Below the pieces are notes generated by a model that saw nothing but the letters and a program-made list of their open reading frames with translations, was not told the DNA's origin and ran no database searches. Source: Zestosphaera sp. (GTDB lineage Archaea > Thermoproteota > Thermoprotei_A > Sulfolobales > NBVN01). From it: a stretch of DNA of 64,000 bases. The stretch is from the NCBI GenBank assembly GCA_038727705.1, contig JAVYVJ010000001.1:1-64000 (forward strand), in the 5' to 3' direction. The stretch's first letter is position 1. The number at the start of each line of letters is the position of its first letter. Positions 1 through 64,000 of the stretch are shown here, in pieces. The position numbers were made by a program, and so were the translations under genes.

Positions 1-200
1 GGTTCGTGAAGTGCACGAGGTGCGGTTTCACCCATGACAGAGACGTAATAGGAGCATGGAACATAGCTCTGAAGCTAAATGTGAGCCCCGTGCCGTTGGG
101 CTCGAACGGTGCCCATGACCCCTGCGTAGAGTGGTCAGTGACCACGGTGAACCGCAGGGTTGAGGCACAACCCGCCCTAGGAGAGCCTACAAAAACCTAG
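1..200 (+). CDS. tnpB: TnpB (IS200/IS605 OrfB) C-terminal fragment, cut by window edge
   Basis: The reading frame is open from the first bases, so the gene begins outside the window. What remains is the end of a TnpB RNA-guided nuclease: the second half of its zinc ribbon (CTRC) and the last RuvC-like motif (HDRDVIGAWNIA), followed by a variable tail ending at 198-200. An internal GTG at 6 is only a codon in the frame, not the start. TnpB proteins are normally about 400 residues. Whether this copy is intact upstream cannot be judged. No TnpA is visible. Confidence 0.85.
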   Translation, partial: FVKCTRCGFTHDRDVIGAWNIALKLNVSPVPLGSNGAHDPCVEWSVTTVNRRVEAQPALGEPTKT

Positions 201-288
201 AGCGGGAAACGGTGGTGTGGTTCGCTAATGAGTTGCCGCTCAGGGACCAGCGCCCAAGCGGCGGGGAATCACGACCGCTGGGGGGTGG
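201..288 (+). other. Possible 3' end / omega-RNA scaffold of the TnpB element
   Basis: Immediately after the TnpB stop there is a short inverted repeat, GCCGCT at 235-240 against AGCGGC at 258-263, followed by a G-rich stretch (ggggaatcac, then ccgctgggggg). TnpB elements usually end in a structured region that overlaps the gene's 3' end and is transcribed as the guide RNA scaffold. The location and hairpin fit that role. The exact element boundary is not visible because the left end lies outside the window. Confidence 0.35.
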
Positions 289-618
289 TTGAAGCCGGTG
301 GGCGGTGTTGAGTTAACCACTAGGGAGAGGATTCTGAATCTACTCCTCAGGAGTGAGGGGCCGCTGACTGCGGAAGACATAATATCCGAACTCGGGCTGA
401 GGGTCACGCCGGGCGAGGTCTACGAGCACTTGAAGCACGTCGCCAAGACCCTGAAGAGGGCATACGGGGGCTCCTACTACCTGGCGATGGTGCCCCCCAC
501 CTGCAGGTCGTGCGGCTACGTGTTTAAAGGGCTGGAGGAGCCTAGGAAGCCGAGCAAATGCCCTAAATGCAGATCGCAGAGAATAAACCCGCCCGCATTC
601 AAGATAGTGAGGAAGTGA
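289..618 (+). CDS. HTH plus zinc-ribbon putative transcriptional regulator
   Basis: A 109-residue protein with an N-terminal winged-helix-like segment (residues about 10-60, TTRERILNLLL...LTAEDIISEL) and a C-terminal zinc ribbon with cysteines at 72, 75, 91 and 94 (CRSC...CPKC). This matches the small archaeal predicted regulators with an HTH followed by a zinc ribbon (COG3357-like). The start is TTG after a GGGGGTGG stretch that can serve as ribosome binding site. It sits directly behind the TnpB element and shows no operon partner. The DNA target is unknown. Confidence 0.75.
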   Translation: MKPVGGVELTTRERILNLLLRSEGPLTAEDIISELGLRVTPGEVYEHLKHVAKTLKRAYGGSYYLAMVPPTCRSCGYVFKGLEEPRKPSKCPKCRSQRINPPAFKIVRK

Positions 619-662
619 TCACGGCCTCATCTACCCAACGCTAGGGGGCGTGGCCCCCAGCC

Positions 663-1202
663 CTACCCGATGCCATGGGCTCTCAGGACCTCAGCCTGTA
701 TCTCTAGGACCTCCTCCCTCGAGGCAGCCCTGGAGTATCTCTCGAGGTAATTCTTGTTGAGCTCGTAGAACGTGGGCCCCCACTTAAACTTGCTCAGGAC
801 CTCTAGCGCGAGGTCTTTGAAGCCGGTGATGTATAAGGCTGCAGCAACTGCCTCAGCGCTGCTTAGCTTGGTCAGGAGGCCGAAGTTAATGGGGTTCCCG
901 GCCTTCAGGACGGGCAGAACCCTCTGCTCGCAGGACCTTCTTCCAGCCAGCCCCCTGAGGGCCTCCAGCCTAGAATTCCACGACGTGTCCAGGACTGTGA
1001 GGCCGTTCCTGGATATGATTGCCGAGTCCTCCGGGCTGAGGATCCTGTTGCTGTAGGGGTTGAGTATTAGAGAGCGTGCCGGCAGGCTGCCGAGGTGCGC
1101 TCTCTCAGCGTAACCCAGCCTGACGAGCTTCAACGCAGTCGATAGTTTTGGATCGTCGCCACCGAGCCTGACCACGTATATTCTTGGGGGCCTGACCACC
1201 AC
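663..1202 (-). CDS. tsr3: Tsr3, rRNA aminocarboxypropyltransferase
   Basis: A 179-residue protein of the Tsr3/DUF367 family, which moves the 3-amino-3-carboxypropyl group of SAM onto a pseudouridine of small-subunit rRNA. Family marks are visible in order: IYVVRLGGDDPKLSTALKL near the N-terminus, LNPYSNRILSPED, GLTVLDTSWN, LPVLKAGNPINFG, LSSAEAVAAALYITGF and LSKFKWG. Length is normal for the family. The gene stands alone between two plus-strand genes. The start is taken as GTG at 1202; the following residues already align with the family N-terminus. Confidence 0.92.
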   Translation of the reverse strand: MVVRPPRIYVVRLGGDDPKLSTALKLVRLGYAERAHLGSLPARSLILNPYSNRILSPEDSAIISRNGLTVLDTSWNSRLEALRGLAGRRSCEQRVLPVLKAGNPINFGLLTKLSSAEAVAAALYITGFKDLALEVLSKFKWGPTFYELNKNYLERYSRAASREEVLEIQAEVLRAHGIG

Positions 1203-1239
1203 TCCCGACCGTAACCCTCAACCGTTTAGCAGCAATTAA

Positions 1240-1248
1240 GTTTATATT
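1240..1248 (+). promoter_or_regulatory. TATA box for the RAM-domain gene
   Basis: The AT-rich element gtttatatt lies about 25-30 bp before the predicted transcript start near 1270. That places the GTG at 1282 a few bases into the mRNA, the usual arrangement for crenarchaeal genes with short leaders. Confidence 0.5.
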
Positions 1249-1281
1249 CTCATCATGGTAGTTAATCTTGGTGATAGCTAG

Positions 1282-1539
1282 GTGCCCGAGGCCATAGTCC
1301 TGATAAACACGAACATAGGGACTGAGGAGGAAGTGATGAGCGAGTTGCTCAAGATAGAGGGGGTCTACGAGGCCTACATAGTGTACGGCGTGTACGACAT
1401 AGTCGTGAAGATAAAAGCCCCGACGACGGAGGCCCTCAAGGAGGTAATCTCGAGCAAGGTCAGGAAGATCTCCAACGTCAGATCCACCCTAACCATGATA
1501 GTCGTGGAGGGTAAGGAGGTCACTAAGAAGGGTGGGTGA
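1282..1539 (+). CDS. Stand-alone Lrp/AsnC ligand-binding (RAM) domain protein
   Basis: The 85 residues form only the effector-binding RAM domain of Lrp/AsnC regulators (AIVLINTNIGTEEEVMSELL, then VYEAYIVYGVYDIVVKIKA, then VRSTLTMIVVE). There is no DNA-binding HTH domain. Such proteins assemble into oligomers that bind amino acids and may modulate full-length Lrp partners. The start is GTG. A close paralogue lies at 54544-54789. The last bases overlap the start of tiaS by eight nucleotides, so the two are co-transcribed. The ligand cannot be told from sequence. Confidence 0.88.
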   Translation: MPEAIVLINTNIGTEEEVMSELLKIEGVYEAYIVYGVYDIVVKIKAPTTEALKEVISSKVRKISNVRSTLTMIVVEGKEVTKKGG

Positions 1540-2893
1540 GGGTCTTAGGGAGGTTCATGTAGGGCTAGACGACACAGACACGGATTTTCAGGGATGCACG
1601 ACGCATCTGACCTTCAGGATTTTGAGAAGAATCGTTGAGGAACTACCTCAAGTCGTTTTCACGGACTATCCACGCCTGGTGAGGCTGAACCCCGTAATCC
1701 CTTTCAAAACCAGGGGGAATGCCTCGCTCTCCTTCTCGGTTAAGTTGAGGGAGGACAGCATCCCAGCGCTGAGGGATTTGATCCTGGGGGAGTTCCGCAA
1801 CTACCTCCCGGAGGTCCGGAACGCGGGCGTCGAACCCGGCCTCGCCCTCCTCTATGGGGGGATCCCCGACTCGCTTGGGAGGCTCTACGTTAAGGCTTTA
1901 AGTGATTACGTACATAAGGACTACGTGCTGGGGGTTGTTGAGGAGTTAGGTGATTCGCTGGAGACGCCTCTTGGGTATTCGAGGGGCCTGGTCGGCGCGC
2001 TGGCAGCTATAGGGGCTTCAAGATGTCTGGGAACGTGCACCTACGAGTTAATAGCTTACAGGTCTAGAGGGAACTACTTGAGGGAGAGGTGCGTTGACGC
2101 AGCCTCTGTTAAGGCCGTTGACGCAGAGTTCCGTGACTCGACCTTCCTCAACTACGACCACGTTAGTGGGAAACCCCTCATCACGCCTTCAGGCCCTAAC
2201 CCCGTCCTCCTAGGTGTGAGGGGTGAGGACCCTGAGCAGGTCTTAAACGCCTTCAACAAGCTGAGGATATGTGAGGATTACGAGGGGTGGGTCATCTACA
2301 AGACTAACCAGGCCGTTAACGCGCACCACGTGGAGAGAAGCGTTAAGTCGTTCAGACCCTACCAGACGGGTTGTGTGAGGGCGATAGTGACCGGCAAGCC
2401 GCTGACGCTTCCGGGGGGCGACGTGCTGCTTAAGCTCGGCGGGCAGGACGGCGATGGCGTTGTGTGGGCGGTTTTCTTCAAGGAGACCGGGTTGAGCGAC
2501 GTTGCGAGGAAGCTGCTCGCCGGCGACTTAATCAGGGTGTGCGGTGGTAGTAAGTATTGGGAAGGACGTGGCTTGGTCATCCACTCAGATCTCCTGGAGG
2601 TTCTAGACCTGATTACGGAGGTTCGCAGGAACCCGCTGTGCCCGGCCTGCGGCCGCAGGATGAAGTCCTCAGGTAGCGGGAAGGGCTGGAAATGCATTAA
2701 ATGCGGGTATAGGTCAGCGGACCTCAGCAGGGAGGCTGTTAAGGTGGGTCGGGATCTGGCGGTGAGGGCCTACAGACCCGTGGATCGCGCGGTCAAGCAC
2801 TTAGTCATGCCTGAGGCGAGGGTTGGCAGGGCAGGCAACTGCGGCAAGCCCTTAGTGCGTGGGTGGATTCACTTCACCACGCAAGGCATGTAG
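1532..2893 (+). CDS. tiaS: tRNA(Ile2) 2-agmatinylcytidine synthetase TiaS
   Basis: TiaS attaches agmatine to C34 of tRNA-Ile2 so that the anticodon reads AUA instead of AUG. The 453-residue protein has the expected order: N-terminal kinase-like domain starting VGLDDTDTDFQGCTTH, ferredoxin-like domain, an OB fold around residues 280-350, and a C-terminal zinc ribbon (CPAC...CIKC). The start is GTG at 1532, overlapping the upstream RAM-domain gene, and residues from VHVGLDDTD onward match the family N-terminus. An agmatine-forming pathway would be needed elsewhere; the agmatinase-like gene at 18057 consumes agmatine rather than making it. Confidence 0.93.
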   Translation: MGEGLREVHVGLDDTDTDFQGCTTHLTFRILRRIVEELPQVVFTDYPRLVRLNPVIPFKTRGNASLSFSVKLREDSIPALRDLILGEFRNYLPEVRNAGVEPGLALLYGGIPDSLGRLYVKALSDYVHKDYVLGVVEELGDSLETPLGYSRGLVGALAAIGASRCLGTCTYELIAYRSRGNYLRERCVDAASVKAVDAEFRDSTFLNYDHVSGKPLITPSGPNPVLLGVRGEDPEQVLNAFNKLRICEDYEGWVIYKTNQAVNAHHVERSVKSFRPYQTGCVRAIVTGKPLTLPGGDVLLKLGGQDGDGVVWAVFFKETGLSDVARKLLAGDLIRVCGGSKYWEGRGLVIHSDLLEVLDLITEVRRNPLCPACGRRMKSSGSGKGWKCIKCGYRSADLSREAVKVGRDLAVRAYRPVDRAVKHLVMPEARVGRAGNCGKPLVRGWIHFTTQGM

Positions 2894-2920
2894 GATTTAT
2901 TCCGTTCCACAAGTTCTTAA

Positions 2921-3292
2921 GTGTTGGGGGTGATTGACGTGAGCTCGGATGACAGGGGTGATGTCGTCAAGCGGATGAGTGACTTAATGAGGTCCGGCGC
3001 TGTAATGCTTGAGCAGACATGCCCGCTCTGCGGCCTGCCTCTGTTCAGGCTGAGGAGCGGGGAGGTGGTTTGCCCGGTCCACGGGGCGGTGAAGATAGTT
3101 AAGAGCGAGGACGAGGCTGTGGAGGCTGTCACCTCGGCGGTTTTGAGGGAGTTTGAGAAGGTTATTGCGAGGAAGTTAAATACGTACATCAACGCCCTGG
3201 CCAAGGAGGAGGGCCTGAACTCGAGCGAGTTAAAGGACGTCATATACTTGCTGGACATATTGGAGAGGATAAGGAGAATGAGGAGGCCATGA
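2921..3292 (+). CDS. Sjogren's/scleroderma autoantigen-1-type zinc protein (UPF0148-like)
   Basis: A 123-residue protein whose middle reads CPLCGLPLFRLRSGEVVCPVHG, the four-ligand zinc motif typical of the archaeal p27/autoantigen-1 family, followed by a charged helical C-terminus. The biochemical role of archaeal members is not established. TTG at 2921 is the likely start; alternative downstream starts would shorten a poorly conserved N-terminus. It is followed by two further plus-strand genes, probably one transcript. Confidence 0.7.
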   Translation: MLGVIDVSSDDRGDVVKRMSDLMRSGAVMLEQTCPLCGLPLFRLRSGEVVCPVHGAVKIVKSEDEAVEAVTSAVLREFEKVIARKLNTYINALAKEEGLNSSELKDVIYLLDILERIRRMRRP

Positions 3293-3332
3293 GCCCGAAA
3301 CCACGCGCCCCTCCACGTTCTACGGATGCGGT

Positions 3333-3659
3333 GTGGGCATCATGACTAAGCACCTGCCTTCAGTGCCAGAGCTGGCCGGCGTTTTAGAGAACGTGGCTGA
3401 GGCGAGGGGGCCGGCATACGTGAACGCCTTCCTCCTACACCTAGTTGGTTACGCACTCAACATGTGGTTGGGTGGCCTCATAGACCCGCGTTCGCTGAGC
3501 ACGTATTTCAGCAAGGTCTACGAGATGCTGGTTGAAGGGTCATTCGAGCTGGATAAGGACGTCATCGAGGTGATGTCCATCGTGAGTGAAGGGGTTAACG
3601 AGGCCGTGTACGACGAGGTCATGGCTAAGGTCATGATGTTGCTGAAGGAGCTTCCGTGA
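3333..3659 (+). CDS. Hypothetical helical protein
   Basis: A 108-residue, mostly helical protein without cysteines, motifs or membrane segments that I recognise. It lies 40 bases after the zinc protein and overlaps the next gene by four bases, so it is translated as part of that cluster. The start could be GTG at 3333 or ATG at 3342. Function unknown. Confidence 0.65.
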   Translation: MGIMTKHLPSVPELAGVLENVAEARGPAYVNAFLLHLVGYALNMWLGGLIDPRSLSTYFSKVYEMLVEGSFELDKDVIEVMSIVSEGVNEAVYDEVMAKVMMLLKELP

Positions 3660-4462
3660 CATCCGGGGTTGAGGCCATGCCGGAAATCGCTTGCAGTGTG
3701 TGCGGGAGGAGGGGGGCTTTCTACTACAGGCATAGCTCCGGCGAGAGGCTGTGCAGCCGCTGCCTGGAGGAGTCCCTCACCAGCCGCATAAAACACAGCT
3801 TCTCGGGGAGGGTAAGGCTCGGCAGGGAGCCCTTCATAACGGTCTACATACCGCCCGACAGGGTTGTGGAGGGCGCGGTCTTAACCTGCCTGCTCTCGAA
3901 GATTGAGGCGAGGTTTAACGGACGTGTAGGGGTTGTCGCCCCCCGTGGGGTGTTGAGCGCCGTGCGTGAGTTAGCCTCCAACGCCCTGACCGTTGGGGGT
4001 AACGTTCACTACCGTGAACTAGGTGGGTTGAGCGCTGAATGCAGGTGCTCGACCGGTGAGTCAATAACGAACTCTGTGGGGGTGCTTGAGGGCCTCAGTG
4101 GCTCCCAGGTACTTCAGGGGGCTCAGGCGATCCTTCTACCCTACACTTTGACGGACCTTGATGAGGCGTTAATGGAGTACGTGATCTTTGGATCGAGTGG
4201 GGCTGCGCCCGCCGACCTCAGCGGGCTAACTATTGGAGGGACTCCGGTGGTCTGCCCCTTCTGCACCGTGCAGAGGGTGGACGTGATGGCTCTTGCGTAC
4301 GTATACGGGGTTCTGAGGCTGGCCAGCGAGTCCGTAAGGGTCGGCGATGAGGGGGTGTGCAGGGCTTACGCCCTGATCAAGGAGTTGGTGTCTGAGATAT
4401 CCCTTAATCACCCTGAGCTAACCCATACGATGCTCAAGTCACGCAAGTTCTTCCGGCGTTGA
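3656..4462 (+). CDS. Degenerate TtuA/Ncs6-like (PP-loop tRNA thiolase family) protein
   Basis: The N-terminus carries the zinc finger of TtuA/Ncs6 tRNA 2-thiolation enzymes (C13, C16, C33, C36; CSVCGRRGAFYYRHSSGERLC), and the end (HPELTHTMLKSRKFF) also follows the family pattern. The ATP-binding PP-loop (SGGxDS) expected at about residues 55-65 is missing: the segment reads PFITVYIPPDRVVEG. The GHNLDD motif is reduced to PYTLTDLDEAL. It is therefore a family member that has probably lost catalysis and may act as a partner or RNA-binding subunit. The assignment is my reading of motifs; the inactive role is inference. Confidence 0.6.
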   Translation: MTSGVEAMPEIACSVCGRRGAFYYRHSSGERLCSRCLEESLTSRIKHSFSGRVRLGREPFITVYIPPDRVVEGAVLTCLLSKIEARFNGRVGVVAPRGVLSAVRELASNALTVGGNVHYRELGGLSAECRCSTGESITNSVGVLEGLSGSQVLQGAQAILLPYTLTDLDEALMEYVIFGSSGAAPADLSGLTIGGTPVVCPFCTVQRVDVMALAYVYGVLRLASESVRVGDEGVCRAYALIKELVSEISLNHPELTHTMLKSRKFFRR

Positions 4463-4572
4463 CCCACCCCCGGAGCCGATGATGCCTTCGAGACCGCCGC
4501 CGCAACCCCACTTAAAGAAGCTGACCCTTTTTAAGAAATCACGTGGTATTGAGGAGTATATCGGTGAGGTAG

Positions 4573-4821
4573 TTGGGTGTTGAAGTGCTCAACGTGTTGA
4601 ATGATCTCTTCACCCCCCTTCAGAGCCTGGGCTCCAGCAGCCTGACGACCATACTGGCGATCGTGGGTGTAGTCATGATAGCCCTGGTCGCCATAGGGTA
4701 TGCGATATACGGCATGGTGAAGCTGGGGAAGCTCCTCTTCAGCATGAGGATGAAGGAGTTCTCTCTGATAATGTTGGGGCTCGGGGTAGCGTTCCTAGCG
4801 GTAGCTATAGTCATGCCTTAA
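4573..4821 (+). CDS. Small two-helix membrane protein
   Basis: An 82-residue protein with two hydrophobic helices (about residues 24-50 and 63-81) separated by a short basic loop (LGKLLFSMRMKEF). It starts with TTG after a GGTGAGGTAG ribosome binding site. It lies just before the PINA gene. No family is recognised. Location in the cytoplasmic membrane is inferred from hydrophobicity. Confidence 0.6.
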   Translation: MGVEVLNVLNDLFTPLQSLGSSSLTTILAIVGVVMIALVAIGYAIYGMVKLGKLLFSMRMKEFSLIMLGLGVAFLAVAIVMP

Positions 4822-4874
4822 CACGCCTCCTGCGGCCCACGTCGTTATAAGTTGTTTAGAGCGTAGTATAGTCG

Positions 4875-6413
4875 GTGCATGATGTGAGGGAGATCGGTGA
4901 AGTTACGTACGTGCCTGACGCGAGCGTCATAACTAATGGAGTTCTTAAGATGCTGGTTAGGGATGGGAGGGTTCAAGGCAGGCTGGTCCTACTTAAGGAA
5001 CTCATAGACTACTTCGAGTCGCTGGCCAAGAACGGCAAGTCCCTCGGCGTTTTAGGGCTTGAGGAGATGAGGTTCGTCAGGGCTGCGTGCGCCTCGAAGG
5101 GGATGCCGGTTGATGTGGTCAGCAGCGGCAGGAGGGCTGACGATGTAGACGCCTTGATCAGGTGGTACGCGCTTGAGGCCGGCGTCACGCTGGTGACGTC
5201 CTCCAAGACCCAGCAACTGGCTAGCGAAGCCCTCGGAGTTAATGTCCTCTACGTGGAGCCCCCTAGAAGCCGCCTAACCACTCTCGAGAAGTTCTTCAGC
5301 GACGGAACCATGTCCGTCCACCTGAAGGAAGGCGCTCCCCCGCACGCCAAGCAAGGCAGGCCGGGTAGGTGGCGGCTAGTCCAGCTTTCGGAGACCCCCC
5401 TATCTAGGGAGGAGGTTGAGGCGATAGCTGATGAGATCCTCGAAGTGGCCCGCACGGACCCTGACGCGGTCATAGAGATCGAGAGGCCTAACTCGATAAT
5501 AATCCAGATGAGCGTGTACAGGATAATAATAGCTAGACCCCCCATGAGCGACGGTTGGGAGATAACTGCGGTGAGGCCTCTCGTAAGGCCTAAGCTGGAG
5601 GACTACACGCTGGCTGAAAAGCTCATGAGGAGGCTTGAGGAGAAGGCTGAAGGCATTCTGATAGCCGGTGCCCCCGGAATGGGTAAGACCACCTTCGCCC
5701 AGGCTCTGGCCGAATACTACAAGAGGAAGAGTAAGGTGGTCAAGACCATAGAGTCTCCTAGGGACATGCATCTCCCGCCCGAAGTAACCCAGTACTCTAA
5801 GACCTACGCAACCCCGGACGAGCTCCACGACATACTCCTGCTCTCAAGACCTGACTACACGGTGTTCGACGAACTGCGCACGGACAACGACTTCAAGCTC
5901 TACGTCGACTTAAGGCTTGCGGGCATAGGCATGATCGGAGTGGTTCACGCCACATCACCTATAGACGCGCTGCAGAGGTTCATAGGAAGGATAGATCTGG
6001 GGATGATCCCGTCGGTTGTTGACACAGTCCTCTTCCTGGAGGAGGGTGAGGTGCGTAAGGTCTACGACGTCAGTATGAGCGTCAAACTCCCTACAGGCCT
6101 GCGGGAGGCCGACCTAGCGAGACCCGTCATTGAGGTCAGGGACTTCCTCAGTGGTCAGCTGGAGTATGAGATGTACACCTTCGGCGAGCAGACTGTGGTC
6201 GTCCCGGTGAAGCACGTTGTTGGGGAGGGCTTGGAGGCGGCTGTCAGGAAGGCCATACTAACGCTACTCCCGTCGGCTGAGGTGACGTTCGACGGGGGCG
6301 TGGTAACGGTCACAGTGCCGAGGGAGGAGGCTAGGTCCGCACGCAAGCTCAAAAGAAGGTTATCCAGCATAGAGAGGAAGTACGGGGTGGTTATATCTCT
6401 TAAGCTGGTTTGA
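4875..6413 (+). CDS. PINA: PIN-domain plus ATPase (PilT/VapC-type fused motor)
   Basis: This 512-residue protein has an N-terminal PIN nuclease-like domain (D15 in YVPDASV, acidic residues near 89-92), a central secretion-type RecA-fold ATPase (P-loop GAPGMGKTT at 265-273, then VFDELRTDNDF and IGVVHATSPIDAL) and a C-terminal KH-like region. This is the architecture of archaeal PINA, a hexameric ATPase shown in Sulfolobus to promote Holliday-junction migration. Start GTG at 4875, with the conserved VPDASVI just downstream. It stands alone and is probably a housekeeping DNA-processing factor. Confidence 0.9.
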   Translation: MHDVREIGEVTYVPDASVITNGVLKMLVRDGRVQGRLVLLKELIDYFESLAKNGKSLGVLGLEEMRFVRAACASKGMPVDVVSSGRRADDVDALIRWYALEAGVTLVTSSKTQQLASEALGVNVLYVEPPRSRLTTLEKFFSDGTMSVHLKEGAPPHAKQGRPGRWRLVQLSETPLSREEVEAIADEILEVARTDPDAVIEIERPNSIIIQMSVYRIIIARPPMSDGWEITAVRPLVRPKLEDYTLAEKLMRRLEEKAEGILIAGAPGMGKTTFAQALAEYYKRKSKVVKTIESPRDMHLPPEVTQYSKTYATPDELHDILLLSRPDYTVFDELRTDNDFKLYVDLRLAGIGMIGVVHATSPIDALQRFIGRIDLGMIPSVVDTVLFLEEGEVRKVYDVSMSVKLPTGLREADLARPVIEVRDFLSGQLEYEMYTFGEQTVVVPVKHVVGEGLEAAVRKAILTLLPSAEVTFDGGVVTVTVPREEARSARKLKRRLSSIERKYGVVISLKLV

Positions 6414-6424
6414 AGTCTGAGTCA

Positions 6425-7177
6425 CTACCTCTTCTTAACCGCCCTCACTATCTCCTTAGCCCTCTCCGCGTTCTCCTCGACAGCCGTTCCCGTCACGACT
6501 GCGTCGGCGCCTGAGCCTACCGCGTCCCTCGCCTGCTCGTAGTTCCTTATCCCACCACCCACGATGAGCACTGACTCGCCCTTAACCCTGGACGCGGCCC
6601 TCACGAACTTGGGGGGTATGGGCTCAGGAGCTCCTGAGCCCGCCTCCAGGTACACGTACCTCATGCCTAGGAACCTGGCTGCCAGGACGTAGGCGACGCC
6701 TAACTCCGGTCTCTCGTAGGGTATTGGCCTAGCCCTACCCACATACCCGGCCGCGCCGCCGTACCCCACTATAACGTACCCAGTTGGCAGTACCTCGATT
6801 CCGTACTTGGCGACTACAGGCGCTCCAAGCACTTGAGCACCTATTATGAAGTAGGGGTCGTCGGAGTTCATGAGGGACATGAAGAGTATGGCGTCGGCGT
6901 GCTTAGAGATTCCAGATACGTTGCCCGGGAACAGTATCACCGGCAGACCCCACTTCTTGAGGCTGGTCACCAACGCGTCCACATCCCTCTCGGACACCCC
7001 TATCGAACCCCCTACCAGGAAGGCGTCAGTCCCCTCAGACACCATGGCCTCCGCAAGCCTGTCGGCATTGTTTAAATCGCCTATTTTATCGGGGTCCAGC
7101 AGCGTGAAGTGTATCTTCTCCCCGGAGCTCACCTTACCCCTGAGGTAGGAGTCGACCCAGCACCCACGCTCACTCAA
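6425..7177 (-). CDS. Geranylgeranylglyceryl phosphate synthase
   Basis: The TIM-barrel prenyltransferase that makes the first ether bond of archaeal lipids from G-1-P and GGPP. Visible family motifs: KIHFTLLDPDK near the N-terminus, DAFLVGGSIGV, YLEAGSGAPEPIP, VGGGIR and DAVVTGTAVEEN. I start it at TTG 7177 (250 residues): a strong GGGGGAGG sits just upstream, and the sequence further upstream belongs to the Elf1 gene in another frame. It overlaps that gene by eight bases, indicating translational coupling. Confidence 0.93.
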   Translation of the reverse strand: MSERGCWVDSYLRGKVSSGEKIHFTLLDPDKIGDLNNADRLAEAMVSEGTDAFLVGGSIGVSERDVDALVTSLKKWGLPVILFPGNVSGISKHADAILFMSLMNSDDPYFIIGAQVLGAPVVAKYGIEVLPTGYVIVGYGGAAGYVGRARPIPYERPELGVAYVLAARFLGMRYVYLEAGSGAPEPIPPKFVRAASRVKGESVLIVGGGIRNYEQARDAVGSGADAVVTGTAVEENAERAKEIVRAVKKR

Positions 7178-7478
7178 CAGCCTCCCCCTTCTCGAACCAC
7201 GTCCTGAGCTCCTCACTGCCGTAGAGGTCCAGGAACTTGGAGTACGCGTCAACGGCCTCGAAAATCGATGGCAGCTCCTGCAGCTCGGCCCTCAGGCCGC
7301 ACTTCGGGTTCATGCACTTAATTAGCGCTCGCTTCTTCTCCTCGCCGGAGTCGTTGACGTAGGGCTCGACATCGACGATTATGGTGATGGACCCGCAGGC
7401 AGGGCATTGGAAGACCCTAGGCAGCGTCTTCTGCGGGGGTCTGAACACCTTATACCGCTTCCTGCTCCTTCTTCCCAC
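7170..7478 (-). CDS. elf1: Elf1-like transcription elongation factor
   Basis: A small basic zinc-ribbon protein: GRRSRKRYKVFRPPQKTLPRVFQCPAC...CMNPKC, the layout of archaeal Elf1 (COG4888), which binds elongating RNA polymerase. I place the start at GTG 7478 because the family begins with a basic GRRxRR segment and the bases before it read ggtggtt. A longer frame from TTG 7505 would add MSLVCIGGC, which is not family-like. It is the first gene of a two-gene unit with GGGP synthase. Confidence 0.85.
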   Translation of the reverse strand: MGRRSRKRYKVFRPPQKTLPRVFQCPACGSITIIVDVEPYVNDSGEEKKRALIKCMNPKCGLRAELQELPSIFEAVDAYSKFLDLYGSEELRTWFEKGEAVE

Positions 7479-7625
7479 ACAACCACCAATACACACTAGA
7501 CTCACAGGTCTTATAAGTTGCGATCGATGTAGACGTCCTCAGCCATGGTGGGGCCCCGCAGGCTCTGAGCGCCCCTTATTAATTGTGAAACCCTAGTCTA
7601 TGAGTGAGGGTTAAGGGGCCTGATT

Positions 7626-8702
7626 ATGGGTGGAGCGCCCGATCTACGCAAGCCCTGGGTCAGGGTTGCCAGGCATTGGGTTGGGGTCGGCGACGGTAAG
7701 GTGGTCTGCAGTTTGTGTTACAAGAGATGCCCTATAAGCGAGGGCGGTTACGGAGCCTGCGGCGTTAGGTACAACGGTGGAGGGACCCTCTACACGTTGG
7801 TCTACGGCCTCCTCACCGCAGTCAATCTAGACCCTATAGAGAAGAAACCGCTCACGCACTTCCACCCAGGCTCTCAAGTTCTCTCAATCTCGACCGCGGG
7901 ATGTAACTTCATGTGCATGTTTTGTCAGAACTGGACCTTGAGTCAGTCGAGGAGGGGGGATGTGTTCGGGGAGTTCATCACCCCGGAGGACCTGGTCGAT
8001 GAGGCCGTCAGAGGGGGTTCCGACGGCATAAGCTACACCTACAACGAGCCGACCATTTTCTTCGAATACATGATGGACGTGGCCTCGTTGGCTAGGAAGA
8101 GAGGGCTGTTCAACACCATGGTGACTAACGGTTACATGACTGTGGAGGCCATGGAGGAGCTCTCGAGGTTCTTAGACGCCGCGACCGTTGATTTTAAGGG
8201 CAACGGTAGCAAGGACTTCTACAGGAAGTTCATGGGGGTCCCGGACCCCGAACCCGTCTTCAACACCCTAGCCCTCATGAAGAGTAGGGGGGTGTTCGTG
8301 GAGGTGACGGACCTGGTGGTCCCCAAGCACGGCGACAGCGTTGAGGACCTCAGAAAATTAGTTAGGGGGGTCATCGACGTTCTGGGGACTGACGTGCCGT
8401 TCCACCTGCTTCGATTCTATCCCCACTATAAGATGGCGCACCTCCCTGAAACCCCTGTCAGGGTTCTCGAGAAGCTTGCTGAGGTGGCTAAGGGTGAGGG
8501 GCTTAGGTACGTCTACGTCGGCAACGTGCCTGGACACCCGCTCGAGAACACGTACTGCCCCAACTGCGGTGAGCTCCTCATACGTAGGTACGGCTTCTAC
8601 GTTAGTGAATGGAGGCTTGGGGAGGGTAACACGTGCCCTAGCTGTGGGTTCAGGATCAACGTCGTCGGTGGCCTGAAGCGGGGGAGGGGTTTCTGGAGGT
8701 AG
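7626..8702 (+). CDS. amrS: AmmeMemoRadiSam-type radical SAM protein AmrS
   Basis: A 358-residue radical SAM enzyme with the CxxxCxxC cluster motif at C93, C97 and C100 (CNFMCMFC), preceded by the family-specific CSLCYKRCPI...GYGACGVR region and followed by GISYTYNEPTIFFEY. The C-terminus has a second cysteine set (CPNCGELL...CPSCGF). This is the AmrS type, named after a conserved three-gene association whose partners (AMMECR1, Memo) are not in this window. Substrate unknown. It was annotated as pyruvate formate-lyase activase-like in older schemes. Confidence 0.88.
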   Translation: MGGAPDLRKPWVRVARHWVGVGDGKVVCSLCYKRCPISEGGYGACGVRYNGGGTLYTLVYGLLTAVNLDPIEKKPLTHFHPGSQVLSISTAGCNFMCMFCQNWTLSQSRRGDVFGEFITPEDLVDEAVRGGSDGISYTYNEPTIFFEYMMDVASLARKRGLFNTMVTNGYMTVEAMEELSRFLDAATVDFKGNGSKDFYRKFMGVPDPEPVFNTLALMKSRGVFVEVTDLVVPKHGDSVEDLRKLVRGVIDVLGTDVPFHLLRFYPHYKMAHLPETPVRVLEKLAEVAKGEGLRYVYVGNVPGHPLENTYCPNCGELLIRRYGFYVSEWRLGEGNTCPSCGFRINVVGGLKRGRGFWR

Positions 8703-8754
8703 CTACCGCTCGTTGCCTTAATTAAGCGGTAGCGAACCATAATGGGGGTGCGTC

Positions 8755-9570
8755 ATGTACTTCATCATCGTCGCAGGGCCCGCGGGCTCGGGTAAGTCAA
8801 CCTTCGTCTCGGCTGCGGCTCAGTGGATGGAGGCTAATGGGCTGGACGTGGTTAAGGTCAACCTGGACCCCGCTGCTGAGTCCCTCCCATACGTTCCGGA
8901 CGTTGACGTGAGGAACTACATCACCACCCGCGACTTCATGACTAAGTACGGTCTAGGGCCTAACGGCGCGCTAGTGCTCAGCGTCGACTACCTGGTCAAC
9001 TACGTTGGGGACTTGAGGAGGGAGGTCGACGAGGTGAGGGGGAACTACGTCCTCATAGACCTTCCAGGGCAGCTGGAGATAGTGGCTTTCAGGAGGTTAG
9101 GGCCCTTACTCCTTAAGGAGCTCACTAAGGGCTGCAAGTCGCTCGTGGCTTTCATGATTGACTCACACCTCGCCTCAACCCCTCATTCAAGCTATTCGGC
9201 ACTGCTCCTCGCACTCTCCACTATGTTTAGGTTGAGGCTCCCAATGGTTCTAGTCTTGAATAAGATGGACTTGGTGACGAGCGTGCAGGGGCTTAAGGAA
9301 CCCCCTGAGTTGAGCGTCAGGCTCCACGCACTCCAGCTCCTCGACGAGGAGTACAGCTGCGTTACGGCTGGCAGCGACTCCCTCTTCATAAGTCCGGAGG
9401 TCGGTGAGGAGCTCTGCAACATCTTCAGGGAGGTCTTCAGGGAGGTCGTCCTAGTGTCGTCTAAGGAGATGTGGGGTATGGACGAGGCGTACGCCTCCTT
9501 CCAGAGGGTTCTGGCGGGTGGGGAGGATTTCGTGACGGAGGAGTACAGTGAGGGGCCGAGCAGGGATTGA
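8755..9570 (+). CDS. GPN-loop GTPase
   Basis: A 271-residue SIMIBI-class GTPase with P-loop GPAGSGKST at residues 8-16, the family-defining GPN loop (YGLGPNGAL, near residue 65), the switch DLPGQLE and the base-recognition motif LNKMDLV. Eukaryotic homologues are needed for RNA polymerase II assembly and import; the archaeal role is not established. Start ATG after gggggtgcgtc. Confidence 0.93.
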   Translation: MYFIIVAGPAGSGKSTFVSAAAQWMEANGLDVVKVNLDPAAESLPYVPDVDVRNYITTRDFMTKYGLGPNGALVLSVDYLVNYVGDLRREVDEVRGNYVLIDLPGQLEIVAFRRLGPLLLKELTKGCKSLVAFMIDSHLASTPHSSYSALLLALSTMFRLRLPMVLVLNKMDLVTSVQGLKEPPELSVRLHALQLLDEEYSCVTAGSDSLFISPEVGEELCNIFREVFREVVLVSSKEMWGMDEAYASFQRVLAGGEDFVTEEYSEGPSRD

Positions 9571-9661
9571 AGCAGTCCCTCCAGGCTCGTGGTGGTCGGT
9601 GCTAGGCACCGGTTAAAGCCCGCCTTAACGCGCTCGCTCCACATCGCTTCAGGGACCTATA

Positions 9662-9671
9662 GCTTTTTAAA
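9662..9671 (+). promoter_or_regulatory. TATA box before acyl-CoA synthetase beta subunit
   Basis: gctttttaaa is followed about 25 bp later by the predicted start near 9690. This argues against the longer upstream frame from 9589 and for ATG 9703. Confidence 0.5.
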
Positions 9672-9702
9672 TTCGTTTCACCTATATCTAGGGTTTACCG
9701 GT

Positions 9703-10416
9703 ATGGGTAGCGTTAAGGAGTATGTGGAGGGTTTGATCGGTAAGGCGAGGAGTGAGGGAAGGTCTAAGTTATTGGAGCATGAGGCATACGAGGCTTTAGC
9801 TCGGTACGGCTTCCCAGCCCCTAAGTTCGGGCTCGCTCGCTCTGCTGGGGAGGCCGTTAGGCTGGCTGAGGAGATAGGGTACCCGGTAGTTCTGAAGATA
9901 GTCAGTCCGGACATAGTGCATAAGTCCGATGTGGGCGGCGTCAAACTGAATCTCGGCTCGAGGGAGGAGGTCCTCAGGGCCTTCGACGGCATAATGCACA
10001 GCGTTAAGGCTAAAGCGCCTGAGGCGAGGGTTGCAGGGGTCTTAGTGCAGGAGATGGTGCCCTCAAGCCTTGAGGTCATTGTGGGCGCTACGAGGGACCC
10101 GACCTTCGGCCCTGTACTGCTGTTCGGCCTTGGAGGGATATTTGTTGAGGTCCTCAAGGACGTGAGCTTCAGGATAACGCCGCTGACCAGATACGATGCT
10201 GAGACCATGCTCACCGAGATTAAAGCCGCTAAGATCCTCGACGGCTACAGGGGGACCCCGCCTAGGGACAAGGAAGCCATAGTTGACATAATAATGAAGC
10301 TCGCCAAATTCATGGAGGATCAGGAGTCAGTCACCGACGTTGACCTCAACCCTGTGATGGTTTTCGAGGCTGGCATGGGGGCTAAGGTAGCGGATGTGAG
10401 GATCCTCATAAGGTAG
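9703..10416 (+). CDS. acdB: ADP-forming acyl-CoA synthetase beta subunit (ATP-grasp)
   Basis: A 237-residue ATP-grasp protein (LLEHEAYEALARYGFPAPK, GYPVVLKIVSPDIVHKSDVGGVKL, QEMVPSSLEVIVGATRDPTFGPVLLFGLGGIFVEVLKDV, DVDLNPV). It matches the small beta subunit of archaeal ADP-forming acetyl/acyl-CoA synthetases, which make ATP from acyl-CoA, ADP and phosphate. The alpha subunit is not nearby, so it must be encoded elsewhere. Start ATG 9703 agrees with the TATA position. It could serve the acyl-CoA products of the IorAB enzyme at 51.8-54.4 kb; that link is inference. Confidence 0.88.
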   Translation: MGSVKEYVEGLIGKARSEGRSKLLEHEAYEALARYGFPAPKFGLARSAGEAVRLAEEIGYPVVLKIVSPDIVHKSDVGGVKLNLGSREEVLRAFDGIMHSVKAKAPEARVAGVLVQEMVPSSLEVIVGATRDPTFGPVLLFGLGGIFVEVLKDVSFRITPLTRYDAETMLTEIKAAKILDGYRGTPPRDKEAIVDIIMKLAKFMEDQESVTDVDLNPVMVFEAGMGAKVADVRILIR

Positions 10417-10422
10417 TTTTAG

Positions 10423-11304
10423 TTGAGTGTAGACGAGATCGTCAGGAGGATAGATGAGGTAAGGGAGGAGGTAAAGAGACTAAAGAGTGAGAGGCTCGAG
10501 CTAATCGAGAAGCTAAGGACTCTGCGTGAGGAGAGGGCTGAACTCAGGAATAAGTTAGCTAACGTCAGAGGCGAGCTGGAGAAGGTGAGGGAGGTCAAGA
10601 GCAAGCTCAGAGAGAACAGAGACGCGTTAATATCGCAAAGAAGGGAGACCATCAACCGATTGAGGGAAGTCAGAGGCAGGCTGACGAGCATAAGGGAGAG
10701 TATGAATAACTTTAGGGAGGGTGGCCCCCACTCCCTAGCCAGGATCAGGGAGGAGATAGAAAGGCTTGAGTGGAGAATAATAACTGAATCACTTCCGATG
10801 GAGGTTGAGAACAGGCTCGTCAGGGAGATAGCCAGGCTTGAGGACGAGCTGGCTAAAGCCATAGAGTCCAGGAAGCTTAAGGAGGAGTACAACGCGATAA
10901 GGGCTGAGTACCAGAGCCTTAGGATAATCCTGGAGGACCTCAACAAGAGGGTGGCCGAGCTCACGGATAAGATAAATGCCCTCAGGGAGAGGGAGGCCCG
11001 GCTGAAGGGCGAGCGCGACGCCCTCAAGAAGAGGTTTGACGAATCCATCAAGACTTCGGCGGAGATTAAGGCGAGGCTGGATAATCTATTCACGGAGATA
11101 GGCTCTAAGGTCGGCGAGCTCCGCGCCCTGCAGGAGGAGTTGAGGAAGCACAGGACCAACTCGAGGAGGAGTAGGGAGGAGGAAGTCCTGAACAGGAAGA
11201 AGCAGGAGGTTGAGAAGAAGATCAAAAACACGAAGAGATTGACTTTAGAGGACCTGAAGATATACTACGGTGAGCTGGGGGTCGAGGAGGGCACGCGGAC
11301 CTGA
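10423..11304 (+). CDS. Archaeal coiled-coil protein (COG1340-like)
   Basis: Almost the whole 293-residue chain is heptad-rich coiled coil with alternating K/R and E (for example VRRIDEVREEVKRLKSERLELIEKL). This fits the long soluble coiled-coil proteins common in archaea (COG1340). It lacks SMC-type ATPase ends. Start TTG six bases after the acdB stop, so probably co-transcribed. Role unknown; a structural or scaffold function is only a guess. Confidence 0.75.
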   Translation: MSVDEIVRRIDEVREEVKRLKSERLELIEKLRTLREERAELRNKLANVRGELEKVREVKSKLRENRDALISQRRETINRLREVRGRLTSIRESMNNFREGGPHSLARIREEIERLEWRIITESLPMEVENRLVREIARLEDELAKAIESRKLKEEYNAIRAEYQSLRIILEDLNKRVAELTDKINALREREARLKGERDALKKRFDESIKTSAEIKARLDNLFTEIGSKVGELRALQEELRKHRTNSRRSREEEVLNRKKQEVEKKIKNTKRLTLEDLKIYYGELGVEEGTRT

Positions 11305-11385
11305 GGATCCTCCACAACTGAATCAGGCACGCGTTTGGCTTAGCTTTTTAAGGAAGACCAGCTTATATTAACCTAGGTGTGGTTG

Positions 11386-11685
11386 ATGGTGAGGACATCC
11401 CACGGGTACAGGCACAGGACGAGGAAGTTGCTGAGGAAGAACGTGAGGGAGAGGGGGGCGATCCCTCCGCTGAGCCAGGTTCTGAAGGAGTATAAGGTAG
11501 GTGATAAGGTCTACATAACGCCTAACCCAGCGATCCACGACGCCCTACCGCATAGGAGGTACATAGGCAAGGTCGGTGTGGTGATTGGGAAGAGGGGGAG
11601 GGCCTACATAGTTGAGCTACACCTAGGCGATAAGAGGAAGACCCTCATCACATACCCTGAGCATTTAAGACTGGCCAGTGCGTGA
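11386..11685 (+). CDS. rpl21e: Large-subunit ribosomal protein eL21
   Basis: Archaeal/eukaryotic eL21, recognised by MVRTSHGYRHRTRKLLRKNVRERG, the YKVGDKVYITPNPAIHDALPHRRYIGKVGVVIGKRGRAYIVEL core and the basic C-terminus. The start is ATG 11386 rather than the in-frame GTG 11377, since the family begins at MVRTSHGYRH. A TATA box (gctttttaag, 11343-11352) lies at the right distance. It heads the conserved unit eL21-rpo4-DUF655. Confidence 0.96.
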   Translation: MVRTSHGYRHRTRKLLRKNVRERGAIPPLSQVLKEYKVGDKVYITPNPAIHDALPHRRYIGKVGVVIGKRGRAYIVELHLGDKRKTLITYPEHLRLASA

Positions 11686-11690
11686 GGTAG

Positions 11691-12017
11691 ATGAGGCTTC
11701 TCTCCTCAAGGAATGCCGCGCACGCCGAGGTCCAGAAGATACTGGAGGGCTTGACTGGGAAGGGTATCGAGCTTGAGAGTATAGAGATGCGCGTTCTCGA
11801 TTACCTACGCAGGTTCAACAAGTGCCGACGCGGTGATGAGCTGGCTGAGAAGTTGAGGGAGATGGGCTTAAGCGAGATAACGGCGGTGATCATAGCCAAC
11901 GTAGTTCCTAAGGATTCGGAGACCCTTAAAATACTCCTGAATTTTGAGGGCAGGACGCTGGAGGCTGGATTTCTGGAGGAGGTGCTAAACACAGTCACCA
12001 CCTACTGCACGGAGTAA
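11691..12017 (+). CDS. rpo4: RNA polymerase subunit Rpo4 (RpoF)
   Basis: A 108-residue homologue of Rpb4: the helical HRDC-like half of the Rpo4/Rpo7 stalk of archaeal RNA polymerase (LTGKGIELESIEMRVLDYLRRFNKCRRGDELAEKL...AVIIANVVPKDSETLKILL). It follows eL21 with five bases between and is followed by DUF655, the classic archaeal order. Start ATG after tgaggtag. Confidence 0.94.
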   Translation: MRLLSSRNAAHAEVQKILEGLTGKGIELESIEMRVLDYLRRFNKCRRGDELAEKLREMGLSEITAVIIANVVPKDSETLKILLNFEGRTLEAGFLEEVLNTVTTYCTE

Positions 12018-12040
12018 GTGTTGATAGAAGGAGATGCTTC

Positions 12041-12706
12041 ATGAGTTCTAGGACTCCCTCCAGTGGGGATAAGAGGGTGGTGAGGGAGGAGTTCGCCATA
12101 GTCCTCGACTTCATGCCCAGCGGTAATCCGCTGGACACCCACCACCCATCACACAAGAACAAACCGTTGGCTCAGGCGGTGGGATCAACGTACTTCACTT
12201 TGATAGAGTTCCACCCTAAGCCAGGCATGTGGGTCTCCCAAGGGGAGAAGGTCTGCGTCAGCTTCAGATTCCGTGAGCTGAGGGATAAGGTCGGGTATGT
12301 GTGGGGGGATCCGATTCGGTACGACGACCTGACCTCAGTAGCTAAGTCATACCTCCCGGAGGCAATTAAGTCCGCCGTCAAAGATTTGGAGAAGGTTTTC
12401 GTGACGTTCTTCAACATAGCGGCACCCGTCACCATAAAGCTGCACTCGCTCGAGCTGATACCGGGCATAGGCAAGAAAACCATGTGGACAATACTGGAGG
12501 AGAGGAAGAAACCCTTCGAGACCTTCCAAGACATCCAGAGCAGGGTCAAGATACCGGACCCAGTCGCGCTGGTAACTGAGAGGCTTATCAAGGAAATTAA
12601 GGGTGAGGAGAGGATATACCTCTTCACAGACCCACCTCCAGGCGTGAAGGACGCTATAGTGCTCGGCTACCTCCACAGGATCTACAGCATGCTGGGCTAC
12701 GAGTAA
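12041..12706 (+). CDS. DUF655 RNA-binding protein
   Basis: A 221-residue DUF655 protein (COG1491). N-terminal part: EFAIVLDFMPSGNP with the GxxVxV-like OB segment (WVSQGEKVCVSF). C-terminal helix-hairpin-helix: LELIPGIGKKTMWTILEERKKKPFETF-like, here LELIPGIGKKTMW. Nearly always next to rpo4 in archaea. Predicted nucleic-acid binding; precise function unknown. In many relatives a KsgA gene follows, which is not the case here. Confidence 0.92.
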   Translation: MSSRTPSSGDKRVVREEFAIVLDFMPSGNPLDTHHPSHKNKPLAQAVGSTYFTLIEFHPKPGMWVSQGEKVCVSFRFRELRDKVGYVWGDPIRYDDLTSVAKSYLPEAIKSAVKDLEKVFVTFFNIAAPVTIKLHSLELIPGIGKKTMWTILEERKKPFETFQDIQSRVKIPDPVALVTERLIKEIKGEERIYLFTDPPPGVKDAIVLGYLHRIYSMLGYE

Positions 12707-12758
12707 CGGGCACGCGGCCCGCTGCCAGTCACCACGTGGGCCAGCCAATTCCGAGAAG

Positions 12759-12767
12759 ATTTAAATT
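12759..12767 (+). promoter_or_regulatory. TATA box preceding a non-coding stretch
   Basis: atttaaatt, about 25 bp before 12789, where a stable predicted stem begins. No coding frame follows. It is not the ubiX promoter, because a separate element (gagttttaac, 12945-12954) lies at the right distance from that gene. Confidence 0.45.
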
Positions 12768-12789
12768 CCCTTACGCTGGAGTATGATGT

Positions 12790-12907
12790 AGCGCTGGAGT
12801 GCCCGGCCCTCTTCTCGCAGGTGATGAGGCTCGAAAGGTATGAGGGATGATTTGCCCGCGCAGGGCTGAAGTCACCCGGCGTGGAAATCCAGCGGCGTCC
12901 GCGACGC
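12790..12907 (+). ncRNA. Candidate structured non-coding RNA
   Basis: Between DUF655 and ubiX. CGCTGGA (12792-12798) pairs perfectly with TCCAGCG (12888-12894), GCCCT (12806-12810) with AGGGC (12862-12866), and a small hairpin GCGTC-cgc-GACGC (12895-12907) closes the region. Inside are a box-C-like GTGATGA (12821-12827) and a box-D-like CTGA (12866-12869) 38 bases apart, close to the spacing of an archaeal C/D guide RNA, though D' and C' boxes are poor. A TATA box sits at the right distance upstream. I cannot assign an RNA family. Confidence 0.35.
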
Positions 12908-12999
12908 ATTTGCTTGATGAAGCCCCTCGATTAGAACTGAACACGCAGAGTTTTAACTGATGATACCCCTAATATGATGGCGTTTCGGGGTGGGTTTGA

Positions 13000-13623
13000 G
13001 TGGGTAGGTTCGTTGTGGGCATAACTGGCAGTAGCGGCGTTGTCTACGGCTTGAGGCTTGTGGAGGTGCTGAGTAACCTAGGTCATGAGGTCCACGTCGT
13101 GTTGAGTGAGGAGGCTAAGATCGTGTCAGCTAGTGAGTGTTTAAGTGAGGACGGGTTGATGAGGCTGTTGGGCAGGCTCGCTAAGTTTGTCTACGGCGAG
13201 TACGACTTCACAGCCCCTGTGGCCTCGTCATCCTTTGTGGTTGAGGGTGCCGTGATCATGCCCTGCAGCCTTAAGACCTTGGGTGAAGTCGCTAACTCCA
13301 TCCAGTCGACCTTAATCAGCAGGGCAACGCTTAACTCGCTCAGGCTGAGGCGCCCCACAATCCTAGTCCTGCGTGAGACGCCGCTGTCCACGCTCGACAT
13401 ACTTAACATGCTTAAGGTGTCGCTAAGCGGCGGCGTCATAATGCCTGCCTCCCCGGCATTCTACTCAGAGCCGCAAACGATTGAGGATCTAATAGACTTC
13501 ATGGTGGGCAAGGTCTTGGACGTTCTCAATATAGATAATAAGCTCTACAGGAGGTGGGGTGGGTCTAAAGCTACTCGAGGAACGAGTCTTTGCGCCCGCT
13601 TCTACGGGCCAGAAGAGTCCTGA
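13000..13623 (+). CDS. ubiX: UbiX-type flavin prenyltransferase
   Basis: A 207-residue flavoprotein-fold enzyme (VVGITGSSGVVYGLRLVEVL at the N-terminus, IMPCSLKTLGEVANSIQSTLISRA, RPTILVLRETPLSTLDILNMLKVSLSGGVIMPASPAFYSEPQTIEDLIDFMVGKVLD as family blocks). It makes prenylated FMN, the cofactor of UbiD-type decarboxylases; none is in the window. Start GTG 13000 after GGGGTGGG. The last 53 bases overlap the end of the convergent gene on the minus strand. Confidence 0.92.
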   Translation: MGRFVVGITGSSGVVYGLRLVEVLSNLGHEVHVVLSEEAKIVSASECLSEDGLMRLLGRLAKFVYGEYDFTAPVASSSFVVEGAVIMPCSLKTLGEVANSIQSTLISRATLNSLRLRRPTILVLRETPLSTLDILNMLKVSLSGGVIMPASPAFYSEPQTIEDLIDFMVGKVLDVLNIDNKLYRRWGGSKATRGTSLCARFYGPEES

Positions 13624-14020
13624 CCTTATCGTCTATCTTAGCTTCATCGAGCTCCTTTATGAACTCCCTGTCGGCCTCCCTGAACTTCACGGCGAACGCG
13701 CATTTACCGTCAGGCAGGAGGGCCTTCCTATCGCAGAACGCGAACTGACACCTGTAGCCCAGGCATGAATCGCCTATCCACCTGCACATGGCCACTTTCT
13801 GCATGTGCCCCTTCACCACCTTATTGACTATCACTAAGGCGTTCTTAGAGCATCTGAAGAAGGGGCACAGCATGTTACACTTATCGCCGAGCGGCAGCGG
13901 CTTCAGCTCACCCCTCAACTTCTGCTCCTCGTCCTCGTAGGGCTTCTCCAATCTCTCATGCCTTCTAGACCACCCGCGTCTCTCGTCGTAAGGCGTGCGA
14001 TGCTTGTCAGGATAGCTCAA
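13571..14020 (-). CDS. Cysteine-rich protein of unknown function
   Basis: A 149-residue protein with a basic, charged N-terminus (about 45 residues) and eight cysteines at 48, 52, 57, 79, 86, 91, 96 and 107 (CNMLCPFFRC, then CRWIGDSCLGYRCQFAFC). The pattern suggests one Fe-S cluster or two zinc sites, but I do not recognise the family. Start TTG 14020 after ggtgaacctg. It overlaps the 3' end of ubiX tail to tail and lies downstream of endA. Confidence 0.7.
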   Translation of the reverse strand: MSYPDKHRTPYDERRGWSRRHERLEKPYEDEEQKLRGELKPLPLGDKCNMLCPFFRCSKNALVIVNKVVKGHMQKVAMCRWIGDSCLGYRCQFAFCDRKALLPDGKCAFAVKFREADREFIKELDEAKIDDKVRTLLARRSGRKDSFLE

Positions 14021-14054
14021 ACAGGTTCACCGGTTGACGCCGACCCTATAGTAT

Positions 14055-14561
14055 CTATGGTTTAAACCATTTTAAAGCTATATAGGTTATCATGCCCGAC
14101 TGGTAGGTCATCGCTAGTATCAGCTCCTTCCTCACGCTGTGTGAGAGCCTCCCCCAACTGATTAAGTCGCCAGGCTCTATGACCTGCCCGTATTTAAGCA
14201 CCTTAACTAGGTACGGTGCGTGCTCTAGCCCGGGTTTCCTCCTGTAGAGGGCGAAGTCGGTGCCGTACTTGAGTGCAGACCTTATGATGAATCCTGAATC
14301 CTTTAACTCCCTGAAGGTCCTGTAGAGATCGTCGAACTCGGGTATGTGCTCCCGACACATCGCCCTGAAGTCCTCGAGGCTCAGCTCCTCAGAGCCTCTG
14401 AACACCCTCAGAACCCCCTTCTCCGCCAGGTAGTAGGCCTCGATGAGGGAGAGCTCGAGGGGCTTGTCGACCTCCTCAACGTCCTTAGGCTTCTTAACCC
14501 CTACAGGCTTCCCGATGAAGCTCGTGCTGAAAATGCATCTGGCCAGATCTACGTTGAACAC
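14055..14561 (-). CDS. endA: tRNA splicing endonuclease EndA, start region disrupted
   Basis: Homologue of the archaeal tRNA-intron endonuclease. The catalytic domain is intact: Tyr in KYGTDFALY, His in GLEHAPYLV and Lys in SVRKELILA. The only in-frame start is GTG 14561, but the codons upstream keep coding AYLIGSKAIV, which matches the family N-terminus (compare LLVGSKVLV in Sulfolobus). An ATG at 14588 is present but one base out of frame with that segment. Either a base is missing in the sequence or the first strand has been lost. Lies 56 bases after the PhoU-like gene. Confidence 0.88.
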   Translation of the reverse strand: MFNVDLARCIFSTSFIGKPVGVKKPKDVEEVDKPLELSLIEAYYLAEKGVLRVFRGSEELSLEDFRAMCREHIPEFDDLYRTFRELKDSGFIIRSALKYGTDFALYRRKPGLEHAPYLVKVLKYGQVIEPGDLISWGRLSHSVRKELILAMTYQSGMITYIALKWFKP

Positions 14562-14616
14562 TATGGCCTTAGAACCTATTAAGTAGGCATCGCCGCTGCC
14601 ACAACTCCTGAGAACC

Positions 14617-15318
14617 CTATCTGTGGAGTGAGATGAGCCTGAGATTCGTCCCCACCCTCTTAAGTATGTCCGCAGAGTCCTCGAGTTTGTCCGTCAGTTC
14701 CTTAAGGAGGAGTAGAGCCCCCACATCGCTTGAGTAGTTCTTTATTATCTCGAGCCCTAGCTCCCTGTAGATCTCGTCCACGCTGTTCTCCAAGCCTACC
14801 TCCCTCTGGAAGAGCTCCTTAACCGCTTTGAGGTTGTTCAGCTTACCCAGCATGTCCACCACTATAGCTATCATCTCCAGGATCTTCCTTATCGTCGAGT
14901 CGAGGTACACGTACATGCTGTCAGGCATTTTGTCGAATCCCTTAGTGACTAGGAGCAGGCACCTGTTGGCCGCCGCCTCACCGTGCTCCGCCAGCCTGAC
15001 GACGCTTTGAATTATATCTATGTAGATGTTCTCCATAGCTAACGCGGGCGAGACCCTGACCACGTAGTCGAATAGGTTCATAGCCCCCTCCTCGACCTCG
15101 TCCTTAATTAGGTGGACCCTGCCGTGCATCTTCTCGATGCCGACTTTATTGAGGTCGTCCAGCTCCTTCAGGAGGGTCTGCAACTCCCTGTATAGGTCTG
15201 CAGACCTCCTCATCAGAGCTATGAGCTGTTCGGTGATCGCTGACTCAGCCAGGCTTTCCCTCTCCCCACGTCCAGGCACCTCATCGATCCTTATACTCTC
15301 CTCGGCCAAAATGACCAC
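14617..15318 (-). CDS. PhoU/DUF47-like helical protein
   Basis: A 233-residue all-helical protein resembling DUF47/PhoU phosphate-transport regulators (two repeats of long helices; MHGRVHLIKDEVEEGAMNLFDYVVRV, then LDSTIRKILEMIAIVVDML). DUF47 proteins usually accompany PiT-type phosphate permeases, but none is adjacent. It is one of three PhoU-type proteins in this window. Start GTG 15318. The TATA-like stretch in 15330-15355 (rich in ttaaaatatact) fits a promoter for it. Confidence 0.65.
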   Translation of the reverse strand: MVILAEESIRIDEVPGRGERESLAESAITEQLIALMRRSADLYRELQTLLKELDDLNKVGIEKMHGRVHLIKDEVEEGAMNLFDYVVRVSPALAMENIYIDIIQSVVRLAEHGEAAANRCLLLVTKGFDKMPDSMYVYLDSTIRKILEMIAIVVDMLGKLNNLKAVKELFQREVGLENSVDEIYRELGLEIIKNYSSDVGALLLLKELTDKLEDSADILKRVGTNLRLISLHR

Positions 15319-15412
15319 CGATCACTCTACTTAAAATATACTGTATATAGCATTAAATACTTAATGCAGCGTCCCCTCATGCAGGGCGTGTCCTTCAGAA
15401 CTGGTGATGCCT

Positions 15413-15835
15413 TCACGTGCCGGGCTCCTGGCTAAGGCTCTTCAGCGCTTTAGACGCCACCGCGCTTAACTCCCTGAGCTTCGTTAGCTCACCGTCTATG
15501 AACGCCACCTCCTCACTCATCCCCTCCCTCAGCAGGTAGTCCTTGATGTCGTTTAACACCTCCTCCTCATCACCTATCGACACCATCAGCGCGAACGTTA
15601 TCAGGGTCTGAATGGGTTCGACGAACTCTTTACCCATGCCCGGCGAGCTGCACGACTCTATGCTGCGCTTCAAACCACTCCTGGTCCTGCTGACTTTAGC
15701 GATGTAGTCCTTAACCACGTCGTAGGAGACCCTCCGATTGAGGAGGCCTTCAGCCAACTCCCTCAGCCTGGCTAGCTCCCTATCCCTCTTGAGGGTGCTG
15801 TCCTCAAGCTTCCTCAGGATCAGTGGGCCCTCCAT
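15413..15835 (-). CDS. Hypothetical helical protein
   Basis: A 140-residue charged helical protein (LKRDRELARLRELAEGLLNRRVSYDVVKDYI) with no recognised family. It starts at 15835 sharing a base with the stop of the preceding gene, so the two form a coupled pair that may act together. Confidence 0.6.
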   Translation of the reverse strand: MEGPLILRKLEDSTLKRDRELARLRELAEGLLNRRVSYDVVKDYIAKVSRTRSGLKRSIESCSSPGMGKEFVEPIQTLITFALMVSIGDEEEVLNDIKDYLLREGMSEEVAFIDGELTKLRELSAVASKALKSLSQEPGT

Positions 15836-16188
15836 CAGGCCGACCTCACGGTGGCCATGGAGTTATCGGCCACCCCGTTCCTCCTCATGAAATCCTCGTT
15901 GGCCCGAACCTCATTCTCCGGGAGCTCCTCAGACGTCAGGGCCTTAAGAATCAACTTCCTGCCGGAGACCGAGAGCTGGACACTGTCCTTAATACCTAGC
16001 TCGTCGGCCAGTCTGCGGGCGATCTGGAGAACCCCTTCAGGGACGTCGTCCCCAAGCCTTACCCTGACCCTCCTCTCCAGAACCCTCTTCACCCCCTTAC
16101 CCAGGACCTCGCTGGCTGGAGGTATTATGGCGACCAGCTGCCTGACGTCCCTCTTCTGAGTTTGTTGCGAACCGCCCTCATCGCTCAG
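15835..16188 (-). CDS. Hypothetical protein, probable CTG start
   Basis: Coding capacity extends upstream of the first canonical start (GTG 16092) through residues such as DEGGSQQTQKRDV and LVAIIPPASEVLGKG with no ATG, GTG or TTG. A GGTGGT ribosome-binding sequence lies six bases before an in-frame CTG at 16188, and a TATA box (rc of 16220-16233) predicts a transcript starting near 16201. I therefore place the start at CTG 16188 (117 residues). The C-terminal part (GVLQIARRLADELGIKDSVQLSVSGRKLILKAL) resembles an AbrB-like beta hairpin but is not firmly assigned. Using GTG 16092 gives 85 residues. Confidence 0.5.
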   Translation of the reverse strand: MSDEGGSQQTQKRDVRQLVAIIPPASEVLGKGVKRVLERRVRVRLGDDVPEGVLQIARRLADELGIKDSVQLSVSGRKLILKALTSEELPENEVRANEDFMRRNGVADNSMATVRSA

Positions 16189-16260
16189 TTGGTACCACCA
16201 AAAAGTAATAGGTGTCTTAAGATAATATAAAGCCGCTATGTAGTGACCGTTAGCTAAGTG

Positions 16261-17985
16261 TTAGGGAAGCACCCGCGTTGCATAGATCTTGGCGACCGCC
16301 CAGGCAACGACCTCATCCGCCTTGAGCCTGACCTGCTCCCTGGTGTCCCTGAACCTGATCGTCACAGTACCGTCGCTCAGCGACTGATAGTCCACAGTCA
16401 CGGCGAAGGGCACCCCTATCTCATCCACTCTAGCATACCTCCTACCTATGCTGCCGTCCTCGTCGTAGAGGGCTGTCAACCCCGCCTTCACGGCCTCCTC
16501 ATATATCTTCCTCGCCAGGGCCCTCAGCTGCTCCTTAGCCATCAGGGGGAACACCGCCAGCTTGTAGGGAGCTATCCTGGGCGGTAGTCTAAGGTAGACC
16601 CTGCCCCCGTCTTCAGAGTATGCCTTATCCAGAGCAACCAGCACGAGCCTCTCAGCCCCGAAGGACGGCTCGACGACGTGCGGCACGAACCTACGCCCCC
16701 TCACGACCTCCCTCACTTCCTCGATTCTGACTGCGTTGACGGGAACCCTGAACCCCCCGACCACCACCTCCCCCCTCCTAATCATCCCCTCCACCTCACC
16801 GACTTCCAGGCTCTCCAGGGCTCTGGAGACCTTGGCGGCGTCGCCTCCGAAGGCCTCCTTCAGGAGGGCCTCATCAACCACCACCTTCTTCGTTAAGACC
16901 TCCCTAGGCTCCCTCAACTCCCTGTAGACAGTCATGTCCTCACCCGAGTACTGCATGTGCCTGGCGAGGTCGTAATTCGTTCTGTAGGCGTGGCCGGAGA
17001 TCTCGACCCACCCCCACCTAGATATGGAGACCAGCTGATCGAACGTCTGTCTTGAGTAATGGGCTCTCTCCTCAGGCAGTTTCTCCTCGAAGAGGACTTC
17101 ATCCCCGCCGATGCCTAACTCCTTGGTGAAGGCCTGCGCGACCGTCATCCAGTACGCGAGCCACGGGTTGAGGATTATGCCCTCGGCCACCGCCTCCTCA
17201 GGCCTCACCGAGATTACCTCCTCAACCCCCCTCCTCCTAGACTCAGCGGTGAGTATCCTGAGCCTCTCCTGGAACCTGCTGAAGTCGGGCTCCCCCGGCT
17301 CCTCAGGGTCGAAGAGGAACTCGACCTCCATTATGGTGAACTCCCTCAGCCTAACCATGCCCTGCCTAGGGGATATCTCGTTCCTGGCGACCCTCCCGAC
17401 CTGAGCTATGCCGAGGGGCAGTGAATACCTCATGGAGGTGAAGACCCTTTTGAACGAGGTGAACATGCCTTGAGCTGCCTCAGGCCTTAGGTACGCAGTC
17501 CCGTGTCTGTAAGGCCCGACGTTAGTCTGGAAGAGGAGGTTGAAGGTCCTGACCTCACCTAACTCACTGCCGCAGGAAGGGCACCTAACACCCCTATCCT
17601 TAATGAGGGAGTTCAGCTCGCCCGGGCCCATCCCCTCAGTCCTTAGACCCAGGACCTCCTGCAGGAGGTGATCGGCTCTGTAGATTTTACCGCACCCGCT
17701 ACACGCAACCACAGGGTCTGTAAAGCTGTCGAGATGCCCCGACGCCTTGAAGACTATCTCAGGCGCTATGACGGGGGTCTCGACCAGGACAACCATGTCC
17801 TGGTGTCTTAGGACGAAGTACTCAAGCCACACGTTCCTTATACTCTCCTTAAGCAGGGCTCCGAGGGGTCCCAAATCGTAGAACCCAGCAAGCCCTCCGT
17901 AGATCTCGTACGAAGGCCAGAAGAACCCCCTACGTGCAGCCAGGTCGACTATCTTGTCGTACTTGTCGCCGCTGTCTGAGCCCAT
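16261..17985 (-). CDS. glyS: Glycyl-tRNA synthetase
   Basis: Archaeal/eukaryotic-type class II GlyRS of about 574 residues. Motif 1 region: FFWPSYEIYGGLAGFYDLGPLGALLKESI. Then the insertion with a zinc site (CSGCGKIY...CPSCGSEL), motif 2 (FTSFKRVF...GIAQVGRVARNEISPRQGMVRLREF) and motif 3 with the anticodon domain at the C-terminus (PRIAPYKLAVFPL). I prefer ATG 17985 to the in-frame GTG 17997, because the TATA box at 18014-18023 predicts a transcript starting near 17990. Divergent from the agmatinase gene. Confidence 0.94.
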   Translation of the reverse strand: MGSDSGDKYDKIVDLAARRGFFWPSYEIYGGLAGFYDLGPLGALLKESIRNVWLEYFVLRHQDMVVLVETPVIAPEIVFKASGHLDSFTDPVVACSGCGKIYRADHLLQEVLGLRTEGMGPGELNSLIKDRGVRCPSCGSELGEVRTFNLLFQTNVGPYRHGTAYLRPEAAQGMFTSFKRVFTSMRYSLPLGIAQVGRVARNEISPRQGMVRLREFTIMEVEFLFDPEEPGEPDFSRFQERLRILTAESRRRGVEEVISVRPEEAVAEGIILNPWLAYWMTVAQAFTKELGIGGDEVLFEEKLPEERAHYSRQTFDQLVSISRWGWVEISGHAYRTNYDLARHMQYSGEDMTVYRELREPREVLTKKVVVDEALLKEAFGGDAAKVSRALESLEVGEVEGMIRRGEVVVGGFRVPVNAVRIEEVREVVRGRRFVPHVVEPSFGAERLVLVALDKAYSEDGGRVYLRLPPRIAPYKLAVFPLMAKEQLRALARKIYEEAVKAGLTALYDEDGSIGRRYARVDEIGVPFAVTVDYQSLSDGTVTIRFRDTREQVRLKADEVVAWAVAKIYATRVLP

Positions 17986-18013
17986 CTCAACACCCACAGA
18001 AATACTTCTCTGA

Positions 18014-18023
18014 TTTTTATAAA
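18014..18023. promoter_or_regulatory. Symmetric TATA box shared by two divergent genes
   Basis: TTTTTATAAA reads as a good TATA box on both strands. It is about 30 bp from the likely start of glyS (17985, minus) and 35-40 bp from that of the agmatinase gene (18057, plus). No second AT-rich element is visible in the 71-bp gap, so one box may serve both directions. Confidence 0.5.
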
Positions 18024-18056
18024 GCCCTGCGGGCCATCATCATAGAGTGGTGCGTG

Positions 18057-18956
18057 ATGCTTGAGCTGTACTTAGTTGCTAACCCACACGTCTTCCTGGG
18101 CATCAATGGGAATAGGGGGAGGACTAAACTCAGCTTCGTGGGAGTACCCTTCGACTCGACCAACAGCTTCAGGAGCGGCTCCAGGTTGGCACCGCTCACC
18201 GTAAGGCTGGCGTCCCAGTCGCTGGAGACATACTCCTTCAGGAGCGGGTTTGCTTTGGAGGAGAACCCCCCGGTTGATGAGGGCGATATCGCGGTGGTTC
18301 ACGGCAGCGCTGAAGCCACCCTGAAGAACATCTCGGCGGTGTCTGAGGAGCTCCTCAAGTCCAGGAAGGCAGGGTTCGTGGGGGGTGATCACACGGTAAC
18401 GTACGGCATCGTCGACGGCTTGGTTAAGTCTTTAGGGAGGGCTCCATGCGTGCTAATGCTCGACGCGCATCTAGACTTCAGGGCTGACTACCTGGGCTTC
18501 AGGTACAGCCACGCCTGCGTGACGAGAAGGGTCAGCGAGCTCGTGGGGGCTGGCAACGTGATGGTGGTTGGTTTCAGGGCGGTCGACGCTAAGGAGCTCA
18601 GGGAGGCCAGGGAGGCCAGGCTCAACATGCTCAACGCATACGAGTTGATGAGAATGACCTTGAGGGAGGTCAGCGGCAGGGTGGGTGATTTCCTGAGCGC
18701 CTGCAGTAATTTCTACATCTCGCTTGACGCGGACGTGATGGATCCCGCCTACGCACCGGGTGTGGCGACGCCCGAGCCTGAGGGCCTCCAGCCGACGTTC
18801 GTCATGGATTTGCTGACCCGCGTGGCGGACGAGAGGCTTGCGGCGTTCGACGTGGTGGAGGTGAATCCCCTGGTGGACACGGGGAACGTCACATCGTTTC
18901 TAGCGTCGAAGATACTCATAGAGCTCTTCACGAAACTTACGGTGATGGGTAAATGA
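18057..18956 (+). CDS. Agmatinase/arginase-family hydrolase
   Basis: A 299-residue ureohydrolase with the manganese-binding motifs in order: GGDHTVTYG, DAHLDFRADY, and DADVMDPAYAPGVATPEP. This family cleaves agmatine, arginine or related guanidino compounds; the compact N-terminus and C-terminal EVNPLVDTGNVT fit agmatinase (SpeB-like). Agmatine is also the TiaS substrate, so this enzyme would compete for or clear the same pool. Start ATG 18057 (GTG 18054 also possible), matching the TATA position. Confidence 0.88.
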   Translation: MLELYLVANPHVFLGINGNRGRTKLSFVGVPFDSTNSFRSGSRLAPLTVRLASQSLETYSFRSGFALEENPPVDEGDIAVVHGSAEATLKNISAVSEELLKSRKAGFVGGDHTVTYGIVDGLVKSLGRAPCVLMLDAHLDFRADYLGFRYSHACVTRRVSELVGAGNVMVVGFRAVDAKELREAREARLNMLNAYELMRMTLREVSGRVGDFLSACSNFYISLDADVMDPAYAPGVATPEPEGLQPTFVMDLLTRVADERLAAFDVVEVNPLVDTGNVTSFLASKILIELFTKLTVMGK

Positions 18957-18994
18957 CTGCTGAGCCGCCTCAGGCGTGGGTCAGGTCTGATGCG

Positions 18995-19960
18995 TCAGCT
19001 GCGCAGGTGGCAGAACACTTTGTGGGTGGCGCTCACCCTCACCTCAGGGGGTTCGTCCCTCCTGCACACCTCCTTGACGTAAGGGCATCTGGTGTGGAGC
19101 CTGCACCCCTTCGGAATGCTTAACGGGCTCGGCGGCTCGCCGGAGAACCTGACCCGCGCGTCACCGCTCCTGCCGAGGATCTTAAGATATAGTGAGGGCA
19201 GTGATGAGAGCAGGTACTGCGTGTACGGGTGTGCCGGGCTCTCGACAAGCTCTTCAGACCTGGCCTCCTCAACCACCCTGCCAAGGTACATAACGAGGAC
19301 TCTGTCGCTGACGCGCACGGCCGCAGGCAGGTCGTGGCTTATGAAGAGCATTGAGAAGCCGTACTGTCTCTGAAGCCTCTTCACTAGGTTGAGGATGTTA
19401 TTCTTGACGGTCGCGTCTAAAGCGGAGACCATCTCGTCAGCCACTACGAACTTAGGCCTTACTGAGAGCGCTCTGGCTATTGCCACCCTCTGCTTCATGC
19501 CGCCGCTGAGCTGGTGTGGGTAGTAGTCGGCGCAGTCCCTGCCTAACCCAACGTCTTCAAGAAGCTCGGCGACCAAGGTGTCGGGGTGGTGATGGTCACG
19601 CCCCCCCGCCCGCAACGCCTCAATCAGTATGTCCCTGACACGCATTCTAGGATTCAGCGAGGTGTCCGGGTTCTGGAAGATCATCTGAACCCTAACCCTA
19701 TTGCTCCTCAAGTACCTGGCCAGCTCCTCGCCTTCGATGAATACCTTGCCTGCGTCAGGCGCCTCAACCCCCGTCAGGAGCCTCCCCAGAGTTGTCTTCC
19801 CGGAGCCGCTCTCACCGAGTAGCCCGACGATCTCGTCGTTGTCGACGCTCATGCTGACCCCGTCCACAGCCCTTAACAACAGGTTTCTCCGGAATCCGGA
19901 GGCAATTCTGTAGTGCTTCCTCAGGTCCACGGCCTTCAGTAGTGTGTGGCCGTCACTCAT
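18995..19960 (-). CDS. oppF: Oligopeptide ABC transporter ATPase OppF-type
   Basis: A 321-residue ATPase: Walker A GESGSGKTT, signature LSGGMKQRV, Walker B FVVADEMVSALD, and the OppF/DppF C-terminal extension with four cysteines (CRLHTRCPYVKEVC...CHL) that binds a metal or cluster in the family. Start ATG 19960 after ggtggtggg; the frame is open further upstream, but that part overlaps oppD. Last gene of the five-gene peptide importer operon. Confidence 0.9.
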   Translation of the reverse strand: MSDGHTLLKAVDLRKHYRIASGFRRNLLLRAVDGVSMSVDNDEIVGLLGESGSGKTTLGRLLTGVEAPDAGKVFIEGEELARYLRSNRVRVQMIFQNPDTSLNPRMRVRDILIEALRAGGRDHHHPDTLVAELLEDVGLGRDCADYYPHQLSGGMKQRVAIARALSVRPKFVVADEMVSALDATVKNNILNLVKRLQRQYGFSMLFISHDLPAAVRVSDRVLVMYLGRVVEEARSEELVESPAHPYTQYLLSSLPSLYLKILGRSGDARVRFSGEPPSPLSIPKGCRLHTRCPYVKEVCRRDEPPEVRVSATHKVFCHLRS

Positions 19961-19974
19961 ACGCTGCCCACCAC

Positions 19975-20922
19975 CTAGTAGAGGTTGCACGCAACCAGCC
20001 TCCCTCCGACTAAACGCTGTCTCGGCATCTCGCCGCTGCACACCCCCTCGGAGGCGTGCTCGCATTTAACGCTGAATGGGCATGCTCCAGCGTCTTTAAA
20101 CCCGTTGCGTGCGTTGTTGGCCGGCCGGCCCAGCCCTTCCTTAAGCCCGTTGGTGAGGGAGTTCATCAAGTACTTGGTGTACGGATGTAGTGGCTCCCTA
20201 AGCACGCCCTCAGAGCTGCCGAACTCGGCGACCATGCCGCCGTACATTACCAAGACCTTCTCGGATATGTCGTACGCCACGCCGATGTCGTGCGTTATCA
20301 GTATTAAGGCGGTTCTGTGCTCCGTGCTCAGCTCCTTAAGTAGGTCCAATATCTGCGCTTGGATCGAGACGTCGAGAGCTGAAGTCGGCTCGTCGGCTAT
20401 CAGGAGTTTAGGCCTCAGCGCTACCGCAATAGCCACCGCGACCCTCTGCTTCATGCCGCCGCTGAGCTGGTGTGGGTAGCTTCTGTACCTCCTCTCGGCC
20501 TCCGGGATCCCAACCCGTTCCAGCAGCCTCACGGCCTCCTCGAAGGCCTCCCCCCTGCTGTAGCCGTGGGCCCTTAAAGCCTCAGCGATCTGCTCGCCGA
20601 CGGGGTAGAGCGGGTTAAGCGACGTGGACGGGTTCTGCAGCACAACCCCGATCTCCCGCCCCCTGAGCCTCGCGAGCTCCCCCTCATTCAGGTCGAGGAT
20701 GTTGAGGCCGCGGTACCTGACCTCACCACCCTCGACGATTAGGTTGTCGTCGTTGAGCCTGGCCATGATGAGCGCCAGCGTCGACTTGCCTGAGCCGCTC
20801 TCACCCACCACCGCCACCCTCTCCGACTCCCCCACCTCAAACGTGACGTCGTTGAGGACCTTGATCCTAGACCTGCCGAGCGTGTAGGACGCGTGCAGAT
20901 TCCTCACTTTGAGGAGCGTCAT
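19975..20922 (-). CDS. oppD: Oligopeptide ABC transporter ATPase OppD-type
   Basis: A 315-residue ATPase (Walker A GESGSGKST, signature LSGGMKQRV, LLIADEPTSALDV) with the OppD C-terminal tail holding four cysteines (CPFSVKCEHASEGVC...ACNL). ATG 20922 overlaps the permease stop by four bases, showing translational coupling. The longer upstream frame is a shadow of oppC. Pairs with OppF as the heterodimeric motor. Confidence 0.9.
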   Translation of the reverse strand: MTLLKVRNLHASYTLGRSRIKVLNDVTFEVGESERVAVVGESGSGKSTLALIMARLNDDNLIVEGGEVRYRGLNILDLNEGELARLRGREIGVVLQNPSTSLNPLYPVGEQIAEALRAHGYSRGEAFEEAVRLLERVGIPEAERRYRSYPHQLSGGMKQRVAVAIAVALRPKLLIADEPTSALDVSIQAQILDLLKELSTEHRTALILITHDIGVAYDISEKVLVMYGGMVAEFGSSEGVLREPLHPYTKYLMNSLTNGLKEGLGRPANNARNGFKDAGACPFSVKCEHASEGVCSGEMPRQRLVGGRLVACNLY

Positions 20923-21785
20923 GCGTACCTCACCCTGCTGCGTGGGTCCAGCACGTCCCTTAACGCGTTGCCAAGGAGGTTGAAACCCGCTACGAGCATG
21001 AAGAGGAATATGCCTGGAAATATGATTACGTGCGGGGCTCTGACCATGTACGTCTTCCCGGAGCCTATCATCGAACCCCACTCAGGGGTTGGTGGCTGGA
21101 CGCCGATCCCCAGGAAGCCCAGGCCGGCCGCGAACAGTATTGAGGACCCTAGGTCCAGGGTGTACTGCGAGACGACGACGTAGGATATGTTGGGCAGCAC
21201 GTGCCTGAAGATTATCTTGAGGGGGTTGATCCCGAGGAGTCTGGCGGCCAGCACGAACTCGTAGTTCCTAACCTGGAGTACGACGCCCCTGACCAGCCTG
21301 ACGTAGGAGGGTATGAGCCCCACCGATATCGCGAGCACTATGTTTTGGAGGCTGGGCCCCCAGAGCGCAACTAAAGCTATGGCTATAAGTACTGACGGGA
21401 TTGAGAGCAGTGCGTCGGTGACCCTCATTACCGCGTAGTCTATCGCGCCGCCGAAGTATCCTGAGAGCAGGCCTAGGAGGGCTCCCACGCCCCCGCCCAG
21501 CGAGGTGCTGATGAGGGCTATCGTCAAGGACACCCTGGATCCGTGGATCAGCCTTGAGAGGAGGTCCCTGCCCAGCTCGTCGGTCCCTAAGAGGTTCTCA
21601 GTGCTCGGCGGCCTTAAGGCGTTGCTTAGACTGCCTGAGATCGGGCTGTAGGGGGACACCAAGTCTGCGAGGGCCGCCATGAGCGTGAAGAAGATGACTA
21701 TGGTCAGGCCTGCGAGCCCTGATCTATGGTTCTTCAGCAGCCTGAGCAGCTGCAGCGAGCCCTCAAGCGTGTTTCTAAGCACCAC
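20919..21785 (-). CDS. oppC: Oligopeptide ABC transporter permease OppC-type
   Basis: A 288-residue inner-membrane permease with an N-terminal anchor (GLAGLTIVIFFTLMAAL), the DppC/OppC signature LLGTDELGRDLLSRLIHGSRVSL and the EAA loop (YEFVLAARLLGINPLKIIFRHVLPN). Overlaps oppB by 11 bases and oppD by four. Confidence 0.93.
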   Translation of the reverse strand: MVLRNTLEGSLQLLRLLKNHRSGLAGLTIVIFFTLMAALADLVSPYSPISGSLSNALRPPSTENLLGTDELGRDLLSRLIHGSRVSLTIALISTSLGGGVGALLGLLSGYFGGAIDYAVMRVTDALLSIPSVLIAIALVALWGPSLQNIVLAISVGLIPSYVRLVRGVVLQVRNYEFVLAARLLGINPLKIIFRHVLPNISYVVVSQYTLDLGSSILFAAGLGFLGIGVQPPTPEWGSMIGSGKTYMVRAPHVIIFPGIFLFMLVAGFNLLGNALRDVLDPRSRVRYA

Positions 21786-22707
21786 CGACCCTCACCCTGG
21801 GGTCTATCACTGTGTAGAGGATGTCGACCGCGAGGTTTATCAGGGAGTATATCAGCGCCAGGATGAAGATGGCTCCCTGAACCATCGGGTAGTCCCTGGC
21901 GAATATCGCGTCAACGACTAACTTCCCCACGCCGGGCCAAGCGAAGATGGTTTCAGTTATCACTGCACCACGCATTAGAACCCCCAACTGAAGTCCGGCG
22001 ACCGTGGCCACAGGCACTAACGCGTTCCTGAGGACGTGTTTAAACAGGACTGCCGATTGCTTCAGCCCCTTAGCCCGGGCCACCTTGACGAAGTCCTGGC
22101 CGAGCGCCTCAAGCATGGAGAACCTGGTGGTCTTGACTATAGGCGACATGACGGGCAGCATTAAGGTCAGGGTGGGCAGTAGTAGGTGTGCAGGGGTGCC
22201 GGACCCGCCGGCCGGCAGGAGCTTGAGGTTGACTGCGAACACGAACATGAGGATCAGTCCGAACCAGAACGTGGGCATTGCGATGCCTGCAGACACTAGG
22301 GCCGTTACCGCGTAGTCAATCCACGTGTTCCTCCTCACAGCCGCTACGACCCCTAAAGGGATTCCGACGCCTAGGGAGAGGCTCAGGCTCGTTAGCGTGA
22401 GTGTGAGCGTGTTCGGGAGTCTGGAGAGGACTTCTGACGCCACCGACGAGTCCGTCCTTATCGACTTGCCTAGGTCGAGGCGTGCTAGGTTCACCATGTA
22501 ATTCAGGAGCTGCTCGGGAAGCGTCTTATCCAGGCCGTACTTCACCCTTATCTCAGCCACGACTTCGGGAGGGGCGTCGAACCCTGCCAGGAGCCTAGCG
22601 GGGTCCCCGGGGATCGTTCTGAGGAGCACGAATAAAAGGAGGGTCACGCACAGCACGGTCGTTAGGATGCTGAAAAACCTTTTGAGCAGGAATATGGGGA
22701 GGTTCAT
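21775..22707 (-). CDS. oppB: Oligopeptide ABC transporter permease OppB-type
   Basis: A permease of about 310 residues: N-terminal FLLKRFFSILTTVLCVTLLLFVLLRTIPGDP, the typical DppB opening, then FVKVARAKGLKQSAVLFKHVLRNALVP as the EAA loop. I prefer ATG 22707 because GAGGCGGGG precedes it; GTG 22722, which overlaps the stop of the binding-protein gene, is the alternative. Confidence 0.92.
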   Translation of the reverse strand: MNLPIFLLKRFFSILTTVLCVTLLLFVLLRTIPGDPARLLAGFDAPPEVVAEIRVKYGLDKTLPEQLLNYMVNLARLDLGKSIRTDSSVASEVLSRLPNTLTLTLTSLSLSLGVGIPLGVVAAVRRNTWIDYAVTALVSAGIAMPTFWFGLILMFVFAVNLKLLPAGGSGTPAHLLLPTLTLMLPVMSPIVKTTRFSMLEALGQDFVKVARAKGLKQSAVLFKHVLRNALVPVATVAGLQLGVLMRGAVITETIFAWPGVGKLVVDAIFARDYPMVQGAIFILALIYSLINLAVDILYTVIDPRVRVGGA

Positions 22708-22718
22708 GGTGCCCCGCC

Positions 22719-24488
22719 TCACGAGCTAAGCCTGGCGTAGGTCAGGTCGAACATTTCATACGGGAAGACCTTCACGTTAACTAGGTCGGCCCTCGTGACG
22801 ACTATGAAGTACTGGAGGTAGAGGAATATGTTCGGAGCGTCCTCCCAAATCAGCCTGTTGACCTCCTCGTATATGGCGGCCCTCACAGCGGGGTTCGGAT
22901 TCCTGACCCCCTCATCTAACAGCTTGTCCACCCTACTTCTGTTGTAGAAGAAGTTGTTGAAGCCGTTCGGGGTGAACTGCGTCGAGTGGAACCTCTGGTA
23001 TAGGTAGAAGTGCGGGTCGGGGCTGCCGGGGGACCACCCAAGCAGGAATAGCTGGACCTCAGTCTTGTTGAGGGGCGCTAACACAGTTGATACGTAGGTG
23101 GGCCAGTCGTACGTCCTGACCTCGACCTCTATGCCGACCTCCCTCAAGTACTGCGCGATGGCTTCCGCCACCTGCTTGTCGAACACGTACCTCCCCGTGG
23201 GCGTTATCAGAGTGATTCTGAATCCGTTGGGGTATCCGGCCTCCCTCAGCAGCTCCTTGGCCTTGCTTGGGTCGTAGCTGTAGGGCCCTAAGGTCACGTG
23301 CCCCAGCGTGTATGAAGGGACGGGCGAGTCCATCACCTGCCCTAGGCCGAATAGCACGTTCTTAACGATGGCGTCCTTATCCACCGCGTAGTTGAGCGCC
23401 TGCCTGACCCTGACGTCCCTCAGGGGGCCGTACTGCGTGTTTATCCCTACGTACATCACCCTGTTTGACGCGGTGGCTATGACTCTCACGTCACTCCTCC
23501 GGGAGAGCATCTCGACATCCGTCGCTGAGGGCTGTATTATTATGTCCAAGTCACCGGCCAGCAGCATCGCCGTCCTGGTCTGGGCGTCGGGGACCACCTT
23601 GAACACTACCTCGCTGAAGTACGGCGTCCCGTTCCAGTAGTTCTCATTCCTGACCAGCACTATCCTGTCGCCCTTAACCCACTCCTTAAACCTGAAGGGT
23701 CCAGTGCCTATGTTGAGCGGCGACGTTGTTATGGAGTCCCCCAGCGCTTCAACGGCTTTAGGCGAGATGATCGCCGCCTGAGTGAAGCTCAGCACAGTTA
23801 TGAAGGGGGCGTAGGGCTCCTTCAGCACGAGCCTGACGGTAAGCTCGTCCAGGACCTCTATCCTGCTTATTATCGTGTAGTACGCCCTGCTAGGCACCTT
23901 TACGTTGGGGTTCAGCAGCCTCTCGAGGGAGTACTTGACTGCCGACGCGTTGAGGGGGGTCCCGTCATGGAACTTAATGCCGCCCCTCAACCTGATGGTG
24001 TAGTTCCTGCCGTCAGGGGACACCTCATACGACTCGGCGAGCAGGGGCTTCAAGCTACCGTCTGAATCCACCAGGAACAGCGGTTCAGCGAAGAACCTCA
24101 CTATGTTGGATATGGTTGTGGTGGTTTGCCCGGCCGGGTCTAGAGTGTCGGCGTCAATCCCGATACCAACACGCAACACCCTCCCACCACCTCCGACGGA
24201 ACCCGCGGGCAGAGTGGTCGTGGTGGGTGTTTTGAGCGAGGTCGGCGTCGTGGCCGGGCGGGTTGACGTGCCAACTCCTTGGGTGGGTGCGTAGTTGAGT
24301 AGGGTGAAGGCCCCCGCGATCGAAACCAGCACCACAGCAACTATAACCACGGTGATCAACTTGCTCAGCCCGGCCCTAGTGAGCGGGTGCACGCTGGGAC
24401 CGCCGCCCCCGTCTGAGGGCGACCTCATGCGGTTTTCCTTCAAACTAAAAACTAATCTAAGCTTACCAAAAACCCGATCCAAACACAT
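22719..24488 (-). CDS. oppA: Oligopeptide-binding lipoprotein-like protein of the Opp importer
   Basis: Solute-binding protein of family 5 (about 589 residues). A basic N-terminus and one membrane helix (LITVVIVAVVLVSIAGAFTLL, about 45-65) are followed by a Thr/Pro-rich stalk, then the binding domain (VGIDADTLDPAGQTTTTISNIVRFFAEPLF, YEVSPDGRNYTIRLRGGIKFHDGTPL). The stalk is typical of crenarchaeal binding proteins anchored outside the cell. Start ATG 24488 after GGTAGGTGG; GTG 24500 and ATG 24431 are alternatives. First gene of the operon. Confidence 0.92.
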   Translation of the reverse strand: MCLDRVFGKLRLVFSLKENRMRSPSDGGGGPSVHPLTRAGLSKLITVVIVAVVLVSIAGAFTLLNYAPTQGVGTSTRPATTPTSLKTPTTTTLPAGSVGGGGRVLRVGIGIDADTLDPAGQTTTTISNIVRFFAEPLFLVDSDGSLKPLLAESYEVSPDGRNYTIRLRGGIKFHDGTPLNASAVKYSLERLLNPNVKVPSRAYYTIISRIEVLDELTVRLVLKEPYAPFITVLSFTQAAIISPKAVEALGDSITTSPLNIGTGPFRFKEWVKGDRIVLVRNENYWNGTPYFSEVVFKVVPDAQTRTAMLLAGDLDIIIQPSATDVEMLSRRSDVRVIATASNRVMYVGINTQYGPLRDVRVRQALNYAVDKDAIVKNVLFGLGQVMDSPVPSYTLGHVTLGPYSYDPSKAKELLREAGYPNGFRITLITPTGRYVFDKQVAEAIAQYLREVGIEVEVRTYDWPTYVSTVLAPLNKTEVQLFLLGWSPGSPDPHFYLYQRFHSTQFTPNGFNNFFYNRSRVDKLLDEGVRNPNPAVRAAIYEEVNRLIWEDAPNIFLYLQYFIVVTRADLVNVKVFPYEMFDLTYARLSS

Positions 24489-24623
24489 CACACACACCAC
24501 CTACCATTACTTCACACCTCATCGCACGGGAGGTCTTACGTGGCCTGGGGCGAGCGTTTAAGGAAAAAGGAATTATGATGTAGGGCGGAGCGATTTACAT
24601 GAACAACAAGAATGGAATATAGT

Positions 24624-24780
24624 GTGGGCCCCTGCTAGGCAGGGGCCCACATATAGTAGATAATAACGACGACTAGGAGTGTCAGGACGTTGCTGAGATG
24701 CGTCGGACTACCGCGTGGAGGGGATTCGACGACACCGGGTCCCGCAGTAGTCTGGCGCATCCCTTCAGCACCTGATCACA
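24624..24780. ncRNA. Candidate structured RNA: GC hairpin plus long hairpin
   Basis: Two strong foldbacks. First, GTGGGCCCCTGC (24624-24635), loop TAG, GCAGGGGCCCAC (24639-24650): 12 perfect base pairs. Second, a long hairpin with arms 24697-24715 and 24743-24761 (19 positions, only one non-pair when G-U is allowed on the plus strand), extended outward by TGCTGA/TCAGCA and TCAGG/CCTGA across small bulges. A TATA box on the minus strand (CTTTAAAAG, 24796-24804) would start a transcript at the foot of the hairpin and end it at the GC hairpin. The plus strand gives slightly better pairing. No RNA family recognised. Confidence 0.45.
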
Positions 24781-24981
24781 GTATTAGAGCCCTGGCTTTA
24801 AAAGCTTTGCTTTGCATGTTTATACAACATTAACTTGGCGTGTCTTTGAAAGTCTTCATGGAGGCGTGTTAAATTGCGATGGTCGAGTTTTAGACTGTGC
24901 CGTGCTTTAGTTAATTTTACTTTTTCATTGTAAAATCTGCTAAATCTTTTGCGTGTTATTGTATGAAGTAGTTAACAAAAG

Positions 24982-24990
24982 CTTATAAAT
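24982..24990 (+). promoter_or_regulatory. TATA box for NCS1 permease
   Basis: cttataaat lies about 25-30 bp before a predicted transcript start near 25011, which leaves a short leader carrying GGGGTGG just before the GTG at 25027. Confidence 0.5.
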
Positions 24991-25026
24991 TAATACTTCA
25001 GTATTCTCTCACCATGCTGTGTTGGG

Positions 25027-26304
25027 GTGGTGAGTGTTTTGGGTTCAGGTGTTGCGGATAGGGAATTCGCTCTATCGCCGGTTCCTGTCGTGGCTAGGTT
25101 GTCCCTGATTGCTACCGTGATGCTTTGGGCCAGCCTGACTTTAGATCCGTCAGCCCCGTATTTGGCTTCGTGGTGGGGGTCCTCGTTCCCGTTCACCACG
25201 TTTGTTGTCGGTGTTCTGCTGGCCAACCTCGTCTTAAGCGTCTTCTCAGCCCTCTCCGGTTACATGGCTTCCAGGGAGGGGCTCACCTACGCGTTGACTG
25301 CTGAGAGGGTCTTCGGCTCAGCCGGTGTTGTGGTGCCGTCGCTCTGGGCCGGTGTTGTGTGTGTCGGGTGGTTGGCGTTCTCCATAGGCGTTGTTGCGGA
25401 GGGAATTACCTACACGCTCGGGATCGCCCAGCAGGGTATGTACTACGTGCTCGTAGTCGCCATGACGATGTTCTTCTCGATCACCGCCTACCTTGGCGTG
25501 AAGCACATGGTCAAGCTTGCTTACGTTGGTGTGCCGCTCTTAGCGATTCTGATTGCCGGCGGCGTTGCCTCAAGCGTGTCGAGGTGGGGCGCCCCCAGCC
25601 CGGGAGGGCTCGACGTGAACGTGCTTCCGGTGGTTTTCGGGTCGGTTCTGGGGACGTTCGTCAACGGCTCCATAGTGCTCTCCTTCGACTATCAGAGATT
25701 CTGCAGGAGCTCGCTGGACTCCATCATAACCGCGTTCGTGAACTTCCTCGGGTTCTGGAGCTTCATAATAATACTTTCAGGAATCCCTGCCGCGGTGACT
25801 GGCATGGATCTCTACGGCTCTTACGGGGCGCTTGGGCTGGCCCCGCTCGCCCTAATAACGCTCTTCCTCCTGGCCTGGACGTCGGCGGACAACCAGCTGT
25901 ATTCAGCGTCCCTCTCATGGACTTTAAGCCTGAAGTCCCTTGGCAGGGTTGCTGACAGGAGGAAGGTGGTCATGACGGCGGCCTTCCTGACCGCGGTGCT
26001 GGCGCTCGTTAAGCTGCACTCATTCGCGACGCAGTGGCTCTCCATACTGACTTCAGTCTCCTTGCCGGCCGGCATCGTGCTGTGGACGGACTACTACCTC
26101 AAATCCAGGATGAGGGTTGGTGTGGGTGCCGGGGGCTGGAACCCCTACGCCTTCGCCTCATGGGGTTTAGGCAGCCTGACAATCTACTACCTCAACGTAG
26201 TTGAGGGCCTCTGGTACGGCCTGCTCCTGGGCTTCCTGGCGACCTTCCTGACGTACCTCGCAACCCCTAGGAAGGGGGTTGGGAAAACCCCTGCCACCAG
26301 GTAG
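25027..26304 (+). CDS. NCS1-family permease (nucleobase/allantoin type)
   Basis: A 425-residue membrane protein with about 12 hydrophobic helices, matching the NCS1 (cytosine/purine/uracil/allantoin) transporter family: LSPVPVVARLSLIATVMLWASL at the N-terminus and LAFSIGVVAEGITYTLG, VNGSIVLSFDYQRFCRS, LLAWTSADNQLYSASLSW in the core. Substrate not determinable from sequence. It has its own promoter and no partner enzyme next to it. Confidence 0.85.
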   Translation: MVSVLGSGVADREFALSPVPVVARLSLIATVMLWASLTLDPSAPYLASWWGSSFPFTTFVVGVLLANLVLSVFSALSGYMASREGLTYALTAERVFGSAGVVVPSLWAGVVCVGWLAFSIGVVAEGITYTLGIAQQGMYYVLVVAMTMFFSITAYLGVKHMVKLAYVGVPLLAILIAGGVASSVSRWGAPSPGGLDVNVLPVVFGSVLGTFVNGSIVLSFDYQRFCRSSLDSIITAFVNFLGFWSFIIILSGIPAAVTGMDLYGSYGALGLAPLALITLFLLAWTSADNQLYSASLSWTLSLKSLGRVADRRKVVMTAAFLTAVLALVKLHSFATQWLSILTSVSLPAGIVLWTDYYLKSRMRVGVGAGGWNPYAFASWGLGSLTIYYLNVVEGLWYGLLLGFLATFLTYLATPRKGVGKTPATR

Positions 26305-26414
26305 GATGGGCGACGAGTAACCGCCTGGAAACCGGTTAGGAACGTCTTTTTAGGTGGAAACAGTCAAGTGGCTTGGCCGGATGCCGGTGTTGGATATCTA
26401 CGGTTGTTATAACT

Positions 26415-26449
26415 TGAAAGCCTCGTCCTTTAGGACGGGGAGGAGGTCA
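26415..26449 (+). mobile_element. Solitary IS200/IS605-type terminal hairpin (relic)
   Basis: TGAAAGCCTCGTCCTTTAGG continues into ACGGGGAGGAGGTCA. CCTCGTCC (26421-26428) pairs with GGACGGGG (26433-26440) around a TTTA loop. This is the well-known shape and near-sequence of the right end of archaeal IS200/IS605 elements, which also forms part of the TnpB guide RNA. No transposase gene remains nearby; the hairpin lies between the NCS1 permease and the glycerate kinase gene. A related 20-mer occurs at 56066-56085. Confidence 0.6.
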
Positions 26450-26494
26450 GATGTATTTATGCCTCAGCGCCATATCGTAGTGTGAGGGGGTGTC

Positions 26495-27847
26495 TTGCTC
26501 TCCACGCCCGAGGTTGCAGGACTTGAAGTCACTGGGTGCGAGGGTCTTGCGCGCGACGCTCTCCGGGTAGTTCTGGAGGGCTGGAGGGCTGCGGATCCCT
26601 ACGTAGCCGTGGCGAGGCACGTTAGGGCCGAGGGTCCAGCAGTTGCAGTCGGTGAGAGAACCTATAGACCTGGAGGCGTTCACGTAGTTGGCTTCGGCAA
26701 GGCCTCACCGAGGATGCTCGAGGCTCTATGCAGTGTTTTAGGCAGTAGGGTGGTGGGGGGTATTGTCATAAATCCCGTCGTTGAGGGGGAGTTATGCGGT
26801 GTGGAGGTCCTGAGAGGTGATCACCCGCTGCCGGGGGAGCGAACCCTCCAGTCCTCCATGCGGTTAATCAACTACCTGGAGTCGGCCGTGGGTGAGGATG
26901 ATTTAGTCCTCACACTCATCTCGGGCGGTGGTTCAGCTCTATTCGAGGTCCCTGAGGAGGGGTTGAGCATCGATGATGTAGCCGAGGTCACGAGGCTGCT
27001 GATGGCTAGAGGCGCCGACATATACGAGCTCAACACGGTGAGGAAGCACTTATCGCGGGTTAAGGGCGGTAAGCTCCTCAGGTTTGTTAGGGGTGAGGTC
27101 GCCTCCCTCATAATAAGTGATGTGGTGGGGGACGACCTGAGCGTCGTTGCGTCCGGCCCCACCTATCCGGATCGGACGACCTTCAGGGACGCGTACGAGG
27201 TTATGAGGAGTCGAGGGGTGTATGGGGAGGTTCCAGAGTCGGTTAGGAGGTTAGTGGCGAGGGGTTTAAGCGGTCTGGTTGGGGAGACGCTCAAGCCTGA
27301 CGATCCCCTGTTCCGCAGAGCCTACAACATGATCGTCGCCAGCAACATCGCGTCATTAAGGGTTATGGAGGGTAAGGCGAGGGAGTTGGGGTACAACACA
27401 CTCCTGCTGACGCCCTACCTGACAGGCGAGGCGAGGGAGGTTGGGAAGGTGCTGGCAGGGGTCATCAAGTCCGTCGCAGCCCTGGACACCCCCGTCAGGA
27501 AGCCAGCAGCCCTCATAGCGGGGGGCGAGACTACGGTCACGGTGAGGGGGGACGGGGTTGGCGGGAGGAACCAGGAGCTGTGCCTCTCCCTAACCATCGA
27601 AATCAGGGATGTGGGGGGAGCCGTCGCGTTATGCGTCGGCAGCGACGGGATGGACGGCGTGAGCCCCGCTGCAGGCGCCATCACGAGCTCGAAGGTCTTC
27701 GGGAAAGCCCTGGAGTCAGGGCTGGATCCGTTAACCCACCTCAGGAACAACGACAGCTACACATTCTTCAGGAAGTTAGGGTTGGCAGTACTCACAGGCT
27801 ACACGGGGACGAACGTCAACGACTTCTTCATTGCTCTAATCAGCTGA
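26495..27847 (+). CDS. gckA: Glycerate 2-kinase (GckA/MOFRL type)
   Basis: A 450-residue kinase that phosphorylates D-glycerate, feeding 2-phosphoglycerate into glycolysis. Family blocks: GVHVVGFGKASPRMLEAL, VLRGDHPLPGERTLQSS, LISGGGSALFEVPEEG, VRKHLSRVKGGKLL, VVASGPTYPD and the C-terminal MOFRL domain (GGETTVTVRGDGVGGRNQEL, GSDGMDGVSPAAGAI). Start TTG 26495 after gtgagggggtg. Possibly part of a branched non-phosphorylating sugar pathway; that is inference. Confidence 0.92.
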   Translation: MLSTPEVAGLEVTGCEGLARDALRVVLEGWRAADPYVAVARHVRAEGPAVAVGERTYRPGGVHVVGFGKASPRMLEALCSVLGSRVVGGIVINPVVEGELCGVEVLRGDHPLPGERTLQSSMRLINYLESAVGEDDLVLTLISGGGSALFEVPEEGLSIDDVAEVTRLLMARGADIYELNTVRKHLSRVKGGKLLRFVRGEVASLIISDVVGDDLSVVASGPTYPDRTTFRDAYEVMRSRGVYGEVPESVRRLVARGLSGLVGETLKPDDPLFRRAYNMIVASNIASLRVMEGKARELGYNTLLLTPYLTGEAREVGKVLAGVIKSVAALDTPVRKPAALIAGGETTVTVRGDGVGGRNQELCLSLTIEIRDVGGAVALCVGSDGMDGVSPAAGAITSSKVFGKALESGLDPLTHLRNNDSYTFFRKLGLAVLTGYTGTNVNDFFIALIS

Positions 27848-28007
27848 TTCCAACGCCCAGTTCCCTCAAATCCGTTTCAACCGCACTAGTAGTTAGGCTG
27901 GGCACTGCGCTGGGCCGTACGTGGTGGGTCGACATCCTGACCTGATTTCCTTAATTACCTTAACCAGGGTCGAGGGATTGTTAAGGAATGAGAACCGTTT
28001 GGCTAAG

Positions 28008-28018
28008 ATTTTTAAATT
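28008..28018 (+). promoter_or_regulatory. TATA box for KaiC-like gene
   Basis: atttttaaatt is centred at 28013, so transcription should start near 28039, only seven bases before the in-frame ATA at 28046 that I take as the probable start codon of the downstream gene. Confidence 0.5.
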
Positions 28019-28045
28019 CAGAATGGAACTCTATTATTAGAGGCG

Positions 28046-29452
28046 ATATCGCTGGAGCCTTTCATCCTAGGTATTGAGGCTTTAGATAAGCTCCTCGGGA
28101 ACTTTATAGTGCCTCCGTACGTCATGATTGTGGCCGGCCACCCGGGTTCCGGTAAGACTACGCTAGCCTCAACTATCTGCTACCACAACGCCTTAAGGGG
28201 TCATAAGTGCATCTACATCTCCTTCCAGGAGGATAAGGAGAAGCTCTTCACGTTCATGGGTAGGTTGGGCTTGGACTTAAGGGGTGTAGAGGCTAAGGGC
28301 CTCTTCAAGTTCATCAGGATCCCGGTGACGCTCGACATGGAGTCTTCAGTCGAGATGCTGAAGCTCATCGGCATGGAGGGCTACGACATAGTGGTGGTTG
28401 ACTCCATTAACGCGTTGCTAGCTTCCGTAGGGGATGACGCCGCTAAGAGGGCCTGGCTTCAGAACTACTTCTACAACCTGCCCCAAGTGACGAACGGTCT
28501 GGGGGTACTCATCGCGGAGGTACCCTACGGGCAGGAGGGGGTTCAGTTAGGGGGGATAGAGTTCGTCGCCGACGCGATTCTCGTGATGAAGCATCGGATT
28601 GAGGACGAGTTCCTCGTGAGGCTCCTCGAAGTCAGGAAGGTCAGGGGCGCGCCGGCGTCGCTGGCTGAAGTGCCGTTCACGATAAGTGGGGGCAGGGGCA
28701 TTGAGGTCATGGTACCGCCCGTGCTTGAGGACGTAGCGCTTGAGAGCGGGGAGGCGAGGGTGACGTGTGATGTACTCAGGAAGACTCTTAACCATCTGCA
28801 CAGAGGGCAAGTGGTGAACTTCGTGCACCCGCCTGACTCAGACCACCCGGAGCTGCTGACGCTCCTCCTCAGCATAGCAGTGGAGAACGGCATGAGGGTG
28901 CTGATCATAAGCTATAGATACACTAAAGAAGTGTTGAAGGAATCCATCGTGAGGACGCTCACAGCGCACGGCATTGATTCGAAGACTGCTGAAGAGATAG
29001 TGAACAGGTATGTGGTGTTCAGAGGGATTAACCCCTTCTCCTACAACGAGACCCAGTTAGTCGCAAAGGAACTGGAGCTGGTTGACAGCGCGGACGCCGA
29101 CATTGTAGTGTTCCACAGCGTGTGCCTGGTGAGGCATTTGACAGACATAGCCAAACACGTCAAGGACCTGTACAACCAGATGAACTACCTGAGGAACCGC
29201 GGCAAGCTCGTGGCCCGCATAGGGGCGTTCACAGACGACCTGACATACAGACTCGAATCAAGAGTCGCGGATGCAGTGATGAGATTCGAGCATGAAGGCG
29301 GCAACGTAGGGAAGATAGGTTACAAGGCATTCATCTCGAGGAGAAACAGGAAGCCCTGCATAGTAACGCAGAATGAAATGGAGGAATGTTTCGCAGAGGC
29401 CGTCAAGTCTATTAAGGCTAAACTCCTCGAGGGTAAGGTGTCCAAGCAATAG
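28046..29452 (+). CDS. KaiC-like RecA-family ATPase, probable ATA or CTG start
   Basis: A two-part RecA-superfamily ATPase: P-loop GHPGSGKTT, Walker B DIVVVDSINALL, then a second degenerate domain (VNFVHPPDSDHPELLTLLL, MRVLIISY). The first canonical start is GTG 28109, but in-frame codons before it encode EPFILGIEALDKLLGNFIVPP, which is exactly the conserved KaiC opening (TGxxxLDxLLGGGIP). The frame between the stop at 28013 and 28109 has no ATG, GTG or TTG. With transcription starting near 28039, ATA 28046 (or CTG 28052) is the likely initiator. Without the extension the protein begins nine residues before the P-loop. Cellular role unknown. Confidence 0.75.
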   Translation: MSLEPFILGIEALDKLLGNFIVPPYVMIVAGHPGSGKTTLASTICYHNALRGHKCIYISFQEDKEKLFTFMGRLGLDLRGVEAKGLFKFIRIPVTLDMESSVEMLKLIGMEGYDIVVVDSINALLASVGDDAAKRAWLQNYFYNLPQVTNGLGVLIAEVPYGQEGVQLGGIEFVADAILVMKHRIEDEFLVRLLEVRKVRGAPASLAEVPFTISGGRGIEVMVPPVLEDVALESGEARVTCDVLRKTLNHLHRGQVVNFVHPPDSDHPELLTLLLSIAVENGMRVLIISYRYTKEVLKESIVRTLTAHGIDSKTAEEIVNRYVVFRGINPFSYNETQLVAKELELVDSADADIVVFHSVCLVRHLTDIAKHVKDLYNQMNYLRNRGKLVARIGAFTDDLTYRLESRVADAVMRFEHEGGNVGKIGYKAFISRRNRKPCIVTQNEMEECFAEAVKSIKAKLLEGKVSKQ

Positions 29453-29523
29453 ATAGGGACAACGTGCTAAAGGACGGCTACAGCATCCGATTCCCTCCAC
29501 GACCCTGAAGGGCAGGACTTATC

Positions 29524-31347
29524 CTAAAGGGATTCGGGAGGGGCTGGTGTGGAGGTAGGCTGGGATATCGAACTCCTATGAAAGCCCAGCCCCCTCAGCA
29601 GAACCCTTCCGGGGCGGGCGCCCGTGAGCTTGCCGTTCTCAACCGCTACCACGCCGTTGACTATTACGTACTTCACCCCTCCTGGGGGTTGTCTGGGGTC
29701 GCCCTCATCCGGGTGGTTCAGCTCTTCAAGTCTGAACACTACTATGTCGGCGTAGTGGCCCGGCCTGATGAGACCCCTCCTCTCTAGACCCATCCTGCTG
29801 GCTTGGATGCTCGTTATCTTCATGACGGCCTCCTCTATGGTCAGTAGCCTCCTATCTAGGACGAACCTCTTGATGAACCGCGGGAAGCAGCCGTACGTGT
29901 TGGGATGCGGCAGGTAGTGTGGTGGGGCCTTCATGCCCCACTTCATGCCTAGGAGGAACGTGTCCGTGACTACTGCTGAGAGCCTGTGCTTCACGAGCTC
30001 CTCCAGTGCGGCCTCGTGGATCTCCAGCATCCTCGTAACCTCGACCTCCGTCGCGGGGTCTTGCGTCAGGATCTCCAGCACGGAGTCGATTATGTCCTTA
30101 CCCAGTTTTTTGGAGGCGTCGTCCAGGGTTAGGCCCGCAATGCCTGGAACCCCACTCTTCAATATGATTATGTACTTGGCCTGCTCGGCCAGCAGGGGTG
30201 GGTTGAGTGAATACACCTTCCCTTCAAGTATGCTTTTCCTAACCTCCTCCCTGTAGTCCCGGGCTTTCAGCAGATGCCCCAGCCTATCCAGGCTCCCTGC
30301 CTCGCGGAGCCACGGGGCTAGGAGTGACGCGAGGTAGCGTATCTTGAACACACCCCCGGTCTCAGTTGGGATCACGTCGAAGCCCACGTCAAGCCCGGAC
30401 TCGCGGGCCCTCTCAATCACCTTCACCGTCTCGCGCGCGGCAACCCTCCAAACCTCATCGTTGTCTGGGTAGACTGTGTAACCTGGCAGTAGGTGTGAGA
30501 CCTCAACCCTCACACCGGCCCTCCTACCGATCTCCACGGCTTCCTGAACCCCCTCGATCTTCCGCGGCAGGCCTCCTGAGGAGGCCTTCCGGATCCCGGT
30601 CCTCCTCCAGTGTGTGGAGTACACGCCCCCGTACCTGGCGACTACCGTGGCGAGCTCGACGATCTCGTCGGTGTCGGCGTGCGCCCCCGGCTCGTAGTCC
30701 AGGCCTGTGGAGAGTCCTATGGCCCCCGCCTCCATGGCTTCCTCAACGAGCCTCTTCATCTCCTCGACCTCCTCCCGGGTGGCCTTCCTCCTGTAGTCCC
30801 TGCCCATGACCTGCGCCCTAACCGTGTTGTGCCCTACGTGGACGGCCAGGTTCACCCCTATGCCCACGCCCTTAAGTACCTCCACGTACTCGCGGAAGCT
30901 ACCCCACCTAACATCTAGGCCTAACTCCTCCTTCAGGAGGGGTTTGACCTCCTCCAGCGGGAGGACGACGGAGTCCGGATAGTACTTGTACGGGTGGAGC
31001 TTTAGGAAGACGTCCTCATCCCAGAAGCTCCAGAGCCACCATCCATGGAGAGGGGCTGGGGAGTACCCGCAATTACCCCCTACGCCCGTAGTTATTCCCT
31101 GGAGTAGTGCGCTCTCAGCCGACGGATGCATGAGCACCGTCTCATCGAAGTGGCTGTGCACATCTATAAACCCCGGTGCTGCGTAGAGCCCTGCAGCGTC
31201 TATAACCCTCTCAGCATCTAGGCCGCGGCACTCCTCCCCCCTACCTACGAAGGCTATTCTGTCGCCCTCCACAACCACGCATCCCCTGAAGGGGGGTTCC
31301 CCAGAACCGTCTACGACCGTGCACCCGCTTATGAGTATTGAGTTCAT
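29524..31347 (-). CDS. N-acyl-D-amino-acid deacylase-like amidohydrolase
   Basis: A 607-residue amidohydrolase-superfamily enzyme: VDGSGEPPFRGCVVVEGDRIAFVG, APGFIDVHSHFDE (metal-binding HxH), ITTGVGGNCGYSPAP (the NCG motif typical of D-aminoacylases), AIGLSTGLDYEPG, STHWRRTG, VEVSHLLPG and the C-terminal HYADIVVF. Such enzymes release D-amino acids from N-acyl forms and would fit with peptide import. Length exceeds bacterial homologues (about 500) by a C-terminal tail and inserts. Start ATG 31347. Confidence 0.88.
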   Translation of the reverse strand: MNSILISGCTVVDGSGEPPFRGCVVVEGDRIAFVGRGEECRGLDAERVIDAAGLYAAPGFIDVHSHFDETVLMHPSAESALLQGITTGVGGNCGYSPAPLHGWWLWSFWDEDVFLKLHPYKYYPDSVVLPLEEVKPLLKEELGLDVRWGSFREYVEVLKGVGIGVNLAVHVGHNTVRAQVMGRDYRRKATREEVEEMKRLVEEAMEAGAIGLSTGLDYEPGAHADTDEIVELATVVARYGGVYSTHWRRTGIRKASSGGLPRKIEGVQEAVEIGRRAGVRVEVSHLLPGYTVYPDNDEVWRVAARETVKVIERARESGLDVGFDVIPTETGGVFKIRYLASLLAPWLREAGSLDRLGHLLKARDYREEVRKSILEGKVYSLNPPLLAEQAKYIIILKSGVPGIAGLTLDDASKKLGKDIIDSVLEILTQDPATEVEVTRMLEIHEAALEELVKHRLSAVVTDTFLLGMKWGMKAPPHYLPHPNTYGCFPRFIKRFVLDRRLLTIEEAVMKITSIQASRMGLERRGLIRPGHYADIVVFRLEELNHPDEGDPRQPPGGVKYVIVNGVVAVENGKLTGARPGRVLLRGLGFHRSSISQPTSTPAPPESL

Positions 31348-31476
31348 GCCGTAACGCCCGGGCTATATATATCGGGGGCGCAAATATAAAACCACGCCCT
31401 AATTAAGGGTGGGTGAATACACAAAACCCTCCCCACCTACCGGCCCTACGTCTTCAGTGTGTTGGGGTGGCTGAAG

Positions 31477-31515
31477 CTTTATAAGGGTGCACTAATTTAT
31501 ATTAAGGGTGCACTA
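31477..31515 (+). promoter_or_regulatory. cbiM promoter with two copies of TAAGGGTGCACTA
   Basis: The 13-mer TAAGGGTGCACTA occurs at 31482-31494 and 31503-31515, exactly 21 bp apart, that is two helical turns. The first copy overlaps the TATA box CTTTATAAG (31477-31485); the second covers the predicted transcript start (about 31506) and ends two bases before the ATG. The core GTGCAC is itself palindromic. This is the geometry of an operator for a metal-responsive repressor; the regulator is not identified. Confidence 0.55.
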
Positions 31516-31517
31516 GC

Positions 31518-32132
31518 ATGCACGTGCCGGACGGGTACCTCTCCCCAGCGGTCGCGGGGGCTTCGCTGGCCGTGGTGCTGGCGGTTCTGCTCCTCTCGGT
31601 ACGCACGGTCTCAAGGGGTGGGGTGCTGGACAGGGAGAGAATGTCGCTCTTCACGACGCTGAGCGCCAGCATTTTCGTGGCTCAGATGCTGGCGTGGCCG
31701 ATACCCGGAGGCACTAGCCTTCACTTGGTCGGCGGGGCTTTAGCGGGCATCATGCTGGGTCCTTGGTTGGGCACGCTCTCCATGTCCTTAGTGCTCCTGG
31801 TGCAGACTTTTGTTTTTCACGACGGCGGGATAACTTCAATCGGCGCTAACGTGCTGAACATGGGCGTCATAGCCGTCCTCGCGGGCTACGTAGCGTTTAA
31901 GGCGGTTATGAAGCTCGGTCGGAGGGCTTGGTTGGCGGGGTTCGTCGCTGGTTGGCTTAGCTTGGCGCTCGCCGGGCTTGCGTGCGGGGTTGAGTTGAGC
32001 GTCTCTTGGGGTTCAATCCTGCCGACGTACATTATGATGTTCTGGCACGCAGTTCTCGGGCTCGTCGAGGGGGTTATAACGGGCTCTGTGGTCAGCTACC
32101 TACGCCTCAAGTCGCCTGGGATTGTGGGGTGA
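31518..32132 (+). CDS. cbiM: Cobalt/nickel ECF importer S-component CbiM
   Basis: A 204-residue membrane protein with the invariant N-terminal metal-binding MHVPDGYLSP (the amino terminus and His2 coordinate Co/Ni), about six helices, and HLVGGALAGIMLGPWLGTL. First gene of an importer operon cbiM-pdgle-cbiQ-cbiO. Whether it carries Co or Ni cannot be told. ATG 31518 is fixed by the need for His at position 2. Confidence 0.95.
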   Translation: MHVPDGYLSPAVAGASLAVVLAVLLLSVRTVSRGGVLDRERMSLFTTLSASIFVAQMLAWPIPGGTSLHLVGGALAGIMLGPWLGTLSMSLVLLVQTFVFHDGGITSIGANVLNMGVIAVLAGYVAFKAVMKLGRRAWLAGFVAGWLSLALAGLACGVELSVSWGSILPTYIMMFWHAVLGLVEGVITGSVVSYLRLKSPGIVG

Positions 32133-32134
32133 TC

Positions 32135-32416
32135 GTGACGCTCTCGCGTAAGTCGCTCATCATGTTGGCGGTTCTCCTCCTCGCCAGCCCTGTCTTCGGG
32201 GTTATCCTAGCTGAAGAGCTGAGCTACCGTGAGCCGCTGGACTTAGTGGCTGAGGAGCTCGGGTTGAGTGAGGCTGGGGTCGAGTGGACGCCGTTTAGGG
32301 ATTACGCAGTCCCCGGAGTCCCTAAGGCGGTGGGGTACGTGATTGCCGGGGTTCTAGGCACTGCGGTGATCGTGCTTACATGCTACATTCTGAGGAAGGC
32401 GCTGAGGGTTGGGTGA
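32135..32416 (+). CDS. PDGLE-domain protein, CbiN-like accessory of the importer
   Basis: A 93-residue protein with an N-terminal helix or signal anchor (SLIMLAVLLLASPVFGVILA), the PDGLE-type motif (AGVEWTPFRDYAVPGVPKAVGYVIAG) and a C-terminal membrane helix. In many nickel/cobalt ECF systems this takes the place of CbiN. Start GTG 32135 or GTG 32129; the latter overlaps the cbiM stop. The long upstream frame starting at 32006 is a shadow of cbiM. Confidence 0.8.
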   Translation: MTLSRKSLIMLAVLLLASPVFGVILAEELSYREPLDLVAEELGLSEAGVEWTPFRDYAVPGVPKAVGYVIAGVLGTAVIVLTCYILRKALRVG

Positions 32417-33173
32417 GGGCTTGAGCACCGGGATAATCAGGAAGTTCTTCGAGTCGGCTTCAGAGGTGCTTGACGTTGTGGGTATGCAGGGAGGCGGTGA
32501 GGCCACACACGCCTTCATGTTAGCATCGCTCGCGATCATCGTCTTGACTTCATTCACGTCGAGCTGGTGCGTCGTGTTTCTCACGTTCATCGCCTCAACC
32601 ACCTTGTTGCTCGCCACGAACAACTTGAGGAAGCACTTAAGGAGGGCTGCGTCAGCGCTTGTGTACGTACTGGCGTTCTCCCTAGTAGCTCTATCGCGCA
32701 TTCTTTTTGAAGGCTCCGCACCCCTCTACCTGCTTTACGTGCTGAGGGCCACGAGCGCGGCGAGCTTCCTGCTGGCGATGACGGCCGTCCTTGGATGGAA
32801 GGGGTTGGCTGACTTCCTCAGCAAGCTTAGGCTAGGTGGAATCGCGTTAACTTTGGTTGTGTGTGTTGGGTTGATCCCGACGCTGCTGAGGGACGCCTCC
32901 AGGGCGTTGTTGGGCAGGGAGGCACGCATCCTGAGGAGGCCAGGACTTAAGGACCTACCTGCGTACGCTGCGGTGGTCGGCGACCTGCTCGTAAGAGGTA
33001 GTGAGAGGGGTGGGAGAACGCTCTTGGCCTTGAACGCCAGAACGCTCACCGCAGCGTACGGAGCGTCAAGTCAAGGCGGGCGGTGGGGGATCACGAAGCT
33101 CGACGCGCTCGCGCTGCTCATAGCCCTTGCTGAGGCACTCATTCATGTTGCGGGGGACGTCACGCCTTGGTAG
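32409..33173 (+). CDS. cbiQ: ECF importer transmembrane component CbiQ/EcfT
   Basis: A 254-residue membrane protein with several hydrophobic helices and the C-terminal cytoplasmic coupling region characteristic of EcfT (DLLVRGSERGGRTLLALNART). Fits the third position of the operon. Start TTG 32409, or TTG 32421 which has GGTGAG close upstream. Overlaps the ATPase gene by seven bases. Confidence 0.85.
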   Translation: MGEGLSTGIIRKFFESASEVLDVVGMQGGGEATHAFMLASLAIIVLTSFTSSWCVVFLTFIASTTLLLATNNLRKHLRRAASALVYVLAFSLVALSRILFEGSAPLYLLYVLRATSAASFLLAMTAVLGWKGLADFLSKLRLGGIALTLVVCVGLIPTLLRDASRALLGREARILRRPGLKDLPAYAAVVGDLLVRGSERGGRTLLALNARTLTAAYGASSQGGRWGITKLDALALLIALAEALIHVAGDVTPW

Positions 33174-33826
33174 CTAGACTTCAGTTGAGGGGTGTGTGGT
33201 TCAGGTACTCCAGGAACGAGGACTACGTCCTCAGGGGCGTTGACCTGGAGTTACGGGATTCCGAACTAGCGGTCATAACGGGGCCTAACGGATCCGGTAA
33301 AACCACCCTAATCCTCGTGGCCGCGGGGCTCCTGAAGCCCGAAGCCGGTGAGGTCCTGCTTGACGGGAGGTCAATATATGATCAACTACCGCTGGCTAGG
33401 AGGAGGATCGGCGTGACCTTCCAGAACCCTGATGACCAGTTCTTCAACGCTACGGTGTACGACGAAATCGCGTTCGCACTGAGACAGCTCGAGGGCGATG
33501 AGGGGGTGATTAGAGAGCGAGTCGCGGAAGTCGCACGCAGGTTGAGAGTGGAGCACCTACTGAGTAGACCGCCGTACAGGCTAAGCGGTGGGGAGAAGAC
33601 TAAGGTCGCGTTGGCCGCTGTGCTGATCTACAATCCGGAAATACTCCTCCTAGACGAGCCGACAGCCTACCTCACAAGAGAAAGCAAGGAGGAAGTACTC
33701 AGGGCGCTGAAGGATCTAAAGTGCTTGGGGAGGGCCGTGGCGATAACGACGAACGACCCTGAGGTAGCTAGACTCCCCGCAGACAAAACCTACACGCTAG
33801 CGAACGGCATGCTTTACCAAGCTTGA
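33167..33826 (+). CDS. cbiO: ECF importer ATPase CbiO
   Basis: A 219-residue ABC ATPase: Walker A GPNGSGKTT, Q-loop FQNPDDQFFNATVYDEIAF (the cobalt-importer signature), signature LSGGEKTKV, Walker B ILLLDEPTAYL. A single ATPase implies a homodimer motor. Start TTG 33167. Last gene of the importer operon. Confidence 0.93.
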   Translation: MVARLQLRGVWFRYSRNEDYVLRGVDLELRDSELAVITGPNGSGKTTLILVAAGLLKPEAGEVLLDGRSIYDQLPLARRRIGVTFQNPDDQFFNATVYDEIAFALRQLEGDEGVIRERVAEVARRLRVEHLLSRPPYRLSGGEKTKVALAAVLIYNPEILLLDEPTAYLTRESKEEVLRALKDLKCLGRAVAITTNDPEVARLPADKTYTLANGMLYQA

Positions 33827-33925
33827 GAAGAGTGTGGTCAATCATGTTCTGTAGTTTTAACGGTGCGGTCCGTTACAGCCTGTAGCCTGCCTGGATACGA
33901 GACACCCGGTCGCGTGGGTAATCAG

Positions 33926-33936
33926 GTTTTATTATC
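33926..33936 (+). promoter_or_regulatory. TATA box of tRNA-Arg
   Basis: GTTTTATTATC is centred at 33931, 26 bp before the first base of the tRNA, the normal position for an archaeal tRNA promoter. Confidence 0.6.
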
Positions 33937-33956
33937 TATGGTTGTATGTTTATTCG

Positions 33957-34031
33957 GGGCCCGTGGCCTAGCCAGGATAAGGCGCCGGCCTGCGGAGCCG
34001 GAGACCCCGGGTTCAAATCCCGGCGGGCCCG
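33957..34031 (+). tRNA. tRNA-Arg (anticodon GCG)
   Basis: Complete cloverleaf: acceptor GGGCCCG with CGGGCCC, D arm GCCT...AGGC, anticodon stem CCGGC/GCCGG with loop CTGCGGA (anticodon GCG at 33991-33993), T arm CCGGG TTCAAAT CCCGG, discriminator G at 34031. The bases after it read ca, so CCA is not encoded. No intron. Confidence 0.96.
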
Positions 34032-34186
34032 CATTCCTTATAAACGCTTTCAATTCTGTCTCACTATTAGCTTCCGGGTTTGATGAATCTGTGGTCGTGC
34101 AGACTTATTAACTGACATAAGTACCAGTCATTGTGATAAGTCGTTGCTCTTTGATTTAGCTCCTAAGACTTCTAGGAGGGATTTAT

Positions 34187-34726
34187 ATGTTTGATGAAGA
34201 GCTTAAAAGTCTCCATATGGGATATGAGAACGCCAGGCTTGTGGCTCTCGTGGGGCCTCGTAGGGCTGGGAAGACTAGCCTGATCCTCTCGTTTCTAGAC
34301 GAGTATAGTATTCCCCACATGTTCGTTGATTGCTGGGCAGTCCCGCTTTCGGAATACGGGGTTTCTTTCAGGAGGTTTGCGGAGGACCTCTCAAGCGCTG
34401 TTAACGCGTTTCTAGGCAAGCACGAGAGATTCGCAAGTAGGTTGCTGGGCTTCCTGAAGGGTGTTAATGGGGTTGAGGTCGATGCTTCTGTTGTCAAGAT
34501 TTTCCTGAGGTGGAGGAGGGAGAGGTTCAGCGTTGCCGCTCTTTTAGAGAGGTTGAACACGTTCGCTGGGCATCTATCGACGCCTCCGGCACCTGAGTTA
34601 ATGAGGGGGAATCAGAACGCTGGCAGGCGAGGCAGTTCCGGAGGTCTAAGTTGGCACTACTTGGACTCAAAGCCGCTGAGGGTAGTCCACGCCCTGAGTA
34701 GGAAGCACTTCTGTAGCCACCGCTAG
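34187..34726 (+). pseudogene. Truncated archaeal AAA-type ATPase (ATPase_2/MNS-like)
   Basis: The first about 125 residues look like the archaeal ATPase family with P-loop GPRRAGKTSLI, FVDCWAVPLSEYGVSFRRF and EVDASVVKIFLRWRRERFSVAALLERLN, but the Walker B, arginine finger and C-terminal winged helix expected in a 350-450-residue protein are missing. From residue 126 the sequence changes character (STPPAPELMRGNQNAGRRGSSGG...) and stops. The tail vaguely resembles TnpB C-termini, suggesting a deletion or insertion joined the two, but that is inference. Confidence 0.6.
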
Positions 34727-34867
34727 AGACTCGATCTCAAAGTGAGTCCAGCGACATACAGGATATGCCAAAGGCGTTTCAAGCTATGCAAGCACCTAAG
34801 CAGAACCCGCTGGCAACAAGTTCGGCTTTTTAGGCTGTGAAACCGACTAACGCCTGGGTGCGGTGGC

Positions 34868-35620
34868 TTGAAGGTCTTGGTGCTGTCGGACGTCCACGGC
34901 AACGCCGACGCGTTGCACTCAGTGCTTGAGGACGCTGGGGGGTGGGACTACATCTGGTTCCTAGGCGACTTAGTTGACTACGGCCCCGAGCCCCACGTAG
35001 TCATCGACTCAATCAGGGGTTTAAGACCTGAGGTAATCGTCATGGGGAACCACGACCACGCCGTAGTGACTAACGGCGACTGCATGTGCGCCCCCGAAAT
35101 GCGCGAGCTTAGTGAGTACACGCGGCTCAACATCTCCCGCAGACTCCTCAGCGAGGAGCAGGTCAAGTGGCTGAGCACCGCTCCCAGGACGCGCGAGGTC
35201 TCCGCGGGCGGGCTGAGGGTCTACGTGGCCCACGGGTCGCCTAGGAACCCGCTTTACGGATATTTAAAGCCCACCCTAACCGCTGAGGAGTTGAGGCTCG
35301 CCTTAACCCCTAGCCAGGTCGCCCTCAGGCCCAGACCGGTGAACGCCGACGTAGTCCTCACAGGACACACCCACATCCCCACCGACATTAAGGTGGACTC
35401 AATAAGGGTGCTGAACCCCGGGAGCGTCGGCCAGCCGAGGGACGGGGATCCGAGAGCTTCGTACATGATGATCGACGCAGACGGGTGGAGTGTGGAGGTC
35501 CGCAGGGTCAAGTACGACGTCACGAAGGTGGTCAGAAAGCTGAGGACGCTGAACCTAGAGGCCAAGTACGTCGCGTGGATTGAGGATATTCTGAGAAATG
35601 GTAGGATCACGACACGTTAG
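34868..35620 (+). CDS. Metallophosphoesterase (YfcE/MJ0936-like)
   Basis: A 250-residue calcineurin-like phosphoesterase with all metal motifs: LSDVHGN, FLGDLVDYGP, MGNHDHAV, VAHGSPRNP and LTGHTH, then NPGSVGQPRDGDP. Such small archaeal enzymes hydrolyse phosphodiesters or phosphomonoesters with broad specificity. Start TTG 34868 after gggtgcggtggc. It stands alone, downstream of the broken ATPase. Confidence 0.9.
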   Translation: MKVLVLSDVHGNADALHSVLEDAGGWDYIWFLGDLVDYGPEPHVVIDSIRGLRPEVIVMGNHDHAVVTNGDCMCAPEMRELSEYTRLNISRRLLSEEQVKWLSTAPRTREVSAGGLRVYVAHGSPRNPLYGYLKPTLTAEELRLALTPSQVALRPRPVNADVVLTGHTHIPTDIKVDSIRVLNPGSVGQPRDGDPRASYMMIDADGWSVEVRRVKYDVTKVVRKLRTLNLEAKYVAWIEDILRNGRITTR

Positions 35621-35702
35621 CCTTCAGAGCACTCCTGAGACGTCCAATATTGCGTACCGCATGACGCTGAAGACGATGCTATGGAGGTATGTTTTTGATG
35701 CG

Positions 35703-36926
35703 TTAGACTATGTAGTCTTCACACTTCTCTATTATCTCCACATACTTTAGCCCGTGGTCGGGTATTATGACTACCACATCGCCGTCGGCGATTAACCCAT
35801 CATTGATTGCTCTCCTCGTTGCGCTAACTACGGCGCCTCCGCTGAGACCTATCATTATCCCATCCCCTCTTGCCACGTTGATAACCCCCTCCAACGCATC
35901 CTCGAGGGTTACATCATATATTTTATCCACCCTAACCAGATGCACCCATTTCATCCCCGTCTCAATCCTCCTGATGCCAGGTATTATGGACCCTGGAGTC
36001 GGCTGGGCGCCGATGATCCTCACACGGTCTCCATATCTGTTCTTCATATAGTGGGAGATCCCTGAGAGATGTCCTGAGGTGCCAAGCCCACTCACCACGG
36101 CGGTCAGCCTTAAGCCGGCCTCCCTCGCCTGAAGCTCTATCTCCTTGGCGGTATACCTTAGGTGGGCTTCGAAGTTCAAGTCATTCTCAAACTGATTTAA
36201 GTTGAGGGCTCCGTTCCTCAAGGCGTCCTCCCTAACGTCCTCAATCATTTCAACGGTTATAGAGGCCCTCCCCCTAATTACCTCAGCCCCCAGCAACCTG
36301 AATATATAATCCACACACTGCTGAGCTGTTGAAGGTACGTAGAGTCGGGTCTTCAGTCCGTAGTTGTTTGAGAGACCAGCTAATGCCAACCCAGTGTTGG
36401 TTGAGGTGGCTTCATAGAGCTTCTTTAAGCCACTGGATCTCCTCAGGGTCTCCCTCAACATGTACCAAGCAATCCTATCCTTAATACTACAACTGAAGGG
36501 ATTATACCATTCGAGCTTAGCCCAGACCCTGAGGGAGTTGTTTGACATGCTCTTCAGGAGCACTAGTGGCGTGGGCCAGTTTCTGTACAGCAGCTCCTCA
36601 GTACTCATGAAGACGCGCGCGGGCGGAGGACTTAACTCATCGTAGAAGCCCAGGGACTCCAACGGTGTGAACAAGGATCCCTCAACATCCTCAGAACCTG
36701 CCTTCACCACGGGCACGTAAGTGCAGCCAAGCCTCCTGAGGACATCGCATAACGCATTGCCCTCAACGACGTTGTTCAATGAGTCAACCATGATCGCACC
36801 CTTCACACCGCCCGTCCTCAGGATATCCCCTGACATCTCCAAGAACTTCTTGAAATCCACTTCACTACACTTCATGGAATCAAGTCGGACGAGCCTCGCA
36901 CCCATGCGGACCACCTTTAATAACAC
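35703..36926 (-). CDS. O-phosphoserine sulfhydrylase-like cysteine synthase with extra N-terminal domain
   Basis: Residues from about 110 on are a PLP enzyme of the CysK fold: KLEWYNPFSCSIKDR with the Schiff-base lysine, TSTNTGLALAGLS substrate loop, NQFENDLNFEAHLR, SGLGTSGHLSG phosphate loop, IIPGIRRIETGMKWV and a C-terminal LSGGAVVSA. This resembles the Aeropyrum O-phosphoserine sulfhydrylase, which makes cysteine from OPS and sulfide. The first about 80 residues (VKGAIMVDSLNNVVEGNALCDVLRRLG...VPVVKAG) look like a degenerate ParB/SerK-type domain. Start GTG 36926 at the divergent promoter. First gene of the sulfur island. Confidence 0.85.
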   Translation of the reverse strand: MLLKVVRMGARLVRLDSMKCSEVDFKKFLEMSGDILRTGGVKGAIMVDSLNNVVEGNALCDVLRRLGCTYVPVVKAGSEDVEGSLFTPLESLGFYDELSPPPARVFMSTEELLYRNWPTPLVLLKSMSNNSLRVWAKLEWYNPFSCSIKDRIAWYMLRETLRRSSGLKKLYEATSTNTGLALAGLSNNYGLKTRLYVPSTAQQCVDYIFRLLGAEVIRGRASITVEMIEDVREDALRNGALNLNQFENDLNFEAHLRYTAKEIELQAREAGLRLTAVVSGLGTSGHLSGISHYMKNRYGDRVRIIGAQPTPGSIIPGIRRIETGMKWVHLVRVDKIYDVTLEDALEGVINVARGDGIMIGLSGGAVVSATRRAINDGLIADGDVVVIIPDHGLKYVEIIEKCEDYIV

Positions 36927-36965
36927 TATTATAATGTTTTTAATAAATAATACAGTTATTAAAGG
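36914..36965. promoter_or_regulatory. Perfect 11-bp inverted repeat around the divergent sulfur promoters
   Basis: CCTTTAATAAC (36914-36924) is repeated in inverse as GTTATTAAAGG (36955-36965), separated by 30 bp of AT-rich DNA that must hold both promoters (OPS sulfhydrylase to the left, E1-like gene to the right). The right arm sits just before the ATG at 36975. A dimeric or tetrameric repressor bound to both arms could control both directions. Confidence 0.5.
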
Positions 36966-36974
36966 GAGAGGAGA

Positions 36975-37799
36975 ATGGGAAAACGCTTCGATCTTCTTGA
37001 GATGTTCTCAAGGCAGCTCATAGTCAGGGAGGTAGGAGTTAACGGCCAGTTGAGACTCCTTGAAAGCAGGGTCGCTGTGATTGGGTGTGGGGCCACGGGA
37101 ACCGCGACAGTGGAACTACTTGTGAGGGCTGGGATCGGCTACGTGAGGATAATCGATAGAGATATTGTGGAATTAAGTAATATATCACGTTCGCACCTCC
37201 ACACAGTGGAAGATGCCATGGAAGCGAAACCGAAGGCTCTCAGTTGTGCTGAGAAATTAATGAAGATCAACCCATATGCGAGGATTGATTATGTTGTAAG
37301 TGAAGTCAACCCACGAAATATAGAGGATCTAGTTAAGGATGTGGACATTATAGTTGACGGAACAGACAACATGATGACTAGGTACCTGATAAATGACGCG
37401 TCCCTTAAGCTTAGTAAGCCGTGGGTTATGCAGGGAGCCAGCACTTGGTACGGACAAGTAATCCTAATAAGGCCTCGAGTTACTGCCTGCCTTAGATGTC
37501 TAATGCCTGAGCCGCCGCCGGAGGTAGGCAATGCCTGTAGTATCTTAGGAACGATGAATACAACCATTTCGCTGATTACCTCAATATCGGCTAACGAAGT
37601 CATTAAGCATATTTTAGGGCTGAGCTCAGGTGGTGAGTTAATATATGTTGACGCACTGAGGAATCAAGTAACTAAGTTTAGATTAGTTAGGAATCCCTCA
37701 TGCCCTGCCTGCTCACAAAACAAGTTGGAATTCATCACATCTCAGGAGTTTATAAGGGTTAAGAGAGTGTGGGTCCCACGCGGTTCAAGTGTATCCTGA
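36975..37799 (+). CDS. E1-like ThiF/MoeB adenylyltransferase (core domain)
   Basis: A 274-residue ubiquitin-activating-type enzyme: nucleotide loop GCGATGTATVELL (38-50), ligand Asp in VDGTDN (131), structural zinc C172/C175 and C243/C246, and the position of the thiol-accepting cysteine at C188 (GNACSILGTM). It would adenylate the C-terminus of a small ubiquitin-like sulfur carrier, which is not found in the window. The domain that normally follows the second zinc pair in this subfamily is absent here and is encoded in the next frame. Confidence 0.88.
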   Translation: MGKRFDLLEMFSRQLIVREVGVNGQLRLLESRVAVIGCGATGTATVELLVRAGIGYVRIIDRDIVELSNISRSHLHTVEDAMEAKPKALSCAEKLMKINPYARIDYVVSEVNPRNIEDLVKDVDIIVDGTDNMMTRYLINDASLKLSKPWVMQGASTWYGQVILIRPRVTACLRCLMPEPPPEVGNACSILGTMNTTISLITSISANEVIKHILGLSSGGELIYVDALRNQVTKFRLVRNPSCPACSQNKLEFITSQEFIRVKRVWVPRGSSVS

Positions 37800-38046
37800 A
37801 AAACCCGTAAATATAAACACGTGCAACGTTCAAGGGCTAAGTACTCAATCACCATGTGTTAAAGTAGTTTTGACGACGCCATATCTGCTGAAGGCACTTG
37901 TAGAAGACTATGAAGTAGTGTTATTCAATGATGGCCGGGCAATAATAAATGGATTGACGGATGGAGAACTAGCTATGAGGATATACAACGAGTTAATGAA
38001 AAACCTGTTCACGACTAACTCTAAGGCGACTCACTGTGGTTTATGA
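37789..38046 (+). CDS. C-terminal domain of the E1-like protein in a separate frame
   Basis: 85 residues starting GTG 37789 and overlapping the E1 core gene by 11 bases in the +1 frame. It contains TCNVQGL near the start and VVLFNDGRAIINGLTDGELAMRIYNELM, matching the C-terminal tail found fused to many ThiF/MoeB-like E1 enzymes (LCGxNxVQI and FPDGRAIIKGTxDxxxAxxIYxRY-like). So this is either a natural split of the E1 or a frameshift; the new frame has its own start. The segment ends in THCGL and overlaps tusA by 11 bases. Confidence 0.65.
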   Translation: MYPEKPVNINTCNVQGLSTQSPCVKVVLTTPYLLKALVEDYEVVLFNDGRAIINGLTDGELAMRIYNELMKNLFTTNSKATHCGL

Positions 38047-38272
38047 GGTCCTCGATTTAAGAGGCATCCCATGTCCAGAGCCTCTCATAAGAGTGGTGAG
38101 AGTAATTGACACACTAAGCATTGGATGCTCATTAAGGGTTCTGCTAGATAACATGGATTGCGTTAAGCTAATTAAGGAAGCTGTAGAAGGGTTTGAATTA
38201 GGGTCTGTAGAGACTATACCTGAAGGCAATAGCTTCATACTAATTATAAAGGTCGGGGACCGTGAAACATAA
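38036..38272 (+). CDS. tusA: TusA-type sulfur carrier
   Basis: A 78-residue TusA/SirA protein with the CPxP-type motif GIPCPEPLIRV, cysteine 13 being the persulfide site. TusA passes sulfur from a cysteine desulfurase to acceptors such as tRNA thiolation or molybdenum cofactor proteins. It directly follows the split E1, and convergent to it lie IscU and IscS. Confidence 0.9.
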   Translation: MVYEVLDLRGIPCPEPLIRVVRVIDTLSIGCSLRVLLDNMDCVKLIKEAVEGFELGSVETIPEGNSFILIIKVGDRET

Positions 38273-38282
38273 GCACTAACTC

Positions 38283-38528
38283 TCAAGGGTTACACTTCTT
38301 GATCCTAGCTAATAACGCATTGCCTTCTAGCCCTCTAAGAATTTCCAATACGTATCCCTTCTTCTTTAAGATAATCCTAAGCACGTCAGGAGGTAGAATA
38401 TCCTTGTAAAATACTATTTCGAAATCGTTAAGTTTTTCGTTGATCAGCTTCATTAACTTGATTACAGGGTCGCCCGTACATCCACCAACCTTATCGCTAC
38501 GTAGGTCGAAAATTCGTTCTTCATCCAT
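38283..38528 (-). CDS. TusA-like small protein with CTGDP in place of CPxP
   Basis: 81 residues. The order FDLRSDKVGGCTGDPVIKLMKLINEKLN, then VFYKDI, then ILKKKGYVLEIL follows the TusA fold (LDLRG, CPxPxxK, helix, strand, second helix, strand), but the CPxP motif is replaced by CTGDP, with cysteine 17 kept. It overlaps the end of iscU by eight bases and so belongs to the iscS-iscU transcript. Likely another sulfur carrier; no exact family is recognised. Confidence 0.6.
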   Translation of the reverse strand: MDEERIFDLRSDKVGGCTGDPVIKLMKLINEKLNDFEIVFYKDILPPDVLRIILKKKGYVLEILRGLEGNALLARIKKCNP

Positions 38529-39051
38529 CTGACTTACCTATTGACTCCTTAAATTGTCTCCCATATATTCTCTTAATGAGTTCTTCCTCCTCAACGGCCT
38601 GTCTCTCCTCGACTGTCAAGTCTGAAGGCAGCCACTCAGGCATATTGCCCACCGTGGTGTAGTAAGCCCTCACAGCCCTCTTAAGGGCTCCCACAGCAAG
38701 TATGCTGCAGTGGTACTTTATTGGTGGCAGACCACCTAACCTGTCAGAGATGTCTTTCCACTTGATACTCCAAGCCTCTCTCAAGGTCTTCCCAATTATT
38801 AAGTCTGTAAGTATGCTTGCAGCTGCTATGTTGGCAGCGCATCCATAACTCTCGAACGTTGCTTTCTCTACAACTTCTTTGTCATTTATCCTCAGGTAGA
38901 GCTTTATGACGTCGCCGCACGCAGGGCTGCCTGCCACTGACTGAACCGTCGGATTCTCCAAGGGTCCGACATTCTTCGGATTTCTAAAGTGCTTAAGCAC
39001 TTCCGGCGAGTATGGAAGCGGGATTCGCGAACTCACTTGTCTTGCCTCCAT
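38521..39051 (-). CDS. iscU: IscU/NifU-type Fe-S scaffold
   Basis: A 176-residue scaffold protein with the three cluster cysteines C45 (GSPACGDV), C71 (YGCAANIAAAS) and C115 (KYHCSILAVGAL), and the family Asp47. Its C-terminal extension after about residue 130 (WLPSDLTVEERQAVEEEEL) is common in archaeal forms. Start ATG 39051 overlaps the iscS end by 19 bases. Assembles Fe-S clusters with sulfur from IscS. Confidence 0.93.
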   Translation of the reverse strand: MEARQVSSRIPLPYSPEVLKHFRNPKNVGPLENPTVQSVAGSPACGDVIKLYLRINDKEVVEKATFESYGCAANIAAASILTDLIIGKTLREAWSIKWKDISDRLGGLPPIKYHCSILAVGALKRAVRAYYTTVGNMPEWLPSDLTVEERQAVEEEELIKRIYGRQFKESIGKSDG

Positions 39052-40298
39052 ATAACACTGTTATTTCGATAGTTATAAACTTTCTTAGGGGTTAGTGGGC
39101 TGATCTTCCTAAGCCTCTCAACGGACTTAGGCAGTACCTCAAGTGCGTACGTTATGTCGTCCTCCCTGTGATATCTTGACACCTTAAACAGTATGCTTCC
39201 ATGAGCTAACTCATACTCTCTCCCGATGGCTAGGAGGACGTGGCTGGGTTCGAGGAACCTTGAACTACATGCGCTGCCGCTCGAGACATAGACCCCGTAG
39301 TGGCTGAGCTCGACAGTGAGTGCCTCACCCTCCACATACCTGAACGAGACATTCACGTTGTCAGGGGCTCTCCTATCGCCCAGAGGCCCGTTAACTATGA
39401 CTTCACTGACCGAGCTCAAGATTCCTGTCATCAACTTATCCCTTAACCTGGTCATGTAGCTCACATTTTCCTCGAACTCGGTGAGCATCAACTCCACCGC
39501 CTTCTTGAAACCGGCTATCAGGGGAATTAATTCAACACCAGGCCAGAGCTTCTCAACGCTTAGCTGCCCCCTTACTATGGGCTCAACCCTAACGCCTTCC
39601 CCGATGTAGAGTAACCCGACCCCTCGGGGACCGTGTATCTTGTGGCTGCTTAAGGTCATCATATCAACGCCTAACTCCTTCAGGTTAACCTTTACCCTTC
39701 CGTAAGCACTGCTGGCGTCGGTGTGGATAACCGCTTCAGGACTACCGTCCCTAACTATATCCACTAAGTCCCTTAACCTTTGAATAGTCCCTATTTCGTG
39801 ATTGACTAGCTGGATGCTTACTAGCGCAGTATCCCTATCCACGTAGTACTTGAGGATTTCGGGGTCGACGGAACCCTCACCATCTACCGGAACCCTCACC
39901 ACCTTCAGTCCGAAGAGCTCCCCAATGAATTCTGCAGCAAATATGACGCTCAAGTGCTCGATGGATGAAACCAGTATCTTCTTACCTTTCAGTCTCTCCC
40001 TGTTAGCTATGACGTAGCCTTGTATGGCTAAGTTATTAGCCTCGGTGCCGCTGTGCGTGAAGATGAAGCCCTCTGGATCACCGACCTCGACAGTTTTCGA
40101 CACAAGCTCCTTAGCCTCCATAAGGAGATCTAGGGCCTCCCAGCCCGGCTTATGCGTTATCGCTGGATGGCCGTAGCCATACTTATTGAAGAAGGGCACC
40201 ATAGCCTCAACTACTTCGTCAGGCACATAGCCAGAGTTCTCCAGGTCGAAATAGACCTCCCTCGGCGGCGTGCTGTGTTCCCTCAGTAGCTCCTTAAT
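39033..40298 (-). CDS. iscS: Cysteine desulfurase IscS, probable ATT start
   Basis: PLP lysine in SSHKIHGPRGVGLLYI, sulfur-carrying cysteine in SSGSACSSRFLEPSHVLLAIG. The first canonical start (GTG 40226) begins at residue VPDEVVEAM and would cut the strand containing VYFDLENSGY, the equivalent of IYLDNAAT in IscS. In-frame codons upstream encode IKELLREHSTPPREVYFDLENSGY, with no ATG, GTG or TTG before the stop. A TATA box (rc 40322-40332) predicts transcription from about 40302, so ATT 40298 (or CTG 40286) is the likely initiator of a near-leaderless mRNA. Confidence 0.8.
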   Translation of the reverse strand: MKELLREHSTPPREVYFDLENSGYVPDEVVEAMVPFFNKYGYGHPAITHKPGWEALDLLMEAKELVSKTVEVGDPEGFIFTHSGTEANNLAIQGYVIANRERLKGKKILVSSIEHLSVIFAAEFIGELFGLKVVRVPVDGEGSVDPEILKYYVDRDTALVSIQLVNHEIGTIQRLRDLVDIVRDGSPEAVIHTDASSAYGRVKVNLKELGVDMMTLSSHKIHGPRGVGLLYIGEGVRVEPIVRGQLSVEKLWPGVELIPLIAGFKKAVELMLTEFEENVSYMTRLRDKLMTGILSSVSEVIVNGPLGDRRAPDNVNVSFRYVEGEALTVELSHYGVYVSSGSACSSRFLEPSHVLLAIGREYELAHGSILFKVSRYHREDDITYALEVLPKSVERLRKISPLTPKKVYNYRNNSVIWRQDK

Positions 40299-40302
40299 CG
40301 TA

Positions 40303-40416
40303 TTGTTGTATCACCAATAACAAATTTATAGAGGGAGTTATTAAGCGGAATCCCCAGCCTCAGTATGTTCCTTATCAATAACTAATTTATTTACTGTGAA
40401 ACAATTAGATTATTGT
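40303..40416. promoter_or_regulatory. Divergent iscS-sufS promoter region with inverted repeats
   Basis: TTGTT (40303-40307) and AACAA (40319-40323) form an inverted repeat over the iscS transcript start. ACAAT (40401-40405) and ATTGT (40412-40416) form one just upstream of the sufS start codon, near its likely transcript start, after an AT-rich TATA region (taatttatttac). Both sites have the same 5-bp core sequence family; they could be operators of one sulfur regulator. Confidence 0.35.
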
Positions 40417-40429
40417 CAGGTGTTGCACG

Positions 40430-41662
40430 ATGCTAAGCCCGGAGGTTATAAGGAGGGATTTCCCCCTCCTTACTAAGAGGAGGATTGTTTACTTCGACAA
40501 CGCCGCCACGTCTCAGAAACCCATTCACGTCATTGAGGCCATGAAAAACTTCTACGAAAATGTCAACAGTAACGTGCACAGGGGCATCCACAGTCTCTCG
40601 ATGGAGGCAAGCAGGATGTATGAGGAAGCTCACGAGATTGTGAGGGGCTTCATAGGAGCGAGGTACTTCGAGGAGATAGTGTTCACAGGCGGTGCTACCC
40701 AATCCCTCAACATGGCTGCCTACATGCTCGCTCCGATGCTGAACCCTGGGGATAATATCGTGATCTCCATAATGGAGCACCACAGTAACATGCTCCCCTG
40801 GATCCAGATCTCCAAGCTCAGAGGGGCTGAACTCAGGGTTGTCGGATTAGGTGAGGACTACACCATAGACTATGAGAAACTGACTGAATTGGTGGATGAG
40901 AGGACGAGAGTTATAGCACTCAGCCACATGAGCAACGTGTTAGGGACCATAGTAGACGTAAAGACGGTTTCCAAGCTAGCGCGGGAGAATGAGTCATTTC
41001 TTGTCGTGGATGGGGCGCAGAGCGTGCCCCACATACCCGTTTCAGTCAGAGACCTCGATGCGGACTTCCTGGCTTTCAGCGGACATAAGATGTTGGGGCC
41101 TACTGGAATAGGGGTCCTCTACATTAGGAAGGAGATTCAGGAGCTTTTAAAGCCGTTCTTCACAGGCGGCGGCACCGTTGAGAGCGTGGTGTTTGAAGAC
41201 GGTGTGTTTGAAGTGAAACTCCTGAACATGCCGTGGAACCTGGAGGCAGGCACCCCCAACATAGCCGGGGCGATCGGCTTAAGTGAGGCAGTTAAGTATC
41301 TCCTCAAGGTAGGGATGGAGAATGTGACCCTCCATGAGAAGGTCCTCATTGCCCACACCCTCAAGCAAGTCAGCAACGATGACCTATTAAGCAGGCACGT
41401 CAGAATATATGGACCATCTGACCTAGATGTGAGGGGCGGCATCATTGCGTTCAACGTGGACGATGTGAACCCTAATCTGGTCGCGTCATTCCTGGACGCC
41501 CACAGCATAGCTGTTAGGAGTGGGTATCATTGTGCCCAACCACTCCACAAGTACGTGGGAGCGAAGCTGGGTACCGTCAGGGTGAGTTACTACATCTACA
41601 ACACTGAGGAGGAAGTGAACTCAATGCTTGAGGCGTTACGCGAGTTTATGAAAAACAATTAA
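40430..41662 (+). CDS. sufS: SufS-type cysteine desulfurase
   Basis: A 410-residue group II desulfurase: RIVYFDNAATSQKP near the N-terminus, ITFTGG-like FTGGATQSLNM, MEHHSNMLPW, VDGAQSVPHI, the PLP lysine in FSGHKMLGPTGIGVLY, and the catalytic cysteine in RSGYHCAQPLH. SufS usually donates to SufBCD or to a SufE/TusA-like partner. Start ATG 40430. Divergent from iscS with its own promoter. Confidence 0.93.
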   Translation: MLSPEVIRRDFPLLTKRRIVYFDNAATSQKPIHVIEAMKNFYENVNSNVHRGIHSLSMEASRMYEEAHEIVRGFIGARYFEEIVFTGGATQSLNMAAYMLAPMLNPGDNIVISIMEHHSNMLPWIQISKLRGAELRVVGLGEDYTIDYEKLTELVDERTRVIALSHMSNVLGTIVDVKTVSKLARENESFLVVDGAQSVPHIPVSVRDLDADFLAFSGHKMLGPTGIGVLYIRKEIQELLKPFFTGGGTVESVVFEDGVFEVKLLNMPWNLEAGTPNIAGAIGLSEAVKYLLKVGMENVTLHEKVLIAHTLKQVSNDDLLSRHVRIYGPSDLDVRGGIIAFNVDDVNPNLVASFLDAHSIAVRSGYHCAQPLHKYVGAKLGTVRVSYYIYNTEEEVNSMLEALREFMKNN

Positions 41663-41791
41663 GCGGTATCTAGTTGCGAATCAAGGATAGTGGTAATCAT
41701 CACGTGGAGGTACGCACAGGGTGTTCTGGTTGAGGGAGTTCGTCGAATCGTCTTTTTATATCGTCTTCTTATATAGTCTTGCGGAGTAATT

Positions 41792-43006
41792 ATGACTTGG
41801 TGCACTTCATTGTTAAATGGTGTTAGGGATTCGTTCCCAGCGATCAGCAGGTTCAAGGCTTACCTAAACACCGCCTCAGTCGGTCTGATGCCCTCGAGCG
41901 TCCGCAGACTCCTCAACGACTTGCTGGATGCAGCCGCCCAAGAGTCCGGGGTTGAGGAGCTCCTCGAGGACTACGTGGTCCGCGGGAGGCGGGAGTTAGC
42001 CAGGCTTGTGGGCGCCGAACCGAGGGAGATAGCCTTCACCGTGCAGACGACTGAGGGTCTGAAGAGCCTCCTCAGGTCCCTCAGACTGGGGAACGGGGAT
42101 GCTGTGGTGGGTTTCGACCTGGACTTCCCCACAATCACCTCCATTCTCGAATCCCTCTGCAGGGTCAGGGGTTGCGGGATCAGGATCGTGGGTGGCGGCG
42201 GGGTCCACAGGGCCGAGGACTTGAGGAGGGTTATGGACGGGAGTGTTAGGGCGGTCGTGATGTCCTCCGTTCAGTGGGTGTCTGGGTGGAGGATGAACTT
42301 GAGGGAGGCCGCCGACATCGCCCACGAGCACGGCGCCCTCCTCATAGTCGATGGCGTGCAGCACGTGGGCGCGCTACGGGTTGACGTTCGTAAGGACGGG
42401 GTTGACGCCCTGTGCGTCGGCGGTGAGAAGTGGATGCTTAACCCCTACGTGGGGTCCGGCTTCATGTACGTGAGGGCTGAGTTGCTTGAGGACCTAGACC
42501 CCTACCCTTACGGGATACTCAACAGGGAGGAGCCTGAAGGGGGTTGGGGCTCCTACTGGCCGGACCCCGACAAGAACGTGTGGGCCCTCCCGCCGGTCTC
42601 CAAGCACGCGTTGAAGTTTGAGTGGGGCGGTGGGAAGCCCTACATGCTGATCGCCGCCCTATACGAGGCAGCCCGGTTCATCAACAACGTCGGGATCGAG
42701 AGCATAGAGGAGCACGTGATGTGCCTCAAGAAGTATCTCCACGACGCACTGCTGGGTGAGGGCTACGAGATATATGGCTACAGTGAGGACCGGAGGCACT
42801 GGTCGGGAATAACTCTAGTCAAAACCGGGCTGAGCGAGAGGGAGGAGCGTGAGGCGGTCAGAGCGCTCGGCGGGAAGGGGGTTGCGGTGTCCCACAGAGG
42901 CGCGTCGGGGATCTCCGGAATCAGGGTATCCACACACCTATACAACACTAAAGAGGATGTGGACACCCTACTAGAGGAGCTTAAGAAGCTCAAGCACGCC
43001 AGTTAG
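41792..43006 (+). CDS. Class V aminotransferase-fold protein without desulfurase cysteine
   Basis: A 404-residue PLP enzyme of the class V fold: AYLNTASVGLMP, TVQTTEGLKSLLR, VSSVQWVSGWRMNL-like, VDGVQHVGALRVDV and the lysine motif GGEKWMLNPYVGSGFMYV. The C-terminal loop that carries the sulfur cysteine in desulfurases reads SHRGASGISGIRVSTH, so it is not a typical desulfurase. Closer to isopenicillin-N-epimerase-like or kynureninase-like enzymes. GC content and codon use return to the window norm here, so I place it outside the sulfur island. Confidence 0.75.
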   Translation: MTWCTSLLNGVRDSFPAISRFKAYLNTASVGLMPSSVRRLLNDLLDAAAQESGVEELLEDYVVRGRRELARLVGAEPREIAFTVQTTEGLKSLLRSLRLGNGDAVVGFDLDFPTITSILESLCRVRGCGIRIVGGGGVHRAEDLRRVMDGSVRAVVMSSVQWVSGWRMNLREAADIAHEHGALLIVDGVQHVGALRVDVRKDGVDALCVGGEKWMLNPYVGSGFMYVRAELLEDLDPYPYGILNREEPEGGWGSYWPDPDKNVWALPPVSKHALKFEWGGGKPYMLIAALYEAARFINNVGIESIEEHVMCLKKYLHDALLGEGYEIYGYSEDRRHWSGITLVKTGLSEREEREAVRALGGKGVAVSHRGASGISGIRVSTHLYNTKEDVDTLLEELKKLKHAS

Positions 43007-43064
43007 GGGTCGTCACGGCTAAAACTCCTGCGGTGAAGCTTGGGACGGTGTGTTAGCGCAGGGC

Positions 43065-43769
43065 TTAACCCGTGCCTGAGGTCCTCACCATTGCCTCAGC
43101 CATTTCCCTGACGACCCTGCCGGGGTTCTCAGCCTTCATGACTGCGGACGCAAGCAGTACCCCCTGCGTCCCCAGCCTCACGGCCGCGGCCGCGTCATCT
43201 CCTGCGGTTATGCCAGCGCCGGTCAGAATCACCACCTCCTCGTTCAGGCGCCTGACCTTGTCAACGGTGTTCCTCACTATCTCCGGCTTAGCCTTGGAGA
43301 CAGGTATCCCCGTCCCTATGAGCTCCGGAGGCTCCACAGCAAGCATCTCTGGCCTCAGGATCGATGCGGCGGCCGCGACCTCCGGTGTGTCAGCGCAGAC
43401 CAAAGTCCTCAGGCCCAGCCTCCGGGCCCTCCCGAGAATCAGGTTTATCTCGTCGAGCCGCAGCCTCCTCTCACTGTGGTTCAACATGACGCCTGCTGCC
43501 CCAGCCTCCCTAACCATCTCAGGGGTCACGTGCCCCGTGTAAGCCCCCTCCTCAACAGGGTCCACATGCTGGGCGAACACCCTGCTGTAGGTCACTGAAT
43601 TAGCGATCCTGAGTATCTCCGTGACCGGCGGTAGCAGAATCACCTCGACCAGGCCTGGGTAGTCCTTAGCCACCTCGTCGGCCTCCCTTGCAATCCTGAC
43701 GGCGCTCGAGCCGTAGGAGGTCCTGTAGGTCTTGAAGTTTATCGCCAGAACGTACTTCACGCTGACCAC
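43065..43769 (-). CDS. tpiA: Triosephosphate isomerase (archaeal type)
   Basis: A 234-residue compact archaeal TIM: AINFKTY with the substrate lysine, VFAQHVDPVEEGAYTGHVTPEM, MLNHSERR (His), VEPPELIGTGIPVSKA with the catalytic Glu, and ILTGAGI, GVLLASAVM. Interconverts DHAP and G3P. Lies 36 bases downstream of fbp on the same strand, a sensible pairing for gluconeogenesis. Confidence 0.95.
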   Translation of the reverse strand: MVSVKYVLAINFKTYRTSYGSSAVRIAREADEVAKDYPGLVEVILLPPVTEILRIANSVTYSRVFAQHVDPVEEGAYTGHVTPEMVREAGAAGVMLNHSERRLRLDEINLILGRARRLGLRTLVCADTPEVAAAASILRPEMLAVEPPELIGTGIPVSKAKPEIVRNTVDKVRRLNEEVVILTGAGITAGDDAAAAVRLGTQGVLLASAVMKAENPGRVVREMAEAMVRTSGTG

Positions 43770-43805
43770 CTGTTAAGGCGGGGCCTCCGCACCAACTTCG
43801 GCCTC

Positions 43806-44972
43806 CTAGTCCCCTTCCTTGCTTGTGAGGAGGGATGTAGCGACCTTAGGCTTCTTGACTTCGTAGGCCTTCTCCACAAAGAACCTGTCCTTAAGCTTCT
43901 CCAGGACTGACGGCAGCGTCGTGTACTCCATCTCCTCAGGGCCCAGCCTGTGTGGCATGAAGGGTCCGTGCCTCCTCATGTAGTCGGCCACCTGCTGGGC
44001 GGTCCTGCGTGATTCGTCGAACGCCACGTCGTCGAAGAGGTCTGCCGGCCCGACGAGCTTGGCGTTCTTGACCTGGAAGCCCAGCGCCAACACGCGCGGG
44101 GGTCCGTCGAACCTGGTGCACTTGGCGTGCCTCTGAGAGACAGGCATCAGGGGACCGTGGTGCGAGCCCCTCATCCATCCGGCGACGAGGTGCGGGAATG
44201 CGAAGGGCTCTAGGACCTCGCCAACCGCTGGGAACCCTGACTGTGCCCTGACGATTGCCACCGGGTCGTCCTTCCCGACGTACCTGCCGGCCATGAGGCT
44301 CAGCCTCTCAACACTCACGACCGCCGCTATCTCATCGTCGGGCTTCCTGTAGACCCTCCTGACAATGAACCTTCCGGGAGTCCCTATTAGCGCGAGTATG
44401 TCGTATGATTCCTCAGGCGCTGAGAGCATGACGGCCTTACTCTCGAACACGTCGAAGACCTCGAACCTGAACCCGTTGTGAAGTTTAGGGTCGATCACGA
44501 GGCCTGCCGTGTTGAACGGGTCTGCGAAGACTCGATACATGGGGAGGTTGAACGCGCCAGGCTCCGTCTTATCAGCCATGAAGATCACTATGGGTTCGGA
44601 CGGCCTCTCAACGAACTCCATCTCCGCGACGCCGGGGCCCAGCCCCCTCACATTACCTGAGAAAGCCTCGCTCAGCAGGTCCTGCCCCGCTGCGTAGAGC
44701 CCTAACTCCTTAGCGATTGCGGCAGCCTCCTTGAACGCGTTCCAGGCGAGCTCATGTATCTCCGGCGCGTCAACCCCTTTCCTGTGCGTCATTACGAGTT
44801 GGAGATCGTCGCCCACGTTCGTGACGTAAAAGTCCGCTATCAACCCTCTCGACTTAGCTTCAGCGAGCACCCTCGTTGCCACGGCTATGGTGTCAGGGTG
44901 GACTACATGGTGCCCCGCGAGGGAGCCTATGTCGGCCTTAATAACTGAGACGGTTGTCCTTTCTTGAGACAT
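43806..44972 (-). CDS. fbp: Fructose-1,6-bisphosphate aldolase/phosphatase
   Basis: The bifunctional archaeal enzyme (type V FBPase) of 388 residues that condenses DHAP and G3P and then removes the 1-phosphate, making the pathway one-way to F6P. Marks: SVIKADIGSLAGHHVVHP (metal Asp, His), FYVTNVGDDLQLVMTH, MADKTEPGAFNLP (catalytic lysine), PHLVAGWMRGSHHGPLMPV and GFQVKNAKL. Start ATG 44972. Forms a unit with tpiA, which supplies both substrates. Confidence 0.96.
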   Translation of the reverse strand: MSQERTTVSVIKADIGSLAGHHVVHPDTIAVATRVLAEAKSRGLIADFYVTNVGDDLQLVMTHRKGVDAPEIHELAWNAFKEAAAIAKELGLYAAGQDLLSEAFSGNVRGLGPGVAEMEFVERPSEPIVIFMADKTEPGAFNLPMYRVFADPFNTAGLVIDPKLHNGFRFEVFDVFESKAVMLSAPEESYDILALIGTPGRFIVRRVYRKPDDEIAAVVSVERLSLMAGRYVGKDDPVAIVRAQSGFPAVGEVLEPFAFPHLVAGWMRGSHHGPLMPVSQRHAKCTRFDGPPRVLALGFQVKNAKLVGPADLFDDVAFDESRRTAQQVADYMRRHGPFMPHRLGPEEMEYTTLPSVLEKLKDRFFVEKAYEVKKPKVATSLLTSKEGD

Positions 44973-45042
44973 ATCAATTACCTCAATAGTTAGTGCTACG
45001 GGAACTTTTAAGCTTGCGTCGCTGGGTGAAGCCCTGCAGGGC

Positions 45043-48000
45043 CTAACCCGTCTCCTGCGGCAGTCCCTCGCCCCAGTTCGTGACTACATTGTTTATCGTC
45101 TTAAGCGCTATCAACTCACTCAGCAGGTAGGTCAGGGCGGTCTCGATGGAGATCCTGCCGGACTTAATGCTGCCAACCAGCGTCTCCAACCCCCTAGTGA
45201 ACTCGACGCTCGTAAGCAACTCGTACCTGTCCTGAATGAATTTAAGCACCTCAAAGCCGGTCTTAGTCGGTATTAGGAACTGCCTCCTCTTGGAGAGGAT
45301 CACGTACCCGTGCCTAACGTTATTCTCGACCGCCTTAGCGTATGTGCTCGGCCTACCTATCCCGTGGTCCTTCATCATCCTCACCACGTCGGCGGCTGTG
45401 AGGGGCGGCACTCTAGAGGTTTTAACCACGTCAACACTGAGCGGCCTGACGACGTGCTTCGCGGCGGCGGTCAGGTCCTCGTAGGTCCTTACCGGAGCAA
45501 CCCTTGTGAAGCCCTCCGACAGCACCTTAAGCGGCACCTCAACCCTCACCTGGTTCCCCCCTAGGAGGGCGTTGAGCCTCGCGTAGAGTATCCTAGAGGG
45601 CCTTAACTGACTCGCTACGAAGCGCTTAAACACCATCTGGTAGGCCCTTCTGTGCAGGTACGTCAGGTTGTTCATGAAGAGGAACTCGCTCTCGTCGAGG
45701 CTCTCAAGGGGTTTGGTCGGCCTGATGCATTCATGGATCCCCTCACCCCCCCATGGTCTAGGGGTGAATAGGTTGAGGAGACCCGCCTTCTCAACGTAGT
45801 CCCTCGCCACCTCGATCCCCACCCCCGAGACGTGGGTGCTGTCCGTCCTGTGGTATGTTATGTGCCCTGATTCGAACAGCTCTTGAGCGATCTTCATAGC
45901 GGCCGTCGGCGACACCCTCAACTCACGCACCATGTCCGTAAGCAGGGTGTCGGTGGTGTAGGGTGGTGGTGGGTTGACCTCCCTCTCGTAGGTTTCAAGG
46001 ACTTCGAGGGTCACGCCGGACTCCTCAACATCCCTCGCCGCCTTCTCCGCTCCCTCACGGCTTGGCGTGAAGTAGCTGATCTTAAGGCCGTTGGGTAGCT
46101 GAACCTTAACCAGGAAGCCTTTAGAGCTCTCGTACTCCAGGTACCTCTCAACAACCCACCTGAGGACGGGGGTCTGCACCCTACCGCCGCCCAACCAGTG
46201 CTTGGCGAGGCCTTCCTGAAGTATCTTACTTAACTCAAAGCCTATGAGTCTATCGTCAACCCTCCTAACTACCTGAGCGCTGACCCTCAGCAGGTCCACG
46301 TCCCTCGGGCTGTTTAGGGCCTTCATGAGGGCCTGCCTAGTGATCTCGTGGAACTCAACCCTCTTAACCCTGCTGTTAACGGGCTTGAGGACCGTGTAGA
46401 GGTCGTAGGCTATCTTCTCACCCTCGTCATCGGGGTCGGTGGCTATGTAGACCTCGTCGACCTCCCTGGCTATCTTCTTCAGCGCCTCCAACACCTTCCT
46501 GCTGTCCCTAACCCTCACAGACCCGCATCTCGGGCACGTCTGAGACTCCTCAGTGAACTGATGGCCGCAGCCAGCACACCTCTTTATGGTTGTGTAGATG
46601 GGGTGTATGGCCGAGCCCTTCAAAACCACGCCGTGGAGGCCCTCGTCAGTGACGAGGTCCAGGACGTGACCCATGCTCGGAGCGACCGTGGCTAGGTAGA
46701 CCTTACCGTCGTACGCTATGACAGTCTCGTACATCACGTAGTTCCCGACGAACCTCTTCCCAGGGGTGCCGAACATCCTGGCTATTGTTCTGGCCTTAGT
46801 GGGGGACTCAACCACCATGAGCACGGACTTAATCCTGTCCAGAACTGACTCCCCAACCCCACCCAACCTACTCAGGGCTTGATCGCTCGCAACGCGCTCC
46901 AGGTCAACGTCGCCGAGCCTGACCGGGGAGTAGCTCGGTAGTAGGTAGTGCAGCTTACGCTGGAAGATCCTCAGCAGGTCCTCATCCTCGTAGAGCAGTA
47001 TTGAAAGCCCTAGAGTCATGTGGCCGCCGTAGAGGCGGCTGCTGCGGCCGGACGCCTGCAGGTAAGTCATCACGTCCGGCAGCAGGACGGCGGTCCTCCC
47101 GCCGGCGCGCTTAATGACGCAGAAGCTCAGGCTGAGTCTCCCACCGCCCCTCTCCAGCAGCTCGTTGATGCGTCCCTCAACCCTCTCCTTAGCCTTAAGG
47201 ACTTCCAGACTCAACTCTCTTAGGAAGCCCTCCAGCTCCAGACCCCCCCTCAGACCTTGGGAGAGGACCTTAAGGGCTCCGGGCCTCAGCGACGATATTC
47301 TGGCGACTAACTGCCTGTCCTCCTCTCCGATGGCGTATCCGTGGGCGGGCAACTCCCTGACAACCCTGACTAACGTAAGGGGGTTGAGGAGCGTTGATTC
47401 CAGATCCATGTCGAACTTAGGCAACCCGTAGAAAACGGTGTTGTATATGTGGAGGGGCTCGTCCAGACCGCGGGTCAGTATGCCGTAGTAGGTTGAAACC
47501 CCGACAAGCGCGTCGACCCTCCCGTCCCTAAGCTTCTCGAGAGCCCTCCTACTCCCGGCGAGCAACGCTTTGACGCCGGCGCTCGACAGGCTGGCGGCCA
47601 GCTCCCTCGCCTTCCCAACCCCCAAGTCCTTGCTGACGAATAGGAGGGTCCCTCTATGTAGCCTCCTAACAAGGTCCTCAACCCTCACGGAACTCAAGGG
47701 CTCCACAACCTCGACCATGTTCCTCAGGTAGTCGGTTATGGAGCCTACCTCAAACCCCAGGAGCTCGCGGAGGATCTTCACCCTCTCGCTCCTCCCCCTA
47801 CCCGTAGCGCTGGCTATGAGGATCTGCCCCATGCCCACGTAGTTGAGGCTCCTACTCAGGTTCAGCTCCAGCTCGCTCACGGTGTTGAGTAGCTCGCGGG
47901 CCTTCTCAACGTTGCCCGCATATCTGAAGTACATCATCTCCCTCTTAGCTTGAACGAGCTTCTGAGCGATTTTAATCGATTCCTCGGACACCCCTACCAG

Positions 48001-48555
48001 GTTGAGTATCGTGTTCATCAGCGTGGATGACTTAAGCAGCGCGTCGAAATCGTCGACCACCACCAAGCCGTACCTAGAACCGCTGAGGGATGCCTTCCTC
48101 CTGTGGAGGAAGGCGTGGGTGAGCACGTCAACCCTGCCTTCAGGCAGCGGGACCCCCGACTTAAGGGCCTCGGAGTCGTTCACCTGCACGCCCCCAACCC
48201 TAAATTCCCTGAGTGACCGTAAGGTCTGCTCTGCCAGGTACTTAGTGGGGACTATGTAGAGGGCCGGCCTACCTCTGGAGGCCACGTAGAGGGAGTAGAC
48301 CTGCAGTAAGGTCGACTTACCGACCCCTGTAGGGGCTATGAGGGCGAAGGACTCGCCGGTCAGGACCCTCTTCATCCACGTTTTCTGCACACTCCATAAC
48401 GTCTTACCACCGGAGGCGGCTGTGAAGAACTCGCTAAACCTGCTGAGCTCCTCCCTGAGGAGTCCAGCGTTTATTACATCACGCTCACCATCAAGCCTGG
48501 TCAGCACAAGAGAATTGAGGAAGGACTCGCTGGAGACACTGATACTCAACATCAT
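45043..48555 (-). CDS. rgy: Reverse gyrase, lacking the N-terminal zinc finger
   Basis: A 1170-residue fusion of an SF2 helicase-like domain (Walker A APTGVGKST near residue 75, VVDDFDALL) with a type IA topoisomerase (VVESPTKARTIARMF, IATDPDDEGEKIAYDL, catalytic Tyr in GHITYHRTDST). It introduces positive supercoils and marks hyperthermophiles. One zinc finger is present in the topoisomerase part (CAGCGHQFTEESQTCPRCGS). The usual N-terminal CxxC...CxxC finger is absent, and a TATA box (rc near 48580) puts the transcript start at the ATG, so no upstream extension is expected. Confidence 0.95.
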   Translation of the reverse strand: MMLSISVSSESFLNSLVLTRLDGERDVINAGLLREELSRFSEFFTAASGGKTLWSVQKTWMKRVLTGESFALIAPTGVGKSTLLQVYSLYVASRGRPALYIVPTKYLAEQTLRSLREFRVGGVQVNDSEALKSGVPLPEGRVDVLTHAFLHRRKASLSGSRYGLVVVDDFDALLKSSTLMNTILNLVGVSEESIKIAQKLVQAKREMMYFRYAGNVEKARELLNTVSELELNLSRSLNYVGMGQILIASATGRGRSERVKILRELLGFEVGSITDYLRNMVEVVEPLSSVRVEDLVRRLHRGTLLFVSKDLGVGKARELAASLSSAGVKALLAGSRRALEKLRDGRVDALVGVSTYYGILTRGLDEPLHIYNTVFYGLPKFDMDLESTLLNPLTLVRVVRELPAHGYAIGEEDRQLVARISSLRPGALKVLSQGLRGGLELEGFLRELSLEVLKAKERVEGRINELLERGGGRLSLSFCVIKRAGGRTAVLLPDVMTYLQASGRSSRLYGGHMTLGLSILLYEDEDLLRIFQRKLHYLLPSYSPVRLGDVDLERVASDQALSRLGGVGESVLDRIKSVLMVVESPTKARTIARMFGTPGKRFVGNYVMYETVIAYDGKVYLATVAPSMGHVLDLVTDEGLHGVVLKGSAIHPIYTTIKRCAGCGHQFTEESQTCPRCGSVRVRDSRKVLEALKKIAREVDEVYIATDPDDEGEKIAYDLYTVLKPVNSRVKRVEFHEITRQALMKALNSPRDVDLLRVSAQVVRRVDDRLIGFELSKILQEGLAKHWLGGGRVQTPVLRWVVERYLEYESSKGFLVKVQLPNGLKISYFTPSREGAEKAARDVEESGVTLEVLETYEREVNPPPPYTTDTLLTDMVRELRVSPTAAMKIAQELFESGHITYHRTDSTHVSGVGIEVARDYVEKAGLLNLFTPRPWGGEGIHECIRPTKPLESLDESEFLFMNNLTYLHRRAYQMVFKRFVASQLRPSRILYARLNALLGGNQVRVEVPLKVLSEGFTRVAPVRTYEDLTAAAKHVVRPLSVDVVKTSRVPPLTAADVVRMMKDHGIGRPSTYAKAVENNVRHGYVILSKRRQFLIPTKTGFEVLKFIQDRYELLTSVEFTRGLETLVGSIKSGRISIETALTYLLSELIALKTINNVVTNWGEGLPQETG

Positions 48556-48628
48556 TCAGCCTGATAGTAATCTCCATGCTTTAAATAACCTTAAAAGCAT
48601 GGAGTCCTATAACTAGAAAGGGCGAGTA

Positions 48629-50158
48629 ATGGAAGTTCTCAGAAGCGATGAGTTAAGGGCTGCAGACATCAACTCAATCTTCTGGGGCGTCAGCACTCAA
48701 CTACTCATGGAGAACGCCGGCGCCGGCGTCGCCAGGGTGGTTAGGGAGATGACGGGCGGTGTTGCGGGGAGGGTCGCAGTCGTTGCGGGGGTCGGTGGTA
48801 AGGCAGGGGATTCCTTCGTCATGGCTAGGCATCTGGCCGGTGACGGTTATGAGGTTCAGGTCTTCCTGGTCTCAAGGCTCATCAAGCACGAGGACGCCAG
48901 GTCGAACTTGGAGATCCTTAGGGACCAGGCTAACGTGGTGATCCGCGACTACAGCCCCGGCATGCTCTTCAGCGCGGACGTAGTGGTTGACGGGCTGCTG
49001 GGTATAGGGGTTAAGGGCGCGCCCAGAGACCTCTACGCTGAAGCCATTAAGTCGATAAACAACTCAGGCGGGCTCAAGGTAGCTATCGACGTCCCTTCAG
49101 GGCTAGACCCGGACACCGGCGAGGCCCCCGGGGACGTCGTCAGGGCTGACGCCACAGTCACTCTAGTAGCGCCTAAGCCAGGCCTTCTGAAGGCGCCGGG
49201 GGTTGTTGGAAGGTTGATAGTGGTCAACATAGGGATCCCGCCCAACGCCTTCAGGGCCGTGGGTCCCGGGGACGTGGAGGTATGGTTCAGGAAGAAGGAC
49301 TTTAAAGCTAAGAAGGGTGAGGGCGGCAAGGTCCTGGTTGTGACAGGCTCGAGGGATTATGTGGGCGCTCCCTGGCTGACCGCCCTCGGCGCCTGGGCCG
49401 CGGGTGCTGACCTAGTATACCTGGCCGCGCCTGAGTACGTCCTTGAGTCCAGGTTCTCCCCCGAGGTGATAGGGGTTCCCTTGAGTGGTGACTACCTCAC
49501 TAGGGACCACGTGATCGAGGTGATGGAGCTGGTGAGAAGGGTTGACGTGGTGGCGTCGGGGCCAGGGCTTACGGTGAGTGAGGGCGTCAGGGGCTTCGTG
49601 GAGGAGCTGGTTAAAGCCGTTAGGGCGTGCGGTAAGGCGCTTGTTCTGGACGCTGACGCGCTGAAGGTAATTAGGGCCGGGGAGTTGGAGGGCTTGAAGG
49701 CCGTCATAACGCCCCACCTAGGGGAGGCGGCTAAGCTCCTCGGCATGGACGCCGAGAAAATGAGGGCCTTCGAAGACACGGTGGATGCGAGGATCGCCAT
49801 AGCCAGGGATGTTGTGGGGCGCTACAGGGCGACACTGCTCCTCAAAGGGTATGTGGACGTGATAATGGCTCCGGACGGCAGGGTTAAGAGGAGGATGGGC
49901 GTCGGGCATCAGGACATGAGTTGCGGGGGGACCGGCGACGTGCTGACCGGCATCACCGCCACGTCCCTGGCCAGGTCAGGGGACCCCTTCAGAGCGGCTT
50001 CGGCAGCAGCCTTCATAAACGCCGTCGCCGGCGAGCTCGCCTACCTCATCGACGGGAGGTCGTCGCCCACCAACATACTTAAGTACGTTCCGCAGGTCGT
50101 GAGGGACCCGCTTAAAATGGCTTTAAAGGTTAAGGAGATGAGGGTTCGGGGCGAGTGA
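48629..50158 (+). CDS. nnr: Bifunctional NAD(P)H-hydrate repair enzyme Nnr
   Basis: A 509-residue fusion: N-terminal epimerase (NnrE; MENAGAGVARVV, VVAGVGGKAGDSFVMARHLA, DGLLGIGVKGAP, IDVPSGLDPDTGEAPG) and C-terminal ADP-dependent dehydratase (NnrD; SRDYVGAPWLTALGAWAAGADLVYLA, LDADALKVI, TPHLGEAAKLL, GVGHQDMSCGGTGDVLTGI). Repairs heat- or enzyme-damaged NAD(P)H, especially needed at high temperature. Overlaps pyrG by four bases. Confidence 0.95.
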   Translation: MEVLRSDELRAADINSIFWGVSTQLLMENAGAGVARVVREMTGGVAGRVAVVAGVGGKAGDSFVMARHLAGDGYEVQVFLVSRLIKHEDARSNLEILRDQANVVIRDYSPGMLFSADVVVDGLLGIGVKGAPRDLYAEAIKSINNSGGLKVAIDVPSGLDPDTGEAPGDVVRADATVTLVAPKPGLLKAPGVVGRLIVVNIGIPPNAFRAVGPGDVEVWFRKKDFKAKKGEGGKVLVVTGSRDYVGAPWLTALGAWAAGADLVYLAAPEYVLESRFSPEVIGVPLSGDYLTRDHVIEVMELVRRVDVVASGPGLTVSEGVRGFVEELVKAVRACGKALVLDADALKVIRAGELEGLKAVITPHLGEAAKLLGMDAEKMRAFEDTVDARIAIARDVVGRYRATLLLKGYVDVIMAPDGRVKRRMGVGHQDMSCGGTGDVLTGITATSLARSGDPFRAASAAAFINAVAGELAYLIDGRSSPTNILKYVPQVVRDPLKMALKVKEMRVRGE

Positions 50159-51759
50159 AGTTGGTTAAGTACGTCTTCGTAACGGGGGGCGTGCTCTCAG
50201 GGCTGGGTAAGGGCGTGACGTCCGCCTCGATCGCGTTGCTAGTTAAGGGTCTCGGATATAAGGTGACCGCCATCAAGATAGACCCCTACGTTAACGTGGA
50301 CGCCGGAACCATGAACCCCTACATGCACGGGGAGGTCTTCGTGACGGAGGACGGGGGTGAGACTGACCTCGATATAGGGCACTACGAGAGGTTCCTTAAC
50401 GTGGACCTCTCGAAGGAGAATAACCTGACGACCGGGAAGGTGTACAGCATCGTCATAGAGAGGGAGAGGAGGGGAGACTACCTCGGGCAGACCGTCCAGA
50501 TAATCCCCCACGTAACTGACGAGATAAAGAATCAGCTGAATCTCGTGGCCAGTAAGTACGGCAGTGACGTGGTTGTCGTCGAGATCGGGGGCACTGTAGG
50601 GGATATTGAGGGACTTCCGTTCCTGGAGGCCGCCAGGCAGTTAAGGCTTGAGAGGGGGGCTGAGAACGTGCTCTTCACGCACGTCGTCCTAGTGCCGAAG
50701 CTCTCGACCCTCGGCGAGCTCAAGACGAAGCCCGCCCAGCACAGCATGCAGGAACTACGCAGGATAGGCATACAGCCCGACATCCTCGTAGCGAGATCCC
50801 CTGAGCCCCTGACTAGCGACGCTAGGGCGAAGCTGTCCCTCTTCGGCAACCTCCCGCCCTCAAACATATTCAGCAATCCTGACGTGGAGGTCATCTATGA
50901 AGTCCCCCTGCAGCTCCACAGGCAGGGTTTGACGAAGGTGATTGCCGAGAGGTTGAGGCTCACGTACGTGGAGCCTGACCTAAGCCCGTGGATTGAGTAC
51001 TTAGAGAGGTTCAGGAACCCTGAGCGCAGAGTCAGGATAGCCATGGTGGGCAAGTACACGAAGCTCACCGACAGCTACTTAAGCATAGTTGAGGCTCTGA
51101 AGCACGCCGGGGCCTCGCTGAGGGTGAAGCCGGAGTTCGTCTGGGTTGAGGCGACGGATATCGAGAGGGGTGTTAGAGACGCGTCGGAGTTCACGAGCTT
51201 GGTCGACGGTGCTGTCATACTGCCCGGCTTCGGTGAGAGGGGTGTGGAGGGGAAGCTGAGGGCTATCAAGGCCTTCAGGGAGGCTGGGCTACCTGTGTTC
51301 GGCATCTGCTTCGGGCTCCAGCTGATGGTCGTTGAGTTCGCGCGGAACGTCCTCGGGTTGAGGGACGCGAACACGACTGAGGTAAACCCCCAGACCCCCC
51401 ACCCTGTCGTAGACCTGCTGAGCTCCCAGAGGGGGACTATAGTTAAGGGTGGGTCAATGAGGCTGGGCTCCCTGGAAATCAGGCTGATTCCCGGAACTCT
51501 TGCGTGGAGGATATACGGCGGCGCCAACCCCATTTACGAGCGGCACCGGCACAGGTACCAGATAAATCCTGAATACGTTGACGCCCTTGAGAGGGAGGGC
51601 CTCATAGCGAGCGGGCTCAGTTCTGAAGGGTTCCCCGAGGTCATGGAGTTGAGGAGCCGTCGATTCTATCTGGGTGTGCAGTTCCACCCGGAGTTCAGGA
51701 GCAGGCCTCTGAGGCCGTCACCCATATACGCATCATTCCTCAAGGAGCTCGTGCATTAG
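50155..51759 (+). CDS. pyrG: CTP synthase
   Basis: A 534-residue enzyme: synthetase domain (VFVTGGVLSGLGKGVTSASIALLVKG, IKIDPYVNVDAGTMNPYMHGEVFV, DIGHYERFL) and class I glutaminase (nucleophile in FGICFGLQLMVVE, catalytic HPE in QFHPEF). Converts UTP to CTP with glutamine. Start GTG overlapping the nnr stop. Full length for the family. Confidence 0.97.
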   Translation: MKLVKYVFVTGGVLSGLGKGVTSASIALLVKGLGYKVTAIKIDPYVNVDAGTMNPYMHGEVFVTEDGGETDLDIGHYERFLNVDLSKENNLTTGKVYSIVIERERRGDYLGQTVQIIPHVTDEIKNQLNLVASKYGSDVVVVEIGGTVGDIEGLPFLEAARQLRLERGAENVLFTHVVLVPKLSTLGELKTKPAQHSMQELRRIGIQPDILVARSPEPLTSDARAKLSLFGNLPPSNIFSNPDVEVIYEVPLQLHRQGLTKVIAERLRLTYVEPDLSPWIEYLERFRNPERRVRIAMVGKYTKLTDSYLSIVEALKHAGASLRVKPEFVWVEATDIERGVRDASEFTSLVDGAVILPGFGERGVEGKLRAIKAFREAGLPVFGICFGLQLMVVEFARNVLGLRDANTTEVNPQTPHPVVDLLSSQRGTIVKGGSMRLGSLEIRLIPGTLAWRIYGGANPIYERHRHRYQINPEYVDALEREGLIASGLSSEGFPEVMELRSRRFYLGVQFHPEFRSRPLRPSPIYASFLKELVH

Positions 51760-51838
51760 CTGTTTAAAACCATTTAAATCTGTTAAATTCGTTAAGATAT
51801 AATAATAATCATTGAAGTATAGACTTAGGGTTGAGATC

Positions 51839-53734
51839 GTGAGTTTTAAATCTTTGGCGAGCCTGAGCACGGGTAAGTACTTACTGCTTGGTAATGAGGC
51901 TATAGCGCGCGGGGCTCTTGAAGGGGGTTTAGGGTTTGCTGCCGCCTACCCAGGCACGCCCTCCTCAGAGATTTTGGAATCCCTCGTATCCGTGAGGGAT
52001 GTCCTCGGGATACATGCCGAGTGGAGTGTTAACGAGAAGGTGGCTTTCGAGGCCGCGTACGGCGCCTCACTAGCCGGTGTTAACGCCTTGACGGCTATGA
52101 AGCATGTGGGGGTGAATGTGGCTGCAGACCCTTTGATGAGTTCCGCCTACACCGGGGTTGAGGGAGGCTTCATCGTGGTCACGGCCGACGACCCAAGCAT
52201 GCACAGCAGCCAGAACGAACAGGACAACAGGTGGTACGGCCTCCACGCCTACATACCTGTCTTCGAGCCCTTCGACGCTGGTGAAGCCAAGGAAATGACT
52301 AAATACGCCCTAACTTTCAGCAGGTCGTTCAAACACCCCGTCATCATACGCACGACGACGAGGGTGAGTCACACCAGGGGGGTCGTTGAGTTAGGGCCGA
52401 TACCGGAGCTCAGGAGTAAGGGGAGGTTTGTTAAGGAGGACAGATATGTTGTGATGCCCGCCAACGCCAGGGGGAATAAGGTCAGGCTCCTGAGTAAGTG
52501 GAGGGAGATCTCTGAGGCTGTTAACGACGCTCCCTTCAATAGGGTTGAAGGTGATGGGAGGGTTTTAGTAGTGTCCTCCGGTAACGCATACGGGTACGTG
52601 GTTGAGGCGCTCAAGCACTTCAGAGTCAGGGATAAGGTCAGGCTCCTCAAGGTAGGCACTACAGTGCCGTTGCCGAAGAGACTCTTAATCAGGGCGGCCG
52701 AGGGCGTCGAGAGGATATTGGTTGTTGAGGAGCTGGACCCGATTGTGGAGGAAGGGGTTAAGGCGGCGCTCTACGACGTCGGGTTTAGAGTGAAGGTTAG
52801 AGGTAAGGATTTAGTTGGTTATGAGTTCGAGTTAAATCACGTTAGGGTGAGGAGGGCGATCGCCGAATTCCTCAACCTGGGGTATGTGGGGCCTCAGGCA
52901 AGGCCCCAGCCTCGGGACGGTGTGCCGGCCAGGATACCGACGCTGTGTCCGGGCTGCCCCTACAGGCCCCTCTTCTTCGAGTTGAGGAGGCTTGTCAACC
53001 AGGAGAAGATGTCCTACATAGCGTCCGGCGACATAGGTTGCTATTCACTGAGCTATAACCCGCCCTACAGAATGCAGGACGTGATGATCGAGATGGGGAG
53101 CAGTATAGGGGTCGGGTACGGCCTGAGCGTCACGACGGACGACAACGTCATAGCGATAATAGGTGACTCAACGTTCTACCACGCCGGCCTCCCGCCGTTG
53201 CTGAACGCGCTATGGCATGGAAGCCCTATGGTGGTCTTAATACTTGATAATGAGGTCACCGCGATGACCGGCCATCAGCCAGCCCCCTCAACGAAGGGTC
53301 GTGACGGCACCCGCTACATACCGGCGGAGAACATCGTCGCAGGGTTCGGCATCAAGTTCATTGAAGTCGTAGACCCGTACGACGTTAAGGCAGTGCGCGA
53401 GACTGTCAAGAAAGCGCTGAGGTATGTTAGGGAGGCTAGGGAGCCTGCCGTCATAATAGCTAGGAGGAGATGCGCGTTGGAGGCCGTGAGGGATGTAAGG
53501 AGGGCCGGTGTTGAGATCGTGCCCTACGTGGTCCTGGATGACAAGTGTGTGGGTTGTGGTATATGCTATGATTGGTTCCTCTGCCCTGCCATAACGACTA
53601 AGGAAGGTAGGAAGGCGTATATAGATCCGGAGCTCTGTGTGGGGTGTAGCGCGTGCGCTCAAGTCTGCCCCACTAAAGCTATAGTGCCGTTGAAGGACTA
53701 CAATAAGGAGGAAGTCGAGAGGTTCTGGAGGTGA
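51839..53734 (+). CDS. iorA: Indolepyruvate:ferredoxin oxidoreductase alpha subunit
   Basis: TPP enzyme of about 631 residues oxidising aryl pyruvates to acyl-CoA. N-terminal pyrimidine domain (LLLGNEAIARGALEGGLGFAAAYPGTPSSEI), TPP domain (CPGCPYRPLFFEL, ASGDIGCYSL, MGSSIGVGYGLS, IIGDSTFYHAGLPPLLNA) and a C-terminal double [4Fe-4S] domain (CVGCGICYDWFLC and CVGCSACAQVCP). A TATA region (aagatataata, 51794-51804) predicts a transcript start near 51825, so I take GTG 51839 over TTG 51812. Pairs with IorB. Confidence 0.93.
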   Translation: MSFKSLASLSTGKYLLLGNEAIARGALEGGLGFAAAYPGTPSSEILESLVSVRDVLGIHAEWSVNEKVAFEAAYGASLAGVNALTAMKHVGVNVAADPLMSSAYTGVEGGFIVVTADDPSMHSSQNEQDNRWYGLHAYIPVFEPFDAGEAKEMTKYALTFSRSFKHPVIIRTTTRVSHTRGVVELGPIPELRSKGRFVKEDRYVVMPANARGNKVRLLSKWREISEAVNDAPFNRVEGDGRVLVVSSGNAYGYVVEALKHFRVRDKVRLLKVGTTVPLPKRLLIRAAEGVERILVVEELDPIVEEGVKAALYDVGFRVKVRGKDLVGYEFELNHVRVRRAIAEFLNLGYVGPQARPQPRDGVPARIPTLCPGCPYRPLFFELRRLVNQEKMSYIASGDIGCYSLSYNPPYRMQDVMIEMGSSIGVGYGLSVTTDDNVIAIIGDSTFYHAGLPPLLNALWHGSPMVVLILDNEVTAMTGHQPAPSTKGRDGTRYIPAENIVAGFGIKFIEVVDPYDVKAVRETVKKALRYVREAREPAVIIARRRCALEAVRDVRRAGVEIVPYVVLDDKCVGCGICYDWFLCPAITTKEGRKAYIDPELCVGCSACAQVCPTKAIVPLKDYNKEEVERFWR

Positions 53735-54366
53735 GTTCCACGCTCAACATACTCATATCGGGTGTCGGCGGTCAGGGGTTACTGACCCTCGCAAGGATCC
53801 TCGGTCAGGCAGCGCTCAACGAGGGGCATAAGGTTTACATAGCTGAGACTCACGGAATGAGTCAGAGAGGGGGCTCTGTCACCGTCTTCATGAGGGTCGG
53901 CGACGACGTGATGGCCCCCCTACCCCCGGAGGATGACGTGAACCTCCACATATCGATGGAGCTGATAGAGGCCGTCCGCTACTCAACAATGCACAGCGTC
54001 AACACGGTGGCCATAGTCAACAACAAGGTCATCAGGCCCTCACTGCCCGGGGTTAAGATGCCGTCAGTCGAGGAGCTGGTCAACATGCTTAGGGGGTCCA
54101 CCCGAAATCTTTACCTAGTAGACGCCTCAGACATATCCATGGGTCTCGGCAGCACTGTGGGCGCTAACGTAGTGATGCTTGGGTTCGCGACCTACCTACT
54201 CGAGAAATCGTCGATAGTGAGGAGGGAGTCCGCGATCAACGAAGTCCTTAAGCTAGGGGCTCGGGAGCTGAACGTGAAGCTCTTCGAGGCAGGCTACCTG
54301 GACGCCTCAAAGAAGGTCGGCGAGGAATCGCTGAAGCATCTCAGCGAGGTCTTCAGGAAAGGATGA
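53731..54366 (+). CDS. iorB: Indolepyruvate:ferredoxin oxidoreductase beta subunit
   Basis: The 211-residue gamma-domain-like subunit: NILISGVGGQGLLTLARILGQAA, ETHGMSQRGGSVTVFMRVG, LGSTVGANVVMLG. Overlaps iorA by four bases. With IorA it degrades aromatic amino acids after transamination; the acyl-CoA can go to the ADP-forming synthetase. Peptide import (oppABCDF) and the D-aminoacylase would feed the same catabolism. Confidence 0.94.
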   Translation: MSSTLNILISGVGGQGLLTLARILGQAALNEGHKVYIAETHGMSQRGGSVTVFMRVGDDVMAPLPPEDDVNLHISMELIEAVRYSTMHSVNTVAIVNNKVIRPSLPGVKMPSVEELVNMLRGSTRNLYLVDASDISMGLGSTVGANVVMLGFATYLLEKSSIVRRESAINEVLKLGARELNVKLFEAGYLDASKKVGEESLKHLSEVFRKG

Positions 54367-54500
54367 GTAAGCGCCTGTGGTTGGTGGGGAACGCGTCAGA
54401 AGCCTGGTCCTCATCACGCACTCAGGCCTTACAAGGCACATCATCAAGGTTTTTAGTTAAGTCGTCCCCGCATGGATCCTTAAATGCTCTGCGTTTTAAT

Positions 54501-54510
54501 GCTTTTTAAC
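54501..54510 (+). promoter_or_regulatory. TATA box for the second RAM-domain gene
   Basis: gctttttaac is centred 38 bp before ATG 54544, giving a transcript start near 54531. The rest of the 177-bp gap after iorB shows nothing else clear. Confidence 0.5.
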
Positions 54511-54543
54511 TTTGAGTTCACAATATATTATTAGTGAATAATA

Positions 54544-54789
54544 ATGCCCATGGCCATAGTTCTCATAAATACAGAGATAGGGTCGGAAGCTGACGTGCTA
54601 AACGCCCTGGCCAACGTCGAGGGCGTCAAGGAGATATATGAAGTCTACGGGATGTATGACGTCGTCATAAAGATAGAGGCCCCTACACACGAGTCACTGA
54701 GGGATATAATAATAAATAAGGTGAGGAGAATCCCCCAGGTCCGGGGGACCACTACGATGATAGTGGTCGAGCAGAGGATAATTCAGTAA
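54544..54789 (+). CDS. Stand-alone Lrp/AsnC RAM-domain protein (paralogue)
   Basis: An 81-residue effector-binding domain, closely matching the protein at 1282-1539 (AIVLINTEIGSEADVLNAL, VYGMYDVVIKIEAPTHESL, VRGTTTMIVVE), again without HTH. It lies after iorAB, an amino-acid catabolic operon, which makes an amino-acid-sensing role reasonable but unproven. Confidence 0.88.
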   Translation: MPMAIVLINTEIGSEADVLNALANVEGVKEIYEVYGMYDVVIKIEAPTHESLRDIIINKVRRIPQVRGTTTMIVVEQRIIQ

Positions 54790-54897
54790 AATTACTAGGA
54801 CCTCCAATATGGGCTGTTTTTCCACGAACATGTTGAAGACTTGTGATTCGGTAGTAATGCATGTCTGGCCGTGCTTCCAGACCCGCATGGGGGTGAT

Positions 54898-55350
54898 TTA
54901 TTTTTCCCTGCGAATCCTGTGAGGAGTGTTTGGTGATCCTCGCTTTTTAGATGGGGTTGAGTTGGCCTTAATCGATAAGCCGACGTCAAGCAGCGCTTCA
55001 AGCACCTCACGGGCTCTCTCAGTTAATTTGTAGAGTTTGAATCTACCTCTCCTAGCTGTTTCCACGAGGCCTAGTTCCACGAGATCCTGCATGTGGTGGG
55101 ACACCAGCGTTTGATCAAGCCCTAGTACGTGAGATACGACACATACGGGGAGTGGTCCTTCCCTAAGTAGTAGGAGGATCTTCAGTCTGCTGGTCTCTCC
55201 GAGAGTTCTTAAGTACCTTGCAACAATCACTATATCCTCCTGCGGTAGTTCGATAACTCTGTCCAAGTCGAGCGGTATCTCCTTCAACCTACACTTACCG
55301 GCAGCCCTCAATTCCTTGAACACGTCCGACAATCTGAGGGATCTACCCAC
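54898..55350 (-). CDS. ArsR-family winged-helix regulator
   Basis: A 150-residue HTH protein: VARYLRTLGETSRLKILLLLREGPLPVCVVSHVLGLDQTLVSHHMQDLVELGLVETARRGRFKLYKLT is the ArsR fold, with an extra N-terminal helix region of about 40 residues and a basic C-terminal tail. Cysteines are at about residue 20 and in the PVC segment, so redox or metal sensing is possible. It lies next to the ferredoxin/mini-HdrA operon, whose promoter has a palindrome suited to a dimeric ArsR. Start ATG/GTG at 55350. Confidence 0.88.
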   Translation of the reverse strand: MGRSLRLSDVFKELRAAGKCRLKEIPLDLDRVIELPQEDIVIVARYLRTLGETSRLKILLLLREGPLPVCVVSHVLGLDQTLVSHHMQDLVELGLVETARRGRFKLYKLTERAREVLEALLDVGLSIKANSTPSKKRGSPNTPHRIRREK

Positions 55351-55407
55351 CTACCACACCTAACCAGGCTTAAAGAGGCTACGAAAGAATTAAAGGGTTG
55401 GAATTCC

Positions 55408-55629
55408 TCACCGCTCGTCTCCATAATACTTGATTGCCGATGAGGGGCAGATTTTCTGGCAACCCCTGCACAGCTCAACGCAGTTATCCGGTTTGACCAC
55501 CACCGGCTTCCCGTCAGTGCCCAGGCCGTACACCTCGTGCGGGCAGAAGTTATAGCAGGTTAGGCACCCGCTGCACTTCTCGTAGTCTATTACTGGATAC
55601 CAGTTCCTAGTCAAGCCTAAACACCTCAC
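55408..55629 (-). CDS. Two-cluster ferredoxin
   Basis: A 73-residue ferredoxin with CxxCxxCxxxCP (C19, C22, C25, C29) and CxxxCxxCxxxCP (C50, C54, C57, C61), so two [4Fe-4S] clusters, the second with an extra residue between the first two cysteines. It overlaps the mini-HdrA stop by four bases, implying a joint electron transfer function. Confidence 0.88.
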   Translation of the reverse strand: MRCLGLTRNWYPVIDYEKCSGCLTCYNFCPHEVYGLGTDGKPVVVKPDNCVELCRGCQKICPSSAIKYYGDER

Positions 55630-55988
55630 GCACTCAGAGCTTCCTCAACGGCCTTGATGGCTTCCTCAGTGCTCATGTTCCTTACTTCAACACCTTTAAA
55701 CTTGGACTCATCGAAACCTAGTTCCCGGAAAATCCACCCGAACATCTTCCGCTGCATTGCTGGATCGCAGCCAGCCACCACAACCCTCTCAACGCCCCTG
55801 TCACCACTCAGCAACGCCCTCCAGAAGTTATCGCCGTCGGCGGCGCAGAGTTGCGGGTGGATCACTACGAAGTCAACTTTCTTATTCCTTCTGAAGTGGT
55901 TAACTACTTCAAACACGTTCATCTTATGAAACGACGGGCACGTGCCTTGACAAACGCAAACGATTAAACCCTTCAAGTGTATCACCAC
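55626..55988 (-). CDS. Mini-HdrA: stand-alone HdrA N-terminal-like domain
   Basis: 120 residues with cysteines at 11, 13, 17, 48 and 74 (VCVCQGTCPSF, HPQLCAADGDNFW, RVVVAGCDPAMQRKMF). The order and the RVVVAxCxP motif match the N-terminal part of HdrA from heterodisulfide-reductase complexes, but the FAD domain and C-terminal ferredoxin are missing. The neighbouring ferredoxin may supply that part. It could bind a cluster and pass electrons, or carry a persulfide. Start GTG 55988, practically leaderless. Confidence 0.65.
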   Translation of the reverse strand: MVIHLKGLIVCVCQGTCPSFHKMNVFEVVNHFRRNKKVDFVVIHPQLCAADGDNFWRALLSGDRGVERVVVAGCDPAMQRKMFGWIFRELGFDESKFKGVEVRNMSTEEAIKAVEEALSA

Positions 55989-55990
55989 TC

Positions 55991-56010
55991 ATATGAATAT
56001 ATATTCATAT
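55991..56010. promoter_or_regulatory. Perfect 20-bp palindrome in the mini-HdrA promoter
   Basis: ATATGAATATATATTCATAT equals its own reverse complement. On the minus strand it lies between the TATA element (rc of atatataaatc, about 56007-56018) and the predicted transcript start next to GTG 55988. That is where a dimeric repressor would block polymerase. The ATTCA/TGAAT half-sites resemble ArsR-family operators, and an ArsR gene is next door. Confidence 0.65.
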
Positions 56011-56065
56011 ATAAATCTTTCGGTCTTTCGGACTTACCAGTGCCTCATTAGCTAGGTGTTCGGGA

Positions 56066-56085
56066 CCTAAAAGACGAGGCTTTCA
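56066..56085 (-). mobile_element. Degraded IS200/IS605-type end
   Basis: On the minus strand this reads CTGAAAGCCTCGTCTTTTAG(G), matching the hairpin left arm and loop at 26415-26434 in 19 of 20 positions. The right arm needed for the hairpin is lost. It appears to be an old element remnant. Confidence 0.4.
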
Positions 56086-56155
56086 GTTGTGGGGGCTTGG
56101 GTTTTTACCTACTCTGCCTCAGTCGTCCTACACCTCAGGCATCGTATGGGTAGCG

Positions 56156-57181
56156 TCATGTGAGGCTTACAACCAGCTTATCTAGCTCATAGGTATCCAC
56201 CAACAACTCTATGAGATCCCTCAAGTAGGCGGAGATCCTAGTCAAGTGTTCCTTACCCGCGTGCTCGAGCAGTGCTGGGTCTCCGGCTACGTTGGATTCA
56301 AGCCTCCTCAGCTCGTCGACTAGGAGGCCTAGGGATTCCGGTTTCTTCGACTCGTGCTCCAGTATTAGGTAGTTGGTTACTTGAATGTACTTAGTACGCA
56401 GTGATTCAACGTAATCTAGTAGCCTGTAGTGCGTGTTCGAGGTGTCCGTGCTGAGTTTCTCCAGGTCTTCAACCAAGTCAGACAGGTGGTCAGCTATTCT
56501 CTCTAGGAGTTTGAGCGTCATAGCCAGGTAGATTGTGTGGGCGGTTGAGTTCAGCCCTATTGAGGAATGGTTAATCCTGCCAAGAAGGACTTGATTCAGT
56601 TGCCTTAAGCCGTATAGGTAGAGCTTATCTATCAAGTCATCCCTCTCCAGAACCTCACGAACTTCGGTTGTCTTACTCCTCAAGAATTCCTCAATATTCT
56701 CGAACGACTTCAGAGTGAGTCTGACGAGAGTCCTTAGCACTTCTGAGAACGGGAATGTTGAGATGTTGGCAAGACACTGCAACACTATCGTGTCCTTATC
56801 CTTCTCAGTGATTTCCAGCCCTATGGTCTTCTCAGTCACCAGTCTAACAAACTCCTCCAGCTTGGTGGTGGGGCAATCACCGCAGGTGACGGTCATCATA
56901 TCGTAACCCACAACGTAGGATGCAATCAACCTTATCATCGATATCTCTACGGCATCACTGCTCACTTCTAGCTCCTCCTCCAGCGGCTCCTCAGGATGTG
57001 TCTCTTCACTGGAACGCACTTTAAGGGATGAGTCAGGCATTACTTCAATAACTAATTCAGACCCATGCTTCAGGTTCAGACTCCTCACCCACTCCTTAGG
57101 TAGTGAGACCGTGTAGGTGGAACCGCCGACGACCTGCACCCTCCTCCTATACCTCATCCTGAACTCCCTAGCTATTTCCAC
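56156..57181 (-). CDS. AbrB-PhoU fusion phosphate regulator
   Basis: A 341-residue protein: N-terminal AbrB/SpoVT DNA-binding hairpin (RRVQVVGGSTYTVSLPKEWVRSLNLKHGSELVIEV, residues about 12-50), an acidic linker, then a PhoU-like helical domain (RLLDYVESLRTKY). In archaea such fusions are thought to regulate phosphate uptake genes. It is divergent from the pst operon, consistent with control of that operon. Confidence 0.88.
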   Translation of the reverse strand: MEIAREFRMRYRRRVQVVGGSTYTVSLPKEWVRSLNLKHGSELVIEVMPDSSLKVRSSEETHPEEPLEEELEVSSDAVEISMIRLIASYVVGYDMMTVTCGDCPTTKLEEFVRLVTEKTIGLEITEKDKDTIVLQCLANISTFPFSEVLRTLVRLTLKSFENIEEFLRSKTTEVREVLERDDLIDKLYLYGLRQLNQVLLGRINHSSIGLNSTAHTIYLAMTLKLLERIADHLSDLVEDLEKLSTDTSNTHYRLLDYVESLRTKYIQVTNYLILEHESKKPESLGLLVDELRRLESNVAGDPALLEHAGKEHLTRISAYLRDLIELLVDTYELDKLVVSLT

Positions 57182-57228
57182 TAAATAGATTATATATTTT
57201 AATGCACTCCTTATATTTAATATAATTT

Positions 57229-57239
57229 CTATACTTAAA
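57229..57239 (+). promoter_or_regulatory. TATA box of the pst operon
   Basis: tatacttaaag is centred about 45 bp before ATG 57281, giving a transcript start near 57260 and a leader with ggtgga before the start. The 100-bp divergent region toward the AbrB-PhoU gene is very AT-rich and holds imperfect inverted AT repeats (57192-57225), possible binding sites of the regulator. Confidence 0.4.
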
Positions 57240-57280
57240 GAATAAAAAGAAAGAGCCGATCCAGGATTTGGTGGAGTAAT

Positions 57281-58480
57281 ATGAGCGGTGATGGTGGGAA
57301 ATCGAGTAAAGCCCTCACACTGGTACTGCTAGCCTTAGTGGCTGCGTCCTTCTCGGTCGCCATGTATTTCCAGGCACTTAACTTGATGCGGACGGCAGGT
57401 ACCTCTACAACCACTTCGACGGCAAGTTCCGTCCTCACGTCAACATCGCCAGCCGCCACAACGAGGCCTTGGGGCAGTGTCACCTTATCCGGCGCTGGCG
57501 CTTCCTTCCTAGCCCCACAGATGTTTGAGTGGTCTCGAGCCCTCACTGAAACTGTGGGGCTTAGGGTGGAGTATCAGAGCGTGGGCAGCGGCGCCGGTAG
57601 GGATATGTTCTTCAATAAGGTCGTCCATTTCGCGGGGAGTGACCCGCCCCTCTCTAGGGAGCTGCACGAACAGTATGCGGGTGGGGTCATGCAGTTGCCC
57701 GTGGTCGTCGGCTCCGTCGTTATAGTGTACAACATCCCTGAAGTGCCTGAGGGTAGAAGCATCTGCCTAAGTAGCGATGTCATGGCCTTAATCTACAGGG
57801 GTGATATTAGGTATTGGGATGACCAGAGGATCCTGGACGTCAACCCGGACCTTAGGGGAGTGCTACCTCATCAAGAGATAGTGGCTGTTCACAGGTCTGA
57901 CTCAAGCGGCACTACATCAGTATTCACTGCATATCTTAACAAAGCCTCACCGGAGGTGTGGAGCAAAGGCTTGGTTGGCTTCACAGTCGATTGGCCCGTC
58001 GACGCGGTCGGCAGGGGAGTTGGGGGTAAGGGAAATGAAGGAGTGACGCAGGTGGTGAAGACCACCCCCTACTCACTGGGCTACGTCGAATTAAGCTACG
58101 CGATAACCCAGAGGTTACCTACCGCGGCGTTGAGGAACGCGGAGGGTGTATGTGTCAAGCCCACAGACCAAACAGTCCTCAACGCCGTCAGGAACTCCAC
58201 GGCGTTCCTTCCCCAGTCACCTCTGGACGACTGGAGCAATGTCCTGCCGCAAATGCTTAACCCTCCTGGGAGGGATTCATACCCGATAGTCTCCTTCTCT
58301 TACATTTTCATCTACAGAACATATCCAGACAGGGCCGTTGTGGAGGCGTTGAGGGAATTCATCAGGTGGATAAACACTGAGGGTCAGGAACGCATGGTGC
58401 CCGGATACCTGCCAATAACTGAGGAGGTAAGGAGGGTAAATCTGAAGGCAATTGAGTTGCTTGAAGTTGGAGGGACGTAG
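57281..58480 (+). CDS. pstS: Phosphate-binding protein PstS
   Basis: A 399-residue periplasmic-binding-type protein with an N-terminal membrane anchor (LTLVLLALVAASFSVAMYFQALNL), a Ser/Thr-rich stalk, then SGAGASFLAPQMFEWSRAL, the phosphate-binding RSDSSGTTSVFTAYL and YPIVSFSYIFIYRTY. First gene of pstSCAB-phoU. Start ATG 57281. Confidence 0.95.
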   Translation: MSGDGGKSSKALTLVLLALVAASFSVAMYFQALNLMRTAGTSTTTSTASSVLTSTSPAATTRPWGSVTLSGAGASFLAPQMFEWSRALTETVGLRVEYQSVGSGAGRDMFFNKVVHFAGSDPPLSRELHEQYAGGVMQLPVVVGSVVIVYNIPEVPEGRSICLSSDVMALIYRGDIRYWDDQRILDVNPDLRGVLPHQEIVAVHRSDSSGTTSVFTAYLNKASPEVWSKGLVGFTVDWPVDAVGRGVGGKGNEGVTQVVKTTPYSLGYVELSYAITQRLPTAALRNAEGVCVKPTDQTVLNAVRNSTAFLPQSPLDDWSNVLPQMLNPPGRDSYPIVSFSYIFIYRTYPDRAVVEALREFIRWINTEGQERMVPGYLPITEEVRRVNLKAIELLEVGGT

Positions 58481-58495
58481 TTAGGTGGTAGTAAG

Positions 58496-59428
58496 GTGAT
58501 TTTTCTGCCTAAATCCGATAAGGTGGTCTTCTACTCAATCCTGCCGTTGGTGATCGGAGTTCTGGGCTTCTTCATAACGGTGGGTTTTTTCATGTTACAT
58601 CAAGCCCTACCCTCCTTCATGCGGTTCGGCGTCGACTTACTTGTCTCGAGCGTGTGGAGTCCTGCGGAGGATCCTGGGCGTGAGGTCTACGGGCTGGCCG
58701 CCCCCTTTCTCGGCTCTCTGTACGTGTCCGCTCTGGCCACTCTATTTGCGCTCCCGCTATCAGTGGCGCTCACGTTCAGCACCACCGAGATACTGCCTAG
58801 GCATGTGGCGGGACTCCTGCGGAACGTTGTGGAAGTCATGGGGGGACTGCCCACAGTGGTTTACGGCTTATGGGGTTCCTTAGTGTTGAGCCCTTACCTC
58901 AGGGACTCGGTGATGAAGCCGTTACACAATTACCTAGGATTCCTACCTATCTTCTCCTGCAGACCGATAACCGGCTACTCAGTGCTGACCGCCTCCATAG
59001 TCCTGGCCACCGCAACCACTCCCTACGTCACCGCCCTCCTCATAGAGGGGTATGGAATGATACCGGCGAAGTATAAGGAGGGGATTCTCTCTTTAGGGGC
59101 TACCAGGTATGAAGTCTTCAAACTGTTACTTGGGCTACTCAGGCCCTACGTGATTGCCTCCTCCCTACTGGGCTTTAGCAGGGCGTTGGGCGAGACGACC
59201 ATAGTGGCTTTGACGATAGGAAATGCCGTTAAGCCTACCTTATGCATCTTCGACCCGACACACACGATACCCTCACTGATAGCCAGTCAATTCGAGAGTG
59301 CTAGACTCTATACCTACGCCCTACCAACTCTGTTCGCCGGCGGCTCCCTACTGCTCGCGGTGAGTCTAGGGGTCAGCTACGTCGGGATTAAAATGATCTA
59401 CACGTGGAGGGGGAGAATACATGTCTAG
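58496..59428 (+). CDS. pstC: Phosphate ABC permease PstC
   Basis: A 310-residue membrane protein with about six helices, the PstC-type N-terminus (VVFYSILPLVIGVLGFFITVGFFMLHQALPSF) and the EAA loop (YKEGILSLGATRYEVFKLLL, then RALGETTIVALTIGN). Start GTG 58496, 15 bases after pstS. Overlaps pstA by eight bases. Confidence 0.94.
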   Translation: MIFLPKSDKVVFYSILPLVIGVLGFFITVGFFMLHQALPSFMRFGVDLLVSSVWSPAEDPGREVYGLAAPFLGSLYVSALATLFALPLSVALTFSTTEILPRHVAGLLRNVVEVMGGLPTVVYGLWGSLVLSPYLRDSVMKPLHNYLGFLPIFSCRPITGYSVLTASIVLATATTPYVTALLIEGYGMIPAKYKEGILSLGATRYEVFKLLLGLLRPYVIASSLLGFSRALGETTIVALTIGNAVKPTLCIFDPTHTIPSLIASQFESARLYTYALPTLFAGGSLLLAVSLGVSYVGIKMIYTWRGRIHV

Positions 59429-60275
59429 AAACCTCCTCGCAAGGAAGTTAAAGAATTACTTGATGACGTCCCTGACGCTCCTGACTTCAGCGCTGGCGGT
59501 AATCCCGCTAGCCTCCATACTTCACGCAGCGATAGTTGAGGGCGGCAGAACCCTCCTTGAGGCAGGGGTGAATTTCCTCATGGAGCTACCCCCCACGCCT
59601 TTAAGCTCTAGCGTGGGCGGTGTAGCGCCCGCCCTCCTGGGTTCCGTGCTTGCAACATCCTTAGCCATCATCATTTCAGGCCCTGTAGCCTTCCTGACGG
59701 CGTTCCTAGTGACCGAGTTCCCGAACAGCATCTTCAGCAAGGCCTTCGAGGTGGTCGTGAGGTCTTTCTCCGGAATACCCTCACTCATAGTGTCTATGTT
59801 CGTCTACTCCGTCGTCGTTGTTCGGATGGGTACCCAATCGCTCCTCGCGGGGTCCCTCTCACTGGCTATAGTCGTCCTACCATACACCTACGTGTACTTC
59901 ACATCCGCCATGAGGTCTGTGCCTGAGACCGTGCGTGAGGCGGCCATGTCTCTAGGTATGAGCAGGTTTCAGGCTTTGAGGCACGTCTACGTGGGTGTCT
60001 CCAGGAAGTACATACTCACGGGAGTCCTGATGTCATGCGTAAGAGCCTTCGGTGACACGGCGCCGCTCCTATTCACCATGGGCTTCCTGATGAACTCCGT
60101 GTTTGCGGGGCTTCTCCAACCAAGTAATTCCCTGCCGGTCCTGATATTCGCTTACGCCCTCTCACCATATGAGGTCTTTCACAGAGTTGCCTGGGGGGCT
60201 ACCCTCCTCCTCATAGTCATATACTTAACCCTCTTCTCGCTTACGAGAGGTCTGCTCAGAGGCGTTAGACTATGA
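59421..60275 (+). CDS. pstA: Phosphate ABC permease PstA
   Basis: A 284-residue permease: SGPVAFLTAFLVTEFP, RSFSGIPSLIVSMFVYSVVV, EAA loop VREAAMSLGMSRFQALRHVYV and RAFGDTAPLLFTMGF (the PstA-type GDTAP). Overlaps pstB by four bases. Confidence 0.95.
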   Translation: MSRNLLARKLKNYLMTSLTLLTSALAVIPLASILHAAIVEGGRTLLEAGVNFLMELPPTPLSSSVGGVAPALLGSVLATSLAIIISGPVAFLTAFLVTEFPNSIFSKAFEVVVRSFSGIPSLIVSMFVYSVVVVRMGTQSLLAGSLSLAIVVLPYTYVYFTSAMRSVPETVREAAMSLGMSRFQALRHVYVGVSRKYILTGVLMSCVRAFGDTAPLLFTMGFLMNSVFAGLLQPSNSLPVLIFAYALSPYEVFHRVAWGATLLLIVIYLTLFSLTRGLLRGVRL

Positions 60276-61027
60276 ATCCATACGCCATAGAGGTGAGTAA
60301 TCTTAAGGTTAGGATTAAGGGGGTTGAGGTACTGCGTGACGTAAACCTCAGGGTCCGCAGGAACACCATCCTAGTCATTATGGGGCCCAGCGGCTCGGGG
60401 AAGTCGACCTTGCTCAGAACGTTGAACAGGCTGACCGACTTCATCGACGGTGTTGAGGTGAGGGGTTCTATAAAGGTGTTGGGTCGTGACACGTCCGCGA
60501 TTAACCCGTACGAACTAAGGAGGAGGGTCGTCCTAGTCTCTCAGGAGCCGAACCCGTTCCCACATCTAACGATCTTCGATAACGTAGCCCTCCCCGCCAG
60601 GCTCAACGGCGTCGTGAAGAGTAAGCGGGAACTCAACGAGCTCGTTGAGTGGGCATTAAGGAAGGTCATGCTGTGGGATGAGGTGAAGAACAGGCTTAAA
60701 GACTACCCGCACTCCTTAAGTGGGGGTCAGAGACAGAGGCTCTGTCTGGCTAGGGCGTTGGCCGCCAGACCTGATGTGCTGTTGCTTGACGAGCCTACAG
60801 CTAATATAGACCCGTCAAACACTTTCATGATAGAGGAGTCGTTGAGGGAGTTGAGGGAGGAGCTGACCGTAGTTATGGTGACCCACATGCCTCATCAGGC
60901 AGTGAGGGTCGCTGACCACGTAGCCCTACTCTACGACGGCGTCATAGTTGAGGAAGGACCTGCCAGGGATGTTTTCGTGAATCCTAAGAATGAGGTGACG
61001 AATAAATTCTTGAGGGGTGTAATCTGA
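60272..61027 (+). CDS. pstB: Phosphate ABC ATPase PstB
   Basis: A 251-residue ATPase: Walker A GPSGSGKST, the PstB-typical NRLTDFIDGVEVRG, Q-loop SQEPNPFPHLTIFDNVA, signature LSGGQRQRL, Walker B VLLLDEPTANIDP, and THMPHQAVRVADHVALLYDG. Full-length for the family. Confidence 0.96.
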   Translation: MNPYAIEVSNLKVRIKGVEVLRDVNLRVRRNTILVIMGPSGSGKSTLLRTLNRLTDFIDGVEVRGSIKVLGRDTSAINPYELRRRVVLVSQEPNPFPHLTIFDNVALPARLNGVVKSKRELNELVEWALRKVMLWDEVKNRLKDYPHSLSGGQRQRLCLARALAARPDVLLLDEPTANIDPSNTFMIEESLRELREELTVVMVTHMPHQAVRVADHVALLYDGVIVEEGPARDVFVNPKNEVTNKFLRGVI

Positions 61028-61029
61028 TC

Positions 61030-61644
61030 ATGAGCGAGTCAAGTCTAAGGGACCTCAAAAGGATAGAGAGTAAGTTGAGGGATGTCTACCTAATAACCTC
61101 TAAGATTCTCAGTAAAACCAAGGACCTGACCGAGGTTAAGAGCGGTGAAGCGCGTGAGAGACTCGCTGAGGAGATAGGGGAGGACGTCACGTTGCTTGAC
61201 ATGCTAAAGAGGGAGATCACCGAAGCTTTGCTGGTCTACGCCATCAGGTATCAGCCGCTAGGGAGGGATTTCAGGAGGGTTCACGCATTCCTCGACGCGC
61301 TCTACGACGTATACAGAATAAGCAGGTACTGCAGGGAGATAACCCTCGTCGATAGGTATGTGAGAAGACTCAGCGACGAGTCCTTAGGAGATGTGAGGGG
61401 GTTGCTGGAGCTGGCTAGCAGAGCGTATGAGAACGCCTACAACGCGTTGTTCGAGGACTGTAAGTCATGTTTCGAGCAAGTTCAGGAGATAGACAACGTA
61501 GTGGATAACCTGTATCTAAGTTATCTTAAGGAGATAGGAGGTAAGGAAACACTGCCGAACCCTGCGGTAGCTAGGATATTGATCTTAAGACATGTCGAGA
61601 GGATTGTCGATCATGCGGTAAGAATTGCTTCCTACCATGGTTGA
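61030..61644 (+). CDS. phoU: PhoU-like regulator of the pst operon
   Basis: A 204-residue all-helical protein. Two helical repeats (LRDVYLITSKILSKT; VHAFLDALYDVYRISRYCREI; VARILILRHVERIVDHAVRIASY) fit PhoU, placed as the last gene of the pst operon as in most genomes. Start ATG 61030, two bases after pstB. Confidence 0.8.
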   Translation: MSESSLRDLKRIESKLRDVYLITSKILSKTKDLTEVKSGEARERLAEEIGEDVTLLDMLKREITEALLVYAIRYQPLGRDFRRVHAFLDALYDVYRISRYCREITLVDRYVRRLSDESLGDVRGLLELASRAYENAYNALFEDCKSCFEQVQEIDNVVDNLYLSYLKEIGGKETLPNPAVARILILRHVERIVDHAVRIASYHG

Positions 61645-61904
61645 CCGCTCCTCAGCAGATGATGCCCGTCGCCCTTCCACGCCTCCATCCTCCACTTTCC
61701 GGAGGACTCTCAGGCGGGCCGCGGGGGTCCTCGACCTCCTCCTCGGGGCTTCGTAGCTCATCGCGCGTGTGGGATGCAACGTACCTGCTGATATCCAAGG
61801 AGGCTATGAATCATTGAGGAGCTGCAAATGCCCGCGACCCATCGTGGTGAAACCCTGGGATAGGTCTCAACAGCAATATTAAAACATCGTATCGCATTAC
61901 CTAC
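61645..61904. other. Intergenic stretch after the pst operon
   Basis: About 260 bp. The first part is GC-rich without a convincing frame, the last 40 bp contain a TATA-like gcaatattaaaac (61868-61880) that fits the next gene. No recognised RNA. Confidence 0.5.
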
Positions 61905-62660
61905 TTGAGTGCTCAGATGAGGGTTGAGAGAGGCAGTAAGGTCTATTTAATGGGCAGGTACCTTGACGAGTCGTGCGTAGTTGAGGAGATGTTGGGTGAG
62001 GGGGTGAGGAAATCCAGTTACGTCCTGCTGAAACCCCTCAGCGCTCAGGTCAGGGTGAGGGGCATCACGCTTAGGTTGGGGATACCTGCAGCGTCGTTAA
62101 TCACTGAGAGTCCCTTAAGTTGTAGGGAGCCTGACCTAGTGCTTGAGGAGGATGCCTGGGCTGAGGCCAAGCACGTGATCGAGTCGGACGGCGTTAGGTT
62201 CTCCGGGGAATTCACTATTGGGGAACTGCAGTTCTTGAGGATGTTGCGGAGCGACTCGCAGGAGGGGTCCCTGTGCGACGTTTTTGACTCGGAGGGCGGC
62301 TTAGAACCCAGTGAGTACTTAAGTAGGCTCATCAACGTCAGGCATGTCCTGATCACACGCTCGTTGAAATCCGTCCAACCAATGAGTGTCAGAGGCTATC
62401 TGAAGAGCTACTGGACCACGCACTACATACTCTCGGGCCTCGAGCTACCTGCGCGTGAGGTGACTGTGAGGGACTGCTTAAGCGTTGAGGACGTGCCGAA
62501 GTTGAGGTTGCTCATGAAGCCGCTCCTCAGCGTTGATGAGCACGTCCTCTTAGGGGAACTCCCCCTAAACAGGTCTGTAGTGATCAACGGTATTCTGGAG
62601 GACAGGTACAGGGATCTCTTCCTAGAGATTCTTATCAGGGCCGTCCTCTACACCTGCTAG
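61905..62660 (+). CDS. Unknown protein, convergent with XPB
   Basis: A 251-residue protein I do not recognise (MRVERGSKVYLMGRYLDESCVVEEML; GITLRLGIPAASLITESPLSCREP; VRGYLKSYWTTHYILSGLELPAREV). No membrane segments and no obvious metal motif. Its last 39 bases overlap the end of the XPB helicase gene tail to tail. Start TTG 61905, or ATG 61917. Confidence 0.6.
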   Translation: MSAQMRVERGSKVYLMGRYLDESCVVEEMLGEGVRKSSYVLLKPLSAQVRVRGITLRLGIPAASLITESPLSCREPDLVLEEDAWAEAKHVIESDGVRFSGEFTIGELQFLRMLRSDSQEGSLCDVFDSEGGLEPSEYLSRLINVRHVLITRSLKSVQPMSVRGYLKSYWTTHYILSGLELPAREVTVRDCLSVEDVPKLRLLMKPLLSVDEHVLLGELPLNRSVVINGILEDRYRDLFLEILIRAVLYTC

Positions 62661-64000
62661 GTCGTCGAGGCTCATGGTCTTCCTCCTCCTGGCTTGAAGC
62701 TCCTCACTACTCCCCTTAACCACTATCTCGTACAGCACTGCCTCCTTGCCTGGCTGGGGCCTCAGGAGCCTCCCCAACCTCTGTATGAACTGCCTCCTCG
62801 AACCGGTGCCGGCAACCAGGATGCCCACGGAAGCGTCCGGTATGTCTAGACCCTCGTCGCCCACCGTAGTGACGACCAGGGCGCCGCCACCCACCTTCCT
62901 GAATTGATCAAGTATCGCCCGCCTTCTACCCTCCTCCAGCTCGCCGGTCAGCAGGTAGGCCCCAGTCTCCTTAGCTATCTCCTCCGCTAGAGCCACGTAA
63001 TGCGCGAATATAATTATTTTCTTCCCCTCACTCAGCTCACGCTCCACGATCTCCTTAACCGTCTCTATCTTAGACCTGCTCATGGAGAGCACCTTAACCA
63101 TCTCACTGTGTACCTCCAGCGCTCTAGCCGCTTTGAAGTTGCCTCTCTTAGCCAGCTCAACCAAGGTCTTGAAGTCCAGACCCCCGGCTAGCTCGCGGAA
63201 GGCCTTCCTCAGACGTACGTACTCCTTCTTCTCATCACTCTTTAACTCAACCTTTATGGTCTGGATCCTGAACTTAGCCAGGAACCCCTTCTCAGCCAGC
63301 TCTTGAGCGGTCTTGTAGTAGACGACGCCGCCCATGAGCGGGAAGAGCTCCACATGCTTTCCATCCTCCCTGTACGGCGTTGCTGAGAGGCCGAGCCTAT
63401 ACTTGGCCGGGGACGTGACCGCTATGTGTTTGAACTTCTCCGCCGGCAGGTGGTGAACCTCATCTATTATCAGCATGTTGAAGTGCGGCGCCAGCTTCTC
63501 TATGTACTTGAAGGCTGTCTGGTAGGTGGCTAACGTGATCGGGAGGATTCTCTTCTCCCTGCTGTAGTACCGCCCTATCAGCGACTGGGGCATGTCCGTG
63601 AGGCTCGTGAGGAATTTCTCCCACTGCATCAGCTGCTCTTTGGTGTACGTTATTATCAGGGTTGCCTCACCAACCCTCGACAGGGCGGCCACCCCTATGT
63701 GAGTCTTGCCCGACCCCGTTGGCAGTGCTATTATCCCGCGTCCGGAGTTGTTCAGCCAGGCGTTGAGGGCCTCCGACTGATACTCCCTGAGGGACCCCTT
63801 AAACCCCACCTTGGTGGGCAGGGGGAGTGAGTCCTTGAAGCCCGTCAGATCGTTGAGGCCGAAGCCCAGGCCCGTCAGTATTTTCTTCAGCTCGTGATAC
63901 CTGATAGGATGTGTGTAGAAAGACTTGCTTAGCCTATCATACCTGAGCACCTCCTTCAGGTGTGTCTGGTAGACGTCGCCCAAATACCTCTCGAACGCGG
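62622..64000 (-). CDS. xpb: XPB/Rad25-type DNA helicase, N-terminus outside the window
   Basis: SF2 helicase: LREYQSEALNAWL, Walker A LPTGSGKTH, DEVHH box, LGLSATPYREDGK, then the second RecA domain (IIFAHYVALAEEIAKETG, TTVGDEGLDIPDASVGI, RQFIQRLGRLLRP) and an unstructured tail. Codons to the window edge continue the frame (AFERYLGDVYQTHLKEVL), so the TTG at 63983 is internal and the gene is cut by the right edge. Archaeal XPB works with the Bax1 nuclease, normally adjacent; the expected position lies outside the window. Confidence 0.93.
   Translation of the reverse strand, partial: AFERYLGDVYQTHLKEVLRYDRLSKSFYTHPIRYHELKKILTGLGFGLNDLTGFKDSLPLPTKVGFKGSLREYQSEALNAWLNNSGRGIIALPTGSGKTHIGVAALSRVGEATLIITYTKEQLMQWEKFLTSLTDMPQSLIGRYYSREKRILPITLATYQTAFKYIEKLAPHFNMLIIDEVHHLPAEKFKHIAVTSPAKYRLGLSATPYREDGKHVELFPLMGGVVYYKTAQELAEKGFLAKFRIQTIKVELKSDEKKEYVRLRKAFRELAGGLDFKTLVELAKRGNFKAARALEVHSEMVKVLSMSRSKIETVKEIVERELSEGKKIIIFAHYVALAEEIAKETGAYLLTGELEEGRRRAILDQFRKVGGGALVVTTVGDEGLDIPDASVGILVAGTGSRRQFIQRLGRLLRPQPGKEAVLYEIVVKGSSEELQARRRKTMSLDDLAGVEDGPDKNL

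Follow-up and report, generated by a model that had tools for sequence, protein, structure and literature searches.

Near-cognate start codons appear to open a few percent of genes in a Desulfurococcaceae-like archaeal lineage

Non-AUG starts in described systems and the genomes compared

The bacterial genes infC and pcnB have AUU start codons, and archaeal gene prediction is generally limited to ATG, GTG and TTG starts. Evolutionarily conserved non-AUG starts are also described for certain chloroplast genes (PMC9845219). For Aeropyrum pernix, 52% TTG, 28% ATG and 20% GTG starts are reported (PMC5911459). In a literature search that was not exhaustive, genes starting at AUA, ACG or CUG were not found described for either Desulfurococcales or Sulfolobales. 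Our findings suggest that the lineage studied here and its relatives appear to start a few percent of their genes at CTG, ATA, ATT or ACG, among them essential ones such as the genes for a ribosome-maturation kinase, RNA polymerase and DNA ligase. As read from aligned sequences, some of these starts are kept across the whole family.

The window, the whole 64,000-nt stretch of DNA analyzed, belongs to an archaeal genome of 1.59 Mb that is 98.6% complete (G000). It was compared with 40 relatives, many of which are fragmented assemblies, and orthologues do not represent independent events; both points weigh against the case made below. For the comparison with the sister species G002, 464 kb of G000 was set against 395 kb of G002. 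The initial matches of this screen were largely antisense shadow ORFs, which were eliminated by codon-position filtering and overlap competition; with filtering for a coding substitution pattern, 206-229 coding pairs were retained, the number varying with the filter used.

Initiation signals and the genes of the window

Architecture, conservation, spacing and coding constraint can be read directly from the sequences. The 16S rRNA of G000 has the 3' tail GGATCACCTCCTTTT, and Shine-Dalgarno (SD) motifs complementary to it (GGTG, GGTGA or GAGGTG) precede the genes for Rio1, DNA ligase, LeuRS and the small protein described below, as well as rpoB. In genes with canonical starts, SD spacing peaks at 10-11 nt, counted from the first G of GGTG, and the near-cognate starts, at 10-12 nt, are within reach of this peak. 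The distance from the centre of the TATA hexamer to the start of canonical genes falls into two groups, about 20-27 nt for leaderless and about 34-40 nt for leadered genes, the former being mostly without an SD. Among strong-SD genes, the SD alone pointed to the canonical start seen in the alignment in no more than 43 of 110 and 54 of 113 cases, so it supports a start rather than proving it. A genome-wide count of SD-anchored codons was rejected as too noisy on these grounds, and in the G000 ligase the automatic SD picker chose the neighbouring GAG instead of the ACG. The weight of the case is carried by in-frame stops, absent canonical codons, column conservation and codon-position constraint.

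A preliminary description of the window, made from its sequence, had proposed that the genes for a KaiC-like ATPase and IscS, together with a small gene, encode conserved residues upstream of any ATG, GTG or TTG and after an in-frame stop. This observation is upheld and, with 40 relatives included, proves to be a trait of the lineage; the TATA boxes noted at these genes are also present (Table 1). The window contains a fourth gene without a canonical start, encoding the tRNA-splicing endonuclease EndA, and the same holds in all five species of the genus.

Table 1. Genes and initiation signals of the window, with the observations on which each assignment rests
Feature	Coordinates	Strand	Basis or remark
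EndA tRNA-splicing endonuclease, no canonical start before conserved N-terminus	14055..14621	-	5/5 species of genus
Small conserved gene, function not assigned, adjoins glyS; read from CTG 16188-16186	15835..16188	-	Column conservation
SD GGTGGT of small gene, beginning 11 nt upstream of the CTG	16194..16199	-	Complementary to 16S tail GGATCACCTCCTTTT; spacing at calibrated peak
TATA box TTTATATT of small gene; CTG lies 40 nt from the hexamer centre (leadered class)	16224..16231	-	Sequence and TATA calibration
TATA box TTTTTAAA of KaiC-like gene	28009..28016	+	Sequence; spacing predicts transcription start at ~28035-28039
SD-like GAGGCGAT, differing from GAGGTGAT at one base, at spacing 10 from CTG 28052; shares bases with ATA 28046-28048	28040..28047	+	Sequence and spacing calibration
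KaiC-like ATPase, best start CTG 28052 (alternative ATA 28046)	28052..29452	+	Pfam domain upstream of first canonical codon; orthologue starts
iscS/nifS-type cysteine desulfurase; preferred start ACG 40301-40299, second choice ATT 40298	39033..40301	-	Aligned ATG in G002 orthologue, 82% identical
TATA box TATAAA of iscS; neighbourhood near-identical in G002	40325..40330	-	Centre 26 nt from ACG, compatible with leaderless mRNA

The small gene, with a CUG start as read from these alignments, is the clearest near-cognate case of the window. The first canonical codon of its open frame is GTG 16092; relatives align up to CTG 16188, and the protein, with orthologues in 40 of the 41 genomes, reaches upstream of that GTG. 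Within the family, the start column holds CTG in 17 of 20 genomes, the only clear substitutes being TTG in G016 and GTG in G021, and all 19 of these genomes have GGTG 10-11 nt upstream. The CTG is mostly followed by Ser and an acidic residue. The presence of only NTG codons at the resolved column fits a start codon and not an ordinary leucine. Several relatives have an in-frame GTG that lies within the SD and would mislead automated annotation into a false start. The start at CTG 16188 after GGTGGT, as originally proposed, holds: the CTG is conserved across the family, and the refuting case named in the preliminary description, relatives with ATG, GTG or TTG here, does not apply.

For the KaiC-like gene, the reading frame follows a TAA at 28013, is open from 28016 and has its first canonical codon at GTG 28109, and PF06745 (KaiC, E 4e-32) begins at residue 19 of this frame, upstream of the GTG. 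Between the two starts first suggested, ATA and CTG, the second fits best. CTG 28052 lies 37-39 nt from the TATA centre, in the leadered class, and at spacing 10 from GAGGCGAT, whereas ATA 28046 falls inside that motif and has an atypical TATA distance; CTG with a short leader was therefore assigned and ATA rejected. The most likely start is thus CUG 28052, on an mRNA for which promoter spacing predicts a leader of about 14 nt. Canonical starts do occur in relatives (GTG or ATG in G001, G002 and G003), 4-6 codons upstream of CTG 28052. The gene has no orthologue in the 395 kb of G002 compared and is additional to the tally of the screen.

In iscS, an in-frame TGA (40311-40313) is followed by TAC AAC AAT ACG ATT AAG GAG, with GTG 40226 as the earliest canonical codon. 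Residues upstream of this GTG align with all close orthologues, and the 26 codons concerned differ from the G002 orthologue by 4, 2 and 15 substitutions at codon positions 1, 2 and 3, as expected of coding sequence. The distance from the TATA centre is 23 nt for the ATG of G002, and 26 nt for ACG and 29 nt for ATT in G000. Given the shared TATA region, we favour a leaderless start at ACG 40301. In several other genera, however, iscS begins at the preceding codon, which is AAT in G000, so we hold the ACG assignment with only moderate confidence. The mRNA is probably leaderless, as predicted from TATA spacing. ATT and CTG, the codons put forward in the preliminary description, were rejected for iscS, since ACG lies closer to where transcription is predicted to begin and is aligned with the G002 ATG. 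An ATG in a relative, which that description had counted as evidence against a non-standard start, is indeed found in the sister species at this ACG.

The canonical starts of relatives raise the possibility that iscS and the KaiC-like gene of this species carry recent start mutations and are expressed little or not at all, the family-wide cases being genuine. The odd codon is not conserved in either gene, as this would predict, but the frame upstream of the first canonical codon is intact and constrained (see the iscS substitutions above), such codons are in use elsewhere in the lineage, and the KaiC CTG has an SD at the right spacing. We consider this explanation improbable.

It had further been suggested that these mRNAs are leaderless or nearly so, and leaderlessness could be the reason why AUA, AUU or CUG is allowed. 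The TATA spacing of iscS, inside the leaderless class, agrees with this for at most one of the three genes, while the KaiC-like and small genes belong to the leadered class and have an SD. Standard SD spacing is likewise found at the genes for the ligase, Rio1, LeuRS, RpoB and TmcA, and several of these genes lie directly behind another gene. We consider leaderlessness as the general cause improbable.

Cases in the rest of the genome and in relatives

Comparison with G002 identified conserved coding sequence before any canonical codon in the G000 genes for IscS, the small protein, DNA ligase, Rio1, LeuRS, TmcA and EndA. In G002 such genes encode the ligase, Rio1, RpoB, a permease resembling PstC and a conserved protein whose ACG is also present in G000. 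From the 206-229 coding pairs we estimate that roughly 2-3% of genes would have a near-cognate start. The true share is probably higher, since cases are masked wherever GTG or TTG happens to occur in frame upstream. In a control genus of family f6 (G029/G039), 109 pairs gave only two plausible cases, ATT and TTA, both in G029, so the trait may be rarer there.

DNA ligase illustrates how coding constraint delimits such a start. All five species of the genus have ACG at a column that is ATG, GTG or TTG in 14 further genomes of the family. Pairwise differences among the five amount to 27/24/108 at codon positions 1/2/3 in the 22 codons after the ACG, versus 55/54/46 in the 30 nt before it, which places the onset of constraint at the ACG. 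The ACG itself is invariant, including its third base, whereas third positions elsewhere vary freely.

Other genes alternate between canonical and near-cognate codons. LeuRS starts with ACG in G000-G003, ATT in G005, G006, G008 and G015 (probably also in G009 and G010), GTG in G013 and ATG in G011. The rpoB gene has CTG in G002 and ATG in G000 at identical SD spacing, the next canonical codon in G002 being 101 codons downstream; TmcA has CTG in G000 and ATG in G002; and a CBS-domain protein has CTG after GGAGGTGA in G002 and TTG in G000. Four loci, which count against the pattern, lead to no near-cognate codon: EndA, G002 66732-67517, G002 128055-128711 and the Rio1 gene of G010 (GTA). Of these, G002 66732-67517 was dropped as a candidate, being probably an indel in a G run.

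The Rio1 kinase gene (PF01163) lies directly downstream of that for aIF1A (PF01176). Of 24 family genomes, 18 have ATA as its start; ATT and GTA occur once each, G003 has ATG, and the other three probably use TTG. SD spacing is nearly always 11 nt, most genomes have an in-frame stop 0-3 codons upstream, and the first canonical codon lies 5-118 codons downstream. In other families the apparent start is CTG in G031, G069, G033 and G040 (families f7, f8 and f10), ATA in G037 and G042 (f4 and f13), ATG, TTG or GTG in f9 and f5, and possibly ATC in f14.

These recurrences bear on whether sequencing or assembly errors destroyed the normal starts of the three window genes. The ACG of iscS is one base apart from the ATG of the sister species, and G002 66732-67517 resembles a homopolymer indel, as errors would produce. 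The small-gene CTG, the Rio1 ATA and the ligase ACG, however, keep their column and spacing in many genomes that were assembled separately, and for the small gene conservation already refutes the idea. We regard error as very unlikely, in agreement with the preliminary description, which had preferred non-standard starts to three sequencing errors. Its view that the coincidence exceeds chance is reinforced by the recurrence of this architecture elsewhere in G000 and in other, independent genomes. Conservation also strongly supports the AUU, AUA and CUG starts it listed, to which ACG must be added.

A further alternative is that the proteins start at a downstream canonical codon, as gene finders would annotate them, or arise by readthrough of the upstream in-frame stop, for which the rpoB gene of G002 could be cited, as it comes after an open frame terminated by an in-frame TGA. 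The next canonical codon, however, is up to 118 codons inside conserved domains, the ligase and Rio1 genes lack a long in-register open frame upstream, and constraint in the ligase begins at the proposed start, which makes both routes highly improbable. Editing of the mRNA to restore AUG, as in the C-to-U change at ACG in plant organelles, would account for the ACG codons. No single reaction converts CTG, ATA, ATT and ACG to ATG, and at the small gene TTG and GTG replace CTG; editing is hardly credible.

Proposed initiation mode and its relation to known systems

Taken together, the aligned genomes argue strongly that this Desulfurococcaceae-like lineage regularly initiates at near-cognate codons, which are very probably placed by an SD in most genes and used on leaderless mRNAs in a minority. 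CUG, AUA, AUU and ACG, each one base off AUG, would be used besides AUG, GUG and UUG. Pairing of the SD (GGTG or GAGGTGA) with the 16S tail would bring the codon 10-11 nt after the first G of GGTG into the P site, where the ordinary initiator Met-tRNA would tolerate one mismatch; the minority, represented by iscS, would depend on a leaderless mRNA. The use of Met-tRNAi, methionine as the first residue and the efficiency of these starts are what we infer from this arrangement.

Two fidelity factors are relevant here. In a Sulfolobus system, aIF1 is reported to have destabilised an initiation complex on a non-AUG mRNA (cited in PMC6237735), and proteins initiated at non-AUG codons are more abundant where KsgA is lost (PMC7897474). 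Both aIF1 and KsgA (KsgA/Dim1) are encoded in G000 and in the whole genus, so the loss of a fidelity factor was rejected as the cause.

If confirmed, these starts mean that in the presence of an SD archaea select start codons less strictly than the AUG/GUG/UUG rule of the textbooks, a point of interest for the models of aIF1/aIF1A/aIF2 fidelity common to archaea and eukaryotes. As gene finders are restricted to the three canonical codons, N-termini of essential proteins in the lineage are probably mis-annotated, being either cut short or made too long by starting at a GTG that in fact belongs to the SD. The ACG-start ligase and the AUA-start Rio1 are ready natural substrates. Candidate cases also occur in single-contig genomes of related families (G029, G031 and G040), so the trait may be testable in cultured organisms.

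The Rio1 AUA, behind aIF1A and at a fixed SD spacing of 11 nt, is only rarely replaced across about 10 genera. A doubtful, though conceivable, reading is that it acts as a regulatory device, Rio1 synthesis and hence 30S maturation being tuned by the stringency of start-codon selection through the level of aIF1/aIF1A or Met-tRNAi. If so, it would be the archaeal counterpart of AUU control in bacterial infC.

Compared with known SD-led and leaderless initiation in archaea, the system is alike in its 16S tail, SD pairing, spacing and leadered and leaderless classes; SD-led initiation there uses AUG, GUG and UUG, whereas here CUG, AUA, AUU and ACG are added, several of them kept across genera. The likeness to infC and pcnB lies in a conserved non-AUG start in a translation-tied gene, Rio1 behind aIF1A, yet here more than one or two genes are involved, and Rio1 is not an initiation factor, even though its upstream neighbour encodes one. 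Near-cognate initiation in eukaryotes and organelles draws on the same one-mismatch codons, CUG, ACG, AUU and AUA, whereas here they would serve a free-living archaeon as SD-positioned, sole starts of housekeeping genes.

Candidate genes without canonical starts

The EndA tRNA-splicing endonuclease has no ATG, GTG or TTG ahead of its conserved N-terminus in any of the five species of the genus, and an ACA/ATA codon sits where the upstream gene stops. A clear Shine-Dalgarno motif was not found there. In G029, a genome of family f6, ATT and TTA are the apparent start codons of two adjacent genes, behind GGGTG-type Shine-Dalgarno motifs. The missing canonical start of a gene in the sister species (G002) is probably an assembly error, by appearance an indel in a G-run, and serves as a cautionary case.

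Features and their locations
Feature	Location	Locus	Strand or orientation
EndA, without canonical start	window 14055-14621		minus
Two adjacent genes, apparent odd starts	G029:C1 171236-172255	L253	minus
Gene without canonical start	G002:C1:66732-67517	L152	
KaiC-like/aIF1 neighbour loci	G001:C8, G002:C4, G004:C53	L004, L294, L295, L233	
aIF1A-Rio1 pair	G000:C1:348502-349679	L143 4502-5679	
Two class-V aminotransferase (cysteine desulfurase-like) genes	window 39033-41662		divergent

Neighborhoods of the KaiC-like and iscS genes

The aIF1 (SUI1) gene adjoins the KaiC-like gene in three relatives (G001, G002 and G004); in G000, the genome under study, the two lie on different contigs. The class-V aminotransferase genes are separated by an intergenic region of ~130 bp, and the pair is arranged likewise in the sister species.

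The aIF1A-Rio1 junction

The aIF1A stop codon overlaps the Rio1 start as TGATA/TAATA, an arrangement kept across the genus. This overlap corresponds to the TGATG coupling motif, but with AUA in place of AUG.
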